Shown piece after piece: positions 1 through 64,000 of a stretch of DNA of 64,000 bases (positions within the stretch are counted from its first letter, which is position 1; each line of letters begins with the position of its first letter). The stretch is from Limnobacter humi. Lineage in GTDB: Bacteria; Pseudomonadota; Gammaproteobacteria; Burkholderiales; Burkholderiaceae_B. The stretch covers positions 62,001-126,000 of the forward strand of contig NZ_JANIGO010000005.1 of the NCBI RefSeq assembly GCF_024518835.1, written 5' to 3'. The notes under the pieces are model-generated. The model was given only the letters and a program-made list of their open reading frames with translations. It was not told where the DNA came from and did no database searches. The position numbers and the translations under genes are program-made.

Positions 1-695
1 AGACCGTGTTGGCACCGGTGGTGACCGCGCTGTTGTACCTCATGATTTTCAGCCACGTACTGGACGGCAAGGTAGAACCCTACCCCGGCGTGGGGTATGC
101 GGCATTTCTGGTGCCTGGTCTGGTCATGATGTCGGTCTTGCAAAATGCCTTCGCAAATTCTTCATCCAGCCTCATTCAATCCAAAATCACCGGCAACCTG
201 GTGTTTGTGTTGTTGCCCCCGTTGTCCCACTTTGAGTTTTTCAGTGCCTATGTATTGGCCTCCATGGTGCGTGGCGTGGCGGTCGGTTTGGGTGTGCTGG
301 CGGTCACGGTGGCGTTTGTAGGCCTGCACATGGCTCACCCTGGCTGGATTTTGGTTCATGCCGTGGTTGGCTCTGCCTTGTTGGGCACCATGGGTGTCAT
401 TGCCGGTATTTGGGCGGAAAAATTTGACCAACTGGCCGCTTTCCAGAACTTCATCATCATGCCAGCCACGTTTTTGTCAGGTGTGTTCTATTCCATTCAT
501 TCCCTGCCGGGCGTGTGGCAAACCGTGTCGCATTTCAACCCATTTTTCTACTTGATTGATGGCTTCCGGTATGGATTTTTTGGGGTCAGTGACGTGAGTC
601 CCTGGTTCAGTTTGGGTGTTGGCTTGGTTGCCTGGGCAATTTTGACCACGATTGCGCTGCGCATGGTCATCTCCGGCTACAAATTGAGGGGATAA
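1..695 (+). CDS. ABC-2 type transporter permease, 5' truncated by window edge
   Basis: Inner-membrane permease of an ABC-2 exporter, resembling E. coli YadH. The frame is open to the window edge (first full codon at 3), so the true start lies upstream; about 230 residues are visible against roughly 255 in YadH, so some 25 N-terminal residues are missing. Visible signs are a hydrophobic protein with about six membrane segments, a FLVPGLVMMSVLQNA block after the first extracytoplasmic loop, and the family C-terminal signature around LPGVWQTVSHFNPFFYLIDGFRYG. An internal GTG at 6 is not likely to be the start. The ATPase partner would be expected just upstream. Position before bolA and murA matches the conserved Mla/ABC-bolA-murA neighbourhood of proteobacteria. 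Substrate unknown. Confidence 0.85.
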   Translation, partial: TVLAPVVTALLYLMIFSHVLDGKVEPYPGVGYAAFLVPGLVMMSVLQNAFANSSSSLIQSKITGNLVFVLLPPLSHFEFFSAYVLASMVRGVAVGLGVLAVTVAFVGLHMAHPGWILVHAVVGSALLGTMGVIAGIWAEKFDQLAAFQNFIIMPATFLSGVFYSIHSLPGVWQTVSHFNPFFYLIDGFRYGFFGVSDVSPWFSLGVGLVAWAILTTIALRMVISGYKLRG

Positions 696-728
696 TAATG
701 CCGTTGAATCAATCAGATAGGAATTGCC

Positions 729-968
729 ATGTTGTTGCCTGAAACGGTGCGCGGTTACATCGCGCAAGGTCTGGACTGCGATCACCTGGAAGTCAGCGGT
801 GATGGCCAGCACTTCGAAGCCGTGATTGTGGCCAAAGCATTTGAGGGCCTGCGCGCTGTGCAGCGACATCAGAAGGTTTACGCAGTGCTGGGAGACCGGA
901 TGCGTGAAGAAATCCACGCCCTGTCCATGAAAACGCTGACGCCCGCTGAGTGGGCGCAGAACGCTTAA
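729..968 (+). CDS. ibaG: BolA/IbaG-family protein
   Basis: A 79-residue BolA-family protein. Members of the family partner with monothiol CGFS glutaredoxins in iron-sulfur trafficking or act in acid and envelope stress responses. The sequence has the BolA pattern: N-terminal helix, then [20 protein letters not shown] with strands around it, and a [18 protein letters not shown] segment near the C-terminus. It sits directly upstream of murA, as ibaG (yrbA) does in E. coli, which favours IbaG over BolA proper. The RBS AGGAATTG precedes the ATG. A CGFS glutaredoxin, the usual partner type, is encoded at 19.0-19.35 kb. Confidence 0.88.
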
Positions 969-1000
969 AACAACACGTACACGAAAGGACAACCCCTTCC

Positions 1001-2257
1001 ATGGATTCGTTTCTGATCAAGGGCGGAAAACCCTTGCACGGCGAAGTGGCCATTTCTGGCGCCAAAAACGCTGCACTGCCCATTCTTTGTGCCAGCTTGC
1101 TGACGGCCGAGCCAGTGCAGGTGCACAACGTGCCGCGCCTGCGCGACATCAACACCTGCCTGCGATTGCTGGGCTCACTGGGTGTGCAGTGTTTCTGGCA
1201 CGGTGAAAATAGCCTGGCGTTGCGTGCTGAAGAAATTACAGAACCGGTGGCCAGTTACGACTTGGTGAAAACCATGCGCGCCAGCATCCTGGTGCTGGGC
1301 CCATTGCTTGCCCGGTTTGGCGAGGCCTCGGTCAGCTTGCCTGGTGGTTGTGCCATTGGCCAGCGCCCGGTGGACCAGCACATCAAAGGCTTGCAGGCCA
1401 TGGGTGCCGAAATCCACATCGAAAAGGGCTACATCCACGCCAAGGCCAAGCGCCTCAAAGGCGCACGGATTGTGACCGATATGGTCACCGTGACCGGCAC
1501 CGAAAACCTCATGATGGCTGCGGCGCTGGCCGAAGGCACCACCATCATCGAGAACGCAGCCCGTGAGCCTGAAGTGGTGGACCTGGGCAACATGCTGGTC
1601 AAAATGGGTGCGCAAATCGAGGGCATCGGCACTGACACACTCACCATTCACGGCGTGAAGCGCCTGAACGGTTGCACCCACACCGTGATGCCCGACCGCA
1701 TTGAGGCCGGCACATTCCTGTGTGCCGTGGCCGCCTGCGGCGGTGACATCACCTTGCACAATGCCGATGCGCCCAGCATGGATGCCACGCTGGAGAAACT
1801 GCGGATCGCCGGTTTGCAAATTGATGTGGATGGCAACAGCATTCGCGCCATCATGGAGGGCCGCCCCAAAGCTGTGGGGGCGCGAACAGCCCCGTTCCCG
1901 GGATTTGCCACCGATATGCAGGCCCAATTGATGGCTGTTAACTGTGTGGCTGACGGCACGTCCATCATCAACGAGACCATTTTCGAAAACCGCTTCATGC
2001 ATGTGCAGGAACTGGTCCGTCTGGGCGCCAACATTGAAATTGAGGGCCACACTGCTGTCGTGAAAGGTGTTCCGAAGCTGGAAGGGGCGCAGGTGATGGC
2101 CACGGATCTGCGTGCATCGGCTGGCTTGGTGATCGCCGGATTGGTGGCGGCCGACGAAACCCGCATCGACCGGATTTATCACCTCGACCGAGGCTATGAC
2201 AGAATGGAAGAGAAACTGCGCAAACTGGGCGCTGATGTGAAGCGAGTGGCGGAATGA
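1001..2257 (+). CDS. murA: UDP-N-acetylglucosamine 1-carboxyvinyltransferase
   Basis: Cytoplasmic enzyme of the first committed step of peptidoglycan synthesis: transfer of enolpyruvate from PEP to UDP-GlcNAc. The start at 1001 ([16 protein letters not shown]) has the RBS GAAAGGAC and gives 418 residues, the usual length. An upstream in-frame start at 950 would overlap bolA and lacks homology. The N-terminal [10 protein letters not shown] block binds UDP-GlcNAc. The active-site loop reads [19 protein letters not shown], including the cysteine that forms the PEP adduct and is the fosfomycin target. The stop overlaps the hisG start (ATGA), so the gene is translationally coupled to the histidine operon. 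Confidence 0.97.
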
Positions 2258-2904
2258 TTACGCTGGCATTGTCCAAAGGCCGAATTTTTGAAGAAACCAT
2301 GCCCCTGCTGGAGAAGGCGGGCATTGTGCCGACCGAGGATCCAGAAAAGTCCAGAAAACTGATCATCGGCACCAATAAGCCGGATGTCCGCATCATCATT
2401 GTGCGTGCCACCGATGTGCCCACCTACGTGCAACATGGCGCGGCAGACCTGGGTGTGGCCGGCAAAGATGTCTTGATTGAGCATTCAGGCGCCGGTTTGT
2501 ACCAGCCCATGGACTTGAACATCGCCAAATGTCGATTGTGCGTGGCCGCCCCGGAAGGCTTTGATTACCAGAGCGCCGTGAAGCAAGGTGCCCGCTTGCG
2601 AATAGCCACCAAGTATGTCAACAGTGCGCGTGAGCATTTTGCCAACCGTGGCGTGCATGTTGACCTCATCAAGCTGTACGGTTCCATGGAACTGGCGCCG
2701 CTGGTGGGTTTGGCCGATGCCATCGTGGATTTGGTCTCGACCGGTTCAACCCTGCGCGCCAACAAGCTGGTGGAGGTCGAAGAAATTTGTGATATTTCGT
2801 CGCGTTTGGTGGTGAACCGTGCGGCGTTGAAAATGAAAGTTGAGCACTTGCAACCCATTTTGGACGTGTTTGCGCAGGCCGTCAGTGGACCGTCAAGCGT
2901 TTAA
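2254..2904 (+). CDS. hisG: ATP phosphoribosyltransferase, short-form catalytic subunit
   Basis: First enzyme of histidine synthesis, condensing ATP with PRPP. At 216 residues it is the short form (HisG-S), lacking the C-terminal histidine-binding regulatory domain of long HisG. Family knowledge says short HisG needs the HisZ subunit, a HisRS paralogue, for activity and feedback control. HisZ is not in this window and should be elsewhere in the genome. Diagnostic blocks are [19 protein letters not shown] at the N-terminus and [18 protein letters not shown] (PRPP-binding region). Overlaps the murA stop by 4 nt and heads the his cluster. Confidence 0.96.
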
Positions 2905-2959
2905 AGCACACTGTTGTGAAGTCGTGGTAGTACCCAGTAGCACCCTGAACAGGAATTGA

Positions 2960-4285
2960 ATGATGTCCTCCCAAATTCGCCGTTTGTCCACCTCAGACGC
3001 CAACTTTGCCGAGCAGTTTCGGGCACTGCTCGCCTATGAAGAACAGCGCGATCCCCATGTGGAAGGGGCTGTGGCTGACATTGTTCAGGCGGTTCGAACC
3101 CGTGGCGATGCTGCGTTGCTGGAGTTCACCGAACAATTTGACCGTGTGAAAGCGGATTCGGCCGCGGCGCTTGAAATTCCTGCGACTGAACTGAAACAGG
3201 CTTTTGATACGCTGGATACAGCCCAAAAGGATGCTTTGAAGGTTGCCGCCCAGCGGGTGCGTGCCTTCCACGAGCGGCAGGTTGCAGAAAGCTGGGAATT
3301 CACCGAAGCCGATGGCACACGCTTGGGGCAGCGGGTAACACCGCTGGACCGTGCTGGCCTGTATGTGCCGGGTGGCAAGGCTGCTTATCCGTCGTCGGTG
3401 CTCATGAATGCAGTGCCCGCCAAGGTGGCGGGTGTGAAGGAAGTCATAATGGTGGTGCCCACGCCCAGCGGTGTGAAAAACCAGATGGTATTGGCCGCCG
3501 CCCACTTGGCGGGTGTAGACCGAGTGTTCACCATTGGTGGTGCGCAGGCGGTTGCCGCGCTGGCCTACGGCACGCAAACCGTGCCGCGCGTTGACAAAAT
3601 TGTCGGGCCAGGCAACGCCTACGTGGCCGAGGCCAAGCGACGCGTGTTTGGTGCCGTGGGCATCGACATGATTGCCGGACCATCGGAGATTTTGGTGATC
3701 TGCGATGGCAGTACCAACCCCGACTGGATTGCGATGGACTTGTTCAGTCAGGCTGAGCACGATGAAATGGCACAGTCGATCTTGCTGTCGCCCAACAAGG
3801 AATTTCTGGACCACGTGCAGGCCAGCATCAAACGGCTCATGGACACCATGCCAAGGGCCACCGTGATTGCCACATCCCTGAAAAACAGGGGTGCGCTGAT
3901 TCACGTGGCCAGCATGGATGAAGCCTGCGAACTGAGCAACCAGATTGCCCCTGAGCATTTGGAATTGTCGGTTGAAGACCCTGATGCTTGGGTGGGCAAA
4001 TTGCGCCATGCCGGTGCCATCTTCATGGGCCCGTACAGCAGTGAATCCTTGGGCGATTACTGCGCTGGGCCAAACCACGTGTTGCCCACTGCAGGCACCG
4101 CCCGTTTCAGTTCGCCGTTGGGCGTGTACGACTTTCAAAAACGCAGCAGCATCATTTTCGCCAGTCGGGAAGGCGCCAGCACACTGGGTGAAGTGGCTGC
4201 CGAATTGGCCTATGGTGAAGGCTTGCCCGCCCATGCCCGCTCTGCGGAGTATCGCGTCGGCCCCAAATTTAAGAAAGTCAACTGA
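2960..4285 (+). CDS. hisD: Histidinol dehydrogenase
   Basis: Zn-dependent NAD enzyme oxidising histidinol to histidine, the last two pathway steps. The 441 residues match the family length. Recognisable blocks are [20 protein letters not shown], the [17 protein letters not shown] segment, [14 protein letters not shown], the metal and catalytic region [15 protein letters not shown], and the late IAPEHLEL glutamate/histidine motif. Two consecutive ATGs (2960, 2963) follow the RBS AGGAATTG; either could be used. A 55-nt gap separates it from hisG and the operon continues into hisC. Confidence 0.97.
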
Positions 4286-4296
4286 AGGCGCAACCC

Positions 4297-5388
4297 ATGA
4301 GCCTGATGCAAAAAACAGTTCGCACCGATGTGCAAGCCACGCAAGCCTATGTGGTGGCCCCGGCGCAGGGCATGGTCAAACTGGACGCCATGGAAAACCC
4401 CCAGGGCATGCCCGCTGCATTGCAGGACGCCTTGGCTGAAGCACTGAAGACGGTTGCACTGAACCGCTACCCGGAACCCAAAGCGGCGGCACTGGAAGCC
4501 GCTTTGCGGGCGCATTCCGATATTCCAAAGGCAGCGCAGGTGTTGTTTGGTAATGGTTCGGATGAGCTGATTGATCTCATTATTCGGGCTTGTTGCATGC
4601 CTGGCGACGTGGTGATGTCGCCCGTGCCCACCTTTGTGATGTATGCGGTGTACAGCCAGTGGAGCCACGCCCAATTCGTGGGTGTGGACCTCAATCCCGA
4701 TTTCACGCTCAATATGCCCGCCTTGTTGAAAGCCATGTCGACCCACCAACCCAAGGTGGTGTTTTTGGCTTACCCCAACAACCCCACCGGCGTGGCCTTG
4801 CGCGAAGCCGAAATTGTTCAGGTGGTGAAGGCCGCACCAGGCTTGGTGGTGGTGGACGAGGCCTATGAAGCCTTTGCCGATGCATCCTTTATGTCCCGGG
4901 TACTGGAGTTTCCCAACGTGCTGGTGCTGCGCACCTTCTCCAAACTGGGCTTGGCGGGTGTTCGGCTGGGTTACGCAGTGGCCAGCAGTGCCTGGGCCGA
5001 GCAAATTGACAAAGTGCGCCCCCCTTACAATGTGAATGTGCTCACCCGCACCGCAGTGGAGTTTGCCTTGACTCACTTTGAGGCCTTTGAGGCCCAGGCG
5101 GCCCAATTGAAGGCCAACCGGGAAACGTTGCGCGAAGCGCTCCAAAGCCTGCGAAATCCGCAGTTAGTCGTGGAAGTGTTTGATTCTTGCGCCAATTTCT
5201 TGCTGTTCAGGCTGCCAAATGCATGGGAAGTCTTTGAAGGCCTGAAAAAGAAAGGTATCTTGATCAAGTACGTGGGCAAGGCGCACCCCCTGTTGGCAGA
5301 CTGCCTGCGGGTCACCGTGAGCACTGACCACGAAAACCAGCAATTTCTGGATGCACTGAAACAAACCCTGGCCGAACTGGCCCAATAG
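4297..5388 (+). CDS. hisC: Histidinol-phosphate aminotransferase
   Basis: PLP enzyme converting imidazole acetol phosphate to histidinol phosphate. The 363-residue class I/II aminotransferase fold is visible: NPQGMP near the N-terminus, [13 protein letters not shown] (cofactor phosphate region), YPNNPTGV with the PLP-ring asparagine, [10 protein letters not shown] with the PLP aspartate and tyrosine, and [16 protein letters not shown] carrying the Schiff-base lysine. It lies 11 nt after hisD and 32 nt before hisB, so it is operonic. Confidence 0.96.
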
Positions 5389-5420
5389 GCGGCCCAATAA
5401 GCCGCAGAACCCAAATTATC

Positions 5421-6008
5421 ATGAGAACCGCCGAAGTCACGCGCAATACCCTGGAAACCCAAATCACCGTCAAGATCAACCTCGACGGCACGGGTGAGAA
5501 GCACCTCGACACGGGCGTGCCATTTCTCGACCACATGCTGGACCAAATTGCGCGCCATGGCCTGTTCGATCTGCACATCGTAGCCAAGGGCGACCTCCAC
5601 ATTGATGCCCACCACACCGTTGAAGACACGGGCATCACCTTGGGCATGGCCTTTGCCAAAGCGCTGGGGGATAAAAAAGGAATCGTCCGTTACGGCCACA
5701 GCTATGTGCCCTTGGATGAGGCTTTGTCGCGTGTTGTGATTGATTTGTCGGGCCGTCCAGGTCTGCACATGGATGTCGATTTCACACGCGCGGCCATTGG
5801 CCAGTACGATGTGGACCTCACCTTCGAGTTTTTCCAGGGTTTTGTGAACCATGCGCTGGCCACGCTCCATATCGACAACCTGAAAGGCAAAAATGCCCAC
5901 CACCAGTGCGAGACCATCTTCAAAGCCTTCGGTCGTGCCTTGCGCATGGCAGTTGCGCATGATGAACGCCAACAGGGCATGATCCCCAGCACCAAGGGCG
6001 CGCTGTGA
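5421..6008 (+). CDS. hisB: Imidazoleglycerol-phosphate dehydratase
   Basis: Mn-dependent dehydratase of the histidine pathway. At 195 residues it is the monofunctional form, without the histidinol-phosphatase domain fused in enterobacteria. The two histidine-rich metal motifs are clear: [13 protein letters not shown] and [14 protein letters not shown], followed later by a second pair around [15 protein letters not shown] and [18 protein letters not shown] separate histidinol-phosphate phosphatase is needed and is not in this window. The stop overlaps the hisH GTG start (GTGA). Confidence 0.96.
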
Positions 6009-6646
6009 CCACTTTGCGAACTGTGGCCGTGGTGGACTACGGCATGGGTAACTTGCGTTCTGTGGCGCAGGCACTTCAGCATGTCAAATTGGAGAGCCAG
6101 GAGATTTGCATCACCAGCGAGCCGTCGGTGATTGATGCTGCCGACCGTGTGGTGTTGCCCGGTCAGGGTGCCATGCCCGATTGCATGCGCGCCATCCGCG
6201 ACAGTGGGGTTCTGGAAGCGGTGTATCGCGCCGCAACCAACAAACCCCTGTTTGGCGTGTGCGTGGGCGAGCAAATGATGCTGGAGCGCAGCCACGAGGG
6301 GCCTGCCGATAGCCTTGGTCTTTTCAAGGGCGAAGTCATCCGTTTTGACCCCACCAAAACCACGCAGCAGGGCCTCAAAGTGCCGCACATGGGCTGGAAC
6401 CGGGTGTACCGCGCCAAACCCCATGCGTTGTGGGACGGTATTGACGATGGTGCCTGGTTCTATTTCGTCCACAGCTACCACGCACAGCCCGCCAATCACG
6501 CAGATGTTGCAGCGGAGTCAGACTATGGCTTGCGCTTTACCTGTGCGATCGCACGGGATAACATCTTTGCAACACAGTTTCACCCCGAGAAGAGTGCACA
6601 CGACGGCTTGCGCCTGTATGCCAACTTTTTGCGCTGGAACCCCTGA
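6005..6646 (+). CDS. hisH: Imidazole glycerol phosphate synthase, glutaminase subunit
   Basis: Class I glutamine amidotransferase that supplies ammonia to HisF. The catalytic cysteine is about residue 86 in GVCVGEQMM (the usual form is GICLGMQ), and His193/Glu195 lie in QFHPEKS. N-terminal [14 protein letters not shown] and the oxyanion-region PGQGAM are typical. The start is a GTG overlapping the hisB stop, giving 213 residues. It is separated from hisF by hisA, the common order H-A-F. Confidence 0.96.
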
Positions 6647-6699
6647 AACCCGGACAACGACCGTTTTCTGACCACTCGAACAACACTACAGACAGTCTC

Positions 6700-7449
6700 A
6701 TGTTACTCATTCCAGCAATCGACCTGAAAGACGGTCAATGTGTGCGCCTGAAGCAAGGCAATATGGATGACCCCACCATTTTTTCGGCAGATCCAGTCGA
6801 AATGGCCATGAAATGGGTCAATGCCGGTGCCCGGCGCCTTCACTTGGTTGACCTGAACGGTGCGGTCGCTGGCAAGCCGGTGAACGAGGCGGTCATCATT
6901 GACATCCTGGATGCAGTGGGTGGACAGATTCCTGTTCAACTGGGCGGTGGCATTCGCGACCTGGACACCATTGAGCGGTACCTCGACGATGGTTTGAGCT
7001 ATGTGATCATTGGCACGGCAGCCGTGAAAAACCCCGGCTTCCTGCACGATGCCTGTGGCGCATTTCCGGGGCAGATTATCGTGGGGCTTGACGCCAAAGA
7101 CGGCAAAGTAGCCACCGATGGCTGGAGCAAGATTTCCGGTCACGATGTGGTTGATTTGGCCCAGAAATACGAGAACTACGGCGTGGAAGCCATCATTTAC
7201 ACCGACATTGGACGCGACGGTATGTTGGGCGGCGTGAACATTGAAGCCACGGTGCGCTTGGCCAATGCACTCACCATTCCGGTGATTGCGTCGGGTGGTG
7301 TGACTAACCTCGACGATGTTCGCCAACTGTGTGGCGTTGAGCACGAAGGCATCATGGGCGCCATTTGTGGCCGTTCCATCTATGAAGGCACGCTGGACTT
7401 TGCCAAGGGCCAAGCCCTGGCCGATGAGCTGAACGGAAAATCCTACTGA
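6700..7449 (+). CDS. hisA: ProFAR isomerase (HisA)
   Basis: TIM-barrel isomerase opening the ribose of ProFAR to PRFAR. The 249 residues carry [15 protein letters not shown] with the first catalytic aspartate, VQLGGGIRD and [13 protein letters not shown] phosphate-binding loops, and [12 protein letters not shown] with the second-half aspartate. Related to HisF downstream by the ancient half-barrel duplication. Its stop shares one base with the hisF start. Confidence 0.97.
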
Positions 7450-8213
7450 TGTTGGCCAGCCGCATCATTCCCTGTCTGGACGTGACGGCAGGTCGCGTGG
7501 TGAAAGGGGTGAACTTCGTTGAACTGCGGGATGCCGGAGACCCGGTGGAAATTGCACGTCGTTACGATGAGCAAGGCGCCGATGAACTCACCTTTCTGGA
7601 CATCACGGCCAGCAGCGACCAGCGCGACATCATTTTGCATGTGATCGAGTCGGTGGCCTCGCAGGTGTTTATCCCGCTCACCGTGGGTGGTGGTGTTCGG
7701 AAAGTGGAAGATGTGCGTCGCCTGTTGAATGCAGGTGCCGACAAAATCAGCATCAACACGTCGGCGGTGGTTAATCCCGATTTGGTGAGCGATGCAACGG
7801 CCAAATATGGGTCTCAGTGCATCGTCGTTGCCATCGACGCCAAAGAAAAGTCCAATGGTGAGCCTGGCTGGGAGGTGTATACCCACGGTGGTCGCAACCC
7901 CACCGGGTTGGATGCAGTGGAGTGGGCTCGCAACATGCAGGCCCGTGGCGCCGGTGAAATTCTGCTGACCAGCATGGACCGGGATGGAACCAAGATTGGT
8001 TTTAATTTGGGCCTAACCCGTGCTGTGGCTGATGCGGTAGACATTCCCGTGATTGCCTCTGGCGGTGTGGGTAACCTCGACCATTTGGTCGACGGCGTGT
8101 TGGACGGGCATGCCAGTGCTGTGTTGGCCGCCAGCATTTTTCACTACGGCGAATACACGGTACAGCAAGCCAAAGCCCACATGGCCAAGGCGGGTATCAC
8201 GGTTCGCTTGTAA
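7449..8213 (+). CDS. hisF: Imidazole glycerol phosphate synthase, cyclase subunit
   Basis: TIM-barrel cyclase that uses HisH-derived ammonia to form imidazole glycerol phosphate and AICAR. The 254-residue protein has [18 protein letters not shown] with the catalytic aspartate, [20 protein letters not shown] with the second aspartate, [14 protein letters not shown] and [12 protein letters not shown] phosphate loops. The TGATG overlap with hisA indicates coupled translation. Confidence 0.97.
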
Positions 8214-8222
8214 GGTATCGGC

Positions 8223-8651
8223 ATGAGCAAGGATGTGGTGATCACCGACAACTGGCTGGACAGCGTCGCCTTTGATGACCAAGGATTGGTCACTGTGGTG
8301 GCGCAGGATTACCTGAGCAAACGCGTGCTCATGGTGGCCTGGATGAATCGCCAGGCTCTGGAGATCACTGCCAAGACCCGCTTTGCAACGTATTTTTCAC
8401 GTTCACGCAATAAACTCTGGCACAAAGGTGAGGAAAGCGGAAACCAGCAAAAAGTGCACGACATTCGCCTGGACTGTGATGGCGATGTGATTGTTTTGCT
8501 GGTGGAGCAAGTGGGTGGCATTGCCTGCCACACTGGCCGTGAAAGTTGCTTTTACTATGCCTTGGAAACCAATGCCCAAGGCCAACCTGCTTGGGTTGCC
8601 CAGGACCCTGTGTTGAAAGACCCGGCCGAGATGTATCGGCCATCCAAGTGA
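8223..8651 (+). CDS. hisI: Phosphoribosyl-AMP cyclohydrolase
   Basis: Zn/Mg hydrolase opening the adenine ring of PR-AMP. At 142 residues it is monofunctional, with HisE encoded separately next door. Family blocks are [31 protein letters not shown], the metal-binding [11 protein letters not shown] and [14 protein letters not shown] carrying the conserved cysteines. Only 5 nt separate it from hisE. Confidence 0.96.
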
Positions 8652-8656
8652 ACCGC

Positions 8657-8995
8657 ATGACAAATACACCCAATTCCACCGACTTGCTCGCCCGGCTTAC
8701 CGAGGTTCTGGAGGAGCGCAAACAGGCTGATCCCGAACAGTCGTATGTTGCCAAGCTTCACAAAAAAGGGCAGGACGCCATTCTGAAGAAAATTGGCGAA
8801 GAGGCCTGTGAATTGGTGATGGCCTCCAAAGACCAGGACAAAACCAAAGTGGTCTATGAAACGGCAGACCTCTGGTTTCACAGCCTGGTGGCCTTGTCAT
8901 GGCACGGCTTGACAGCCGCCGATGTGCTGGCTGAGCTGGACCGCCGGATGGGGTTGTCCGGTTTGGCTGAAAAGGCCAGTCGCAAAGAACAATGA
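8657..8995 (+). CDS. hisE: Phosphoribosyl-ATP pyrophosphatase
   Basis: MazG-like all-alpha pyrophosphatase converting PR-ATP to PR-AMP. The start at 8657 ([14 protein letters not shown]) gives 112 residues, as usual for stand-alone HisE; a longer upstream frame merely reads through hisI. The metal-binding EExxE-type helix appears as [14 protein letters not shown], followed by [15 protein letters not shown]. Last true histidine gene of the cluster. Confidence 0.95.
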
Positions 8996-9008
8996 GGGGA
9001 ATGACACT

Positions 9009-9362
9009 GTGAGCAACTGCATATTCTGCAAAATCGTGGCAGGGGAAATCCCTAGCAGAAAAGTGTACGAGGATGAGGATATCCTCGCGTTTCACGACAT
9101 CAATCCGGCGGCGCCTGTGCATTTTCTGATCATCCCGAAAAAGCACATTCCCACACTGGCCGATGCCACACCGGAAGACATCCCGGTGCTGGGCAAAATC
9201 ATGGCCATGGCAGGCAAGCTGGCCCAGCAAGAAGGGTGTGCGGACGGTTTTCGCACCATCGTGAACACAGGTCGGGTGGGCTGTCAGGAGGTGTATCATT
9301 TGCATGTGCATATCCTGGGTGGCACACAGCCTTTGGGCCCCATGCTGATGAAACATTCGTGA
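9009..9362 (+). CDS. hinT: HIT-family purine nucleoside phosphoramidase (HinT-like)
   Basis: Histidine-triad protein of 117 residues starting from GTG at 9009 (VSNCIFCKI), with GAGGGGA-like RBS just upstream; an ATG at 9001 is in another frame. The triad reads YHLHVHILGG, and the N-terminal CIFCKIVAGEIPS is typical of HinT. Members hydrolyse nucleoside phosphoramidates and adenylates. A HIT gene between hisE and tatA is common in betaproteobacteria. No direct role in histidine synthesis is implied. Confidence 0.93.
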   Translation: MSNCIFCKIVAGEIPSRKVYEDEDILAFHDINPAAPVHFLIIPKKHIPTLADATPEDIPVLGKIMAMAGKLAQQEGCADGFRTIVNTGRVGCQEVYHLHVHILGGTQPLGPMLMKHS

Positions 9363-9424
9363 TCTGGTCAAGTCCAATTCAGATCAAACTTTCCAAACAA
9401 GCGTATTCGATTGAGGAGTAAACC

Positions 9425-9652
9425 ATGGGTTCTTTCAGTATTTGGCACTGGCTGATTGTGCTGGTCATCGTCATGCTGGTGTTTGGCACCAAGAAACTGC
9501 GCAACATTGGGTCAGACCTGGGTGGTGCTGTGAAAGGCTTCAAGGAAGGCATGCGCGAAGGCACGGCCGAAGCCAATGAGTCGGCCAAAATTGCCGATGC
9601 ATCGGCCAACAAAGCCAACACCATTGATGTTGAAGCCAAAGAAAAACACTAA
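9425..9652 (+). CDS. tatA: Twin-arginine translocase subunit TatA
   Basis: Small pore-forming component of the Tat system for folded proteins. The 75 residues have one N-terminal membrane helix ([19 protein letters not shown]) followed by an [20 protein letters not shown] amphipathic helix, both diagnostic, and an acidic/lysine tail. RBS GAGGAG lies upstream of 9425. Start of the tatABC operon. The Rieske protein at 13.5 kb is a likely Tat client. Confidence 0.95.
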
Positions 9653-9696
9653 AACAATTCTGAACAGCAGTTCATTCCCATCCGGCAGCGCGCACC

Positions 9697-10050
9697 ATGT
9701 TTGACATTGGTTTTTCTGAATTGATTGTGATTGCCGTGGTGGCACTGGTCGTGATTGGGCCGGAGAAACTGCCCAAAGTGGCCCGAACCGTGGGCCACCT
9801 GCTGGGCAGGGCGCAGCGCTATGTCAACGACGTCAAAAGCGAGATCAACCGCGAGATGGAGCTGGATGAACTGCGCAAGCTGCAGGCAGAAATGCAGGAT
9901 GCGGCCCGGAAGGTGGAGACCGATGTTCAAACCACCCTGCGGGATGCAGAAAGCCAGGTGAACCAGACCGTGAAAAACATCGAGGACGACGTGGCTGAGC
10001 TGGAAAAAGCCCCCGCAGTGCAGGACGGCCCTCACAAGCCCACACCATGA
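9697..10050 (+). CDS. tatB: Twin-arginine translocase subunit TatB
   Basis: Substrate-receptor partner of TatC. The 117 residues begin [31 protein letters not shown], the TatB-specific pattern with a glutamate in the membrane helix and GPEKLP at its end, then a long charged amphipathic and coiled region. The stop overlaps the tatC start (ATGA). Confidence 0.95.
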
Positions 10051-10784
10051 ACCAACAAGAGAATTTCATCAGCCACCTGGTTGAACTGCGGGACCGCCTG
10101 CTGCGCTCCATCATTGGATTCGCCATCGTGTTTGTGGCACTCATGATGTACCCGGGCGCGGCCCACATCTTTGATTTGCTTGCACAACCCATTCAGTCGG
10201 CGTTGCCCCAAGGCACCAAGATGATTGCCACTGGCGTGATCACGCCGTTCATGGTGCCCATCAAACTGACTGCCATGGTGGCATTTGTCATGTCGTTGCC
10301 GTGGACGCTGTATCAAATCTGGGCTTTTGTTGCGCCGGGTTTGTACCAGCATGAAAAGCGCATGGCCTTGCCCATCATTGTGTCCAGCACCATTTTGTTT
10401 TTGAGTGGCATCGCGTTTTGCCATTTCATCGTGTTTGGCAAAGTGTTTGCCTTCATCAATGAATTCGCGCCGTCCAGCATTACGCCCGCACCGGACATTG
10501 AAGCCTACATGAGCTTTGTGCTGACCATGTTCATGGCTTTTGGTGTGACGTTCGAAGTGCCGATTGTGGTGGTGGTGCTGGTTTATCTGGGTGTGGTCAC
10601 GGTCGAAAAACTGGTCGATATTCGCGGCTATGTGATCGTGGCAGCGTTCATCATTGCGGCCGTGGTTACCCCGCCAGACGTGATGTCGCAGTTGTTCCTC
10701 GCTGTGCCCATTTGCTTGTTGTACGAGTTGGGTATTTTGGCTGCCCGCATGGTGGGCCGAAAGCGGCAGGAAATTCTGGAATAA
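10047..10784 (+). CDS. tatC: Twin-arginine translocase subunit TatC
   Basis: Six-span inner-membrane receptor for twin-arginine signal peptides. The 245 residues start [19 protein letters not shown], with the conserved HLxELRxR signature; [21 protein letters not shown] and [18 protein letters not shown] are also typical, and [10 protein letters not shown] marks the last segments. Translationally coupled to tatB. No clear terminator follows. Confidence 0.96.
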
Positions 10785-10786
10785 GG

Positions 10787-11381
10787 TTGATATTCCAGCA
10801 GGTTGCTTGCCTCCTCGCGACACCGGTAGCCGTGCCCGTCTATAGCCCCCAGCAACACCGGCAGCCCGTGCCGAACGCCCCCCGAAAGTAAAGGTTGCCC
10901 CGCGCATTCTGAACCGGACCGAGAACTCGCGCCTGTGGCGCTCAGACATCTCGGTCCGTGTGTTCGAATGCTGTGCGGGTCAAGCCGATCGGGTGGCTGA
11001 CTGTTCGGCGCCGGGCATACCGGTATTGCTGGGGGGCAAAAAGACTCGGTGCAATTTGGTGGCACCGTCTCTGCGGCCTGCGCGGTTCACCTCCCCTGCA
11101 GCGACATTCAGGACAATCTGCAAAACCGTGACAAGCAGGCGCGGTGGGCCAAGCTCAACGAGCTGGCCCAGAGGTCGATTCCCGACCGTGTTTTTTGGAG
11201 GGTCGACCTCAGCGATCGCGAGGCTCAGGTTTTGAACCACAGATTGGCCGTCGCCAAGGGCGAGGTAAAGCGCAGTGCCGCAACTCAAGCTGGGGGTGCG
11301 TGCAGTTCCGCACCGCGCCGCAACTCGTTCACTTCTTCAGCAAGTCCCCCGGCTTTGGTCGAACACCAATTTCAATGGTGA
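10787..11381 (+). pseudogene. Possible frameshifted coding remnant, unrecognised
   Basis: This stretch after tatC has no intact gene, but three plus-strand segments read on from each other with GC-rich third positions. The first opens at a TTG (10787) and stops at a TAA just after a run of six C (10878-10883). The second is open from 10846 to beyond a run of six G (11031-11036). The third is open from 11001 to 11381. Each step is a -1 shift, so one extra C and one extra G would give one open frame of about 195 codons. The predicted product is cysteine-containing with a helical, charged C-terminal half (QNRDKQARWAKLNELAQRS) and no domain I recognise. The last 53 nt overlap the convergent protease gene. 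It could be a decayed gene, assembly homopolymer error, or chance. Confidence 0.35.
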
Positions 11382-12480
11382 GCGACACCGGTTTTCCTTC
11401 ACGCAGCAGGCGAATCACCCGCTTTTGTCCGGGTTCGGATGAGGCAATCAGGTTCAGCATTTGTGTGGTGTCCTTGATGGCTTGTTTGTCGATGGCCAAG
11501 AGGATGTCGCCCACTTTCAAGCCGGCTTTGTCAGCGGGGCCATCTTTGACGATACCAGCGATGATGACGCCATCCTGTTGAGGCAAGTTGAATGCTTTGG
11601 ACAGTTCTTCCGTGATGTTTTGTTGCTCCACGCCGATGTAGCCGCGGGTGACCGAACCGTTGCGCACAATTTGGTTCAGCACGCTCTGAACTGTCTTTGC
11701 GGGAATGGCAAATCCGATGCCCAGTGAGCCACCACTGCGGCTGTAGATGGCGGTGTTAATGCCCAGCAGATTGCCCTGCGTGTCGACCAATGCGCCGCCG
11801 GAGTTGCCCGGGTTGATGGCGGCATCTGTCTGGATGAAGTTTTCGAATGTGTTGATGCCCACATGGTTTCGGCCCAAGGCGCTGATGATGCCCATGGTGA
11901 CCGTTTGACCCACGCCAAATGGATTGCCCATGGCCAGCACCACATCGCCAACCTGCGCCTGTTCTTCTTGAGCAAACTGAACCACTGGCAATTTGTTCAA
12001 CACAATTTTCAGGACAGCCAGGTCGGTTTCAGGGTCTGTTCCCACCAGCACAGCCGACGCTTTGCGTCCATCATTCAAACTCACTTCAATGGTGTCGGCG
12101 TCTTCAACCACGTGCTGGTTGGTCACGATGTAACCCTCTGCACTCACGATGACACCGGAGCCCAGGCTGGATGCGGTGTCGTCCTCGGCTGGATTGTCTT
12201 CAGGGTCGTCGCCAAAAAATTTCCGGATTTCCGGATCCTCAAAAAACGGGTGCTTGGGGGCGGCGCCCATTTTTTTGGAGGTGAAGATGTTGACGACGGC
12301 GGGCATCGCTGCCTCGACGGCCTTGCGATACCCTTCACCCGGGCCGCTGTTGGACAACTGGTGCGCATTGCGGTGCATCAGGATTGAAACCCAGTCGGGG
12401 CGGAAGGTCTCGAGCATGAAATACAATGCCAGAAGGACGGCCAGCGCCTGACTGAAGGTGAGCCAGAGTTTTTTGATCAT
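11329..12480 (-). CDS. DegS/AlgW-like periplasmic serine protease with one PDZ domain
   Basis: Trypsin-like HtrA protease anchored to the inner membrane and acting in the periplasm. The start at 12480 (MIKKLWLTFSQALAV) gives 383 residues; a longer frame upstream would run through the Nif3-family gene. Residues about 5-22 form a membrane anchor. The catalytic triad is His123 in TNQHVVED, Asp153 in DPETDLAVL and Ser227 in NPGNSGGAL. A single PDZ domain follows (about 275-375, DGPADKAGLKVGDILLAID). One PDZ plus an anchor resembles DegS/AlgW, which start RpoE activation, rather than DegP/DegQ with two. Only 17 nt separate its start from the divergent Nif3-family start. Confidence 0.9.
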   Translation of the reverse strand: MIKKLWLTFSQALAVLLALYFMLETFRPDWVSILMHRNAHQLSNSGPGEGYRKAVEAAMPAVVNIFTSKKMGAAPKHPFFEDPEIRKFFGDDPEDNPAEDDTASSLGSGVIVSAEGYIVTNQHVVEDADTIEVSLNDGRKASAVLVGTDPETDLAVLKIVLNKLPVVQFAQEEQAQVGDVVLAMGNPFGVGQTVTMGIISALGRNHVGINTFENFIQTDAAINPGNSGGALVDTQGNLLGINTAIYSRSGGSLGIGFAIPAKTVQSVLNQIVRNGSVTRGYIGVEQQNITEELSKAFNLPQQDGVIIAGIVKDGPADKAGLKVGDILLAIDKQAIKDTTQMLNLIASSEPGQKRVIRLLREGKPVSLTIEIGVRPKPGDLLKK

Positions 12481-12497
12481 GATGGGTAGGGCAACGC

Positions 12498-13262
12498 GTG
12501 CAGCAAACAGTCGATCGTGAAGTGTTGGAACGGGACTTGGCCGAATTTCTCGACATCGCCCGCACGCCAGATTATTGCCCAAACGGCCTTCAGGTGGAAG
12601 GAAACCGCAACATCCAGCGCATCGTGGCGGGCGTAACAGCTTCACGCGCTCTGATTGAACTGGCCATTCAGGAGGGGGCGCAGGCCATTCTGGTTCACCA
12701 TGGCCTGATGTGGAAAGGCGACCCGCAAGTGATTCGTGGATTCCGGAAAGAGCGGCTGGAACTGGCGCTGTCAGCGGGTTTGAATGTATTTGCCTACCAT
12801 CTGCCCCTGGACAAACACCCCGAGGTGGGCAACAACATTCAGCTTGGGCGCATGCTGGGTTGGCCCAGTGAGCGTACTGTGGGTGACAAGGGTTTGGTGC
12901 ATGTCGGCACTTTGCAACAACCCCAGCGCTTGGGCGACGTGGCGGCGGTTGTGGAGGCCGCCTTGGGCCGACAGCCGGACATTCAGGGTGCCAATGACCC
13001 AGACCGCCTCATTCGGACCGTGGCTTGGTGCACAGGTGGTGCTCCGGGTTATGTGGAGGACGCCGCATTGGCCGGCGCCGACCTTTACCTGACCGGAGAA
13101 CTCTCGGAGCCGGCTGTTCACGTGGCGCGGGAAACCGGTGTCAGCCTTATCGGGGCGGGTCACCACGCCACTGAGCGTTGCGGTGTGCAAGCCCTGGGTG
13201 CGTGGATTGCCCAGCGGTATGGTGTGTCGGTTGTTTTCCACGACCTCTTTGTAACTGTGTGA
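12498..13262 (+). CDS. Nif3-like dinuclear metal centre hexameric protein
   Basis: NIF3/YbgI (GTP cyclohydrolase I type 2-like) family protein, 254 residues, GTG start with RBS GGTAGGG. Typical blocks are YCPNGLQVEG at the N-terminus, ILVHHGLMWKG (metal-binding histidines), VFAYHLPLDKHPEVGNNIQL with further metal ligands, and GVSLIGAGHHATERCGVQAL near the C-terminus. Family members form hexameric toroids with two metals per subunit; the physiological reaction is unsettled. Diverges from the DegS-like gene. Followed by 218 nt with no gene before petA. Confidence 0.92.
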   Translation: MQQTVDREVLERDLAEFLDIARTPDYCPNGLQVEGNRNIQRIVAGVTASRALIELAIQEGAQAILVHHGLMWKGDPQVIRGFRKERLELALSAGLNVFAYHLPLDKHPEVGNNIQLGRMLGWPSERTVGDKGLVHVGTLQQPQRLGDVAAVVEAALGRQPDIQGANDPDRLIRTVAWCTGGAPGYVEDAALAGADLYLTGELSEPAVHVARETGVSLIGAGHHATERCGVQALGAWIAQRYGVSVVFHDLFVTV

Positions 13263-13480
13263 TTAAATTCCTTTGTGGCTCAAGGGCTTGCTGTCCGACC
13301 CATGGGGGCTATCCGAATTCTGGCGATTTGTCCTGAAAAAGTGTTCTAGTTTCGAAACTGCTGAGTTACAATCATCGGTTGCATGGGCTGGCCTTGGGCT
13401 TTCCCAGAGCCGGTTCGGTTCAAGGCCGACCGGCCATGGTTCACCGGGTTAATACGGTTTTTTCTTTCGGGGTTATTTTG

Positions 13481-14089
13481 ATGAGCAACAATCAACCTGT
13501 AGACAAAGAGCGCCGCGTGTGGATGATCGCGTGTGGCGCCGCAGGCGGTGTGGCAGCTGTAGCAACTGGCGGCGCATTCCTGAGCACCCTGGCCCCTTCC
13601 GAGCGTGCCAAGGCCGCCGGGGCGCCCGTGGAACTCGACATTGCCGGCATGAAGCCTGGCGAAATGAAAACCGTGGAGTGGCGTGGCAAGCCTGTTTGGG
13701 TGATCCGCCGCGACAACAAAATGATTGAGGACCTCAAGTCCAACGACACCAAGTTGGCCGACCCCAAGTCCGAGCGCAAGCCTGGCGAACTGACGCCCGA
13801 ATACGCTCGCAACGAATACCGCTCCATCAAGCCGGAATACCTGGTGGCCGTGGGTATTTGTTCGCACCTGGGTTGCTCGCCATCGGCCAAGTTTGATGCG
13901 GGCCCCCAGCCCAGTTTGCCCGATGACTGGAAAGGTGGTTTCCTGTGCCCCTGCCATGGTTCCACATTCGACCTGGCTGGCCGTGTGTTCGCCAACAAGC
14001 CTGCACCCGACAATCTGGAAGTGCCCCCACACAAGTACCTGTCCGACACCAAGATTTTGATTGGTGTGGACGACAACCACACCGCCTAA
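13481..14089 (+). CDS. petA: Ubiquinol-cytochrome c reductase Rieske iron-sulfur subunit
   Basis: The [2Fe-2S] subunit of the bc1 complex, oxidising ubiquinol at the periplasmic face. The start at 13481 (MSNNQPVDKERR) gives 202 residues; an upstream in-frame ATG at 13379 has no homology. An N-terminal arginine pair and hydrophobic stretch (about residues 11-36) act as Tat-type anchor. Cluster ligands are Cys127 and His129 in CSHLGC, and Cys156 and His159 in CPCHGS, with disulfide cysteines 132 and 158. First gene of petABC. Confidence 0.96.
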   Translation: MSNNQPVDKERRVWMIACGAAGGVAAVATGGAFLSTLAPSERAKAAGAPVELDIAGMKPGEMKTVEWRGKPVWVIRRDNKMIEDLKSNDTKLADPKSERKPGELTPEYARNEYRSIKPEYLVAVGICSHLGCSPSAKFDAGPQPSLPDDWKGGFLCPCHGSTFDLAGRVFANKPAPDNLEVPPHKYLSDTKILIGVDDNHTA

Positions 14090-14110
14090 CGCCAGCGCGG
14101 AGGAGTCAAG

Positions 14111-15376
14111 ATGGCTGCAGACAAAAAAGTGGAAACCACCGGCATCATGGGCTGGATTGATCAGCGCTTCCCGCTGAGCTCAACCTACAAAGCCCACCTG
14201 TCGGAATACTACGCCCCGAAAAACTTCAATTTCTGGTATTTCTTCGGTTCGCTGGCCCTGCTGGTGTTGGTCATTCAGATCGTCACTGGTATTTTCCTGG
14301 TCATGCACTACAAGCCTGATGCATCCAAGGCTTTCCAGTCGGTTGAGTACATCATGCGTGATGTGCCCTGGGGTTGGTTGGTGCGCTATATGCATTCCAC
14401 CGGTGCTTCCATGTTCTTCGTGGTGGTCTACCTGCACATGATGCGGGGCCTGCTCTATGGCTCCTATCGCAAGCCCCGCGAACTGATCTGGATTTTTGGT
14501 GTTGCGATTTTCCTGTGCCTCATGGCTGAAGCCTTCATGGGCTACCTGTTGCCTTGGGGGCAAATGAGCTACTGGGGCGCCCAGGTGATTGTCAACCTGT
14601 TCTCCGCCATTCCGGTGATCGGTCCTGACCTGGCCATCTGGATTCGGGGCGATTATGTGGTGTCTGATGCCACGTTGAACCGCTTTTTCTCCTTCCACGT
14701 GATTGCAGTGCCGCTGGTACTGCTGGGCCTGGTGGCAGCGCACTTGGTGGCGTTGCATGAAGTGGGGTCCAACAACCCCGACGGTGTGGAAATCAAGGAA
14801 AAGAAGGACGCCAACGGCATTCCGCTGGATGGTATTCCATTCCATCCGTATTACACCGTGCACGACATTTTGGGCGTGGGTGTGTTCCTGATGGTGTTCT
14901 CGGCCATTGTGTTCTTCGCGCCAGAGATGGGTGGTTACTTCCTGGAATACAACAACTTCATTCCAGCAGACCCCTTGAAAACACCACCGCACATTGCACC
15001 GGTTTGGTATTTCACGCCGTTCTACTCCATTCTGCGCGCCATCACATACCCGTTCCTCGGTGTGGATGCCAAGCTGTGGGGGGTGATCGCGATGGGCGCC
15101 GCGGTGGTGATCCTGTTCTTCCTGCCTTGGCTGGACAAGAGTCCCGTCAAGTCAATTCGCTACCGTCCAACAGGTCACAAGGTGTTTTACGGTGTATTTG
15201 TTGTGGCCTTCCTGATCCTGGGTTATCTGGGTGTTCAGCCACCGTCACCGGTGGGCGAAAAAGTGTCGCAGATTTGCACGCTGATTTATTTCGGTTTCTT
15301 CCTGGGCATGCCCTGGTGGAGCAAGATGGGCCAGTTCAAGCCTGTGCCTGACCGTGTGATCTTCGCAGCGCACTAA
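14111..15376 (+). CDS. petB: Cytochrome b of the bc1 complex
   Basis: Membrane subunit carrying hemes bL and bH and both quinone sites. The 421 residues contain the full eight-helix protein: FNFWYFFGSLALLVLVIQIVTG, the heme histidines around RYMHSTGASMFFVVVYLHMMRG and SFHVIAVPLVLLGLVAAHLVALH, the Qo-site motif in the PEMGG neighbourhood (here FAPEMGGYFLE), and HIAPVWYFTPFYSILRAI. RBS GGAGGAG precedes the ATG. It lies 21 nt after petA. Confidence 0.97.
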   Translation: MAADKKVETTGIMGWIDQRFPLSSTYKAHLSEYYAPKNFNFWYFFGSLALLVLVIQIVTGIFLVMHYKPDASKAFQSVEYIMRDVPWGWLVRYMHSTGASMFFVVVYLHMMRGLLYGSYRKPRELIWIFGVAIFLCLMAEAFMGYLLPWGQMSYWGAQVIVNLFSAIPVIGPDLAIWIRGDYVVSDATLNRFFSFHVIAVPLVLLGLVAAHLVALHEVGSNNPDGVEIKEKKDANGIPLDGIPFHPYYTVHDILGVGVFLMVFSAIVFFAPEMGGYFLEYNNFIPADPLKTPPHIAPVWYFTPFYSILRAITYPFLGVDAKLWGVIAMGAAVVILFFLPWLDKSPVKSIRYRPTGHKVFYGVFVVAFLILGYLGVQPPSPVGEKVSQICTLIYFGFFLGMPWWSKMGQFKPVPDRVIFAAH

Positions 15377-15404
15377 GCGGCACGAGATGAAAGGACATCA
15401 AACA

Positions 15405-16160
15405 ATGAAAAAACTGATTGCTGTACTGGCCTTGGTCCCGTCGCTGGTGTTGGCGTCTGGCGGCGAGTTTCCGCTGGACAAGGCGCCAGACCTGACCAAC
15501 GACAAGGCTGCGTTGCAAAGCGGCGCCAAGCTGTTTGCCAACTACTGTTTGAACTGCCATTCGGCCGAGAGCATGCGATATAACCGCCTGCACGACATCG
15601 GTCTGAATGATGAGCAAATCAAGCAAAACCTGCTGTTTGCCACGGACAAAGTGGGCGACACCATGACGGCTGCCATCGATCCGAAGGACGCCAAGAAGTG
15701 GTTTGGTGCGGCGCCCCCCGACTTGTCCGTGATTGCGCGTTCTCGTGCTTCCGGTGCCGGCAGCGGTGCGGATTACATCTACACCTACTTGCGCACATAC
15801 TACAAAGACCCAAGCCGTCCAACCGGCTGGAACAACATGGCCTTCCCCAATGTGGGCATGCCCCATGTGTTGTGGCAGTTGCAGGGTGAGCGTGTGGCCA
15901 AGTTCGAGGAAGTGAAGGACCCGCACGACGAATCCAAGACGATTCACAAGTTTGTGGGTTTTGAGCAGGTGAAACCCGGTACAATGGCGCCAGCCGAGTA
16001 CGACCGGGCCATTGCAGAGCTCACCAGTTTTCTGGTGTACATGGGCGAGCCCGCACGCCAAGACCGTTTCCGCTTGGGCGTGATTGTCCTGTTGTTCTTT
16101 GGTGTGTTCACCATCTTCGCTTGGCGCTTGAACGCCGCGTACTGGAAAGACATCAAATAA
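15405..16160 (+). CDS. petC: Cytochrome c1 of the bc1 complex
   Basis: Heme-c subunit passing electrons from the Rieske protein to soluble cytochrome c. The start at 15405 (MKKLIAVLALVPSLVLASGG) gives 251 residues with a cleavable signal peptide; an upstream ATG at 15387 is less likely. The heme-attachment motif CLNCH is near residue 48, and the axial-ligand methionine region lies before the C-terminal single membrane anchor (LGVIVLLFFGVFTIFAWRLN). Last gene of petABC, followed by a strong terminator. Confidence 0.96.
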   Translation: MKKLIAVLALVPSLVLASGGEFPLDKAPDLTNDKAALQSGAKLFANYCLNCHSAESMRYNRLHDIGLNDEQIKQNLLFATDKVGDTMTAAIDPKDAKKWFGAAPPDLSVIARSRASGAGSGADYIYTYLRTYYKDPSRPTGWNNMAFPNVGMPHVLWQLQGERVAKFEEVKDPHDESKTIHKFVGFEQVKPGTMAPAEYDRAIAELTSFLVYMGEPARQDRFRLGVIVLLFFGVFTIFAWRLNAAYWKDIK

Positions 16161-16184
16161 ACGTCGGTATTGAATTGGATCCTG

Positions 16185-16218
16185 GGCTGGGGCGCGAAAG
16201 TCGCCCCGGCCATTTTTT
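16185..16218 (+). terminator. Rho-independent terminator after petC
   Basis: A 10-bp GC-rich stem (GGCTGGGGCG pairing with CGCCCCGGCC, one G-T wobble, 7-nt loop) is followed by ATTTTTTG. It ends the petABC transcript 24 nt after the petC stop and separates it from sspA. Confidence 0.85.
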
Positions 16219-16236
16219 GTTTGGGAAGACTACACC

Positions 16237-16839
16237 ATGATGGTTCTTTACTCTGGAACAACCTGTCCGTTCTCGCAGCGCTGCCGCTTTGTGCTGCACG
16301 AAAAGGGCATGGATTTTGAGATCAAGGACATTGACCTGTTCAATCGCCCGGATGACATCAGTGTCATGAACCCCTATGGGCAGGTGCCGATTCTGGTTGA
16401 ACGTGACCTCATTCTGTACGAGTCCAACATCATCAACGAATACATTGATGAGCGTTTTCCGCATCCCCAACTGATGCCAGCAGACCCGGTGATGCGAGCC
16501 CGCACCCGCCTATTCCTGTTCAACTTTGAGCGTGAACTGTTCCAGCACGTCAGCGTGATTGAAAAAGGCGGCAACCCCAAAGCCATGGAGAAAGCCAAGC
16601 TGGCCATTCGTGAGCAGCTGACCCAACTGGCGCCTGTGTTCCTCAAGAGCAAATACATGCTTGGCGAAGAGTTTTCCATGTTGGATGTGGCCCTGGCCCC
16701 ATTGTTGTGGCGCTTGGAGCATTACGGCATTGAACTTCCGAAGTCTGCCGCTGCTCTCATGAAGTATGCGGAGCGCATTTTTGCCAAGCCGGCATTTATT
16801 GATGCGCTGACCCCCTCTGAAAAAGTGATGCGCCGATAA
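16237..16839 (+). CDS. sspA: Stringent starvation protein A (GST-fold transcription factor)
   Basis: A 200-residue glutathione S-transferase fold protein. SspA binds RNA polymerase and supports stress and stationary-phase gene expression. The N-terminal thioredoxin-like domain has LYSGTTCPFSQRCRFVLHEKGMDFE and the NPYGQVPILVERDLILYESNIINEYIDERFPHP region that separates SspA from catalytic GSTs. The helical C-terminal domain follows (YMLGEEFSMLDVALAPLLWRL). Located between the bc1 genes and sspB, a conserved beta- and gammaproteobacterial arrangement. Confidence 0.94.
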   Translation: MMVLYSGTTCPFSQRCRFVLHEKGMDFEIKDIDLFNRPDDISVMNPYGQVPILVERDLILYESNIINEYIDERFPHPQLMPADPVMRARTRLFLFNFERELFQHVSVIEKGGNPKAMEKAKLAIREQLTQLAPVFLKSKYMLGEEFSMLDVALAPLLWRLEHYGIELPKSAAALMKYAERIFAKPAFIDALTPSEKVMRR

Positions 16840-16868
16840 GCGGGGCGTCTGCGCCTGGAGTGTGAGTT

Positions 16869-17408
16869 GTGAGTGAAGTGTCCACCAAACCTTATTTGAT
16901 TCGAGCCATCCACGAGTGGGCGGTCGACAACGGCTTTACGCCGTATTTGGCGGTGGCCGTCAATGAGCACACCCAGGTACCCCGTGAGTTTGTCAAAGCG
17001 GGTGAAATTGTGCTGAACGTGTCCCCCTTGGCCACCAACAAGCTGCGATTGGGCAACGAGTGGATCGAGTTTGAAGCCCGGTTTGGCGGCAAAGCCCGGG
17101 AAATCATGGTACCCATCGAGCAGGTGAGTGCCATTTATGCTCGTGAAAATGGGCATGGTATGGCTTTCGAAGTGCTCAAACCGCTGGCTGAGATCGAAGG
17201 GGATGGCAACGAGGCTGTTCAGTTTGTGCTGGATGATGAGCCCTCTGCGCAAGAGCCGACCATACCCACCAGCGCAGGGCCTCGGCCTGTTGAAGGCCCC
17301 TCCAGCGATTCCAAACCCATGGTGGTGGTGAAGTCCGATGGTCCAGATGAAAAAAATGCAAAAAAACCGGGTTCAAAGAGCAAAAGTCATTTGACTCGAG
17401 TAAAATAG
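16869..17408 (+). CDS. sspB: ClpXP protease specificity-enhancing factor SspB
   Basis: Adaptor that delivers ssrA-tagged polypeptides to ClpXP. The 179 residues begin with the SspB core (STKPYLIRAIHEWAVDNGFTPYLAVAV, FDFD-type strands with VLNVSPLATNKLRLGNEWIEFEARFGG). A flexible acidic/proline linker follows, and the lysine-rich C-terminal tail is where the ClpX-binding XB motif sits in the family. GTG start with RBS TGGAGTG. Operonic with sspA. Confidence 0.93.
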   Translation: MSEVSTKPYLIRAIHEWAVDNGFTPYLAVAVNEHTQVPREFVKAGEIVLNVSPLATNKLRLGNEWIEFEARFGGKAREIMVPIEQVSAIYARENGHGMAFEVLKPLAEIEGDGNEAVQFVLDDEPSAQEPTIPTSAGPRPVEGPSSDSKPMVVVKSDGPDEKNAKKPGSKSKSHLTRVK

Positions 17409-17422
17409 CGCTTCTTCAAAGT

Positions 17423-17498
17423 GCCGCTTTAGCTCAGTTGGTAGAGCAACCGCCTTGTAAGCGGTAGGTCGTCAGTTCGAATCCGACAAGCGGCACCA
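17423..17498 (+). tRNA. tRNA-Thr (anticodon UGU)
   Basis: A 76-nt cloverleaf. Acceptor arms GCCGCTT and AAGCGGC pair fully, followed by discriminator A and an encoded CCA. The D arm contains AGCTCAGTTGGTAGAGC. The anticodon stem ACCGC/GCGGT closes the loop CTTGTAA with anticodon TGT at 17456-17458 (threonine). The T arm contains GTTCGAATC. It begins 14 nt after the sspB stop. Confidence 0.97.
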
Positions 17499-17551
17499 TC
17501 CTTTCTCTTCCCAAAGTTTCCCCGTTGTTTTGTAGAGCTGGAGCCCAGCGC

Positions 17552-18445
17552 ATGGCCAAGCAGCCCGCATCCAAGAACAAACCGTCCCTTGACGACACGT
17601 TGGGCCTGCGCCCCGGCCAGTCCATCGAACTGCTGAAGGCCTTGCACATTGTCACGCGCGAGGGGGGCATCAACCAGGACAGCCGCCGAAAGCTCAAGCA
17701 GGTGTACCACCTGACCCAATTCATCGAACCGCACCTGCGGGAACTTCGAGCCGCGCAAGGTGGAAAAATTTCGCTCGTGGACCATGGGGCTGGCAAGTCC
17801 TATCTCGGTTTTATTTTGTATGACTTGGTCTTCAAGGCTGAGCCCGAAGGTGCCTGGGTGGCAGGTGTTGAAACCCGTGCCGAACTGGTGGAGAAGTCGA
17901 GCGCTTTGGCCCGTCAGCTGGGGTTTGAGCAGGGTATGCAGTTTGTGAACCTGCCGGTGGCCCAAAGCACGGATCACCCCGATTTGCCGGCCACGGTGGA
18001 CGTGGTGACCGCATTGCACGCTTGCAACACCGCCACCGACGATGCCATCGCGTTTGGTTTGAAGAAAGAAGCCAAATTGATGGCCCTGGTGCCCTGTTGC
18101 CAGGCTGAGGTGGCGACCCATTTAAAAGCAGCGAAACAGGGTGGCTTGGGCAACAGCAGCTTGTTTGAATTGTGGCGGCACCCGTTGCACACACGTGAAT
18201 TTGGCAGCCAGCTAACCAATGTGTTGCGTTGCCTGCAGTTGGAGGCACATGGCTACCAGGTTACGGTGACAGAGCTGGTGGGGTGGGAGCATTCCATGAA
18301 AAACGAGCTTATCCTGGCGCGCAAGCACCAGCGCAGCAACCCCAAAGCGGGTGCCCGTTTAACGCGATTGTTGGATGATCTGGGTTTGGCCGGTGATTCC
18401 GGTTTGCGTCAGCGGTTTTTTATACCGGACCACACGGGCCGCTGA
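17552..18445 (+). CDS. Class I SAM-dependent methyltransferase (METTL25/Methyltransf_32-like)
   Basis: A 297-residue protein beginning MAKQPASKNKPS, with RBS GAGCTGGAG-like upstream. SAM-binding motif I is LVDHGAGKSYLGFILYDLV, motif II GVETRAELVEKS, and the VVTALHACNTATDDAIAFGL and LVPCCQAEVA blocks match the PF13679 family, which includes eukaryotic METTL25 and the C-terminal domain of GSTCD. The substrate is unknown; the PCC motif and adjacent tRNA gene make an RNA or ribosome target possible but unproven. The 3' end overlaps convergent ubiX by 37 nt. Confidence 0.8.
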   Translation: MAKQPASKNKPSLDDTLGLRPGQSIELLKALHIVTREGGINQDSRRKLKQVYHLTQFIEPHLRELRAAQGGKISLVDHGAGKSYLGFILYDLVFKAEPEGAWVAGVETRAELVEKSSALARQLGFEQGMQFVNLPVAQSTDHPDLPATVDVVTALHACNTATDDAIAFGLKKEAKLMALVPCCQAEVATHLKAAKQGGLGNSSLFELWRHPLHTREFGSQLTNVLRCLQLEAHGYQVTVTELVGWEHSMKNELILARKHQRSNPKAGARLTRLLDDLGLAGDSGLRQRFFIPDHTGR

Positions 18446-19008
18446 GCAGACTCCAAGGCCGGTAAACCCAATAGCTCAATGGCGTGTTGGGCGGTGTGGG
18501 TGACCAATTCATCAATGGACCCCGGGCGCTGGTACAGCGCTGGCACCGGCGGCATCACAATGCCGCCCATTTCGGTCACGCTCACCATGTTGCGCAAATG
18601 GGCCAGGTTCAGTGGGGTTTCACGGGGCAGCAACACCAGCCGCCGGCGTTCTTTCAAGCACACATCGGCGGCTCGGCTGATCAGGTTGTCTGACAAGCCC
18701 GTGGCCACGCTGGCCAAGGTGTGCATGCTGCAAGGCGCAATGATCATGCCCTTGCTGGGGAATGAGCCGCTGGCAATGCAGTTGCCGACCGATTTGGGGC
18801 TGTGCACCACATCCGCTTTGGCTTCGATGGTTTCTTTGCTGAGGTCGCTTTCGCTGGCGATGGTGAGCCACCCCGACGACGACACCACCAAGTGAACCTC
18901 TGTGTCGCCCCGGGCACGCAACAAGTCCAGCACCTTGAGGCCATACAGGGCACCGCTGGCGCCCGTGATGGCCACGGTGATGGATTGTTGTTGGTGAGGC
19001 GCAGTCAA
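18409..19008 (-). CDS. ubiX: Flavin prenyltransferase UbiX
   Basis: Makes prenylated FMN, the cofactor of the UbiD decarboxylase in ubiquinone synthesis. The 199 residues start MTAPHQQQSITVAITGASGALYGLKVLDLL, the FMN-binding flavoprotein fold; LVVSSSGW, IIAPCSMHTLASVATGLSDNLISRAADVCLKERRRLVL and PLNLAHLRNM are diagnostic. It ends the hemA-prfA-prmC-grxD-ubiX unit, 12 nt after grxD. Confidence 0.95.
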   Translation of the reverse strand: MTAPHQQQSITVAITGASGALYGLKVLDLLRARGDTEVHLVVSSSGWLTIASESDLSKETIEAKADVVHSPKSVGNCIASGSFPSKGMIIAPCSMHTLASVATGLSDNLISRAADVCLKERRRLVLLPRETPLNLAHLRNMVSVTEMGGIVMPPVPALYQRPGSIDELVTHTAQHAIELLGLPALESAQRPVWSGIKNR

Positions 19009-19020
19009 AGCGGCGTTTGC

Positions 19021-19350
19021 TCAGGCCTTTTGGCCTGCGTTGGCGTTGGCAATCAGTTGTTGCAACTCGCCGTTCTGGAACATCTCGGTCATGATGTCGC
19101 AACCACCAATGAATTCACCGTTGATGTAAAGCTGGGGAATGGTGGGCCAATTGGCATATTCCTTGATGCCTTGGCGAATTTCGGCATCGTCCAGCACATT
19201 CACGGTGGCCACATTCTGGGCTTCGCAGGCTTTCAGGATTTGAATGGCACGGCCCGAGAAACCGCACATCGGGAATTGGGCGGTGCCTTTCATGAACAGA
19301 ACCACCGGGTGGCTGGTGACGGTTTGGTGAATGGTGTCGCGGATGCTCAT
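19021..19350 (-). CDS. grxD: Monothiol glutaredoxin (CGFS type)
   Basis: A 109-residue Grx4-type protein that binds a bridging [2Fe-2S] cluster with glutathione and acts in Fe-S delivery, often with BolA proteins. The active site reads QFPMCGFSGRA, and VVLFMKGTAQFP, WPTIPQLYINGEFIGGCDI and the TVNVLDD segment are family hallmarks. RBS AAAGGAAG precedes the ATG. A candidate BolA-type partner is encoded at 0.7 kb. Confidence 0.96.
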   Translation of the reverse strand: MSIRDTIHQTVTSHPVVLFMKGTAQFPMCGFSGRAIQILKACEAQNVATVNVLDDAEIRQGIKEYANWPTIPQLYINGEFIGGCDIMTEMFQNGELQQLIANANAGQKA

Positions 19351-19377
19351 GGGGCACTTCCTTTCAAGGCAAATGAA

Positions 19378-20286
19378 TCAAACACTTTGAATTGTAATGG
19401 AAATGGGGGTGTTCCGCCGCAATTCAAGGCTGGCCAGAACGCCCCGGGGGTTGCCAGACAGGTCGGTAAACCCCGCCACGCTGACAAAAGGACCTTGCTG
19501 AAACAGTTGGACCACCGCGCCTTGCTGCCGGTAGCCATGTTCGACGATGACCGCGCCGCCTGCTGTCAAAAACGCGGGGCTCTCCTGGGCAATGGCCCGG
19601 TAAAAGCGAAGCCCGTCGCCATGGTCCGTGAGCGCGTCCGGTGGTTCATGGCGCAAATCACCCTGGTCCAGGTGGGGGTCGCCGGCTTCAATGTAGGGCG
19701 GGTTGCTGATGATGAGATCGAAGCGGGCATCGGGCTGGTGCGTTCGAACGGCATCCAGCAGGTCACCTTGAATGAACTGCACCGCAGGGGCTTGCAATCG
19801 CAGGGCATTGTCTTGGGCAACGGCCAGGGCCTCAACGGAAATGTCGCAGGCCAGTACGTCAATCCCGGTGCATTCCAGTGCCAGGGTGAGCGCAATCGCG
19901 CCACTGCCTGTGCCAATGTCCAGCACACGCAGGGTGCGATTGGGCTGTTGCGCCTGGCGTTGTTTAATCCAGGCAATCGCTTGGGTGACCACGTCTTCTG
20001 TGTCGGGGCGGGGAATGAGAACGGCCGGTGTGACCTTGAAAGGTCGAGCGTAGAATTCCTTTTCACCCAGCATGTAGGCGATGGGCTCACCAGCGTAGCG
20101 ACGCTGAACCAGGCTCATGAAGTGAGCCTGATATTCCGGCTGAAGAACATCGCCACCTCGGCTGATGATCTGGGTGTTGGTAAGTCCGCACACGGTTTGC
20201 ATCAGCAGACGCAGTTCCAGCATGGGCATGGCGGTTTCACGCCGTGCATGCTGCAGTGCCTCGTTGATGGTGCAGGGTGGGTTCAA
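19378..20286 (-). CDS. prmC: Peptide chain release factor N5-glutamine methyltransferase
   Basis: Methylates the GGQ glutamine of release factors. The SAM motif is LRVLDIGTGSGAIALTL and the catalytic IISNPPYIEAGDPHL is the classic NPPY signature. I chose the TTG at 20286, with RBS AAGGA 8 nt upstream: it gives 302 residues and the N-terminus INEALQHARRETAMPMLELRLLM aligns with E. coli PrmC. A start at 20331 would extend 41 nt into prfA. It sits 4 nt after prfA, its substrate gene. Confidence 0.92.
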   Translation of the reverse strand: MNPPCTINEALQHARRETAMPMLELRLLMQTVCGLTNTQIISRGGDVLQPEYQAHFMSLVQRRYAGEPIAYMLGEKEFYARPFKVTPAVLIPRPDTEDVVTQAIAWIKQRQAQQPNRTLRVLDIGTGSGAIALTLALECTGIDVLACDISVEALAVAQDNALRLQAPAVQFIQGDLLDAVRTHQPDARFDLIISNPPYIEAGDPHLDQGDLRHEPPDALTDHGDGLRFYRAIAQESPAFLTAGGAVIVEHGYRQQGAVVQLFQQGPFVSVAGFTDLSGNPRGVLASLELRRNTPISITIQSV

Positions 20287-20290
20287 GCCT

Positions 20291-21373
20291 TTATTCCTTG
20301 GCTGTGATTTCGGCCAGCAGTTCCGCCTCATGGAAGGCTGTCAAGCTGGCCATGAGTTCGCTCAGGTCGCCATCCATGATTTGGTCCAGTTTGTACAGGG
20401 TCAGGTTGATGCGGTGGTCCGTTAAGCGACCCTGTGGAAAGTTGTAAGTGCGGATGCGCTCTGACCGATCACCCGAGCCCACCAGGCTTTTTCGTTGTGA
20501 AGCTTCGGCTGCTTGCCGCTCCCGGTCCACTTTGTCTTGCAGGCGAGCCGATAATACTTTCATGGCTTTGTCTTTGTTGCGATGCTGGCTGCGCTCATCC
20601 TGGCATTCCACCACCAGGCCAGTTGGCAAGTGGGTAATGCGCACTGCGGAGTCGGTTTTGTTGATGTGTTGACCGCCTGCACCACTGGCGCGAAAGGTGT
20701 CGATGCGCAAGTCTGCGGTATTGATTTCAATTGCCTCTGCTTCGTCAGGCTCGGCCAGCACAGCCACGGTGCATGCGGAGGTGTGGATGCGGCCTTGTGA
20801 CTCGGTGGCGGGCACCCGTTGCACCCGGTGCCCACCCGATTCAAATTTCATGGTTTTGTACACTTGGTTGCCCGCAAAGCGCACCACCACTTCCTTGTAG
20901 CCACCCAGTTCGCTGTCGCTGGCGCTCATCAATTCAATTTGCCAGCCTTGCCGTTCTGCATAGCGGGTGTACATCCGAAACAAGTCACCCGCAAACAGGG
21001 CTGACTCATCCCCGCCAGTGCCTGCCCGAATTTCCAGCAGGATGTTGCGGTGGTCGTTTGGATCTTTGGGCAGCAGCAGGCGCTGAAGGTCGCTTTCCAG
21101 TGCTGTCAATTGTGCTTCGTTGTGCGCAATTTCTTCGCGGGCCATGTCGCGCATGTCTGGGTCGGTCAACCATTGGCGGGCTGTGTCCAAATCGCTTTCA
21201 AGCCGCCGGTATTCGGCATAACGTTCGGTTGCAGGCAATAGTTCAGAGCGCTCCCGAGTGATGGCCTTGAACTGCGCCATGTCGTTGGCAGCGTGTTGGG
21301 ACGACAAAAATTCATCGAGGTCGGCCAGGCGCTGCGTCAGGCGCTCCAGCCGCGACCGCATGCTGTCTTTCAT
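20291..21373 (-). CDS. prfA: Peptide chain release factor 1
   Basis: Class I release factor for UAA and UAG. The 360 residues are standard. The peptidyl-hydrolysis motif is [23 protein letters not shown] (GGQ), preceded by the [22 protein letters not shown] block and followed by [15 protein letters not shown]. The start codon directly abuts the hemA stop. It is followed by prmC, which methylates its GGQ. Confidence 0.97.
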
Positions 21374-22651
21374 CTAGGCGTTGGGGTGTTTGATTTGAAA
21401 AAGATCGGGTAGCCATTGCAGCAGTTGCTCACGCTCTGCCGGTGTGGCTTTGTGCAGCGCTTGCATCGGGCCATGCATGAATTTCGCGCTCATGCGGTGG
21501 GCCATCAGCTGCAGCACTTCTTCGGGTGTGGTGCCTTTGGCCAGCAGGCGTTGCGCATGCTCCAGCTCCAGTTGGGCAATGTCATCGGCACGTTGGTGCA
21601 ACTGTTGAATGGCGGGCACCAGCGACCGCTCAGACATCCAGCGCATGAAGCCCTGCACTTGGGTTTCGATAATGGCCTCGGCCTGTTCAACGGCGGCTGC
21701 GCGGTGTTCACGGCCTTCCTGAACAATTTGGCTAAGGTCGTCCACGGTGTACAGGAATACATCATCCAGGCTTGCCACCTGTGCTTCGATGTCGCGGGGC
21801 ACTGCCAGGTCCAGCATGAACATGGGGGCATGCTTGCGGCGTTTGCAGGCCTGTTGCACCATGCCAAGCCCGATCAGCGGCAAGGTGCTGGCTGTACACG
21901 ACACCACGATGTCGGAGTTGGCGAGTTGCTCTGGGATTTGTCCAAGACCAATGACCTGGCCGCCATGGGTTTGGGCCAATTGTTGCGCACGTTCCGCGCT
22001 GCGGTTGGCAATGGTGATGGACTTGGGGTGTTGGGCCGCAAAGTGGGTGGCGCAGAGTTGAATCATCTCGCCCGCGCCGATAAACAGCACATTGCGTTTG
22101 GACAGGTCGCCAAAAATACGTTGGGCCAGCTTTACTGCGGCTGATGCCATGGACACTGAATGGGCGCCAATCTCGGTTTGAGAACGCACCTCTTTGGCGA
22201 CCGAAAATGTTCGTTGAAACAGCTGGTGAAGCATTTGCCCCAGGGTGCCTGCTTCTTCTGCGGTGCGGGCAGCCTGTTTCATTTGACCCAAAATTTGGGC
22301 TTCACCCAGGACCATGGAATCGAGCCCACTGGCCACCCGGAAGGCATGCCGAACCACGTCCGAATGGGGCAGCACGTACAGGTGCGGGCGCAGTTCGTGG
22401 GGGGGGATGTTTTTGCTGGTCGACAGCCAGCTCAGCAAGTCGGCTTCCAGTTGTTGCCCGTCTGCCGCTGCACAGTACACTTCGGTGCGGTTGCAGGTGG
22501 AGAGGATGGCGGCTTCGGGTGCATGCACCCGCTGACGAATGGCTTGCAAGGCTTCGGCCAATTGTTCGGCCGGAAATGCCAAACGCTCCCGCAAAGCCAG
22601 CGGGGCAGATTGGTAATTCAGGCCAACAGCAAAAAGCTCCATGGTGCTCAT
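21374..22651 (-). CDS. hemA: Glutamyl-tRNA reductase
   Basis: First enzyme of C5 tetrapyrrole synthesis, reducing glutamyl-tRNA to glutamate-1-semialdehyde. The start at 22651 ([26 protein letters not shown]) gives 425 residues; an ATG at 22642 is equally possible. The catalytic cysteine is in [11 protein letters not shown], and [30 protein letters not shown] (NADPH domain) and [11 protein letters not shown] are clear. First gene of the hemA-prfA-prmC-grxD-ubiX unit. Confidence 0.96.
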
Positions 22652-22669
22652 AGCGCGGTACAACAGCCC

Positions 22670-22675
22670 ATTATA
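22670..22675 (-). promoter_or_regulatory. Candidate -10 element of hemA operon
   Basis: On the minus strand a perfect TATAAT lies 18 nt upstream of the hemA ATG at 22651, inside the 46-nt gap after the response-regulator gene. The nearest -35-like TTGACG is 20 nt further up, longer than the usual 17, so the site is tentative. It predicts a very short leader. Confidence 0.35.
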
Positions 22676-22697
22676 GCCCGAGCCTCGCCTAGCACCG

Positions 22698-23441
22698 TCA
22701 AGCGCCTTGTTCCAGTTGCTTGCGGATTGCGTTGAAGTCCTTGGATTTCCCGTCGGCGTCCACTTGTTCCAATTTGTAACCAAAGCCATAGACCGGGGTT
22801 AACCGAAAACCGTCTTCCGGCTTGAGGGATAGCTTGGAGCGAACGCGTGAAATGTGGGTGTCCATGGTTCTGGAGGGCAGGTCGGTGTCGCGACCCCACA
22901 CGGCCTCTTGAATGTGGCTGCGTGAGAGGGGCTTGCCGAGGTTGCGGAACAGCAGCAGCGCCAGGTCAAATTCTTTTTGCGTCATGACCACTCGGTTGGT
23001 GTGGCGCACGATGGTGCTGAATTTTGGGTGAAATTCCAAGCCGGCAATGTCAAACACCTCGGGCGCAGTCAGCTCTGGATAGGCGCGCCGCAGCAAGGCA
23101 TTGACCCGGGCCACCAATTCGCCCCGGCGGATGGGTTTGATCATGTAGTCGTCGGCGCCGGCATTCAAGGCTTCGACAATGTTTTCTTCATCGGTTTTGG
23201 AGGTGATAAACAGCACGGGCACCTTGATGTGCATGGTCTCGCGGATCCATTGCATCACCTTGGGGCCGGAGTTGTCGGGCAGTACCCAGTCCAGCAGCAC
23301 CAGATCGAAGCTGTCCCGATACAGGGCGGTCTGGAAAGTTTTGAAGGTGGCAAAGGTGTAGCACTTGTGATTGACCGACTCCAGGACCCATTTGAGCATT
23401 TCGCTTTGGGTGAGATCGTCTTCAAGGATGGCGATGCGCAT
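22698..23441 (-). CDS. OmpR/PhoB-family response regulator (orphan)
   Basis: A 247-residue two-component regulator. The receiver domain (1-120) has the acidic pair Asp8/Asp9, phospho-acceptor Asp51 in [10 protein letters not shown], Thr80 in [10 protein letters not shown] and Lys102 in MIKPIRRGE. The winged-helix DNA-binding domain (about 130-230) includes [24 protein letters not shown], the family signature [10 protein letters not shown] and [23 protein letters not shown]. No histidine kinase is adjacent, so the cognate sensor and target are unknown. Confidence 0.92.
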
Positions 23442-23556
23442 GCGGGCTCCTGACGGCTGTTTCGCTAAATTGTTAAACCGATTTTATAAAAACTGGTAAT
23501 AGTTTAATCGAAAGAACTGATTGCGAATGACAGCTTATCTTATTTGTTAATTTCTT

Positions 23557-24183
23557 TTAACGAATATCGGATTGCAAGGCGTGAATGGCATGGGCACCGG
23601 CAAACAGGACACCGACGATGCGAAGTGCCTTTTCAAAAATCGCTTGGCGGTTCTCGGGCTGTTCCACATAGTCCACCGCCATGAAGAGCATGTTCTGGGC
23701 AAGCACTTCCAGCACTTCCATCATTTCTTCTTCAGGCAGACCCGGGAGCAGGCGGGAAATGCGTGAGTCGGCGCAGATGTCCTGGCTGATGGTTCTCAAG
23801 GTCTTCTTCAGGCCTAGCCGCATTTTTTCCAGTGCACCAAAGGCTTCAGATGCACCGATCACAATGGGCTTGGGGTTGTCGACCGCCCAGTCAAAGAAAC
23901 GTTTGAGCAGCATGGGCCGGATGTCGAGGTCGGCTTCTTTGGCGGTTGCAAGGCGCACTTCAGTGAAGGCTTGGATGACAGCTTGCTCGACCTCACGGAT
24001 GACGGCCTGCCCAAGGTCAGCGAGGTCTTCAAAATGCCGGTAGAAAGCTGGTGCAGACAAACCCGCTTCCCGCGTGATTTCCCGAATGCCCAAGCTGGAA
24101 AAGCTGCGCTTGTGATAGCTCAGGTTGAGGGCGGCATCGATGAGGCGTTGACGGCCGTGGGTGGAGGCGGAAGGGATGGTCAT
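23557..24183 (-). CDS. TetR/AcrR-family transcriptional regulator (FabR-like)
   Basis: A 208-residue one-component regulator. The N-terminal helix-turn-helix domain (about 10-58) reads RQRLIDAALNLSYHKRSFSSLGIREITREAGLSAPAFYRHFEDLADL, closest in style to FabR-type repressors sensing lipid or acyl-CoA status. The C-terminal ligand domain is poorly conserved. It is divergently placed from the AlkB-type gene, and the shared 192-nt region holds a perfect palindrome over the alkB promoter, so repression of that operon is a reasonable inference. Confidence 0.85.
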   Translation of the reverse strand: MTIPSASTHGRQRLIDAALNLSYHKRSFSSLGIREITREAGLSAPAFYRHFEDLADLGQAVIREVEQAVIQAFTEVRLATAKEADLDIRPMLLKRFFDWAVDNPKPIVIGASEAFGALEKMRLGLKKTLRTISQDICADSRISRLLPGLPEEEMMEVLEVLAQNMLFMAVDYVEQPENRQAIFEKALRIVGVLFAGAHAIHALQSDIR

Positions 24184-24266
24184 GGCGCTTGATTATATCC
24201 AAAAGCCTTCAAATTCGGCCGCTTGCTCGGATTTAGAGCCCCACTTCTGAAGCAAAAGCTGGGGGG

Positions 24267-24296
24267 TTGACGACCATGTTAACACTCGTTAACATG
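24267..24296 (+). promoter_or_regulatory. Sigma-70-type alkB promoter with overlapping palindromic operator
   Basis: TTGACG (24267-24272) and TAACAT (24290-24295) are spaced by exactly 17 nt, a good -35/-10 pair upstream of the alkB ATG at 24376. A perfect inverted repeat, CATGTTAAC (24275-24283) and GTTAACATG (24288-24296) with a 4-nt spacer, covers the spacer and -10. A further GTTAAC half-site lies at 24356-24361. This is where a TetR-family repressor, encoded divergently next door, would block RNA polymerase. Confidence 0.6.
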
Positions 24297-24375
24297 CTTT
24301 CACACTGTCAGCACGCACAGCGCATCCACGGATGCCAACAACATTTAAACCGTGCGTTAACTTGGGAGACCGAAC

Positions 24376-25581
24376 ATGCTGCACTATCTCAAATTCACCA
24401 CCTTTCCCGTGATTGCCTTTGCGGTGATGCACGTGATGTTCCAGGGTGGGCCCTGGATGTACGCCGGTATCGTGGCCTTGGTCATGGTGGTTGCCGTGGG
24501 TGACTTGCTGTTGCCCGAAGATCGCACAGAGCCGCGCTTCAACAATGAGTTCTTTTTGAACTTCATGCTGTGGCTGACCTTGCCCCTGTTGATGTGGGTC
24601 ACGCTGCTGTTTAGCTGGGGCGTGTCCAGTCACGATGTGTTGGGCCTTGATGGGGTGATGAAAGACTGGTTTGGCTATGATCGCCTGGCCATTCAGGCCA
24701 ACACCACCTGGTACCAATGGTTTTTTGGCGCAGTTGCCGGTGCTTTTCTGTTTGGTGCCGGTGGCACCAACGTGGGCCACGAGCTGACCCACCGCACTTA
24801 CAGTCCTCGCGACATGATTCTGGGTCGCTGGATGTTGGCGTTTACTTGCGATGCCTCGTTTGCGATTGAGCATGTGTACGGGCATCACAAAAACCTTGGT
24901 ACACCGGCTGACCCAGCAACAGCCCAGCGTGGTGACAATGTTTACACTTTTGTGATCAAAAGCTGGTTGGGCGGCTACCGCTCGGCCTGGAAACTGGAAA
25001 AGCAGCGGCTGGCCAAGTTTGGTTATTCGGTGTGGGACCCGATTCACAGCCGCATGATGCGTGGCAATTTGATGAGTCTCTCCCTGTTCGTCAGTGCTTA
25101 TGCACTGGGTGGCTGGTGGGCCGTGGCCATGTTCTGGGTGATGTCAGCCGGCGGAAAAACCTTGCTGGAAATCGTGAATTACATGGAGCACTACGGCATT
25201 GTGCGTCGACCTGAAGACAAGGTAGAGCCACGTCACAGCTGGAATACGAATGCGTCGGTATCGACTGCGCTGTTGTATGCCTTGACTCGCCACAGCCATC
25301 ACCATGCCGAGGCTGATCAGGAGTACTGGAACCTGCGCAGCTATCGCCATGCGCCGATGTTGCCCACTGGTTACTTGGGCACCATTTTGCTGACCCTTGT
25401 TCCGCCCCTGTACAAACGGGTCATGACCCCCTTGTTGAACCACTGGGACGAACACTTTGCAACACCCGAGGAAAAGAAATTGGCGATCGAGGCCAGCCTG
25501 AAAAGCGGTATGAAAGGTTTGAAGTCGGCCCAGTTGGGCAAACAACAACAGGCTCAATCCATGAGCCCGGCAACGGTTTAA
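24376..25581 (+). CDS. alkB: AlkB-type membrane diiron alkane 1-monooxygenase
   Basis: Integral-membrane nonheme diiron hydroxylase expected to oxidise terminal methyl groups of alkanes or similar hydrophobic chains. The 401 residues have the eight-histidine ligand set: HELTHR (135-140), EHVYGHH (165-171) and RHSHHH (305-310), plus NYMEHYG (268-274), the HYG motif of AlkB hydroxylases as opposed to desaturases. About six membrane segments are visible. RBS GGGAG. The next gene, 25 nt downstream, supplies ferredoxin and reductase. Substrate range cannot be read from sequence; xylene-type or other hydrocarbon oxidation remains possible. Confidence 0.88.
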   Translation: MLHYLKFTTFPVIAFAVMHVMFQGGPWMYAGIVALVMVVAVGDLLLPEDRTEPRFNNEFFLNFMLWLTLPLLMWVTLLFSWGVSSHDVLGLDGVMKDWFGYDRLAIQANTTWYQWFFGAVAGAFLFGAGGTNVGHELTHRTYSPRDMILGRWMLAFTCDASFAIEHVYGHHKNLGTPADPATAQRGDNVYTFVIKSWLGGYRSAWKLEKQRLAKFGYSVWDPIHSRMMRGNLMSLSLFVSAYALGGWWAVAMFWVMSAGGKTLLEIVNYMEHYGIVRRPEDKVEPRHSWNTNASVSTALLYALTRHSHHHAEADQEYWNLRSYRHAPMLPTGYLGTILLTLVPPLYKRVMTPLLNHWDEHFATPEEKKLAIEASLKSGMKGLKSAQLGKQQQAQSMSPATV

Positions 25582-25606
25582 CCGCTGTTTCAACCGGAGA
25601 CTACCC

Positions 25607-26692
25607 ATGAAACTGCTGGAATGGTTGGGATTGCAACAAGGGGGTGCGGTGAGCGCTGCACCCAAGCGCAAACACCGCGAAACCTTCAAGGTGTCTGTGG
25701 CTGGTGGAGAACAGAGCTTTGAGGTGGAGAAGGGCCGCAAAGTGATTTTGAATGCAGCACTGTCTGCGGGGTTGGGCTTTCCACACAACTGCCGCGTGGG
25801 CAGTTGCACACAGTGCAAATGCACGCTCAAAAGCGGCAAAGTGCGGGAATTGACCGACTCCAGTTATGTGCTCAGTGCCGAGGATTTGAAGGCCGGCATG
25901 ATTTTGGCCTGTCAATCCATTCCAGAAACAGACCTGGAAATCGAGGTGAACCTGACCTCGGGCGGTGACCGTTTGGTGGAAACCCGCGGCACGATTGTGG
26001 GCCAGAAAAACCTGACCCACGACATTGTGGAGTTGCGGGTCGCGTTGGATGATGCCATGCCCATGAAGGCCGGGCAGTACGCCGAGCTTCGCTTGGAGGA
26101 ATTGAGCTTAAGCCGTAACTACAGTTTTGCAGTGGCACCGAAAGGCCAAGAGTTGAATGAATTGGTGTTCCACATTCGCAAAGTGCCGGGAGGCCGGTTT
26201 ACCGAGTGGCTGTTTGAGGCCAACCGCCAGGAAACTCGTTTGAGCGTGAGTGGCCCGTTTGGTGATTTTTACCTGCGTGCCCCTGAAGGTGAAAAACCAG
26301 CCCCGATTGTGTGTGTGGCTGGCGGTAGTGGTATGGCGCCGATTCTGAGTTTGCTGGACCAGGCCAAATGGGCTGGAGAAACGCGCGATGCCTATTACCT
26401 GTTTGGTGCCCGAACACAGCGCGACTTGTACGCAGCCGATGAGATTGCACGCATTCAGCAGGGCTGGCGCGGTTCACTGAACTTTACGCAAGTGCTGTCC
26501 GAAGAGGCGGCCAATTCAGGTTGGGAAGGCCCGCGGGGTTATGTCACCGATGCGTTGAACAAGCTGAACTTGGATTGGCCCCGTGTGCAGGCTTACCTGT
26601 GCGGACCTCCCGCCATGATCGATGCGGCCATCGCCAGGTTCAGCGCCTTGGGCGTGAAACCGGAACATATTCACTACGACAAGTTTGAATGA
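25607..26692 (+). CDS. Ferredoxin/FAD/NAD(P)H oxidoreductase, electron donor to AlkB
   Basis: A 361-residue fused electron-transfer protein like XylA-type reductases. The N-terminal plant-type [2Fe-2S] ferredoxin domain (about 25-115) has cysteines 62, 67, 70 and 102 in NCRVGSCTQCKC and LACQS. The FAD-binding domain follows with LSRNYSFAVAP, then the NAD(P) domain with CVAGGSGMAPILSLLD and YLCGPPAMIDAAI. It lies 25 nt after the alkB gene, so it probably passes electrons directly from NAD(P)H to the hydroxylase in place of the rubredoxin/rubredoxin reductase of classical AlkB systems. Confidence 0.88.
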   Translation: MKLLEWLGLQQGGAVSAAPKRKHRETFKVSVAGGEQSFEVEKGRKVILNAALSAGLGFPHNCRVGSCTQCKCTLKSGKVRELTDSSYVLSAEDLKAGMILACQSIPETDLEIEVNLTSGGDRLVETRGTIVGQKNLTHDIVELRVALDDAMPMKAGQYAELRLEELSLSRNYSFAVAPKGQELNELVFHIRKVPGGRFTEWLFEANRQETRLSVSGPFGDFYLRAPEGEKPAPIVCVAGGSGMAPILSLLDQAKWAGETRDAYYLFGARTQRDLYAADEIARIQQGWRGSLNFTQVLSEEAANSGWEGPRGYVTDALNKLNLDWPRVQAYLCGPPAMIDAAIARFSALGVKPEHIHYDKFE

Positions 26693-26722
26693 AAAAAGCC
26701 ACCGGATTCGGTGGCTTTTTTT
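26692..26722. terminator. Bidirectional Rho-independent terminator
   Basis: GCCACCG and CGGTGGC form a 7-bp stem around a GATT loop, flanked by six A and seven T, so U-runs follow the hairpin on both strands. It ends the alkB/reductase transcript and, from the other side, the convergent glycine-rich gene at 26.7-27.5 kb. Confidence 0.88.
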
Positions 26723-26741
26723 CGTGCATGCAACGTTGGGT

Positions 26742-27515
26742 TTAGACCGGTAGGGGCAAGGGAACTGGTGAGTCAGATGGCGAGGGTAGCGAGCTGAGCG
26801 GCAAGGCGCTGCCCACCATGTCCAATACATCCCCCACAGGGGCCAGGGGAGTGTTGGCCAGCGCGTCGCTCAAGGGCGACAGTGGCGATGTGCTTCCGCC
26901 ATCGGTATTGCCACCGGTGGTATCGCCACCGGTCGTGTCCCCACCCGTCGTATCCCCGCCAGTGGAACCGCCGTTGTTACTGTCACCAGGGGCATTGGTA
27001 TCCGTGCCGTTGTCCACCCGGGTGTCGACTGTGGCTGCTGCGCCGCTGCCACTGTCATTGGATGTGGCCACTGCCGCCACGGCCACGCCGCCACCCAGCA
27101 CAGCCGCCGCGGTGCTGGCACCACCGAAGAGGCCGCCCCCTAGCAGGCCTGCGCCCACCAATCCAGTAAACCCGCCGGAGTCGGCCACAAGAACGGCGCC
27201 ATTGGCGCCATCGCCCATGGCAAACAGCTCTACGCCATCGGACAGCGAGGTGACCTCAATCAACTGCCCACCTTCTGCGCCGCTGGTCACCGACATTTGG
27301 GCAGCCGCGTTGGGTGCCAGGGTGACCAATGAACTGGCCTGACCGTCTGACAGCGCTTTTAGCTCAACATCCACCGGTGCGGCGTCGCGGTTCTGAAGAA
27401 TATCGCCCGCCAGCACAACGTCACCTTGCGCCAATGCAATTTCCTGACCCTGTCGCTGAACCAGCAATTTGTCGGTGGGGCTGGCAATTTTGCCCAGTGC
27501 TTGTGTGTCGCTCAT
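26742..27515 (-). CDS. Glycine-rich repeat protein with retention-module-like N-terminus, unknown
   Basis: A 257-residue protein I cannot name. Residues about 1-90 (DKLLVQRQGQEIALAQGDVV, GDILQNRDAAPVDVEL, ending in LSDGVELFAM) resemble the small beta-rich N-terminal domains of large surface adhesins. A hydrophobic Gly/Ala stretch follows ([15 protein letters not shown], about 117-150), then a low-complexity GGDTT-type repeat and a Pro/Ser/Leu-rich C-terminus. No signal peptide or RTX repeats are seen. It is a short paralogue of the next gene upstream on the same strand: both share the domain order and the LSDGVELF / LSEGVELY and GLVGAGLL motifs. RBS GAGAGAGG. Surface or cell-envelope location is inferred only. 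Confidence 0.7.
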   Translation of the reverse strand: MSDTQALGKIASPTDKLLVQRQGQEIALAQGDVVLAGDILQNRDAAPVDVELKALSDGQASSLVTLAPNAAAQMSVTSGAEGGQLIEVTSLSDGVELFAMGDGANGAVLVADSGGFTGLVGAGLLGGGLFGGASTAAAVLGGGVAVAAVATSNDSGSGAAATVDTRVDNGTDTNAPGDSNNGGSTGGDTTGGDTTGGDTTGGNTDGGSTSPLSPLSDALANTPLAPVGDVLDMVGSALPLSSLPSPSDSPVPLPLPV

Positions 27516-27612
27516 GAATGCCTCTCTCGGGTTCGGTGGGTGGAATTGTTGTAGGTGTTGTCTGTATTTTACTGGGTGCTTTCAAAAATGGATTCAGGGT
27601 GCGCACACCATG

Positions 27613-27639
27613 AAAAAACCCCGCCGCAGCGGGGTTTTT
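27613..27639. terminator. Bidirectional Rho-independent terminator between paired Gly-rich genes
   Basis: AAAAACCCCGC and GCGGGGTTTTT pair around a CGCA loop. It lies 24 nt past the stop of the large minus-strand gene at 27663, so most of its transcription should end before the smaller paralogue. Confidence 0.88.
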
Positions 27640-27662
27640 CAGGCGGCTTGACGTGTGTTTGA

Positions 27663-29903
27663 TTACGCGCCGAGTGCCTGTTGCAATGGGTTCAACACGG
27701 CCTCGGTACCTGCAGGGGGTGTAATTGAACTCAGGGGGGATGCACCGCTCGCCAGTGTGTCGAGCGTCTGTGCGCCGGAGAGAATGCCGCTTTCGATGGC
27801 AGGCCCGGCCGTGGGGATCATCTCCAGGGGTGCTGCACCGACCAGGGCTTCAGCCCCGCTGGTGAACATGCCGCCGCCAGTGTCACCGCCGCCAGTGTCA
27901 CCGCCGCCGGTGTCGCCACCGCCAGTGTTGCCACCGGGCAGTCCACCGCTCGCCAGTGTGTCGAGCATCTGTGCGCCGGAGAGAATGCCGCTTTCGATGG
28001 CAGGCCCGGCCGTGGGGATCATCTCCAGGGGTGCTGCACCGACCAGGGTTTCAGCCCCGCTGGTGAACATGCCGGCGCCAGTGTCACCGCCGCCGGTGTC
28101 GCCACCGCCAGTGTTGCCACCGGGCAGTCCACCGCTCGCCAGTGTGTCGAGCATCTGTGCGCCGGAGAGAATACCGCTTTCGATGGCAGGCCCGGCCGTG
28201 GGGATCATCTCCAGGGGTGCTGCACCGACCAGGGTTTCAGCCCCGCTGGTGAACATGCCGGCGCCAGTGTCACCGCCGCCGGTGTCGCCACCGCCAGTGT
28301 TGCCACCACCGGTGCCATCATCCGCATTCAGCCCGAGCAGCCCGCCCAGCGCTTCTGCGTAGGGTGCGGTGCTTTCATTGGCGCTGCCTTGTTCAACAAT
28401 GGTTTCTCCGCCGGTGGCCAAGCCGTCAGACAGCATGGCCAAGCCGTCGGCCAGCCCATTGGTCACGGGGGACAACGGTGAAAAGGCACTGCCGCTGGTG
28501 TCGGTCAGGTCGACCAAGCCTTCGCCCACTTCGTCGACCAAGCCAGCCAAGCCGGTGTGCCCGGCATCGCTAGCGCCAGTACCCGCCACGGGTGCCAGCG
28601 CGCCAATCAACACGCCCAAGGGGCCAAAGTTTTCTGCATTGGTGGCGAAGTAGTTGGCAATAATGCCCAAACCTTGCGCCACACCATCGGTTTTGCCTTG
28701 ATCGTTGTAGCCCAATGCGGCTGCCAGGGGTTTGATCACGTCAACCAAAGGACCAGACACAGCACCGTTGGCGCTGGTGCCGTCTGCCAAGCCGCGGGAC
28801 AGGCTGGCCACGCCACCATTGACGCCGGTGGATCGGTCATCGGGAGTCTCGTTGACACCCACGGCGTAACCGACCAACCTGGCCAAGCCAGATGGCTCGT
28901 CTTGTCCAGCGATGGCCGATCCGATGGTCGTCAAAACACCGCTCAATCCGTTAAAACCTGCGCCAGACAATTGACCGCCACTTGGGTCTGCGGCGGCCGC
29001 GCTCAAGCGCTCAGATCCGGCAGATTGTGCTGTGGCGGTGGAGGTGTTTCCAGCCAGTACGAATGACAAGGCGTCGGTTAGCGGCTGCAAGGGGGTGCCT
29101 GTTCCGGCGGCTTCAAGGCCAGAGCCCACTGCGCTGACCAAGCCTGCAACACCCACGGGCTCTCCATCGGTGCCTGTTCCGGTACCAGTGCCCGTTCCGG
29201 TGCCAGTACCTGTTCCGGTGCCAGTGCCCGTTCCGGTGCCAGTACCTGTTCCGGTGCCAGTGCCTGTTCCGGTGCCAGTGCCTGTTCCGGTGCCAGTGCC
29301 TGTTCCGGTGCCAGTGCCTGTTCCGGTGCCAGTGCCAGTGCCTGTTCCGGTGCCCGTTCCAGTGCCTGTTCCAGTGCCTGTTCCAGTGCCTGTTCCAGTG
29401 CCTGTTCCAGTGCCAGTGCCGCTATCGGTCACAATGGTGTCGCCACCACCGCCACCGGCGGCTGCAAGGCCCAGCAGTCCGAGTCCACCCAAGGCAACCG
29501 CACCGGCACCGCCGCCAGCGGCGCTGGCCAGCAACCCTGCACCCACCAAGCCACTCATGGTGCCTTCATAGGGGGTCAGGATGGCTGAGCTGATGTCATC
29601 TGAAATGTCGTACAGCTCAACGCCTTCGGAGAGCGCAACCACTTCGGTGCGGGCATACCCGTCAGCCGTTGGGCTGGGAATCTGTTTGAGTTCGGCAGAG
29701 GCGCCAGGCGCCAATGTCAGCAATGTGCTGCCCTGGCCTTTGTATTGGGCGGGAATCAGCACTTCAATATCAGCGGCGGTTTTGTTGGTCAGTACGTCAC
29801 CCCAAGCCAAGCTGCCGTCTTGTCCCAGCGTCATTTGTTGTCCGGCTCTGGAAACGTCCAGGCCTGTGGTGGTGGTTTTAATGGTTGCAACGGGAGATGC
29901 CAT
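27663..29903 (-). CDS. Large Gly/Thr-repeat protein, putative surface protein, unknown
   Basis: A 746-residue protein from ATG 29903 ([24 protein letters not shown]); an ATG at 29942 is less likely. Residues 1-100 form a domain like that of the downstream paralogue, followed by a Gly/Ala-rich hydrophobic stretch (about 125-155, [14 protein letters not shown]). Then come a 42-fold Gly-Thr dipeptide tract (about 162-245), a long region rich in PLTDALS, GLADGL and GLVDEVG-like segments, and three tandem copies of a roughly 62-67-residue repeat at the C-terminus. No Sec signal, LPXTG or RTX motif is visible. The architecture suggests an exported, extended structural or adhesive protein, but this is inference. 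Confidence 0.75.
27745..28310 (-). repeat. Three tandem 62-67-codon repeats within the large Gly-rich gene
   Basis: On the plus strand the copies begin at 27745, 27946 and 28132, each with CCGCTCGCCAGTGTGTCGAG. The two copies at 27946 and 28132 are almost identical at DNA level over 186 nt. The third, nearest the protein C-terminus, is longer through extra GGGDT units and has substitutions. Each unit encodes a Gly/Asp/Thr linker, then [19 protein letters not shown] and [16 protein letters not shown]. The near-identity points to recent duplication or gene conversion. Confidence 0.92.
29169..29420 (-). repeat. Gly-Thr coding minisatellite (6/12/18-nt units)
   Basis: A 252-nt tract encodes 42 consecutive Gly-Thr dipeptides. 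The DNA is built from 6-nt units in 12- and 18-nt higher-order patterns such as CCTGTTCCGGTGCCAGTG on the plus strand. All unit lengths are multiples of 6, so slippage would change length without breaking the frame. Confidence 0.95.
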
Positions 29904-30219
29904 GGTGGACCTCGTCAGTAAATGGATGTAAAAAGACTTCAAATGGATACAGGTTTTACTGACAGCCGATTGTGTTTGGATTCAAAAAAAGAAAAAATTT
30001 TTTTTGTTTTTAAATCAATCTGTTCGTGGAATGTGATTTGTCTTTCCGGCGATTTTGTTACATGTGTTGCGTGGATGTTTTTAACGTATTGACTGTGTCT
30101 GATGCGTGTTTGAAGACGACACACTTTCAATCCGCTGGCCCACTGCCCGGCTTTGGGGCGGTGGTTGAGCGGCAAAAGCCATTAACATGCCCCTTGGTTT
30201 GTTGTAAAAAGAATGTGCT
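29904..30219. other. 316-nt divergent intergenic region
   Basis: Between the large Gly-rich gene (leftward) and the TamA-like gene (rightward). It holds the inverted repeat at 29914-29963 and a marked A-tract/T-tract (29984-30013) that would bend DNA or serve as an UP-like element. GC content is much lower than in the flanking genes. I see no convincing -35/-10 pair and no small gene. Confidence 0.6.
29914..29963 (-). promoter_or_regulatory. Inverted repeat next to the RBS of the large Gly-rich gene
   Basis: GTCAGTAAA (29914-29922) and TTTACTGAC (29955-29963) are perfect 9-nt inverted arms, and AAATGGAT occurs twice between or beside them (29920-29927, 29941-29948). The arm nearest the gene abuts the GAGG Shine-Dalgarno. 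In RNA it could form a long-loop hairpin beside the RBS; in DNA the arms are about four helical turns apart and could bind a dimeric regulator. Confidence 0.4.
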
Positions 30220-31965
30220 TTGAAAAGTTTTGTCCCAACACGGTTGATTGCGGTGCTGCTGGGGGTTGCGCTCCTGGGGCACCGGTTTGCCTTGGCTCAG
30301 GAACCGGCGGATATCCCTGAAGTGCGGGTGACCGTGCCTGCCCAATTTGAGGACTTGATTCAAAATGCCATGGCACCGATTCGCCGGTCTGCCACGGTCA
30401 ATGATGAAGGCGATGTGTGGCAGCTGTTTCGACGCTTGCGGCCTGTTCTGCGCGATGCCTTGGGCACCCGGGGCTACTTCTCGCCGGTGATTTCCCGTGT
30501 TCCCGATGCCAATCGATTGATCATCACCATCGACCCTGGGCCCCCCAGTGTCGTGACCGATCTACAGATTGAGTTTGACGGTGCCATCAATGAGCCGCAG
30601 TTTGCAGAGCGCCGTGAGCGCTTGAAGACGCTGTGGTTGCTGGGCCGGGGGCAAACGTTTGATCAGGCTGAATGGACTGCGTCCAAAGACCTGTTGTTGC
30701 GGGATTTGCTCTCGCGCGATTTTGCGGCCGCCACGCTGGCCGAAAGCAGCGCACAGGTGGACCCTGAGACGCATTCTGTGGTACTTCGGGTGGTTTATGA
30801 CAGCGGCCCCGTGTTTACTTTTGGCCCATTGCAAATAGAGGGACTGAACAAGTATCGCCCTGACCTGATAGAGCGTTACAACACCATTGAACCTGGCGAC
30901 CGTTATGAGCAGGAGAAATTGCTCACCTTGCTGTCCGATTTGCAGAACACGAGTTATTTTTCTGGCGTTGATGTCAAGGTGGACACCGATGACCGAACGC
31001 CAACGCATGTGCCGATTCAGGTGTCTGTTCAGGAAAGTGATTCCAAGCGACTGGGCCTCGGTGCTGGCTACAGTTCAAACACCGGGTTTCGGACCGAAGC
31101 CAGTTACCAGTTCAATAACCTGTGGGACAAGGCCTACACCTTGTCGACCGGTGCCCGTCTGGAACAGAAGCGCCAGTCTGCTTACGCAGACCTGTTTTTC
31201 CCGCCCTCCCGGCGTGGCGTGGTGGACTCGTTGGGCATCGCGTCCGATCATCAGACCTTGAGCAATCTGGAGATCAATCGCAACTCGGTGGGGGGTATTC
31301 GTGAGTACCGGTTTGGCAGCAATGAGGTGCGCCTGGGTTTGAACTACCAGCAGGAGGAGCGGCAGTCACTGGGTGTGAATTTCGGTGCGACGCAGGCTTT
31401 GGTGAGCAGTGCGTCGTGGACCCACAACCGGGTAAATGACCGGTTGAATCCATCCAGCGGCTACATTGCATACGGGCAGGTGGCCGCAGCCAGCGAGCAA
31501 TTGGCCTCGGATCAGGATTTTGTTCGCCTGTATGGCCGCGTGCAGCGATTCTGGTCCCCATCCCGCCAAAACCTGTTCTCCGCCCGGCTAGAGGCTGGCA
31601 CGGTTGCCGCCAGCGCGCGGCGCGACATTCCCCAGGATTATCTGTTTCGGGCCGGTGGCACCAACAGTTTGCGAGGTTTTGAGTTTCTGGACATCGGGGT
31701 GCTTGACCAAGGGATTTTGGTCGGTGGACGGCGCCTGATGATTGGCAGCCTGGAATACACGCGTTGGTTCAAAGGCAACCTGGGTGCTGCCGTGTTCACG
31801 GATGTGGGTGATGTGGCTGACAATTGGTCGCAACTGGATCTGCAAAAAGCAGTGGGTGTGGGCTTGCGCTACAAAACACCGGCAGGCCCGATTGCGTTGG
31901 ATGTGGCCAAGGCGGTCAACCAGCCCCGCGTCCGCATCCACTTTTCACTGGGGGTGGCATTTTGA
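30220..31965 (+). CDS. tamA: TamA/BamA-family outer-membrane assembly protein
   Basis: Omp85-family outer-membrane protein, 581 residues, TTG start and signal peptide (to about residue 27, ALAQ). Residues about 30-265 are POTRA-like, e.g. YDSGPVFTFGPLQIEGLNKY and YEQEKLLTLLSDLQNTSYFSGVDV. The C-terminal half is the 16-strand barrel, with GLGAGYSSNTGFRTEASYQFNNLWDKAY, the FRAGGTNSLRGFEF loop-6 motif (RGF) and a terminal beta-signature ending in phenylalanine (RVRIHFSLGVAF). The immediate tamB-like neighbour identifies it as TamA rather than BamA. Confidence 0.92.
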   Translation: MKSFVPTRLIAVLLGVALLGHRFALAQEPADIPEVRVTVPAQFEDLIQNAMAPIRRSATVNDEGDVWQLFRRLRPVLRDALGTRGYFSPVISRVPDANRLIITIDPGPPSVVTDLQIEFDGAINEPQFAERRERLKTLWLLGRGQTFDQAEWTASKDLLLRDLLSRDFAAATLAESSAQVDPETHSVVLRVVYDSGPVFTFGPLQIEGLNKYRPDLIERYNTIEPGDRYEQEKLLTLLSDLQNTSYFSGVDVKVDTDDRTPTHVPIQVSVQESDSKRLGLGAGYSSNTGFRTEASYQFNNLWDKAYTLSTGARLEQKRQSAYADLFFPPSRRGVVDSLGIASDHQTLSNLEINRNSVGGIREYRFGSNEVRLGLNYQQEERQSLGVNFGATQALVSSASWTHNRVNDRLNPSSGYIAYGQVAAASEQLASDQDFVRLYGRVQRFWSPSRQNLFSARLEAGTVAASARRDIPQDYLFRAGGTNSLRGFEFLDIGVLDQGILVGGRRLMIGSLEYTRWFKGNLGAAVFTDVGDVADNWSQLDLQKAVGVGLRYKTPAGPIALDVAKAVNQPRVRIHFSLGVAF

Positions 31966-34900
31966 GGGTGCGCTGCCGACAACAGGGTTTTGCCACAGCG
32001 TTGTTTGGGTTGCTGGGTACCGGAATAGTGCTGCTGGCCTTGGGCATGTACTGGCTATTGGGGACTTCCGCCGGGTTGCGCTGGGCATTGGGTTTTATTC
32101 CGCAGACCCAAGTGGGCCAGGTTGACGGCACGGTGTGGCAGGGGTTCTCACTGGATGCGCTGGAGTGGGTATCCACCCGGGCAGACGGGAAGACCCAACG
32201 GATTGCCGTGAGCGGCTTGAGGTTGCGTGTGGACTGGTCGGCCCTGACCACCGGAACACTTCGGATCGAGCGACTCCAGGCTCAAGCGGTGAGCCTGAAT
32301 TTTCCGTCCAATGAAGAGGAAAAGCCGATTGAGTTGCCCGACAAGATTGAATTGCCACTGGATGTTGAGCTGCAGGCCCTGCGCATTGATCAGCTGGTGG
32401 TGTCTCCGTCCGTGGCGCTGGAGCAGGTGGATGCCCGCGCTGTGGTTCGCGATGGTGCATTGACCGTCGAGCAGTGGTCAACCCGCCTGGATGGTGCGGA
32501 CCTGGCCGTGTCTGGCCGCCTGGTGCTTGAGAAACCCTACGCGTTGACAGCCCAGGCCGACGCCAAACGGACTGTGCAAGACCTGGCCTTGACCGCGCAA
32601 GCCCGGTTGGCGGGATCGCTCGACCGAACCGAGTTGAGCCTGACCGCAACTGGCCGGCAGACCCCGTCGGAAAAAGCAGGCAAACCGCGATTGACGCAGA
32701 CGCTTCAAGCCAGTGGCGTGTTGCACCCGTTGACCTTGGCACCAGTGGAGTCGGCCACGCTGGATGCCCGCCAGTTCAACCCCAGGGACTGGTTCAGTGC
32801 CGCACCCAAGGCCTTGTTGAACATCCACCTTGCGGTTGAACCGAATGCAGACTTCAGCGTGATCAACGCCAACCTGGATGTAACCAACCAAACCCCATTG
32901 GCCCTGCAGCGCGGTGGGTTGCCCTTGGGCCGTTTGGTGGCCAAGGTTCATGCACAGTTAGAGCACGGCATTCCCGTGCAGGCCAGCGCCACGGTGCAGC
33001 CGATTCAACTGGCCGATGAGCGTGGGCCGGGTGGTTCTGTGCAACTGCAGGCTGCATCCGATCGTTTGAGCAATGGGCTGTTGACTTGGTCCCTGCGTGG
33101 CCAGGGTATTCGGCCAACCGTGTTGGCCGATGTTCCAGTGGCTGATGCGTTTGATGTGTCCGTGAATGGCAGTGTGCAGGCCAAACGTTGGACGATTGAT
33201 GCGTTGGACATTCAGCAAAAGAACGCGCGGCTTCAGGGTGACGGGTACGTGAACATGGCGGGCAACTGGCCTGCCCGTGTTCACGTGACCTTCAGCCACC
33301 TGAACCCTGCCGCGTGGGTACCCGGTGCATCCTCATGGGCTCGAGGTGACCTGAATGGAGACGGTCAGTTTGACGGCACCTTGAAGTTGGTTCGGGATGA
33401 ATGGATGCCAGCGGGACGTCTGCGTTCGCAACTGCAAGCGTCACGTTTGGCAGATGCGCCAATTCAATGGCATGCCATGGCCGATGGAAGTTTGCAGCGA
33501 CTCACCCAGGTGCAGGTTGATTTGAACATGCTGGGCAATACGGTTCGCATGGATGGTGCGTATGGTGCGCCGGATGATGTGTTGTCACTGGATGCACAGT
33601 TGCCGCAGCTGGCGGCTTTGGGACGTGTGTTCAATCAACCGTTGGCTGGGGATATTCGGCTGAAGGCCCGCTTGAAGGGCCAGGGTCTGCAGGCCGATGC
33701 GCAGGGTGACCTTCAGGTGACTGGTCTTCGATTGGCAGACCAGGCGGTGGTTCAGGGTATTCAGGGGTCATTTGCCTTGGGCAGCCGACCCGAATCCCCC
33801 TGGACAATGGATCTTCAAGCCGAGGGCATTGGCCAGCCGTTACCGGGTAGTCCCCGTTTGCAGTTGGCGGAAACCTGGGTTAAGACCCTGCGCCTGCAGT
33901 TGACCGGGACCCGTCGTCAACACACCTTCAATGCACAGGTGGCCTCAGGGTTGACGCCATTTAGCCGTCAGCGGCCTTTGAAGGTCGACCTGAGCCTGCG
34001 CGGCGGGGTGGGGCCGCAAACAGACCGGCCGGGCCAGCCGCTGGGCTGGCGGGGTGTGTTGCAAAGCTTGAAAGCGGAAGGGTTGTGGACTCCCGCCCGA
34101 AGCCTGACCTTGCAAAAACCAGTCTCCCTGGTTTGGGCACCACGCTACCTTCAGGTTGGCTTGCTGGAATTGATGGGGGAAGACAAAACCCTGATTCGCA
34201 ACACCGTGTTGAAACTGGATGGGTCGACGGTCCAGATTGAGGGTGAGATGCCTGCGCTGGGTATTCCGCGGTTGTCGCCAATTTTGAGAACCCAGGCCTC
34301 GATTGAACCCAAGGACTTGGTGGCACGGGTGAATTGGCGTTATCGGGCCAACGCAGCCAGTGTTCAGGGGGTGATTGATCTTCAGCACGTGTCGGGTGGC
34401 TTGCAGGTGCTGGAGGATTCACAAATCGATGTACCCATTGAGCGGTTCGATGCCCACTTGCAGTTTGACCGCACTGCAGCAGCCATGCAGTTGGACCTGG
34501 TGGCACCACAATTCGCCGCCATCAACGCCAACCTGCGTGTACCTGTTCAAAAAAACCCGGTCACCCAGCGCTGGGGCTTGGCAAGCAACGGGCCCATGCA
34601 GGGCAGCATCGCGGCAGGTCTGTATCAACTGAATTGGCTGGGTCCTCTGCTCAGTGGTGGCGTGAGAACCAACGGCACTGGTCAGGTGGCCGTTGCCATT
34701 GCAGGCTCATTGAATGAGCCCGATGTGCAGGGGCGACTGTTTTTCATGGATCTGGATATTTTTCAGCTGGACCAGGGGGTTCGGCTGGAAGACGGCAATG
34801 TGGTGGTGGATTTCAACACGAGCCGAGCACGCATTGAGCAAGCGGAATTCAATGTGTACAACCGCCGCCCACCCCGAAAGCGCATTGAGCAACTGGGGCC

Positions 34901-36020
34901 CCTGATTCAGGGCACTGGCCGGCTGACCGCCAGTGGTGAATGGAATTTGAATGGTTTGAAGGGCGCGCTGACAGTGAAGGCCCAACGCGCGCCCTTGGTG
35001 CAGCGCTTTGACCGGTGGGTGATGCTGGATGCAGGCCTGCAGGTGCAGCAGCCCGACCGCGAGGGCGAGCCTCTTCGCGTTCGCGGCGATATCGAGGTGC
35101 TGGGTGCGTATGTCGAGTCGCCCGATTCGGGCGTGCCGACCCTGAGCGACGATGTGGTAATCCAGGGTCGCAATGCGGCCAGTGCGGCGGGCTTGCCGTT
35201 GGATGTGCAATTGCAGGCCCGCTTGGGCAAGCTGTTCTATGTGAGTGCAGAAGGCCTGAACACGCGGTTGGAAGGTGGTTTGAAGCTGAGCATGCTGGAG
35301 GGGGTGGGCGGCAGTGGCAATCGCCGTTCCGGCCGACGTTTGTCTGCCACTGGAACCATTCAGGCGGTGGATGGAACGTACCGTGCCTATGGGCAGGACT
35401 TGACCATTGAGCGGGGTGTGGTGAATTTCCAGGGACCGTTGGAAAACCCGGGCATCAATGTGCGTGCGGTCCGGAAAGGGGTGGCGGTGGAAGCCGGCGT
35501 GGAAATCACCGGCACTGCCCAGCGGCCCAAGGTGACCCTGGTGAGCGACCCAGCGGTACCCGATTCCGAGAAGCTCTCGTGGATGATCATTGGCCGCGGT
35601 ACCAATTCCGCAGATCGGGACCAAACCCTGTTGCTAACGGCGGCGGCTGCCATCTTCGGCAATGATGATGAAAGCCCTACCCGGAAAATTGCGCGCCAAT
35701 TGGGCATCGACGATGTGGCGCTGAGTACGGGTTCACTCACGGCTGCCGATTCCCGGGCGGTGGGCAGCAAGGTGGCGGTGGCGCCTGGTGCAGACCTGTC
35801 GGCCAACGTGATTGGCGCAGATGACCCGTTGTTGTCACAACGGATCATCACGATTGGAAAACGCATCAGCGACAAGCTTTACGCCAGTTTTGATCAGTCG
35901 GTGACCACAGCCGCCAGTATTTTCAAATTGAATTATCAGTATTCCCGACAGCTCAGCCTGATTGCCCGAACCGGCGCTGACAATGCGCTGGACGTGCTTT
36001 ACCAGATTTCATTTGATTGA
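31962..36020 (+). CDS. tamB: TamB-family translocation/assembly module protein (AsmA-like)
   Basis: A very large inner-membrane-anchored periplasm-spanning protein that works with TamA in envelope assembly or lipid transport. The TTG start at 31962 overlaps the tamA stop (TTGA) and gives 1352 residues; a GTG at 31968 is also possible. An N-terminal anchor (GLLGTGIVLLALGMYWLLG) is followed by the RWALGFIPQTQVGQVDGTVWQGFSLDALEW segment, long repetitive beta-strand regions, and the C-terminal DUF490 domain (INVRAVRKGVAVEAGVEITG, ..SDPAVPDSEKLSWMIIGRG, ISDKLYASFDQSVTTAASIFKLNYQYS). The 3' end overlaps the convergent gene by 12 nt. Confidence 0.93.
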   Translation: MRVRCRQQGFATALFGLLGTGIVLLALGMYWLLGTSAGLRWALGFIPQTQVGQVDGTVWQGFSLDALEWVSTRADGKTQRIAVSGLRLRVDWSALTTGTLRIERLQAQAVSLNFPSNEEEKPIELPDKIELPLDVELQALRIDQLVVSPSVALEQVDARAVVRDGALTVEQWSTRLDGADLAVSGRLVLEKPYALTAQADAKRTVQDLALTAQARLAGSLDRTELSLTATGRQTPSEKAGKPRLTQTLQASGVLHPLTLAPVESATLDARQFNPRDWFSAAPKALLNIHLAVEPNADFSVINANLDVTNQTPLALQRGGLPLGRLVAKVHAQLEHGIPVQASATVQPIQLADERGPGGSVQLQAASDRLSNGLLTWSLRGQGIRPTVLADVPVADAFDVSVNGSVQAKRWTIDALDIQQKNARLQGDGYVNMAGNWPARVHVTFSHLNPAAWVPGASSWARGDLNGDGQFDGTLKLVRDEWMPAGRLRSQLQASRLADAPIQWHAMADGSLQRLTQVQVDLNMLGNTVRMDGAYGAPDDVLSLDAQLPQLAALGRVFNQPLAGDIRLKARLKGQGLQADAQGDLQVTGLRLADQAVVQGIQGSFALGSRPESPWTMDLQAEGIGQPLPGSPRLQLAETWVKTLRLQLTGTRRQHTFNAQVASGLTPFSRQRPLKVDLSLRGGVGPQTDRPGQPLGWRGVLQSLKAEGLWTPARSLTLQKPVSLVWAPRYLQVGLLELMGEDKTLIRNTVLKLDGSTVQIEGEMPALGIPRLSPILRTQASIEPKDLVARVNWRYRANAASVQGVIDLQHVSGGLQVLEDSQIDVPIERFDAHLQFDRTAAAMQLDLVAPQFAAINANLRVPVQKNPVTQRWGLASNGPMQGSIAAGLYQLNWLGPLLSGGVRTNGTGQVAVAIAGSLNEPDVQGRLFFMDLDIFQLDQGVRLEDGNVVVDFNTSRARIEQAEFNVYNRRPPRKRIEQLGPLIQGTGRLTASGEWNLNGLKGALTVKAQRAPLVQRFDRWVMLDAGLQVQQPDREGEPLRVRGDIEVLGAYVESPDSGVPTLSDDVVIQGRNAASAAGLPLDVQLQARLGKLFYVSAEGLNTRLEGGLKLSMLEGVGGSGNRRSGRRLSATGTIQAVDGTYRAYGQDLTIERGVVNFQGPLENPGINVRAVRKGVAVEAGVEITGTAQRPKVTLVSDPAVPDSEKLSWMIIGRGTNSADRDQTLLLTAAAAIFGNDDESPTRKIARQLGIDDVALSTGSLTAADSRAVGSKVAVAPGADLSANVIGADDPLLSQRIITIGKRISDKLYASFDQSVTTAASIFKLNYQYSRQLSLIARTGADNALDVLYQISFD

Positions 36021-37139
36021 CGCCTGAGCCGGTTTTTTATACCAAGTCAGCTTCAGTTGTGCGTTGGCTTTTTTGGCATCAATCAATTGGTTGTCCAATT
36101 GTTCCAGTTCTTTGAACAGTTGATCGCTGTGGCGTTTGGGTTCAGCGACGTTTTCCACGGTGGTTGTGGATGCTGCCTGGATTGCTTCCCGGGTTTGTCG
36201 CAGCGATTGTTCAAGTGCCTGAATGCGGGATTGTCGATCCGTGGCCGACAGTTGTGAGCGATCGACATCGAGCTTTTGCTGCACACTGCGCACTTGTTCC
36301 TGCAGACGTGCCATCTCAAGTCGTACGGCATTGAGTTCTGACTGAAGGCTGTCGGCCAACGGCGAGTCGGCCTGCAGTTGTTGCTGCTGAGTCAGCAGTT
36401 GTGTTTCACGGTTCTTCAAGCGTTGCAGCAAAACCTGTTGGCTGTAGACCGCTGCCTGTGCCGCGACTGGTGGTTGCACGCCGGCATCGGGTGTTTGTTT
36501 CAAGGTTTTTTCCAGTGCAGCCTGCAGGCTGCGTTCCCGCTGCTGCAATCGAGCCAGTGCCTTGCTGTCGGTGTGTTGTTGCAGGTTCGATTTTTCCGCC
36601 AACAAGGCGGCAGAAATTTCCCGCTCCTTGGCTCGCAAGGCTTCTTCCAGTGCTTCAATTTGCTGGTCAGTGGATGTCTGGTTCTGAATGTTGAGCCAGG
36701 ATAGCCAGGCATCACCAGCCGACTCCAGCACCTGTTCCCACTGGGCAGCCCGGTGGGTGTCCAACCGGATTTCGATCAGGTTGGTGTTGGGCAATTCACG
36801 GGCAGACAAGGCCTTGGCCAACTCCCGACTGGCGATTTCGAACGACTCCTGGGGTTGAATCCAGCTTTCTCCGCGGCGGTCTTCCAGGGCTTTGAAAGCC
36901 ACCGCTGGGTCCTGGATGCTACCCAGGGTTGCTTGAAGTTTGTCGTGGAGTTGTTGCTCTGTCCAGTCTGTATTTCCGATTTCCAGCAGACCAACTGCAC
37001 TGTGCGCAGGCCGTGTGAGGTAACCCCACACCCCGCCAATCAGCACGGCTCCGACCAGCAGCAACAGCAGCAGGGCACGGCGCCCCAGTCGGTCGGTGCG
37101 GTCGGTGTTGCGCATGGCGGGTATTGCCTTCAATTTCAA
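36009..37139 (-). CDS. Coiled-coil inner-membrane protein, Wzz-like topology, unknown
   Basis: A 376-residue protein I cannot name. One N-terminal membrane helix (about 22-42, RALLLLLLVGAVLIGGVWGYL) is followed by a short alpha/beta portion (SAVGLLEIGNTDWTEQQLHDKL, about 47-150), then a long Gln/Glu/Leu-rich coiled coil (about 150-360). This is the topology of Wzz/polysaccharide co-polymerase or membrane-fusion proteins, but no C-terminal second membrane segment is visible. Its ATG overlaps the stop of the upstream exported protein gene by 4 nt, so the two are one operon. It converges on tamB with a 12-nt overlap. Confidence 0.75.
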   Translation of the reverse strand: MKLKAIPAMRNTDRTDRLGRRALLLLLLVGAVLIGGVWGYLTRPAHSAVGLLEIGNTDWTEQQLHDKLQATLGSIQDPAVAFKALEDRRGESWIQPQESFEIASRELAKALSARELPNTNLIEIRLDTHRAAQWEQVLESAGDAWLSWLNIQNQTSTDQQIEALEEALRAKEREISAALLAEKSNLQQHTDSKALARLQQRERSLQAALEKTLKQTPDAGVQPPVAAQAAVYSQQVLLQRLKNRETQLLTQQQQLQADSPLADSLQSELNAVRLEMARLQEQVRSVQQKLDVDRSQLSATDRQSRIQALEQSLRQTREAIQAASTTTVENVAEPKRHSDQLFKELEQLDNQLIDAKKANAQLKLTWYKKPAQASIK

Positions 37140-38344
37140 CGCCCCAGGCCAGCAGCCATCATGATTTGTTTGGCACTGAGTTGGGCCTGTCCGGTGGCTT
37201 CACCCAGGGCATTCAAGCGGGTGGCGGTGATTTTTTCGTCTGAAAATTGAAGACGGATTTTTTCACCTTGCCGACCAACCACGGTCATGGTTCCCTCCGT
37301 GGGTACAAAGGCGCCCTGCTGGATGGCCAGGTCCTGCCCCACCATGTCGTACATGGCTTGTTTGGGCTGTTTGTTTTCACCCAGACCATCAGCCATCGAC
37401 AAGGCCACATAGGAGGTGCCCGGGAACACGGATCGGTGCGTCTGGATTTGTTTGCGCACCCGCAGGCCATCCATCACGACACCATTCAATGCGCACTGAC
37501 TATTCCAGTCCACGGAGGCTTTGTAAGAGGAGCAATAGCCAATGGCGCCGTCCAGGTAGTCGATCACGGGTTGATCACCGGACAAATCAATCCGTTGTTT
37601 GAGGCTGGCCACCGAGCCGGCGTATCGGGTTTTTCCAATGATTCGACCCAACTGGCCTTGGGATTGCAGTTCAAATTGCTTGGCATCGCTGCGGGTGATC
37701 TCCGTCAGCAGGCTGGACAGCACGCTGGGGTCTGTCCGGAAGCTCAATTCTTCACAGGCCGATTCTGCAATCGAGAAACGATCGGGGGCTGACCATTGGT
37801 CGATGGGCGCATGATCACTCACACTGGCCCTAACACGTCCACCCAGTGCACAAATTTTCAGGTCATACGACAGGGTTTTGGTATTTTTGGCAGCGTCGAA
37901 ATCCCGCTTGGTGTTGGCATATCCGGTTGGGTTGAACCCAACCCGCAACACCTCGGGAATAAACTGGGCAGCGTTCAGGTTGACTGCAGATTGTGCCGAT
38001 TTGGTTCCGAAATCTGTTTGACCAAATCCGAGGGAAAAGGACACCACCGCCTTTTTGGCCAGTTCAAGCCATTCACTGTCTTTGCTGGGAATCGGGTTGA
38101 GTTTGGGGAAGTCACCACACAGCTTGGCATCGGATGGGCCTGCTTGCTGACACTGTTCCGCCGATTGAAATACCAGAACATCTTTCGCTGTGTAGGATTT
38201 TCCACGACTGGCTGTGTCATCAGTAGTGCGGGGGGCTGCCAGTGGTGCGGTTGGCGGCGTCGGGTTGCCGTCGGCCTGGCTGTAATGTTGATGCGCCACT
38301 GCGCTGGTCACAAACAAGGCGAAAGCTGAAAACGGCGTGATCAT
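37136..38344 (-). CDS. Exported protein of unknown function
   Basis: A 402-residue protein starting MITPFSAFALFVTSAVAHQ, with a Sec-type signal peptide and RBS GGAGATGACC region; a start at 38446 has no support. The mature part has several cysteines (EQCQQAGPSDAKLCGDF, YCSSYKASVDWNSQCALNG) suggesting periplasmic disulfides, and no domain I recognise. The stop overlaps the start of the coiled-coil membrane protein (ATGA), so the pair probably acts together, perhaps at the envelope. The neighbouring TamA/TamB genes are convergent, so functional linkage with them is only suggestive. Confidence 0.75.
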   Translation of the reverse strand: MITPFSAFALFVTSAVAHQHYSQADGNPTPPTAPLAAPRTTDDTASRGKSYTAKDVLVFQSAEQCQQAGPSDAKLCGDFPKLNPIPSKDSEWLELAKKAVVSFSLGFGQTDFGTKSAQSAVNLNAAQFIPEVLRVGFNPTGYANTKRDFDAAKNTKTLSYDLKICALGGRVRASVSDHAPIDQWSAPDRFSIAESACEELSFRTDPSVLSSLLTEITRSDAKQFELQSQGQLGRIIGKTRYAGSVASLKQRIDLSGDQPVIDYLDGAIGYCSSYKASVDWNSQCALNGVVMDGLRVRKQIQTHRSVFPGTSYVALSMADGLGENKQPKQAMYDMVGQDLAIQQGAFVPTEGTMTVVGRQGEKIRLQFSDEKITATRLNALGEATGQAQLSAKQIMMAAGLGR

Positions 38345-38406
38345 TGTGAGGTCATCTCCAAAGTGACTGGGTATCAAGTTGTGTTGCAGTATGCCAGAAA
38401 GCGCAA

Positions 38407-38432
38407 AGGGCTTGCGCAGTTGCACAAGCCCT
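38407..38432 (-). terminator. Probable terminator after flgE
   Basis: AGGGCTTG and CAAGCCCT form an 8-bp stem with a 10-nt loop, 22 nt beyond the flgE stop on the minus strand. It is followed by a moderately U-rich TTTGCGCTTT, so termination may be partial. Confidence 0.5.
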
Positions 38433-38453
38433 GTGAATTGCCGCAATACTGGA

Positions 38454-39752
38454 TCAAGTCAGGTTGGTGATGGTTTGCAGCAGTGTGTCCTGGGCCTGAA
38501 TGCTCTTGGAGTTGGCTTGATAAATGCGCTGCGTGGCAATCATTTGCACCAGCTCTGCCGTCAAGTCGACGTTGGCTTCTTCAACAGCACCGGCTTGAAC
38601 CAAACCAAAACCGGCGTCACCCGCGTTGGATGCAAACTCCGGCCCGGCCTGCAAAGTGGCCACCCAGTTGTTGTTGCCCACTGGTTGCAAACCTTCGGGA
38701 TTGCGGTAGCGGAACAATCCGATTTTCGCAATGTCTTTGGTTTGGCCATTGGCGTAGTTCAGGGTCAGAACCCCTCGGCCATCAATGGTGAAGTTGGTGT
38801 AGTCGGCTGCGTCGTAGCCGTTCTGGGCCAGGTTTTGTAACTGGAAGTCGGTGCCGTACTGGGTGCTGCCACGCATGTCGATCCGGACGTCGGTGTTGGT
38901 GCTGTCAAATTCTGGTGACAAGGCCGACAGGTCAATTTTGTAAACAGCGTTGGCGGGGTTGTTCAGTGTGCCGTCGGTTGAAAAGTCCAGCGCGGCGCCG
39001 GTGGTGGGGGCACCTGGGTATGCAGCCGCTTCCTGGGAAATATCCACGGGAACGTCGTTGACCGTGGCGTAGACGCGCCACTGGTTGGGGCCTGTGGATG
39101 CTGGCGTGGTGGCTGCTCCGAGCTTTTGCCAGAACACCTGCAACGTCAGTGGTTCGCCCAGCTGGTTATTGATCACAATGGCAGAACTTTGCGCATAGGA
39201 ATTGGGGTCGGTTGCATCAAAGGTTGGGCTGATGCTGGATGGCTGTGTTCGGGAGTCCAGGTTGAAGCGGAACTCCGTCTTGCCCGTTGCCCGGGGTGCA
39301 ATCGGCTCTGTTGAGATGGTCACTGGTGAGGCCACGTCCAGCACGTTGCCAGTGTCTGGGTCCAGCGGGAATGCGAGGAGGTCTTTCCCGTCTGCCGTGG
39401 TGACGGTGTTGTCCCGGTCCAGCTGGAATTGCCCGTTGCGCGTGAGGAACTCACGTCCGTCCTGGCCTTTGACCTTGAAGAACCCGTTGCCCGAGATGGC
39501 CAGGTCCAGTGGGTTTTGTGTGGCCACCACATTGCCCTGGCGGAATTCCTGTTTGATGGCCATGATGTTGACACCGCCGCCCACTTGCAGGCCTGCGTCT
39601 GCGCGTGACAGCGTGCTGGCATACACGTCGCCGAACTGGGCCTTGCTGGCCTTGAAGCCCACCGTGTTGGCGTTGGCCACGTTGTTGGCAGTCACCTCCA
39701 GACTTTTCTGTGAGGTGTTCAGTCCACTTAATCCCTGTTGAAATACGCCCAT
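38454..39752 (-). CDS. flgE: Flagellar hook protein FlgE
   Basis: Hook subunit, 432 residues. The N-terminal signature MGVFQQGLSGLNTSQKSLEVTANNVANANTVGFKASKAQF is diagnostic of the flagellar axial family, and FGDVYASTLSRADAGLQVGGGVNIMAIKQEFRQGNV fits FlgE. The centre contains ISGNGFFKVKGQDGREFLTRNGQFQLD, and the C-terminal EEANVDLTAELVQMIATQRIYQANSKSIQAQDTLLQTITNL is the typical coiled-coil end. It stands alone on this strand, away from flgBCDFG, which is unusual. Confidence 0.95.
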   Translation of the reverse strand: MGVFQQGLSGLNTSQKSLEVTANNVANANTVGFKASKAQFGDVYASTLSRADAGLQVGGGVNIMAIKQEFRQGNVVATQNPLDLAISGNGFFKVKGQDGREFLTRNGQFQLDRDNTVTTADGKDLLAFPLDPDTGNVLDVASPVTISTEPIAPRATGKTEFRFNLDSRTQPSSISPTFDATDPNSYAQSSAIVINNQLGEPLTLQVFWQKLGAATTPASTGPNQWRVYATVNDVPVDISQEAAAYPGAPTTGAALDFSTDGTLNNPANAVYKIDLSALSPEFDSTNTDVRIDMRGSTQYGTDFQLQNLAQNGYDAADYTNFTIDGRGVLTLNYANGQTKDIAKIGLFRYRNPEGLQPVGNNNWVATLQAGPEFASNAGDAGFGLVQAGAVEEANVDLTAELVQMIATQRIYQANSKSIQAQDTLLQTITNLT

Positions 39753-39917
39753 CTTCGCCTCGCGCTGTGATGTTGTTGGGTTGGTACAGCTTGCACCAAT
39801 GACGCTTATTTAACCGGAAGTCCATTCCAACAACTTGGCAGCACACCCTTCGAAATTCAGCGCATTGTTGAAAAGATACGCCGCACCGCTTTTGTTAAGG
39901 TGTGGCAATTGAAGGCA

Positions 39918-40559
39918 ATGGACGTTCTGACCGACGGGAGCCAACACGTGGAATGCATTCCTCACATCGAAGAGCTCTACATTCGAAGTTACCCGCTGGG
40001 CGCTTCTGCCGGGGCCTATGATCGCAAGTTGATTGATCTTCCGGTCACGCTTCGTCTCCAGGAGCAATCGTTTTACCTCACTTACCGCCGAAGCCTGGCC
40101 GGCCAGTGGTCGGTCATGTGTTCGGATGTTCAACTGCGCGCCTTGCGAAAGCACTTGACCGTGATGCAAGTGCAGGCCAGTGAACTGGACACCGAGTTGG
40201 CTCGAGTTTTTGCAGCGGTGCAATCCAGTTGCGCGGAAGCGCTGGATGCCTTGCCAACGCATGCAACCCGTCGTGATGTGTTGGATGCCTTGATTCAGTG
40301 CGGGGGTATCAACCCGCTGTTGGTGTTGGATGAGTTTCGCTTTTATCACTTGACCGGCCCGCAGGTGTTGGCGGTCCGAATGCTGCCTGGGCCAGATGGT
40401 GCGCTGGATGACGTCATCGAGCTGAGCCTGGTGCAGTGGAAAGAATTCTGTGCGGTGTTAACGACATTGGCTCCCCAGGGCCGCAACGCCATGATGGATT
40501 GGGTGCGCAACACCCTGCAGGAGATTCGTTCGCCCCTGTCCCTGGAGAACGCTGCATGA
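39918..40559 (+). CDS. Hypothetical protein upstream of fliK-like gene
   Basis: A protein of about 213 residues from ATG 39918 (MDVLTDGSQHVECIPHIEELYIRSYPLG); a GTG at 39900 would add six residues. I do not recognise it. It appears soluble, with mixed alpha/beta content and no signal peptide or membrane helix. The stop overlaps the fliK-like ATG by 4 nt (ATGA), so it is translationally coupled to a flagellar hook-length gene and may be flagellum-related. Confidence 0.7.
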   Translation: MDVLTDGSQHVECIPHIEELYIRSYPLGASAGAYDRKLIDLPVTLRLQEQSFYLTYRRSLAGQWSVMCSDVQLRALRKHLTVMQVQASELDTELARVFAAVQSSCAEALDALPTHATRRDVLDALIQCGGINPLLVLDEFRFYHLTGPQVLAVRMLPGPDGALDDVIELSLVQWKEFCAVLTTLAPQGRNAMMDWVRNTLQEIRSPLSLENAA

Positions 40560-42484
40560 TTGCGCTGCTGGATATTGTTTCGGGGCAGTTGCCGTCGGTG
40601 TCCAACCCGGCACAATCCCTCACGCCCAATGAGCGGCAGGCTGTGGTGGATTTTTTACAGACGCAAACACCGGTGTCGGGGCAAGATTTGACCGACATGG
40701 ACGACGCTGCCCTCATTGACCTGGCGTTTTCAACTGCCCTGGCGCAAATGCGTTCAACACAGGGTGCCGATCCGGCCACGATCAAGCCTGTCGAACTGGA
40801 TGTGTCGACAACACCGACCGCTGCAGTGTGGATGGATGGATACCCGAACGGGTACAGCGCACTGCCTGGTTTGCAGGTTGAGGCCGACCCGCTCGGCAGG
40901 TCGGATTCGATGGCGACAGTAGACGATGTGGCCGACTCTGTGGCCGGGCCGCCCGCATTGCCGTTGACCATGGTGCCCCCCGTGGTGCCTTTCGTGCCGG
41001 TATCCGTGCCAACCGTGCTGCCCAACCAGGCGCCGGTGGCGGAGTCTGCAAGGCCAGTCGACCCAGTGTTGACGCGCAACGCGGGTGTGGAGCCAACCGT
41101 CAATGTGCCTGCGCAGGCAACGCCCGTCACAACGCTTGCACCGGCCTGGCCCGTGCAGGCGGCTGAGCTTGACGTGCCGGCCTCTGCAGCGGCTGAGGAT
41201 GCTGTCCAACTGCCAACCGGGGCAGCACAACCAGTGCCACGTGTTTCGGCCACAGCCGCGGTGCCTGCTCAGCCAGTGGCGCAGTTGTCGCTGTACACGC
41301 CCGCACAAGCACCAACGCACACACCGACGCAAACACCGACTGAAACCGCGGTTGTATTCGCAGCGCCTGTTTTGAAGGTGACCACAAACGCCAGCGATGC
41401 GGTGGAGCCTGAGGCAGTGATGCTGCCCAAGCCGCCTGTGCAAGCCGAGTTGCCTGGCCGACTGATGAACGCCTCAGCAGCCGATGCGCCTGAGCCGGTG
41501 CAGGCCCCTGCGGTGTTCACGGCGCAGTCACTGCCAGCAGAGCCTGCGGTGACTGCGGCTGTGCCGAGGCCGCAGCCCAATACTGCCGCTGCCGCACCCA
41601 TGCAACCCCCGGTGAATGATGCACCGGCACCTCGCGTTGAGCTGGCGACGTTGACCACGGCGGAGCGGGAACTGCAGCCGCCTGTGCTGTCGTCCCGCCA
41701 GCGCTTGCAGTCCGCCTCGGTGTGGGTTTCTGCAGAGCCCGTATCCGCTTCAACCCTGGAATGGATGAAGCAGAGCGAGCGTTTTTCGCGACAGTTGTCT
41801 GCCAACCCTGCGCAGCCGGATCAAGATCACTCGGTGTTGGCCGCTGACGATGCCGTGGCGGTACCCAGCAGCCCAGTGGGTGTTGTGACTGCAGACCCTG
41901 CAGTATCGGGTCCGGTGGAGTCAGTCCAACCAGGGGTTTCAGTGCCGCGTGGCGTAACGTCCACGAGTACTTTGCCGCCGGTGGCATTGCCGCGAGGTGC
42001 TGGCCGTGCTGAAGAACTGATCACTGTTGTGAATGACGCGCTCAAATCCATTGAAATGCGTTTGCCGGGTCGGGTTGAGGTCACCCTGCATTTGCGCGAT
42101 GGTGCCCGCCTTGACCTCTTGGTGATGGCTGAAAACCGGACCATGCGGTTGGAAATGAACACAGACCGGGTTGGTTTGGGTGCAGGTCTTGGTGACGGCG
42201 CTCAACAACTGGGGCGAACCCTGGAGAACATGGGTTATCAACTCCAGCACTTGAAATTCAATGGCGATATTCTCGTCAACAGCCCGTCCAGTGGCAGTGA
42301 CGCGGGCACGCCCGGGCAAGGTCAAAGTGCAAGTCAGGGGCAGTCTCAATCGCAATTCAACCAGCGGGGTGAACAGGGGCGCGGTGTGTTCCACCAGCCA
42401 GATTCGCCAGCGGCAGCCGATGCAGCTGAGGCGCCGGCCGAGACTGAGCCGGTGAAGGCCAGCGGGATCAGTCTCTACGTTTGA
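40556..42484 (+). CDS. fliK: FliK-like hook-length control protein
   Basis: A 642-residue protein starting MIALLDIVSGQLPSVSNPAQ at the overlap with the upstream gene. The middle (about 80-470) is a long Ala/Pro/Val/Thr-rich linker of the sort FliK uses as a molecular ruler. The C-terminal domain (about 480-585) matches the Flg_hook fold: EELITVVNDALKSIEMRLPGRVEVTLHLRDGARLDLLVMAENRTMRLEMN, then LGRTLENMGYQLQHLKFNGDILV, followed by a Gln/Ser-rich tail. A second FliK-like gene lies at 50.3 kb, so which one controls hook length is uncertain. Confidence 0.75.
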   Translation: MIALLDIVSGQLPSVSNPAQSLTPNERQAVVDFLQTQTPVSGQDLTDMDDAALIDLAFSTALAQMRSTQGADPATIKPVELDVSTTPTAAVWMDGYPNGYSALPGLQVEADPLGRSDSMATVDDVADSVAGPPALPLTMVPPVVPFVPVSVPTVLPNQAPVAESARPVDPVLTRNAGVEPTVNVPAQATPVTTLAPAWPVQAAELDVPASAAAEDAVQLPTGAAQPVPRVSATAAVPAQPVAQLSLYTPAQAPTHTPTQTPTETAVVFAAPVLKVTTNASDAVEPEAVMLPKPPVQAELPGRLMNASAADAPEPVQAPAVFTAQSLPAEPAVTAAVPRPQPNTAAAAPMQPPVNDAPAPRVELATLTTAERELQPPVLSSRQRLQSASVWVSAEPVSASTLEWMKQSERFSRQLSANPAQPDQDHSVLAADDAVAVPSSPVGVVTADPAVSGPVESVQPGVSVPRGVTSTSTLPPVALPRGAGRAEELITVVNDALKSIEMRLPGRVEVTLHLRDGARLDLLVMAENRTMRLEMNTDRVGLGAGLGDGAQQLGRTLENMGYQLQHLKFNGDILVNSPSSGSDAGTPGQGQSASQGQSQSQFNQRGEQGRGVFHQPDSPAAADAAEAPAETEPVKASGISLYV

Positions 42485-42496
42485 AGGGCGTCCGTG

Positions 42497-42952
42497 CTAG
42501 CGCAGGATAACGTTGTTGACCAGCCATGCGCTGGTTTGCGGCAAGTAGTGCAATTCCACCACCACGTTTTCCGTAGACGGCCGACCATCGACCACTTGTG
42601 AGAACACAGCCCGGGCGCGGTTGGTTTCGGTCAGTGTGTCTGACACATACACATAGCGAAACGATTGAATGTGTTCATTCTGGATACGCAGGGCCACGGC
42701 TTCGCTCAAGAGCTTGATGGCCATGCGGTGCTCGGCCGTGTTCAGACTGAGCTTGGTGGCGGCGGCCTGATCGTTTTTTGCAATCGCGTCCAGAAATGAT
42801 TGGGCTGCAATCCGGCGCTGAGAAAACTCCAGGTCCTTGCTGCAGGCGGTCATCAGCAACACAGCGCCCATCAACAGACCCATCAGCAGTGTGAGCCAAG
42901 GGGCTTTCCGGTTTGCGAACATCGGGGGCAGTGCAGTCATGGCGTTGGGCAT
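42497..42952 (-). CDS. Predicted lipoprotein, unknown function
   Basis: A protein of up to 151 residues with a signal sequence and lipobox (LLMTACSKD, cysteine about residue 37). The mature part (EFSQRRIAAQSFLDAIAKNDQAAATKLSLN) resembles NTF2-like small lipoproteins of the DUF4878 type. Several ATGs compete (42952, 42940, 42922). Convergent with the fliK-like gene, 12 nt apart, and divergent from fliE. Nothing ties it to flagella besides position. Confidence 0.75.
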   Translation of the reverse strand: MPNAMTALPPMFANRKAPWLTLLMGLLMGAVLLMTACSKDLEFSQRRIAAQSFLDAIAKNDQAAATKLSLNTAEHRMAIKLLSEAVALRIQNEHIQSFRYVYVSDTLTETNRARAVFSQVVDGRPSTENVVVELHYLPQTSAWLVNNVILR

Positions 42953-43007
42953 TGTTGGATCACTTTGGGTTTTTTCGGTGTTTTACTGCAAAGTTGCGCA
43001 AGGGCTG

Positions 43008-43024
43008 CTGGGCGATACTTTGCA
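43008..43024 (+). promoter_or_regulatory. Sigma-54-type promoter upstream of fliE
   Basis: CTGGGCGATACTTTGCA has the invariant GG (-24) and GC (-12) spaced by 10 nt, with CTGG and TTGCA matching the RpoN consensus. It lies 38 nt upstream of the fliE ATG and is oriented toward fliE-fliM-fliN. Use of RpoN for flagellar genes would be noteworthy in an organism that also has flhDC. Confidence 0.5.
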
Positions 43025-43061
43025 CACAGAGTAACCGAAACCTGTACAGGGGTTCAACGCC

Positions 43062-43373
43062 ATGAATGAAATGTCCAGATTATCCAGTGCTTCTCCCTTG
43101 CAATTGCTGGGTACACAGTCGGGCATCAGTCCTCAGTCTGCATCCGGCACGCCCAGTTTCACCGAGGTGTTTGGTGATGTGTTGTCGTCGGTCAGCAAGG
43201 CACAGGATACCTCCCGTCAGTTGTCGGTCGGTCTTCAGATGAATGATCCCAAGGTGTCTGTGGAAGACGTGGCCATTGCGTCCAATGAGGCACAACTCAA
43301 GTTTCAAACCTTGCTCCAGACCCGCAATAAATTGCTGCAGGCCTACAGTGACATCATGAGCATGCCGGTCTGA
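43062..43373 (+). CDS. fliE: Flagellar hook-basal body complex protein FliE
   Basis: Small adaptor between the MS ring and the proximal rod, exported through the flagellar T3SS. The 103 residues end with the conserved VSVEDVAIASNEAQLKFQTLLQTRNKLLQAYSDIMSMPV helix, and the middle FTEVFGDVLSSVSKAQDTSRQL is typical. Start MNEMSRLS. Separated from fliF, its usual neighbour, and placed before fliM instead. Confidence 0.94.
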   Translation: MNEMSRLSSASPLQLLGTQSGISPQSASGTPSFTEVFGDVLSSVSKAQDTSRQLSVGLQMNDPKVSVEDVAIASNEAQLKFQTLLQTRNKLLQAYSDIMSMPV

Positions 43374-43383
43374 AGGAGTATCC

Positions 43384-44481
43384 ATGCTCGCTGAATTTCT
43401 CACCCAAGATGAAGTGGATTCGCTGCTCCGGGCCATCACCGGAGAGGACTCCTATTTCAATTCGGATGATTCGGAAGAGTCGCAAGTCAAGCCCTACAAC
43501 CTGGCCAAGCAGGAGCGCATTGTCCGTGGGCGCATGCCAACGCTGGAAATCATCAATGAGCGATTTGCCCGCTTGTTGCGCATCGGCTTGTTTGATTTCA
43601 TGCGGCGAATGCCCGAAGTCACCGTGGGCTCTGTCAAAGTTATCAAGTACAACGAGTTCATCCGCAACCTGGCGGTGCCCACCAATTTGAACCTGATTTC
43701 GCTCAAGCCACTGCGCGGCAATGGTTTGGTGATTCTGGACCCCACCATGATTTTTGCCATGGTCGACACCATGTTCGGTGGTGATGGTCGCTTGCAAACC
43801 GAAATTGAGGGTCGCGAGTTTTCCGCAACCGAGCAGCGCATCATTGCGCGGGTGCTTGAGGTGGTGTTCTCCGAATATGCCAAGGCATGGGCACCGGTGT
43901 ACCCGTTGGTCCCAGAGTATGTGCGCTCGGAAATGCACACCCAGTTCGCCAACATTGCAAACCCGGCAGAGATTGTGGTGTCCAGCCGGTTTGAGATTGA
44001 ATTGGGCGCCACTTCCGGCACCATTCACATTTGCATTCCCTATTCATCGCTGGAGCCCATCCGGGATGCGATGAGCTCGGCCGTGCAAAGCAACCAGGGT
44101 GAAACGGACCGCCGTTGGTCCAAGATGCTCAAAAGCCAAATGCAGCAGGCCGAAGTTGAGTTGCAGGTCAACCTGGCATCGACCCAGTTGACGGTTGCTG
44201 ATGTGCTCACGCTGCAGCAGGGCGATTTCATTCCCTTGAGCATGGGGCCGACCGTGCAGGCCCGCGTTGACAACGTTCCCGTGTTTGAGTGTTCTTATGG
44301 CGTGAGCGGGGGGCAGTATGCGGTCAAGGTGGAAAAAATGATTAAACCAGGTGATGACTCCACGTTGCTGAGAACGCCCAGAGGTGCGGATTTCAAATCG
44401 CTCAGCGAGGTGTATTCGCTGGTGACCCAGCATGGTTCCGAACACCTGGACAAGCTGACTGACATTGCCAAAGCCGATTAA
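43384..44481 (+). CDS. fliM: Flagellar motor switch protein FliM
   Basis: C-ring switch component that binds phospho-CheY and FliG. The 365 residues have the N-terminal FLTQDEVDSLLRAITGED peptide (CheY-binding region), the RIVRGRMPTLEIINERFARLLR segment, the FliG-binding GGDGR motif in MFGGDGRLQTEIEGREFSATEQRII, and the FliN-like SPOA domain at the C-terminus (VADVLTLQQGDFIPLSMGPTV). Ten nt after fliE, with RBS GAAGGAG. Confidence 0.97.
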   Translation: MLAEFLTQDEVDSLLRAITGEDSYFNSDDSEESQVKPYNLAKQERIVRGRMPTLEIINERFARLLRIGLFDFMRRMPEVTVGSVKVIKYNEFIRNLAVPTNLNLISLKPLRGNGLVILDPTMIFAMVDTMFGGDGRLQTEIEGREFSATEQRIIARVLEVVFSEYAKAWAPVYPLVPEYVRSEMHTQFANIANPAEIVVSSRFEIELGATSGTIHICIPYSSLEPIRDAMSSAVQSNQGETDRRWSKMLKSQMQQAEVELQVNLASTQLTVADVLTLQQGDFIPLSMGPTVQARVDNVPVFECSYGVSGGQYAVKVEKMIKPGDDSTLLRTPRGADFKSLSEVYSLVTQHGSEHLDKLTDIAKAD

Positions 44482-44500
44482 TTCAGGATTGAGTTTCAAC

Positions 44501-44887
44501 ATGACCACAGACACCAGCAAAACCCAAGCCGACCCCGCGAGCAAAGTGATTTCAGAATCTGAACTCGGCGAGGTTGAGGCGCATCGCTTCGGCATGTTGT
44601 CCGGTCAGGGCAGCGAGGAATCGGGCAACGACATCGACATCATTTTGGACATCCCCGTGACCCTGAGCGTTGAACTGGGGCGAACCAAAATTCCGATCAA
44701 ACACATTCTGCAGTTGGCACAGGGCAGTGTGGTGGAGCTGGATGGCCTGGCTGGTGAGCCCATGAATGTGCTGGTCAATGGTTGCCTGATTGCACAGGGT
44801 GAAGTGGTGGTGGTGAACGACCGCTTCGGTATCCGTCTCACCGACATCGTGACGCCCTCGGAGCGGCTGCGCAAACTCAACGGCTAA
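44501..44887 (+). CDS. fliN: Flagellar motor switch protein FliN
   Basis: C-ring component with a SPOA domain. The start at 44501 (MTTDTSKTQADPASKV) gives 128 residues. The core (about 55-125) reads IILDIPVTLSVELGRTKIPIKHILQLAQGSVVELDGLAGEPMNVLVNGCLIAQGEVVVVNDRFGIRLTDIV, a clear FliN signature. Nineteen nt after fliM, and 3 nt before the FimV-like gene. Confidence 0.97.
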   Translation: MTTDTSKTQADPASKVISESELGEVEAHRFGMLSGQGSEESGNDIDIILDIPVTLSVELGRTKIPIKHILQLAQGSVVELDGLAGEPMNVLVNGCLIAQGEVVVVNDRFGIRLTDIVTPSERLRKLNG

Positions 44888-44890
44888 GGC

Positions 44891-46462
44891 ATGCTCCGTT
44901 TTCTTCTTTCAGTGGGCATGGCCGGGTTGCTGCTGTCCCACAGTGTTCAGGCGGTTGAATTGGGCCGGATGGAAATCCGTTCCCAGGCCGGCATGCCGTT
45001 CATCGCCCACATTGCACTGACAGCCAGCCCCCAGGAGTTGAGCAATCCCGAATCGGTGGTTGTGAATTTGGTGGGTGGCGACAACAGCGATTTTCAGGGC
45101 AGCGTCAGAACCCGGCTTTTCCTGCAGCCGCAGGGAGCAGGTGGTTTTTTGCGTGTCACAGCATTGGACCCGTTGCCACGGTCGGTGGTGTTGACATTTT
45201 CGGCTTCAACACCCGACGGACCCTTGTTGCGTGAATATGCAATCGACAATGGTGTGGTTCGCACCCGTGACATCCAGAGGCCCAAACCCCCGGCGCCACC
45301 AGCACCCACACCCCTGCTAAAACCGGTGGCCGAACCGGAAGATGCCGATGTCAACGCTGACAAGGTGTTGGAACCCGCTCCACCCGAGGGAATTGAGCTA
45401 CGGCTGTTGGACCAGACCAATGATGGCGCGATGCCGTCCCCCCGCGCCACAGCCAGTGATCTGGAATTGCTGGCCAAGTCGGATGCAGCACTGAATGCAG
45501 ACCCAAACCTGCGTGAACAGGCACGCACTGCGCTGGGTGTGATGGGTCAGTTGAAAGACCGTCTCGCTTTGTTGTTTCAAATCAAAGCCAGCAAGGCCGT
45601 GGTAGAAGCCGCAGTGAGTCGGGACATTGAACAGGAGCCCAGCAGCTACACCTTAACGTTGCAAACGGATGCAAAGACCAACCGTGCGCAGCCTGTTCCT
45701 GAAACCGGCAGTGCGCCGGACAAGCCGCTAGCGCCGGTTCAGTCGCCCGCTGTGGGTGCACCCGCTTCAGCATCTGCCGCGCCAGCCTCGTCGGCAAGTC
45801 CTTCGGCGCAAACTCAACCACAGCAGCCCGTGGCCAAACCGGCACAACCCGCGCGGGGCAATGATTTGATCCGCTACTTTGTCATCACGATTGTGTTTGC
45901 AGTGATTGTGCTGGTGGCGGGTTATGCCTGGATGCTGCGCAACAGGCCCCAGTGGATTCCCGCCCCGATGCAGTCAACGGATGCCCCTTCCGCGCTGCGT
46001 GAAGAACCGGTATTGCCCGCACCGCAAACACCGGTGGCAGCCTTGCCCAACCGGCCCGAGTTGCCTGAAACGATGATGGATGAGCCAGTGGTGGATGCCG
46101 AACCTGCCCCGCAGGCTGCACCACCGGTGATGGCGAGCTTGCCGCCTGAGCCCGACTTTGATGACACGCCGCCGGACTGGGCTGATGCCGATGATGATGC
46201 CATTGATGTGCCGCCTGCTGCGCAGGCCGATGCCGAGGTTACCAACCCGATGGTGGATGTAGAGCCTGAGCGGTTTGAAGAGCCTGAATTCAAGAATGAA
46301 AACGATGCCCGCATTGAGTTGGCGGCCGCCTACATGGAAATTGAGGACTTCGACGCTGCGATGAAATTGATCGACAGTATTGAGGGCGAGCTCACGGAGG
46401 TGCAGATGAATCGCCTTCAAAAAATTCGTGAAGAAATGACGCAGGGTGAGGCGGATCAATGA
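44891..46462 (+). CDS. FimV-like membrane protein in the fliO position
   Basis: A 523-residue protein between fliN and fliP. It has a signal peptide (1-21), then an N-terminal domain VELGRMEIRSQAGMPFIAHIAL that resembles the FimV/HubP N-terminus. A Pro/Ala-rich region, a single membrane helix (about 327-350, YFVITIVFAVIVLVAGYAWML), and an acidic linker follow. The C-terminal motif DARIELAAAYMEIEDFDAAMKLIDSIE, TPR-like, resembles the FimV C-terminal domain. No LysM is seen. FliO, a short single-span protein that helps FliP assemble, is expected here and is absent, so this may replace it or be a polar landmark. Function is inference. Confidence 0.7.
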   Translation: MLRFLLSVGMAGLLLSHSVQAVELGRMEIRSQAGMPFIAHIALTASPQELSNPESVVVNLVGGDNSDFQGSVRTRLFLQPQGAGGFLRVTALDPLPRSVVLTFSASTPDGPLLREYAIDNGVVRTRDIQRPKPPAPPAPTPLLKPVAEPEDADVNADKVLEPAPPEGIELRLLDQTNDGAMPSPRATASDLELLAKSDAALNADPNLREQARTALGVMGQLKDRLALLFQIKASKAVVEAAVSRDIEQEPSSYTLTLQTDAKTNRAQPVPETGSAPDKPLAPVQSPAVGAPASASAAPASSASPSAQTQPQQPVAKPAQPARGNDLIRYFVITIVFAVIVLVAGYAWMLRNRPQWIPAPMQSTDAPSALREEPVLPAPQTPVAALPNRPELPETMMDEPVVDAEPAPQAAPPVMASLPPEPDFDDTPPDWADADDDAIDVPPAAQADAEVTNPMVDVEPERFEEPEFKNENDARIELAAAYMEIEDFDAAMKLIDSIEGELTEVQMNRLQKIREEMTQGEADQ

Positions 46463-47199
46463 AAAGATTTGGATTGGCCACTGCACTGATGATCGGTTTG
46501 CTGTTGGTGCTGGAACCGGCATGGGCGCAGCAATTGCCAGGTTTCGTATCCACCCCGGGGCGCAACGGCTCCACCGTGTATTCGCTGCCAGTGCAAACGC
46601 TGCTGTTCATGACATTCCTCACGGTACTGCCCGGCCTGCTGTTGATGATGACCGGGTTTACGCGCATTGTGATTGTGATGTCCCTGTTGCGGATGGCGTT
46701 GGGCACGCAGAACTCGCCGCCCAATCAGGTCATCATCGGGTTGAGTCTGTTTCTGACTTTTTACATCATGTCGCCCACCTTCAATCAGGTGTACAACCAG
46801 GCGTATCTGCCCTACGACGACGGAAAAATCACCTTCCAGCAAGCTGTGGATGTGGCCACCAAACCCGTGGCAGCATTCATGATCAAGCAAACCCGAGCCG
46901 AGGATTTTTCACTGTTCGCCAGTTATGCTGAAAAACCCGTGAGCAAGGTGGAAGATGCGCCCATGTCGGTGCTTATCCCGGCTTTTGTCACCAGTGAACT
47001 CAAGACGGCGTTTCAGATCGGTTTCATGATCTTTCTGCCGTTTCTCATCATTGACCTGATTGTCTCCAGTGTGCTGATGTCCATGGGGATGATGATGTTG
47101 TCACCAATGCTGATTTCACTGCCATTCAAGTTGATGCTGTTTGTCTTGATTGATGGCTGGAACCTGCTGATGGGTTCCCTGATTCAAAGTTTCGCGTGA
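46459..47199 (+). CDS. fliP: Flagellar export gate protein FliP
   Basis: Core subunit of the FliPQR export gate. The 246 residues have a signal peptide (to about 23, EPAWAQ) and the signatures PVQTLLFMTFLTVLPGLLLMMTGFTRIVIVMSLLRMALGTQ, PPNQVIIGLSLFLTFYIMSP, and VLIPAFVTSELKTAFQIGFMIFLPFLIIDLIVSSVLMSMGMMMLSP. Overlaps the FimV-like gene by 4 nt. FliQ and FliR, its usual next genes, are on the opposite strand 1-2 kb away. Confidence 0.97.
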   Translation: MKRFGLATALMIGLLLVLEPAWAQQLPGFVSTPGRNGSTVYSLPVQTLLFMTFLTVLPGLLLMMTGFTRIVIVMSLLRMALGTQNSPPNQVIIGLSLFLTFYIMSPTFNQVYNQAYLPYDDGKITFQQAVDVATKPVAAFMIKQTRAEDFSLFASYAEKPVSKVEDAPMSVLIPAFVTSELKTAFQIGFMIFLPFLIIDLIVSSVLMSMGMMMLSPMLISLPFKLMLFVLIDGWNLLMGSLIQSFA

Positions 47200-47205
47200 G
47201 CCGAC

Positions 47206-48339
47206 ATGTCGGAAGACAATGATGTCGAACGCGAGTTACCGGCCACCGAGCGAAAAATCCAGAAAGCTCGGGAAGAGGGCAACATACCGCGATCCAAAGA
47301 CCTTGCCGGCGCATTGGTGGTGCTGGTTGGTTTGTTGGGGGTCAGTGTTCTGTCCGGGTTTCTGACCGACCAAAACAAGCAATTGATGAAATCGGCCCTC
47401 ACCCTGAGTGTGGCCGATGCCAAGGACCCCGCCCGCATGCCGGTGGCTTTCATGGAATTGCTGCTCAAGGCATTGCTCGTGATTTCCCCCTGGTTGCTGG
47501 CGGTGGCTGTGGCTGCTGTGGTGGGCACTTTGCTGGTGGGTGGTGCGGTTTTCGTCACCAAAAACCTGGAGCCCAAATTCTCCAAGCTCAACCCAATCAG
47601 CGGGTTGAAGAACATGTTTTCCGCGCATGCCATGTTCGAGTTTGTGAAAGCCCTCGTCAAAGCGTTGGTGATTGGCGGTGTGGCGTTCGGCCTGGTGTGG
47701 ATGAATGTGAATGAATTTCCCCGCATGATGACCATCCCCCTGCCCAACGCGATTGAACTGGCAACCGCCTTGGCCCTGAAGGACGCGATGGTGCTGGCCT
47801 TGGTGTTCGCGGTGGCTGTGTCGCCCGATGCACCGTACCAGATTTTCCGGTACCTCAAGCAGTTGCGGATGAATGTGGAGGAGATCAAGCGGGAGCAGAA
47901 AGAGTCCGAGGGAGACCCGCATGTCAAAGCCCGTGTTCGGCAAATACAGCGGGACATGTCGCGCCGACGCATGATGGCCTCAATTCCCAATGCGGATGTG
48001 ATTGTGACCAACCCCACCCATTACGCGGTGGCCCTGGCTTACAAGGATGGCAAGGGTGCGCCACGGGTGGTGGCCAAGGGCGTTGACCTGATTGCCCACC
48101 AGATTCGTGAGTTGGGCAAAACCCATCACATCGCCCAAATTGAAGTGCCACACCTGGCACGTGCGCTCTACAAGCACGTGGACATTGACCGGGAAATTCC
48201 CCCAACGCTGTACACCGCTGTGGCCAAGCTGCTGGCCTATTTGTACACCATGGAGCAGGGCCAGGTTGATGAGGCGGTGTTTCCCGGCGAACAGGACATT
48301 CCGGTGGGCATGGACCCTGGGCCAAGCCCCGAGTCTTGA
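47206..48339 (+). CDS. flhB: Flagellar export switch protein FlhB
   Basis: Inner-membrane export-gate protein governing the substrate-specificity switch. The 377 residues start MSEDNDVERELPATERKIQKAREEGNIPRSKD, as in FlhB, followed by four membrane segments and the cytoplasmic domain with the autocleavage site NPTH near residue 268 (VIVTNPTHYAVALAY). It lies 6 nt after fliP; flhA is 9 kb away, not adjacent. FliK-type proteins probably act on its cytoplasmic domain. Confidence 0.97.
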   Translation: MSEDNDVERELPATERKIQKAREEGNIPRSKDLAGALVVLVGLLGVSVLSGFLTDQNKQLMKSALTLSVADAKDPARMPVAFMELLLKALLVISPWLLAVAVAAVVGTLLVGGAVFVTKNLEPKFSKLNPISGLKNMFSAHAMFEFVKALVKALVIGGVAFGLVWMNVNEFPRMMTIPLPNAIELATALALKDAMVLALVFAVAVSPDAPYQIFRYLKQLRMNVEEIKREQKESEGDPHVKARVRQIQRDMSRRRMMASIPNADVIVTNPTHYAVALAYKDGKGAPRVVAKGVDLIAHQIRELGKTHHIAQIEVPHLARALYKHVDIDREIPPTLYTAVAKLLAYLYTMEQGQVDEAVFPGEQDIPVGMDPGPSPES

Positions 48340-48351
48340 ACCGCCACTGCG

Positions 48352-49110
48352 CTACCGATTCCAGATCGGAATGGTAAACAGGGTGTTGAATGCGCTTTCG
48401 AAAAAGCTGACAAAGAATGGCAGGGACAGGTACAGCAGCGCCAGGCCTGCGAAGATGGTGATCGAAAACCCCACCGACATGATGTTGAACTGCGGCGCTG
48501 CGCGACTCAACAGGCCCAAGGCGATGTTCACCGACAGCACACACGCCATGATGGGCAAGGTGAGCTGCATGGCGATTTGAAACAACAGCAAGCCACTTTG
48601 GGCAATTTTCAACGGGTTGAGAAAACTGAAATCGGTCGAGATGGGCACCACCTGAAAACTGGTGAGGATGCCATCCATGGCCATGAGATGGCCATTCATG
48701 CTGAGGAAGACCAGCGTGGCCATGATGTTGAGAAACGCGCCGATCATCGGCGAGGTGGTGGCTTTTTGCGGGTCAATGAACATGGCAAATGCCAGGCCCA
48801 TCTGCAAGCCAATGAAGTCACCGGCCACCTCCATGGCGGCGAAAATCACCCGCATGAAAAACCCCAGTGAAACCCCGACCAGAATTTGCTGAAAAACCAG
48901 GGGAACCAGGGGCTGTGTGGTGTCGAAGCTGGCCACCGGTGTGCCGGCCACCAGGTATGCCGTGAAGGCAGCAAGGCCAATTCGCACGCGGCGGTTCACC
49001 GAGCGTGCATCAAACAGGGGAGCCGTGGCGAGCAGTGCGCTGACGCGAATGAAGGGCATCATCCATTGCATGAGCCAGGTGTTGAACCATGCACTGTCGA
49101 TCTCGAACAT
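48352..49110 (-). CDS. fliR: Flagellar export gate protein FliR
   Basis: FliPQR gate subunit, 252 residues from ATG 49110 (MFEIDSAWFNTWLMQWMMPFIRVSALLATAPLF), matching the FliR N-terminus; a TTG at 49125 is an alternative. About six membrane segments, with VNRRVRIGLAAFTAYL, EVAGDFIGLQMGLAFAMFIDP and GLLSRAAPQFNIMSVGFSI typical. Convergent with flhB (12-nt gap). It starts 7 nt after the fliQ stop. Confidence 0.96.
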   Translation of the reverse strand: MFEIDSAWFNTWLMQWMMPFIRVSALLATAPLFDARSVNRRVRIGLAAFTAYLVAGTPVASFDTTQPLVPLVFQQILVGVSLGFFMRVIFAAMEVAGDFIGLQMGLAFAMFIDPQKATTSPMIGAFLNIMATLVFLSMNGHLMAMDGILTSFQVVPISTDFSFLNPLKIAQSGLLLFQIAMQLTLPIMACVLSVNIALGLLSRAAPQFNIMSVGFSITIFAGLALLYLSLPFFVSFFESAFNTLFTIPIWNR

Positions 49111-49117
49111 GGCGGGC

Positions 49118-49387
49118 TTAACCAATTATGCTGGGGATGGTCTGGATCAATCGGCGCGAATAATCCACCAGGGTACTGAGCATCCAGGGGCCCAAGGCCA
49201 ACAAACAAAAGAAGATGGCCAAGACTTTGGGGATGAACGACAGGGTCATTTCGTTGATTTGTGTGGCCGCTTGAACGATCGACACCAACAGTCCCACGAT
49301 TAGTGCAATCAAGAGCAAGGGTGCAGAGACCATCAGCATGGTCAGCAGGGCATCCTGCCCAAGGTTCAGTACCGTCTGTGCATTCAT
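49118..49387 (-). CDS. fliQ: Flagellar export gate protein FliQ
   Basis: Small two-span gate subunit, 89 residues from ATG 49387 (MNAQTVLNLGQDALLTMLMVSAPLLLIALIVGLLVSIVQAATQINEMTLSFIPK), the family signature. It precedes fliR on the minus strand, so fliQR form a separate unit from fliP and face the other way. Divergent from fliS. Confidence 0.95.
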   Translation of the reverse strand: MNAQTVLNLGQDALLTMLMVSAPLLLIALIVGLLVSIVQAATQINEMTLSFIPKVLAIFFCLLALGPWMLSTLVDYSRRLIQTIPSIIG

Positions 49388-49518
49388 GAAAAAAATTGTC
49401 CTGTGGGGGGCAGTGGGCCTTGTGGACATTATTTCCAAACCGGTGGCGGATTGGCCATGTGAAATCCCACCAAAATCAACCATTTCATTTGTGCTGTCGC
49501 CGTCAAAGAGTTGTTACA

Positions 49519-49968
49519 GTGAATGCATTCGATGTCAATGTGGACATAGCGCGCATGTACGGTGCCAAGGCATACAAATCGGTGGATTTGAACACCGCGG
49601 TGATTTCAGCCACGCCGCATGGTTTGATAACCATGCTGATGGACGAGGCAATCAAACGCATGCGCCTGGCTGTCATCCACATGGAAGAACGCCGGTATGC
49701 TGAAAAAGGCACCTGCATTGGCAAGGCGATACAAATCATTCAGGACGGCTTGATGGCCGCCCTGAACATGGAGGAGGGCGGTGAGATTGCCCTTCGCCTG
49801 AAAGGCCTGTACGAATACACCACACAGCAGTTGGTCTTGTCGTCAGCGCGCAATGACCCGGCCTTGTTGCAAGTGTGCATCGACATCATGGGTGAAATAC
49901 GGGCTGGCTGGGTCGAAATTGCCCATGTGGCCGACAGTGCTGCCAAATCCGCCAGCGCTGGCGTGTAA
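49519..49968 (+). CDS. fliS: Flagellin export chaperone FliS
   Basis: Cytoplasmic chaperone for flagellin, 149 residues from GTG 49519 (VNAFDVNVDIARMYGAKAYKSVDL). FliS signatures are AYKSVDLNTAVISATPHGLITMLMDEAIKRM, KGTCIGKAIQIIQDGLMAALNMEEGGEIALRLKGLYEYTTQQLVLSSARNDP. No flagellin or fliD gene is in the window, so its clients lie elsewhere. It starts the fliS-fliT-fliK-fliF series and diverges from fliQ. Confidence 0.92.
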   Translation: MNAFDVNVDIARMYGAKAYKSVDLNTAVISATPHGLITMLMDEAIKRMRLAVIHMEERRYAEKGTCIGKAIQIIQDGLMAALNMEEGGEIALRLKGLYEYTTQQLVLSSARNDPALLQVCIDIMGEIRAGWVEIAHVADSAAKSASAGV

Positions 49969-49982
49969 GTCGGGGCGGGACC

Positions 49983-50330
49983 ATGAACCAGTTTCGACCC
50001 GAGCCCGATGCCCATCCCGTCATTGCCCTGTATGCACAAATTGCCGAGCAGGCCGCGCGTCTGTTGCGGTCAGCACAGCAATCCCAGTGGGATGAATTCG
50101 CCCTTCAGGAGCAGCAATTCAGTCAACTGGTCCAGTCGCTGAACAATTACCCGGAAGATCCCCAAACGCTGACGGAATCGGAGATCCTGCTTCGCACCGT
50201 GTATTTGCGCCAAATCATGAATGACAACGATCAGACCCACCAGTTGGTCAAGTTGCGAACCGATGAACTGGAACGAGCGCTGGTGTTGCAAAACAATGCA
50301 GACCGCCTTGAGAAGGGCTACGGGGAATAA
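49983..50330 (+). CDS. fliT: FliT-like flagellar chaperone
   Basis: A 115-residue helical protein 15 nt after fliS. It has the size and helical, Gln-rich character of FliT, the chaperone for FliD and, in enterobacteria, a regulator of FlhDC. Sequence similarity is too low to be sure from reading alone; the call rests mainly on the fliS-fliT order. Short soluble hairpin (IALYAQIAEQAARLLRSAQQSQWDEF). Confidence 0.65.
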   Translation: MNQFRPEPDAHPVIALYAQIAEQAARLLRSAQQSQWDEFALQEQQFSQLVQSLNNYPEDPQTLTESEILLRTVYLRQIMNDNDQTHQLVKLRTDELERALVLQNNADRLEKGYGE

Positions 50331-50335
50331 GCACC

Positions 50336-51574
50336 ATGAAGCTGGAAGGGCTGCCCAGTCCACAGTTGCAACAAAAAACCCAGGCCTTGTTGTCCCATTC
50401 CATTTCCGCGGTGCAGGGTGCCATGGCTGCGCAGGTGGGCGAGGATTATCAAAACCAGCGCTTGCAGGGCAGGGCCCTGAGTGGCCAGTTCATGGGGTAC
50501 GACCCCCAAGGGCTGGCCAAGTTGAAGGTTGGGAATTTGGTGGTCCGTTTGCTGCTGCCCGTGGGGGCCAAGCCACCGGCCATTGGTGCCACCCTGGTGG
50601 TCAACATCACCGCGCGAGATTCCATCCTCCGGGGCGCTGGAGACTTGCCCGGTGAGTTAACCGAGTCATCTGACTTTGTGGGCGTGCTTAGCCGGCAGGC
50701 GCTGTTGCAGTCTGGTGCAAGTGACCTAGAACCCGATGACCTGTCCTTTCCCGCATTTCGGGCCCTGCACAGCGAGGATGTCCAAACCGATGTGAGTGAG
50801 AGCGGGCAACTGCTGGGCAAGTTGGTTCAGGCCATGGGTCCACGCGAGGGGGTTCGATTGGTGTTGATGGCCACGCAATTGGGCTTGCTCAGCCGCGTGT
50901 TGTTGGGTGAACCAGCCGATGGGGAACAACGGCCCCCCGAGCGCATGCACCCCTTGACCGAAGCCCTGGGTTTGATCGACGGCGGCGCGGATGACCTGCG
51001 CGACAACGCGACCCAGCTGGCCCGTCAACTGCAGTTGGCCATACAGCGCAGCGGGTTGTTTTACGAGTCGCATGTGCGACTGTGGCGAGAAGGCAAGTGG
51101 ACCTTGACCGAGCTGGGCGAAGAGCCACAGTCGGATTGGGGGCAGGCCCAGGCCTTGGCGGGAACGGAGGCCTCGTTCAACCCCGAACAGAACAAGTCGG
51201 CTTGGTTAACCAACCTGCAATTGAATTTGCTGCACACGCCCCGCTTGAGCCTGGTGATGCCCGGGCTAACGGGCGAACCCATCCACCTGACCATCGCGGC
51301 CAGCCGGCAAGACAGCGACGATCCAACCGATGAGTCGTCTGCCGAACAGGCTGCGCAGCCCACACCCTACAATCGGTTTGAGTTTGACATCCGCATGCAA
51401 CTGCCCACCTTGGGGCGAGTCCACGCGCAGGGTGTGATCGCCCGGCACAGCACTGATCTAACGGTGACTTTTGAAGAGGGCAAGCAGCCGCCCGAGAGCG
51501 CTGCCCACCAATTGAGCCGTGCATTGAGCGGCGCCCGGGTTCACGTGCAAACCTTTCCGGATGAAAACGCCTAA
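50336..51574 (+). CDS. Second FliK-like flagellar hook-length control protein
   Basis: A 412-residue protein 6 nt after the fliT-like gene. The C-terminal region (about 230-410) has SGLFYESHVRLWREGKWTLTELGEEPQ and FDIRMQLPTLGRVHAQGVIARHSTDLTVTFE, the pattern of the Flg_hook domain of beta/gammaproteobacterial FliK. The N-terminal part has YDPQGLAKLKVGNLVVRLLLPVGAKP. It differs from the 642-residue FliK-like protein at 40.6 kb, which has a much longer disordered region. Which one is the true ruler is not decided by sequence. Confidence 0.75.
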   Translation: MKLEGLPSPQLQQKTQALLSHSISAVQGAMAAQVGEDYQNQRLQGRALSGQFMGYDPQGLAKLKVGNLVVRLLLPVGAKPPAIGATLVVNITARDSILRGAGDLPGELTESSDFVGVLSRQALLQSGASDLEPDDLSFPAFRALHSEDVQTDVSESGQLLGKLVQAMGPREGVRLVLMATQLGLLSRVLLGEPADGEQRPPERMHPLTEALGLIDGGADDLRDNATQLARQLQLAIQRSGLFYESHVRLWREGKWTLTELGEEPQSDWGQAQALAGTEASFNPEQNKSAWLTNLQLNLLHTPRLSLVMPGLTGEPIHLTIAASRQDSDDPTDESSAEQAAQPTPYNRFEFDIRMQLPTLGRVHAQGVIARHSTDLTVTFEEGKQPPESAAHQLSRALSGARVHVQTFPDENA

Positions 51575-51653
51575 AAACCCCCTCTTTCTTCTTCCCCGTT
51601 CCGCAGGGCAATCCACACAATAGTTTCAAATCCCGAAATTTTTGTGAGTTGTC

Positions 51654-53396
51654 ATGTCGGAACTGCAAACCGTACCCAATGCAGGCAATGCTGTGGCCAC
51701 GCAGGCCCTGTCGCCTGTTCCAGGCCCGCTGGCGCAAGCCGGGACGGCCGGGGCGGCATGGAATCCGGATCGCCTCTTCAAAGGACTTCGCGGGCTGAGC
51801 CCCCAAAAGCGCCTGACCTTGTTGATTGCACTGCCGATGTTGCTCGGTTTGCTGGTGGCCGCCACGTTGTGGTCCACCCGTCCGGACTACAAAGTGCTGT
51901 TCACCAGCGTCAATGAAACAGACGGCGGCGCCATCATCAACTCCCTGAAGCAAATGGGTGTGCCTTACCAATACAGCGACAACGGGGGTGCCATTTTGGT
52001 ACCCGCCGACAAGGTGTACGAAACCCGGTTGCAATTGGCCAGCCAAGGTTTGCCAAAAGGCAGCGTGGTGGGTTTTGAGTTGTTTGAAAACCAGAAAATG
52101 GGCGTGACCCAATTTCAGGAGCAGGTGAATTTTCAGCGGGGCCTGGAGGGTGAACTGATCCGGTCTATTCAGTCGCTGGATGCCGTGCATTCTGCGCGGG
52201 TTCATTTGGCGTTGCCAAAAAACAGTGTGTTTCTGCGTGATCAACAAAAGCCGACAGCGTCCATCGTGGTCAACCTGAATCGCGGAAAATACCTCAGCCG
52301 GGAACAGGTCGACGGCATTGTCCATTTGGTGGCCAGCAGCGTGCCCCAACTCAGCCCCCGTGATGTCAGCATTGTGGACCAAACAGGCGCTTTGCTGACA
52401 GCCAACTCCAGTCCGAATGACCCGGCTTCGCTGACAGCAGACCAGATGGCCAAGGTCCAGAAAATGGAAGACACCTACAACAAGCGCATCATGGATTTGC
52501 TGGTGCCGATTGTGGGTGATGGCAATGTGCGCGCCAGTGTCACCGCCAAGGTCAATTTCAAGGAAGTGGAGCGGTCCGAAGAAAGTTACAAGCCCAACAA
52601 TGAGAGTGGCAATGCCAGCATCCGAAGCCAGCAGCAATCCTTGAATGCCGAGGGTGCCGGGCTGAATCCACAGGGCGTGCCTGGCATGATTTCCAATTCC
52701 CCAGGCGAAACCGTGGCACGAATTGGTGCAGCACCCAACGCTGGCAATGGCGCCAACAATTCAAACAGCAACGGTGGTGTTCAAAGTCGGGAATCGCTGG
52801 TCAATTATGAGGTGGATCGGGAGATTGTGCGGACCAAATCCAACCAGGTGGATGTGGCGCAAATCAACGCAGCGGTTTTGTTGAACTACAAAAGCGTGAC
52901 CAACAGTCGGGGAGAAACCCGTGAGGTTCCATTTACGCCAGCCGAAATGGCATCCATCCAAAAAATGGTCTCGGATGCCTTGGGCATTGATGCCAACCGA
53001 GGTGACACCTTGTCGGTACTCAACCAAAGTTTCGTGGGCAAACCCGAGAGTTTGGAAGCCGTGACCGAGCCATTGCCGTGGCAATCGTTGGTCAAGAATG
53101 CTGCAGTGCCTTTGGCATTGTCTGCGGTGGCCTTGGGATTGATTTTTGGCTTGTTGCGGCCCATGTTGAAATCACGGGATGGCGACAAGCCTGCCCCGCT
53201 GCAAGTCCAGCAAGACCCGTTGATGGAGGAGGATCCCGCACTGTGGCCCGAGCCTGTGGTGCTGCAGCGGAAAACAGATCAACCACCGATTTTGATTTCA
53301 AGCTCCGACAACCGGCAAGTGGAAGAAGTACAGCGCGTGGTTCGCCAAAACCCTGAATTGGCAGCCAACATCGTTAAGTCCTGGATTGGTGATTGA
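51654..53396 (+). CDS. fliF: Flagellar MS-ring protein FliF
   Basis: Base plate of the basal body in the inner membrane. The 580 residues have two membrane helices (about 58-78 and 479-504), with ring-building motifs between: YKVLFTSVNETDGGAIINSLKQMGVPYQY, GVTQFQEQVNFQRGLEGELIRSIQSLDAV, ARVHLALPKNSVFLRDQQKPTASIVVNL, and VNYEVDREIVRT. The C-terminal tail binds FliG. It follows the second fliK-like gene by 79 nt and overlaps an alternative upstream fliG start. Confidence 0.97.
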   Translation: MSELQTVPNAGNAVATQALSPVPGPLAQAGTAGAAWNPDRLFKGLRGLSPQKRLTLLIALPMLLGLLVAATLWSTRPDYKVLFTSVNETDGGAIINSLKQMGVPYQYSDNGGAILVPADKVYETRLQLASQGLPKGSVVGFELFENQKMGVTQFQEQVNFQRGLEGELIRSIQSLDAVHSARVHLALPKNSVFLRDQQKPTASIVVNLNRGKYLSREQVDGIVHLVASSVPQLSPRDVSIVDQTGALLTANSSPNDPASLTADQMAKVQKMEDTYNKRIMDLLVPIVGDGNVRASVTAKVNFKEVERSEESYKPNNESGNASIRSQQQSLNAEGAGLNPQGVPGMISNSPGETVARIGAAPNAGNGANNSNSNGGVQSRESLVNYEVDREIVRTKSNQVDVAQINAAVLLNYKSVTNSRGETREVPFTPAEMASIQKMVSDALGIDANRGDTLSVLNQSFVGKPESLEAVTEPLPWQSLVKNAAVPLALSAVALGLIFGLLRPMLKSRDGDKPAPLQVQQDPLMEEDPALWPEPVVLQRKTDQPPILISSSDNRQVEEVQRVVRQNPELAANIVKSWIGD

Positions 53397-53404
53397 GAAC
53401 GACT

Positions 53405-54499
53405 ATGGCCAGCCAAGCCCCTGTGAATGCTGAAACACCCGTGGATGGAAAGAACGCTGCAGGCTCAGCGTCTGCGCCCGTCGCAACACCAGCTGCACCA
53501 GCCCGCCGTGAAGACGGTTTGGACAAAGCGGCGATTTTCATGCTGAGCCTTGGTGCGGACGATGCAGCCGAGGTGCTCAAGTTTTTCGGTCCGCGCGATG
53601 TAAACCGGTTGCTCACCCGCATGACCAACTTGCGCGATGTAAAGCAAGACCGTGTGGATTCCGTGACCCGAGAGTTTTTAGAAATCACCTTGGACCAAAG
53701 CGCCATCGGCACCTCGTCGGATCAATACATCCGGTCCATGCTGAACAAAGCGCTGGGCGAAGAGCGGGCCGGTTTCCTGGCTGATCGCATTCTTCAGTCG
53801 GGCGACACCTCGGGCATTGAAAGCCTGAAGTGGGTGGATGCATCCAGCGTGGCCGAGCTGATTAAAAACGAACACCCGCAGATCATCGCCACCATTCTGG
53901 TTCACTTGGAACGAGATCATGCCGCAGCCATTCTCAACGAGTTTCCAGACAAAGTGCGCAAGGATGTGACCATCCGCATTTCCACGTTGGATGGCGTACA
54001 ACCCAATGCGCTGCGCGAGTTGAACGAGGTGTTGTCCAAAGCCCTGGCTGGCGGTGAGAAGGTCAAGAAAAGCACCTTGGGTGGCACCAAAACAGCGGCG
54101 GAAATCCTCAACTATGTGGGCACAGCCAATGAACAGGCGGTGCTGGAAAGCATCCGGGAATACGACGATCAATTGGCCCAGAAAATTCAGGACGAGATGT
54201 TTGTGTTTGACAACCTGATGGACCTGGACAGCCGCAGCTTGCAACAAACCCTGCGCGAAATCGACAACGCCATTTTGGTGATTGCATTGAAAGGCGCACC
54301 AGAAAACCTCAAGGAACGCATTTTCCAGAACATGAGCCAGCGCGCCTCGGAAGCGGTTCGCGACGAACTGCTGAACAAGGGGCCGGTGCGCATCTCGGAT
54401 GTGGATGCTGCACAAAAGGAAATTCTGCGGGTGGTTCGCCGGTTGGCCGACGAAGGGCAAATTGTGTTGGGTGGATCGGGAGAGGATGCTTTTGTCTAA
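53405..54499 (+). CDS. fliG: Flagellar motor switch protein FliG
   Basis: Rotor protein of the C ring, 364 residues from ATG 53405; a TTG at 53393 overlapping the fliF stop is an alternative. The first 38 or so residues are an unusual Ala/Pro extension (SAPVATPAAPARRED), then the FliG N-domain with DKAAIFMLSLGADDAAEVLKFFGPRDV, middle EHPQIIATILVHLERDHAAAILNEFPDKVRKDVTIRI, and the motor domain with MFVFDNLMDLDSRSLQQTLREID. It overlaps fliH by 14 nt. Confidence 0.96.
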   Translation: MASQAPVNAETPVDGKNAAGSASAPVATPAAPARREDGLDKAAIFMLSLGADDAAEVLKFFGPRDVNRLLTRMTNLRDVKQDRVDSVTREFLEITLDQSAIGTSSDQYIRSMLNKALGEERAGFLADRILQSGDTSGIESLKWVDASSVAELIKNEHPQIIATILVHLERDHAAAILNEFPDKVRKDVTIRISTLDGVQPNALRELNEVLSKALAGGEKVKKSTLGGTKTAAEILNYVGTANEQAVLESIREYDDQLAQKIQDEMFVFDNLMDLDSRSLQQTLREIDNAILVIALKGAPENLKERIFQNMSQRASEAVRDELLNKGPVRISDVDAAQKEILRVVRRLADEGQIVLGGSGEDAFV

Positions 54500-55202
54500 G
54501 CGGATTGTGAAAGGTGTGGAAACGGCCACACCCTGGAAAGCCCTGGCGCCCGACTCCAACAACCCCATTGGCGATTTGTTGGCCCACAAGGCACTGATCA
54601 AGCAGCGTGAAGAGGACATCATTCGCAAGGCACAAGCCCTGCGACAAAAAGAGCACGATGTTGAGCAGGTGGTTCACCAAAGCCGCGAGCAGGGTTACGA
54701 GGATGGCCACCGTGAAGGGTACAACGACGGCTTGAAGCTGGCCAATGAGGAAGCAGCGCGCTTGGCGCAAGTGTGTGTACAACTGCAAGCCGAATTAAGT
54801 GCCATTCAAAACCGGCTGGCCGAACGGATGCTGGACCTGGTGGTGGTATCGGCCCGTCAAGTCGTGCAGGACCACACCGTTCGTTGTCCCGAATCGATTG
54901 CCGCGCTGCTGAAAGCCGCCATCCAGTCCATCTCGGCGGATGTGGTGTATATCACCGTGGCTGCTGCACCGGCCACCATTGCCAACATGCAATACCACTT
55001 GCAAGCGCTGGGCCCGTTGTCCACGCAGGTTCAGCAGTCGGTGGCGGTCAATTTCAAAGAGGACCCGCGGTTGGCCGAAGGCGGTTTCATGGTGTATCAC
55101 ACCGCAGGGCAAATGGATTATTCGCTGGAGACCCGCTGGCGCAATGTGTTCTCGGCCCTGTCAGACCAACCGGAACACTTGCACCATGCACAGCCCGGTT
55201 GA
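54486..55202 (+). CDS. fliH: Flagellar assembly protein FliH
   Basis: Regulator of the FliI ATPase that docks it at the C ring. The 238 residues start [23 protein letters not shown], with a central charged coiled coil ([46 protein letters not shown], with G-rich GxxxG-like spacing) and a conserved C-terminal domain ending around [30 protein letters not shown]. The start overlaps fliG by 14 nt and the stop overlaps fliI by 17 nt. Confidence 0.93.
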
Positions 55203-56604
55203 GCCACCATCGGCCTTGCTCAACTGGCTGGATGATTGCACTGCGCAGGTGGTTCGCACCGATCAAGCGGTGGTGTCCGGTCGTTTGATGCGTGTCCAAG
55301 GCTTGGTGGTTCAGGCTGCCGGCCTGGAGTTGGCGGTGGGCACCTTGTGTCACATCCATGCGGGACTGCAAATGCTGGAGGCCGAAGTGGTCGGCTTCTC
55401 GGATGGCTACACCTACCTGATGCCCCATGGCGAAACGGCCGGGCTTCGACCGGGTTTGCGCATCACGCCGCAGCCGGCACAGTGGCCATTGCCCAGGCTC
55501 CACCAGCGGTTGCCCGCCTATTTGCCAGAGCAGCAACACAGCAAACACCTGCCGGTGGGTGACGGGTTGCTGGGTCGTGTGCTGGATGCCAACGCACGCC
55601 CTTTGGATGGCCTCGGGCCCATCCGGTTTTCACACAGCTCGCCACTGGCTGCACGTGCGGTCAACCCCATTGAGCGGGTGCCAGTTCGTCAACCGATTGA
55701 TGTGGGTGTGCGCGCCATCAACGCATTGTTGACGGTGGGCAAGGGCCAACGCCTGGGCCTGTTTGCAGGCTCTGGTGTGGGTAAGTCGGTGCTGCTGGGC
55801 ATGATGGCCCGCTTCACCTCCGCAAGCCGGATTGTGGTGGGCCTGATTGGTGAACGGGGTCGTGAAGTCAAGGAGTTCATTGAAGACATTCTGGGTGAGG
55901 ATGGTTTGAAACGGTCGGTGGTGGTGGCAGCACCAGCGGACAGTTCAGCCCTGCTGCGCCTTCAGGGTGCCGCCTATGCCAGCACCCTGGCAGAGCACTT
56001 TCGAGACCAGGGGCATGATGTGCTGCTGATCATGGACTCGTTGACCCGCTATGCTCAAGCGCAGCGGGAAATCGCGCTGGCCATTGGTGAGGCACCGGCC
56101 ACCAAAGGCTATCCCCCTAGCGTATTTGCCAAACTGCCCGCCCTGGTGGAGCGGGCCGGAAATTCCTCCACGTCGGGTGGGTCTATCACAGCGTTTTACA
56201 CGGTGCTGTCCGAGGGGGATGACCAGCAAGACCCCATTGCCGATGCGGCCCGGGCCATTCTGGATGGCCATTTTGTGTTGTCCCGAAAGCTGGCCGAGCA
56301 GGGTCACTACCCGGCACTGGACATTGAGCAATCCATTTCCCGTGTGATGCACAACGTCACAGAGACCGTGCACATGGACACTGCGCGCTATTTCAAAGCG
56401 CTGTATTCCAAGTACACCGCCAACCAGGACCTGATTTCGATTGGGGCCTATCAGCGCGGTGCCGACCCCATGATCGACAAGGCCATCGACCTGCAGCCTG
56501 CCATGCGCGGGTTTTTGCAGCAAGGCATTCAGGAAAGCTGCAACATGCTCGACAGCCTGGATGCACTGGCCCGGGTGTTCAACCCGGACGCCACAGCGCA
56601 GTGA
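55186..56604 (+). CDS. fliI: Flagellum-specific ATPase FliI
   Basis: Export ATPase homologous to F1 beta. The 472 residues from ATG 55186 ([18 protein letters not shown]) include the Walker [41 protein letters not shown], Walker B-type [48 protein letters not shown], and [19 protein letters not shown] signatures. Overlaps fliH by 17 nt. Followed by a 77-nt gap holding a hairpin and then fliJ. Confidence 0.97.
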
Positions 56605-56648
56605 AACAGGCGCTTTTCGCCAGATTTCTTCCCGCATGCCAAGAAGGC

Positions 56649-56678
56649 TCCCCCGTACACTGAATTCATCGTGGGGGA
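56649..56678 (+). promoter_or_regulatory. Possible RBS-sequestering hairpin before fliJ
   Basis: TCCCCC (56649-56654) can pair with GGGGGA (56673-56678), the Shine-Dalgarno of fliJ four nucleotides before the ATG at 56682. The 18-nt loop contains TGAATTCA. Only a 6-bp stem, so the effect is speculative. Confidence 0.25.
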
Positions 56679-56681
56679 ATC

Positions 56682-57173
56682 ATGAGCAAAGCCATTGAAC
56701 TGTTGAAGGACCGCATCAGTCTCGAAGTCAGCGAGATGGAATCGCACATGGCCTTGATCCAGTCCAGCATCGAGAAAGGTCAGCACAGCATCCACATGCT
56801 GACCGATTACGTTCGCCAGTATTCAGAAAAATTGGCATTCATGGGGCAATGCACAGCGGTTGATGAACTCACCCCGCACACCATCAGTGGCACCGAATTG
56901 AAGGCGCACAATCAGTTTGCCGGAAAGCTCATGTCGGCCTTGGCTGCGCAGGTTCGGCAAAATGAAACCAACAAGGCCTACCTGCGGCAAGCGGCTGAAA
57001 ATTTGAAACACCTGAAGCTCAAGCAGAAAACGCTGGAGCAATTGCTGGCAAGGCGCGAGGCTGTTCTGGAAGAAAAACAGCTTCGCCGTGAGCAAAAAGA
57101 ACTGGATGAGCTGGCCAATGGTCGGTATGCCCGCACCCTGCTGCTGAAGTCTGCAGAAGGGAGGCTGGCATGA
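56682..57173 (+). CDS. fliJ: FliJ-like export component
   Basis: A 163-residue, highly helical, coiled-coil protein between fliI and flhA. FliJ is the central stalk linking the FliI hexamer to FlhA. Evidence is position after fliHI and the long charged helices (RISLEVSEMESHMALIQSSIEK, NLKHLKLKQKTLEQLLARREAVLEEKQLRREQKELDELANGRYA). Sequence conservation in this family is low. The stop overlaps the flhA start (ATGA). Confidence 0.75.
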   Translation: MSKAIELLKDRISLEVSEMESHMALIQSSIEKGQHSIHMLTDYVRQYSEKLAFMGQCTAVDELTPHTISGTELKAHNQFAGKLMSALAAQVRQNETNKAYLRQAAENLKHLKLKQKTLEQLLARREAVLEEKQLRREQKELDELANGRYARTLLLKSAEGRLA

Positions 57174-59263
57174 GCGTGCCCCAAGCCACCCTGAATGATG
57201 TCCTGAAAAATGCGGTAGACCTGAACAAGGCCCGTGCCCTTGCTGCGCCAGTGTTCATTTTGCTGGTGTTGGCCATGATGGTGTTGCCATTGCCAGCCAT
57301 GGCGCTGGATGTGCTGTTCACCTTCAACATTGCGCTGTCCATGGTGGTGTTGGTGGCAGCCCTGTACACCAAAAAACCGCTGGATTTTTCGTCTTTCCCA
57401 ACGGTGTTGCTGATCACCACGTTGCTGCGCCTAAGCCTGAATGTGGCCTCCACCCGCGTGGTGCTTTTGCATGGTCATGAGGGCACTGATTCAGCCGGCA
57501 AAGTGATTGAGGCTTTTGGCCACTTCTTGATTGGTGGCAATTTGGCGGTCGGCATTATCGTGTTTGTCATCTTGATGGTGATTAACTTTGTGGTGATCAC
57601 CAAAGGCGCTGGACGCATTGCAGAAGTGTCTGCCCGTTTCACCCTGGACGCCATGCCCGGTAAGCAAATGGCCATTGATGCCGATTTGAATGCTGGGTTG
57701 ATTACCGAGGCCGAGGCCAAGAAGCGTCGACAGGAAACCGCACAAGAGTCGGAGTTTTACGGCTCCATGGATGGTGCGTCGAAATTTGTTCGTGGTGATG
57801 CCGTGGCGGGTGTGTTCATTCTCATCATCAACATTGTGGGCGGACTGGCTGTTGGCATGTTGCAGTACGACCTTGGCTTTGCCAGCGCCGGGCAAAAATA
57901 TGTATTGCTCGCCATTGGCGATGGCCTGGTGGCCCAAGTGCCTGCGCTATTGATTTCCGTGGCTGCCGGTTTGGTGGTGGCGCGCGTGGGCCAAGGGCAG
58001 GACATCGGCACCCAGGTGGCCTCGCAACTGGCGCAGTCCCCCCAGGTGTTTGCCATGTGTGCAGGCGTGTTGTTGTTGCTGGGTTTCATTCCCGGCATGC
58101 CCAACCTGCCATTCCTGATGTTCGGTGCCGGCATGGCCGGGCTGGCTTACTGGCTGCAAAAGCGGTCCATGGCCCCAGTGGAAGACAACACCGAGCAGGC
58201 CGTGAGCCGCGCCATGAAAGAGGTGGCCGATGCCAGTTGGGATGACATCAAACCCGTTGAACCCCTGGCCCTTGAAATTGGCTATCGCCTGATTCCCCTG
58301 GTGGACAAAGGGCCTGACAGCGATCTGCTCAAACGCATCAAGGCCATCCGGAAAAAATTCACCCAGGAAATGGGCTTTCTGCCACCCCCCATCCATGTGC
58401 GAGACAACCTGGATTTGCCACCCAACAGTTACCGCCTGCTGATCAAAGGCGTCAACATGGCGCAGGCCGATGTTGAGCCGGGTGCGTGGTTGGCGATTGA
58501 TCCAGGCGAGGTGGTGCTGCGCTTGCCTGGCCCTCAAACTGTTGACCCCACGTTTGGCATGCCAGCCTACTGGATTGAGCAGGACATGACCGAGCGCGCC
58601 CAGGCCGGTGGCTACACCGTGGTGGACGCAGCCACCGTGATTGCAACTCATGTGTCGCACCTGTTGTCCAACCACGCGTCCAAACTGATCGGCCGCGTGG
58701 AATGCCAGCAACTGCTGGAACACTTTGGCAAGTTGTATCCCAAGGTGGCTGACGAGTTGATTCCAAAAATGTTGTCCCTGTCGGCATTCCAAAAAGTGCT
58801 GCACAACCTCTTGGATGACAGGGTCAGCATTCGCGACATGCGAACCATTTTGGAAACGCTGCTGGAACACGCACCCAAAACCCAAAATCCAGTTGAACTC
58901 ACCGGCTTGGTTCGCATTGCCCTATCCAGTTCGATTGTTCAAGGCTTGGCTGCTCCCGACCGGGATTTGCAAGTGTTGGTATTCGACCCCAAGCTGGAAA
59001 ACATGATTATCCAGTCCAACCAAGGGCAGGCACCGGCCGACGTGGCGATTGAGCCCAACCTGGCCAACACCATGAGCAACAAGCTCACGCATGAGGCGCA
59101 GCGCCTGCTCGCCATGGGCCAAAGCCCCGTGTTGCTGGTGCAGGATTTCTTGCGCCCAGCGCTTGCACAGCTGCTGCGCAAAGCTGCGCCAGGCCTGACG
59201 ATTTTGAGTCATAGCGAAGTGCCGGAGTACAAAAAAGTCTCCGTGTTGTCTGTCATTAAATAA
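57170..59263 (+). CDS. flhA: Flagellar export apparatus protein FlhA
   Basis: Largest export-gate component, 697 residues. The N-terminal half has eight membrane segments and the FHIPEP-type signature (LDFSSFPTVLLITTLLRLSLNVASTRVVL, GKVIEAFGHFLIGGNLAVGIIVFVILMVINFVVITKGAGRIAEVSARFTLDAMPGKQMAIDADLNAG). The cytoplasmic half contains the chaperone-docking platform. Overlaps fliJ by 4 nt. The gene is 9 kb from flhB. Confidence 0.97.
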   Translation: MSVPQATLNDVLKNAVDLNKARALAAPVFILLVLAMMVLPLPAMALDVLFTFNIALSMVVLVAALYTKKPLDFSSFPTVLLITTLLRLSLNVASTRVVLLHGHEGTDSAGKVIEAFGHFLIGGNLAVGIIVFVILMVINFVVITKGAGRIAEVSARFTLDAMPGKQMAIDADLNAGLITEAEAKKRRQETAQESEFYGSMDGASKFVRGDAVAGVFILIINIVGGLAVGMLQYDLGFASAGQKYVLLAIGDGLVAQVPALLISVAAGLVVARVGQGQDIGTQVASQLAQSPQVFAMCAGVLLLLGFIPGMPNLPFLMFGAGMAGLAYWLQKRSMAPVEDNTEQAVSRAMKEVADASWDDIKPVEPLALEIGYRLIPLVDKGPDSDLLKRIKAIRKKFTQEMGFLPPPIHVRDNLDLPPNSYRLLIKGVNMAQADVEPGAWLAIDPGEVVLRLPGPQTVDPTFGMPAYWIEQDMTERAQAGGYTVVDAATVIATHVSHLLSNHASKLIGRVECQQLLEHFGKLYPKVADELIPKMLSLSAFQKVLHNLLDDRVSIRDMRTILETLLEHAPKTQNPVELTGLVRIALSSSIVQGLAAPDRDLQVLVFDPKLENMIIQSNQGQAPADVAIEPNLANTMSNKLTHEAQRLLAMGQSPVLLVQDFLRPALAQLLRKAAPGLTILSHSEVPEYKKVSVLSVIK

Positions 59264-60505
59264 TTGGGTGCGAATGTGTTGCAGAAACGATTGGCAGCAA
59301 CCTCAGCGGAAGCCTTGAAATTGATCACCGATGAATTTGGTGATGACGTGGTGATCGTGTCGACCAAGCAGGTGGACAACGGCGTCGAAGTGATTTTCGC
59401 CAGCGCCCAGGCGGTGGCCTCGCTGGACCTCAGCCCGGATGGCAGTGTACCCAAGGCCAAGCTCACCACGCGAAAGCGTCCGTCCGATCCTGCGCACAAG
59501 GAACCTCGCCCCCAGGGTGTTGAGCTGGACAATCGCGAGGCTGCACAACCCGACATGACCGAGGCACTGGCTCGGGAAGTGGCCCAGCTCAAGAACTTGG
59601 TGCAACAGCAATTCAGTCAGATCAGTTGGCAGAACTGGGCCACTGGCGACCCCTTGCGCGGCAAAATCTGGCAAGACCTTCAAGACCTGGGGTTCTCGCC
59701 ACTGGTGGCCCGCACGCTGGTCGATGGCATTCCGGAGGGACTGGACCATGTCAAAGCCAGCGCCTGGGTGATTGAAGCCATCGCTAGCAAACTCACCGCG
59801 CTTCAGCCTGACATCGAGATGATTCAGAAAGGCGGTGTGTACGCTGTGGTTGGCCCCACCGGCAGCGGAAAAACAACCACCATTGCCAAAATTGCTGCGC
59901 GTTGCCTGGCCCTGAAAGACCGCGCCTCCGTTGCCCTGATCACCACCGACACCTACCGCATTTGCGCGATTGACCAGTTGCGGACTTACGCCAAAGTCAT
60001 TGGCGTGCCCGTGCACGTGGCACTCAATGCTGGCGAGTTGGAATCGCACCTCAAAACCCTGTCGAAAAAACACTTGGTGTTGATCGACACCATGGGCTTG
60101 TCCCCCCGCGATGTGCAAATCACCGAGCAGATCGGCCTGCTGGACCGTCACGATATTCAAAAGCTGCTGGTGATGAATGTGTCGTCCCAGCCCCGGGCTT
60201 TGAGTGAAGTGGCAGACCGCTTCCGCGGTAACGGTTTTTACGGGGCTGTGCTCACCAAGCTCGATGAGTGCTCTTACATTGCAGGCAGCATCGACCTGGC
60301 GCTGCGCGAAAATCTTAATTTGATGTACATGTCGACTGGTCAGCGGGTTCCCGAAGACCTCTACCTGGCCGATGCGCACTTTCTGGTGCAACGGGCCATG
60401 CGTCGCCAATACGAACAAGCCTATGCCCGCACGGAAGAGGAAGTTCAGTGGCTGCGTTATGGCGTGGCCAATCAGGTGGTGAATGATGACATTCGACGCA
60501 CTTGA
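59264..60505 (+). CDS. flhF: Flagellar biosynthesis GTPase FlhF
   Basis: SRP-family GTPase that sets polar flagellar number and site. The 413 residues contain the P-loop GVYAVVGPTGSGKTTTIAKIA, TTDTYRICAIDQLRTYAKVIGVPV (G2/insertion box), LIDTMGLSPRD (G3) and LTKLDE (G4). The TTG start abuts the flhA stop; a GTG at 59276 is an alternative. FlhF normally precedes flhG, but the next gene is fliA with a 23-nt overlap. Confidence 0.95.
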   Translation: MGANVLQKRLAATSAEALKLITDEFGDDVVIVSTKQVDNGVEVIFASAQAVASLDLSPDGSVPKAKLTTRKRPSDPAHKEPRPQGVELDNREAAQPDMTEALAREVAQLKNLVQQQFSQISWQNWATGDPLRGKIWQDLQDLGFSPLVARTLVDGIPEGLDHVKASAWVIEAIASKLTALQPDIEMIQKGGVYAVVGPTGSGKTTTIAKIAARCLALKDRASVALITTDTYRICAIDQLRTYAKVIGVPVHVALNAGELESHLKTLSKKHLVLIDTMGLSPRDVQITEQIGLLDRHDIQKLLVMNVSSQPRALSEVADRFRGNGFYGAVLTKLDECSYIAGSIDLALRENLNLMYMSTGQRVPEDLYLADAHFLVQRAMRRQYEQAYARTEEEVQWLRYGVANQVVNDDIRRT

Positions 60506-61199
60506 AAAAGCCGCGCTGCTGGAGCGGCACATGCCCGAGGTGCAGCGCATTGCTGCCCAGATCCGCAGCAAACTGACCGCCAATGTGGAATTGGACGACT
60601 TGGTACAAGTGGGCATGATCGGCCTGATGGATGCCCTGCAGCGCTACACCCATGGCGAATCGTCCTTTGAGGCGTATGCACATTTCCGGATACGCGGCGC
60701 CATCATGGACGACCTGCGTGAAAAAGACCATTTGCCCCGCGCGGTGCGGCAAATGCGCAAGCAGGTGGAGCGCCAGCGCCAGCAGCTGGCCCACCAACTG
60801 GGCCGGGAGCCCTCTGAAATGGAGTGTGCCGCAGCACTGAATTTGCCGCTGGTGGAGTACCGAAGCTGGCTCAGTGATTTTGAACAAACCCAATGGGTGT
60901 CGTTGGAAGACATGGCCGACGACACCCAGGGCGTGCAGCAGGTGATGGACCGGTTGACCGAGCAGCAAGACACGCTGGAAGACACGCTGGCCCAACGTGA
61001 AAGCCGTGAAGAATTGCTCAACCTGATTGACGGTTTGTCAGACCGTGAGCAATTGGTGTTGCGCCTGTATTTTGAACAGGAAATGACATTCAAGGAAATT
61101 GGCAGCCTCATGGGCGTCAATGAATCCCGCGCCTACCAAATGCACAACCAGGCCTTAACCATCCTGAAAGGCATGGCAGCCCAGCGCCTGGCGGGCTGA
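60483..61199 (+). CDS. fliA: Flagellar sigma factor FliA (sigma-28)
   Basis: RNA polymerase sigma factor for late flagellar genes. The 238 residues have conserved regions 2 (VELDDLVQVGMIGLMDALQRYTHGESSFEAYAHFRIRGAIMDDLRE), 3 (LPRAVRQMRKQVERQRQQLAHQLGREPSEMECAAAL) and 4 (LIDGLSDREQLVLRLYFEQEMTFKEIGSLMGVNESRAYQMHNQAL). Overlaps flhF by 23 nt. The usual intervening flhG is absent. Confidence 0.96.
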   Translation: MMTFDALEKAALLERHMPEVQRIAAQIRSKLTANVELDDLVQVGMIGLMDALQRYTHGESSFEAYAHFRIRGAIMDDLREKDHLPRAVRQMRKQVERQRQQLAHQLGREPSEMECAAALNLPLVEYRSWLSDFEQTQWVSLEDMADDTQGVQQVMDRLTEQQDTLEDTLAQRESREELLNLIDGLSDREQLVLRLYFEQEMTFKEIGSLMGVNESRAYQMHNQALTILKGMAAQRLAG

Positions 61200-61301
61200 T
61201 TCAAAAAAGCCCCGGTAAACCCGCTTTGTTCAGCCCTTTGTGTGTCGGGGTGCTGGTCTACAGTGGTGACATGTTTTCCCTGTGTGCGGGTACTTGTCAT
61301 C

Positions 61302-61706
61302 ATGAGCCAAACCAATTCAGCCCCCAATCCCCGAGACATTCACGACGGATTTTATGAGTCGCTGGAGGCGCAAGCACGTGATGCACTGATCACGGGTGAC
61401 TATGCACGGGGTTCGCTGATCAACCCAGCCACGGTGCTCATGCTCTTGGCCGAGTTGAGAAAGTCACGCAGTGCATTGAAATCCGTGTTGGGGCAGGGTG
61501 ATTATCAGCAGGGTTACAAAGACGGTTGGGTGGATGCACGCTTAACACCGCCCGCCGATTGCAAGCCTGTGGCGTGGGCCATCATTCAACCGGGTGAGAA
61601 ACTGGTCAAGGTGTTTTCCGAACCACCCCAAACATTGCCGGCCAATGCGCAATGTCGCCCACTGTATGTGCAGGCTCAAACTTCACTTTCTTCTTCAGTC
61701 AAATAG
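61302..61706 (+). CDS. Hypothetical protein next to flhC
   Basis: A 134-residue soluble protein from ATG 61302 (MSQTNSAPNPRDIHDGFYESLEAQARDALITGDYARGSLINPATV). No domain recognised; a GYKDGWVDARLTPPADCKPVAW segment stands out. Its 3' end overlaps the convergent flhC by 31 nt, between fliA and flhDC. A role in motility control is possible but is inferred from location only. Confidence 0.7.
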   Translation: MSQTNSAPNPRDIHDGFYESLEAQARDALITGDYARGSLINPATVLMLLAELRKSRSALKSVLGQGDYQQGYKDGWVDARLTPPADCKPVAWAIIQPGEKLVKVFSEPPQTLPANAQCRPLYVQAQTSLSSSVK

Positions 61707-62257
61707 CGCTGGTAGTGTTTGTTGTCAAAGCAAATCTTGGGGCCAGGCCGGCTCTGGATGTCGCACAGCGCACACTGAAACTGCCCCGCCACATCATACG
61801 GATCCACCACGAAATTGCCCTGGCATTGATGGCAGGTGATGGTTCGTAGCACACCGCTGGCCACATGGCGAAACAAGCTCCAGGCGCGGGTCATGCTTAA
61901 AATGGGTGGGTTGTCGATGGCCTGCACCGTTTGCAGGTACAAGGTGTATGCCGCAATCAATACATCGGTTTTTCCAAGCTGCGGGTTGTCGCATTCCACC
62001 GTGTTGTAGATGCTCATGAACAAACTGGCATGGGCATTGGGCGCACGGAATAAAAACCACTCGGTGGAAAACGGCAATGGCCCCTTCTGGGGCGCTTCAC
62101 CTTTTACTTCCTTGTAAATCGACAGGCAGCGGTCACGCGACAACTGGGGAAACTCTGACTGAATCACCTGCAAGCGCGCACCCAGCGCAATCAGCTGGGC
62201 AGCCTTTTGAACGGCCTGCGCATCGTCCAGTACGCTTTTCTTCAACGCAGTGCCCAT
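61676..62257 (-). CDS. flhC: Flagellar master regulator subunit FlhC
   Basis: Zinc-containing partner of FlhD in the FlhD4C2 activator of class II flagellar promoters. The 193 residues have the four-cysteine zinc site C142, C145, C162, C165 (TCHQCQGNFV and QCALCDIQ) and PLPFSTEWFLFRAPNAHASLFMSIY. The start is 2 nt after flhD. Presence of flhDC puts the flagellar hierarchy under the enterobacterial-type regulator rather than FleQ. Confidence 0.95.
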   Translation of the reverse strand: MGTALKKSVLDDAQAVQKAAQLIALGARLQVIQSEFPQLSRDRCLSIYKEVKGEAPQKGPLPFSTEWFLFRAPNAHASLFMSIYNTVECDNPQLGKTDVLIAAYTLYLQTVQAIDNPPILSMTRAWSLFRHVASGVLRTITCHQCQGNFVVDPYDVAGQFQCALCDIQSRPGPKICFDNKHYQRYLTEEESEV

Positions 62258-62259
62258 GG

Positions 62260-62607
62260 TCAGCCCGCCAACTTGTGCTCAACCGGGTGACGAAATCCGA
62301 GAATGCTTGCATGCAGGGCCGTGAGTCGAGGGTCGGTGGACTGGTCATTGGCCAGTGCCCACAGTTTTTCATGGTCAAACCGCAAGGTGCACAGCGACAG
62401 CGATGTGGAGGCCAGGCGCATCAGGTCCGTGGTGCTCATGTCCATCAGGGTGTCGGCCACACCATCGGGCAGGCCCAATTGCGCTTTGGCAGTCACCTTG
62501 TTGTCGTTCAGCATGCGCTGGGCCAGCATCAGGAAATTCAGGTTCAATTCCCGCAGCTCATTCAACATGCGTTCTGCGCTTCCTTTGCCCACGCTCAATG
62601 CACTCAT
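62260..62607 (-). CDS. flhD: Flagellar master regulator subunit FlhD
   Basis: Partner of FlhC. The 115 residues include LLNELRELNLNFLMLAQRMLN-like and KAQLGLPDGVADTLMDMSTTDLMRLASTSLSLCTLRFD, the FlhD core. RBS GGAGGAA is strong. It is divergent from the DUF945-like gene with a 132-nt shared upstream region, so flhDC transcription probably starts there. Confidence 0.94.
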   Translation of the reverse strand: MSALSVGKGSAERMLNELRELNLNFLMLAQRMLNDNKVTAKAQLGLPDGVADTLMDMSTTDLMRLASTSLSLCTLRFDHEKLWALANDQSTDPRLTALHASILGFRHPVEHKLAG

Positions 62608-62637
62608 GGTTCCTCCGAACAGCAGCCTTGGGGGTGC

Positions 62638-62667
62638 TTGTGTTTCATTTCAACTTCGCCGTACAAT
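62638..62667 (+). promoter_or_regulatory. Candidate promoter of the DUF945-like gene
   Basis: TTGTGT (62638-62643) and TACAAT (62662-62667) with 18-nt spacing, between flhD and the gene starting at 62740. A sigma-70-like pair of moderate quality; no clear leftward promoter for flhDC was seen. Confidence 0.3.
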
Positions 62668-62739
62668 CGCCTCACTGGGTCTGCAAACTTCAGTCAAGCT
62701 TCGCGGCGTTTCATTCAGTGTATTGCTCGATGGGACGCC

Positions 62740-64000
62740 ATGATGAAAAAGAAAACCGCATTTATTGGAGGATTTCTCCTCCTGCTTCTGCTGCTGGGTG
62801 GCGGTGCCACCGGCTTCATCTATTACCAGGCCCGTCAGTTTCAACACACCATTCAATCCTGGGCTGGTGAATCGGGTCTCGAGTTGGGCCACTTGCGCCT
62901 GGGCTTGGGTGACCTCGAGCAGGGCGATTCCTTTCCAGTGTCCACCGGACAGTTCCGGGTGTCGGTGCTGAACCGCTGCAATGCAGAAGTGCTGGATGTT
63001 GGCGTGGTCAAATACACCATGGGTCAGGTGCCGTTTTTTTACGAGCACGGCAATTTTCAATGGTTCCCCGCCGATTCTGACGACACCGATCCCCTGTTGA
63101 CCGTGACCACCTTGCGCAAAGCCAACTCGGTGGATGTCAGCCTGCAACCCTCCCCATGGATGAGCACCTTCGCGCTGGCACCGGCACTCAAGCTTCAAGT
63201 GGGCAGCCGCCAAATTGAGCTCGACATGGCTGCACAGCTCATCAAGCTGGCTGCTGTCACCGAGCAGCCGGATGACCTTCTGGCTCGTCAGGTGAGCCTG
63301 AAACTCAAATGGGACACCCGTGATGCCCTGAACTCCGAGCTTCACGTGCATGCAGACCAAATCAGCAGCGATACCCACAACGTGAAAGACCTGGACATGC
63401 GCGTGATTGCCGAAAGCGATGACACCGATCAAATCCAGTGGGTGTTGAGCGCAGAAACCGGTGCATTGAAATGGGGCGATGTGTTACTGGACAAAACCAA
63501 AACCGACACCAGTCTTTTTGTGGGTCACAGTCCCTCCCTGCAATTCCTGTTGCAATCGGCCATGCAGTCATGCGGTGGTTTTGCAACCGCCAAAAGCCAT
63601 GAGTTCAATGTTCAGTCTGCCTACAACCTGCTGATCCAGAAAGGCCTGCGGTTGCAGCACACCTTGACTGGTGAAATCAATGCCGCACCCGTGGTGTGGG
63701 ACACCCGAATCAGCCTGAACCCGCAGCTGGACTTCAACACCGGCCTGATTCACCTGGGCCGTTCCATCGACATCACCAATCAACTCACCATTCCGTTTGA
63801 CAAATTTGGCAAGAAGCAACTGGCACAAGCCATGGAGACCGGGCTGTTTACCGCCCGCGAACTGAAAGGCCCTTATGACAGCAAAACCACCCGCAACGCC
63901 AGTCTGCTTCAACGGCAACTGGCCGCCATGGATTCAGCCAGTGGCCAGCGGGGTACCACATTGGCCGGGTTGTGGGCCAATGATTTGAAACGCTGGTTGA
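62740..64000 (+). CDS. DUF945-like exported protein, 3' truncated by window edge
   Basis: An open frame from ATG 62740 to the end of the window, 420 codons visible and no stop. An N-terminal hydrophobic segment (FIGGFLLLLLLLGGGATGFIYYQA) acts as an anchor or signal. The remainder is beta-rich with repeated strand patterns and resembles YdgA/DUF945 proteins, though the match is loose. Divergent from flhD. Role unknown; the stop and full length lie beyond the window. Confidence 0.65.
   Translation, partial: MMKKKTAFIGGFLLLLLLLGGGATGFIYYQARQFQHTIQSWAGESGLELGHLRLGLGDLEQGDSFPVSTGQFRVSVLNRCNAEVLDVGVVKYTMGQVPFFYEHGNFQWFPADSDDTDPLLTVTTLRKANSVDVSLQPSPWMSTFALAPALKLQVGSRQIELDMAAQLIKLAAVTEQPDDLLARQVSLKLKWDTRDALNSELHVHADQISSDTHNVKDLDMRVIAESDDTDQIQWVLSAETGALKWGDVLLDKTKTDTSLFVGHSPSLQFLLQSAMQSCGGFATAKSHEFNVQSAYNLLIQKGLRLQHTLTGEINAAPVVWDTRISLNPQLDFNTGLIHLGRSIDITNQLTIPFDKFGKKQLAQAMETGLFTARELKGPYDSKTTRNASLLQRQLAAMDSASGQRGTTLAGLWANDLKRWL

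Follow-up and report, generated by a model that had tools for sequence, protein, structure and literature searches.

In a flagellar gene cluster of Limnobacter humi, the position between fliN and fliP, which is the gene position of fliO, is held by a gene for a 523-residue protein, here called gene X and its product X. What kind of protein this is, whether it stands in for FliO, and what it may do inside a flagellar operon are the questions that the locus raises. The window referred to throughout is the whole stretch of DNA that was analyzed (64,000 nucleotides). A sequence-only reading had described the gene as FimV-like and had offered two possible roles for it, a takeover of the FliO function or a link between polar marking and assembly of the export gate.

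Gene X within the flagellar set of the window

The frame of gene X is open and intact from its ATG start through 523 codons and is packed tightly between its neighbors: the stop codon of fliN ends at 44887, leaving 3 nt to gene X, and the stop codon of X at 46462 overlaps the ATG of fliP at 46459 by 4 nt. This agrees with the earlier description of a 523-residue reading frame in the fliO slot with 3–4 nt of spacing or overlap on each side. From the fliN stop to the fliP start the distance is 1571 nt, and the third-position GC of X (0.62) is lower than that of its neighbors (0.70–0.73). The features of X and of the surrounding flagellar set, in window coordinates, are:

43062..43373, + strand: fliE (PF02049 2.4e-22), 10 nt before fliM
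43384..44481, + strand: fliM (PF02154 1.5e-70)
44465..44887, + strand: fliN (PF01052 9.6e-25, TIGR02480 1.5e-31)
44891..46462, + strand: gene X, putative LysM-less FimV/HubP-type protein of 523 aa in the fliO position (open reading frame, profile comparison)
44957..45241, + strand: FimV_N Ig-like domain of X, residues 23-117, predicted to lie outside the cytoplasm (PF25800 3.7e-5, below the curated cut-off; hhalign 95.8)
45866..45940, + strand: predicted single membrane span of X, residues 326-350 (hydropathy peak 2.57; modeled helix 322-350)
45947..46459, + strand: predicted acidic cytoplasmic stretch of X, residues 353-523 (pI 4.05, 25% Asp+Glu), including, at about 470-523, modeled helices that match the FimV C-terminal motif (TIGR03504 on the tail, below the cut-off)
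46459..47199, + strand: fliP (PF00813 4.8e-81; TIGR01103 over its cut-off)
47206..48339, + strand: flhB (PF01312 1.3e-114)
48352..49125, - strand: fliR (PF01311 1.6e-64)
49118..49483, - strand: fliQ (PF01313 3.5e-31)
57170..59263, + strand: flhA of the window set (PF00771 2.3e-264 at C25:119266-121227)
59264..60505, + strand: flhF of the window set; its product is the proposed partner of X (SRP54 GTPase domain 1.1e-28)
60483..61199, + strand: sigma factor of the fliA kind (PF04542, PF04545), overlapping the end of flhF
61676..62257, - strand: flhC (PF05280 4.6e-56)

Pfam profiles also recognize FliH, FliJ, FliS, FliT, and FlgE in the window; the next 20 kb encode FliD, flagellin, FlgD, and two rod-type proteins, likewise recognized by Pfam. 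FliF, FliG, and FliI of the window were named by reading the sequence and by their match to the cluster on contig C27 of the same genome. As only 10 nt separate fliE from fliM, there is no room for fliL between them. Likewise, flhG is not in its usual place, since the fliA-type gene overlaps the end of flhF and leaves no room after it. The FlhG motif DQAxxLR was found in no frame of at least 40 aa, and the FlhG-like protein of the other flagellar set of this genome (see below), used as a query, gave no convincing match (best E 0.021, far from flagellar genes). The window FlhF is 36% identical to the FlhF region on contig C24, and the N-terminal stretches of the two are alike by eye. Inside the flagellar cluster two proteins are without a Pfam match, at 39900-40559 (+) and 42497-42952 (-), one of them with a lipoprotein-like start. 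Elsewhere in the window, neighboring proteins at 26742-27515 and 27663-29942 (-) have N-termini that are alike by eye, also without a Pfam match, and the larger of this pair contains a long run of Gly-Thr dipeptides.

Comparison of X with FimV/HubP and with FliO

The order of parts in X, with signal peptide, Ig-like domain, span, acidic region, and C-terminal helices, is that of FimV-type proteins, and the claim of a single span is borne out, one span (about residues 326–350) being found besides the signal peptide. The FimV/HubP-like N-terminus held up in several comparisons. The FimV_N profile (PF25800) matched whole X at an E value of 1.1e-3 and the N-domain alone at 3.7e-5 (24.2 bits against a cut-off of 27), hhalign gave a probability of 97.2 over 125 columns for X against an alignment of seven FimV-type proteins and of 95.8 for the N-domain against FimV, and BLASTP returned an E value of 1e-9, valid for that single comparison, between X and the genome's own FimV. 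For the C-terminal motif, described earlier as TPR-like, the outcome is more mixed: FimV_Cterm (TIGR03504) matched whole X at 2.7e-3 and the tail at 1.6e-4, and three helices are modeled there, but the 21.6 bits of the tail fall below the cut-off of 30.65. Against the FimV alignment the tail reached a probability of 37.5 over 45 columns. Matches to PF01476 (LysM) or TIGR03505 (FimV-core) were absent from X, this region being a gap in the FimV alignment, and X is therefore named FimV-type and not a full FimV.

The structural models of X are unreliable as wholes (pLDDT 46.4 and 55.6). The N-domain is modeled as all-strand with a pLDDT of only 55.6, the span falls in a modeled helix with block pLDDT of 57–74, and the C-terminal motif consists of three modeled helices with block pLDDT mostly of 78–85, the rest of the cytoplasmic stretch being mostly of low confidence. 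A PDB sequence search with X gave no match up to E 10, a fold search with the N-domain model gave none at E <= 0.001, and PADLOC did not match X. Judged from these sequence comparisons, X appears to be a protein of the FimV/HubP kind, a kinship that is strong and well supported at the N-terminal end and moderately supported at the C-terminal end.

Profile comparisons with FliO covered little beyond the span. Neither PF04347 nor TIGR03500 matched X up to E 1, and hhalign aligned 15 residues of the span with ten FliO sequences at a probability of 2.9; against 53 FliO sequences, 17 span columns aligned at a probability of 2.7. The positive control consisted of the best FliO candidates, all diverged, at ten other fliP loci of dual-FliP genomes; these aligned over 66–105 columns at probabilities of 30–99.7. 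The negative controls on the 53-sequence alignment, which left out one locus without a gene in the slot (L146), were another such locus (L148) and the genome's own FimV, each at 0.4. The genome's own FliO reached 0.2 against the FimV alignment. The cytoplasmic beta-sheet core of FliO found no match in X, and the low-confidence model has no strands there.

The span itself was scored on a matrix of FliO spans, on which X reaches -12.4 against 12.7–59.9 for 40 of 41 true FliO spans, each left out in turn; because the 41st scores -14.1, below X, this test is not absolute when taken alone. Among 1275 segments filtered as not FliO-like, a count that includes duplicates and X itself as three nested frames, 23 other span segments outscore X. 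At least three of these (L078, L142, L145) belong to diverged FliO candidates that the filter had not removed, and two (L117, L120) to FimV-type proteins, so that the likeness of the X span to FliO is not special to FliO. A search with a local FliO model through 890 six-frame reading frames of at least 50 aa, from the window and the next 20 kb, placed X itself at the top with an E value of 0.33 and 6.4 bits over residues 296–350, which comprise linker and span only. Applied to 27 loci of the order outside its training set, this model detected FliO at E <= 1e-3 in every one, and at this sensitivity the earlier statement that the window contains no other fliO candidate stands. A diverged FliO, or a FimV-FliO chimera joined through the span, was rejected as a description of X on account of the missing core, the weak span score, and an E value of 0.33 only.

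A second flagellar set in the genome, and the wider distribution

Profile searches of the L. humi genome recovered three FliP, three FlhA, and one FliO at E <= 10. The single FliO is encoded by an ordinary fliO at C27:17020-17262 (PF04347, E 6.9e-19), between fliN and fliP. Contig C27 further matches fliD, fliS, fliE, fliF, fliG, fliH, fliI, fliM, fliN, fliP, fliQ, and fliR, with a FliL-like frame, named by eye, preceding fliM; contig C24 carries flhB, flhA, flhF, and a FliA-type gene. Together C27 and C24 presumably make up one flagellar set. There are thus two flagellar gene sets in this genome, both of them with an export gate and an flhF, and because the C27 set has the ordinary order fliN-fliO-fliP, fliO is missing only from the window set. 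The sequence-only reading had held that a separate fliO elsewhere in the genome would speak against it; such a gene does exist in the letter, but it belongs to the other flagellar set. A third FliP/FlhA set, on C1, is distant (its FliP is 37% identical to the window FliP) and is taken to be a non-flagellar type III system. The genome encodes two FimV_N proteins, of which X is the weaker, and a canonical fimV, for which a genome search had been proposed, was found on C12 with the LysM/FimV-core present (TIGR03505 7.8e-17). On C24, at L098 4109-4930 (-), a protein encoded between flhF and the sigma factor gene has the FlhG motif DQAxxLR (as DQATTLR), but a pattern search shows no P-loop in it, and neither Pfam nor NCBIfam matches it; judging from its sequence, it may be an FlhG whose ATPase site has been lost.

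A tree of 43 FliP sequences places the window FliP beside the 16 FliP of the genus and not among them; its branch has a support of 91/95, below the tool's mark for firm branches, and its end branch measures 0.4. This position would fit an old duplication or an arrival from an unsampled relative.

Relatives of X were sought at E <= 0.001 in overlapping whole-genome samples of the family, order, and class, a search that could miss FimV-type proteins that are too diverged. Matches occurred in 4 of 268 family genomes (L. humi and three others), 14 of 399 order genomes (L. humi and 13 others), and 1 of 369 class genomes (L. humi itself). At the 16 other match places, taken as stretches of 1.9–3.5 kb, none of 20 proteins from the flagellar region of the window (X aside), nor fliC or fliD, matched at E <= 1e-5. 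Ten of these places were read: eight encode FimV-type N-termini that match the L. humi FimV or X, and by eye the other two (L008, L010) resemble unrelated transporters. Scans of public contigs by short exact peptides, which reach close relatives only, found no relative of X in genome_contigs, viral_contigs, or plasmids and none of the window FlhB in genome_contigs.

The 15 other genomes of the genus are without a match to X, and the fliN-fliP slot, readable in 14 of them, measures 485–789 nt. Altogether 67 fliP loci were examined (14 of the genus, 28 of the order, 23 from dual-FliP genomes, one in G214, and that on C27). The distance between the fliN and fliP matches is 140–1069 nt in the 60 with both in reach, versus 1571 nt in the window. 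Eleven genomes with at least two FliP contain 12 further copies, ten of which have a FliO-like gene upstream (weakly scored at L142 and L147); the other two (L146, L148) are without FliO, as only 140–155 nt lie between fliN and fliP. The order fliN-fliO-fliP is ordinary in G214, a genome of the same family with the best FliP score after the window. On contig G153:C113 (19.5 kb; L057, L167), from a same-genus genome with 6% contamination, a part of flhA is followed by flhF, the second fliP of that genome, fliQ, and fliR, without fliN or fliO. Pfam identifies genes for a family-A DNA polymerase and for RecJ next to them, and ParA-like and integrase-like genes were recognized by eye. Some flagellar export-gate genes may be carried here on a mobile element, or the contig may have been mis-binned.

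At least two FimV_N matches at E <= 1 are present in 18 of 31 chosen genomes, the second one exceeding the cut-off in 12. None of 20 extra FimV_N places from these genomes, a number that leaves out G395:C5, which is over the cut-off, and the weakest places, lies beside flagellar genes, an FlhF-like match of 87 residues at one of them (L118) being taken to be general P-loop likeness. In many of the 31 genomes, FimV_N proteins outside the main fimV locus (L107-L126) are of very different lengths and occur in varied settings. X is a single-genome case: a FimV-type gene within a flagellar operon was seen once in these samples. Since it is found in one genome only, no conservation backs a function for it.

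Possible roles of X and comparison with known systems

Tentatively, and at somewhat under an even chance, we favor the reading that X is a shortened FimV/HubP-type protein dedicated to the window flagellar set, anchoring that flagellum after the loss of FliO. The localization of X, its binding to FlhF, its translational coupling, and its effect on the gate are what we infer. The Ig-like FimV domain in the periplasm would place X in the envelope, the single span would fix it to the inner membrane, and the FlhF of the window set would be held by the acidic cytoplasmic tail, which bears the FimV C-terminal motif. FlhF would then capture FliG-FliF, and the basal body and the FliP-FliQ-FliR-FlhB gate would form where X sits, and translation coupled to fliN and fliP would make X available together with the components of C-ring and gate. 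A dedicated landmark or adaptor for the window FlhF is favored because the set has its own flhF, because no flhG was found in it, and because of precedents in Shewanella and Pseudomonas putida. In Shewanella the cytoplasmic region of HubP is bound by the GTPase domain of FlhF, and FlhF delivers FliG and FliF to the pole (PMC11236974); polar placing in P. putida requires the Ig-like domain of FimV (PMC12918733). In this reading X would anchor its flagellum, probably via the FlhF of its own set; a link to polar marking is plausible. The kinship with FimV, the FimV-type order of parts, the tight spacing, and the two sets each with an flhF support the dedicated landmark, while the missing LysM, the occurrence in one genome, scores below curated cut-offs, and the unreliable models count against it. 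The canonical FimV of the genome could also serve both flagella.

The FliO takeover of the sequence-only reading would have X, though unrelated, stabilize FliP and promote formation of the FliP-FliR core, the role that FliO plays in Salmonella. The exact position and spacing between fliN and fliP, the one-span build common to X and FliO, and the failure to find FliO in the window set all speak for it. In addition, the slot seems to tolerate envelope-facing parts, as some FliOs elsewhere gained AMIN or LysM domains according to a 2025 survey in PNAS (PMC12403147). The same survey gives the span plus a cytoplasmic beta-sheet as the defining core of FliO, and X is without this core (17 columns at a probability of 2.7, no cytoplasmic strands in the low-confidence model) and has a span scoring far below those of 40 of 41 true FliOs, though above the 41st. 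Moreover, FliO is reported there to be often missing from second (lateral) flagellar sets in several Pseudomonadota, so the fliO gap in the window set needs no substitute and a FliO role for X need not be assumed; in Salmonella, excess FliP bypasses FliO (PMC5542435). Replacement of the FliO function by X is possible but unsupported, and the takeover is regarded as unlikely. Still more doubtful is that a landmark protein displaced FliO and does both jobs, marking a site in the envelope and nucleating assembly of the FliP-FliR gate there. Alternatively, X could be a passenger, derived from a FimV paralogue that entered the operon once FliO had gone, with a minor or general envelope role, FliO being unneeded or borrowed from the C27 set. 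Extra FimV-type proteins are common in the chosen genomes and lie beside flagellar genes at none of the 20 places read, an ordinary FliO is available in the same cell, two of the 12 further fliP copies have no FliO next to them, and the lower third-position GC of X would agree with such a history. Yet an intact frame of 523 codons, set closely against both neighbors, and the retention of every recognizable FimV part except LysM speak against this history, and we consider a passenger rather unlikely. A very diverged FliO with a gained FimV-like outer domain, in the manner of AMIN-FliO and LysM-FliO, is highly improbable: gene position, a span ending in W-M-L-R that is a little like the W-L-K-R of FliO, and the top rank among window frames on the FliO model, at a non-significant E value, are outweighed by the missing beta-sheet core, which diverged FliO candidates do align, by the higher FliO span scores of two FimV-type proteins, and by a C-terminus that matches FimV and not FliO.

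The interpretation in the sequence-only reading is supported in part: there remain the relation to FimV/HubP, the occupied slot, and a window set in which no FliO was found; against it stand the absence of a FliO core from X and the fliO on C27. New here is a FimV-type gene filling the fliO slot, whereas the loss of fliO from second (lateral) sets was already known. The word FimV is absent from the main text of the 2025 FliO survey (PMC12403147), and a search of open PMC papers for FimV together with fliO yielded none on a FimV-type gene in the fliO slot. Should X position its own flagellum, then a bacterium that has two flagellar gene sets would place each of them by keeping a private landmark within the gate operon of one, and the connection between HubP/FimV, FlhF, and the export gate could be tested on this case. 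Should X replace FliO as well, an unrelated membrane protein would be able to fulfil the FliO function, a point relevant to why FliO is dispensable for some flagella and for the virulence type III systems. Were X both landmark and gate nucleator, flagellar position and the birth of the export gate would be set by one protein.

In comparison with known systems, X resembles the FimV/HubP polar landmark proteins (PF25800, TIGR03504, TIGR03505) in having a signal peptide and an Ig-like FimV_N domain, then a single span with an acidic region on its cytoplasmic side, and, less clearly, the FimV C-terminal motif, but differs in the missing LysM/FimV-core and in family scores that stay under the curated cut-offs. 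It is shorter, at 523 aa, than the canonical FimV of the same genome (732–756 aa, depending on the choice of start) and, unlike that protein, is encoded inside a flagellar operon. With FliO, including the AMIN-FliO and LysM-FliO forms, X has in common the gene position, a single span, and an added envelope-facing domain, but the defining cytoplasmic beta-sheet core of FliO is absent from X, and no match to a FliO model is significant. As in genomes with second (lateral) sets that are without fliO, two flagellar sets occur together here and FliO is present in one and missing from the other, with the difference that in L. humi a FimV-type gene occupies the slot and the set without FliO comes with an flhF of its own.
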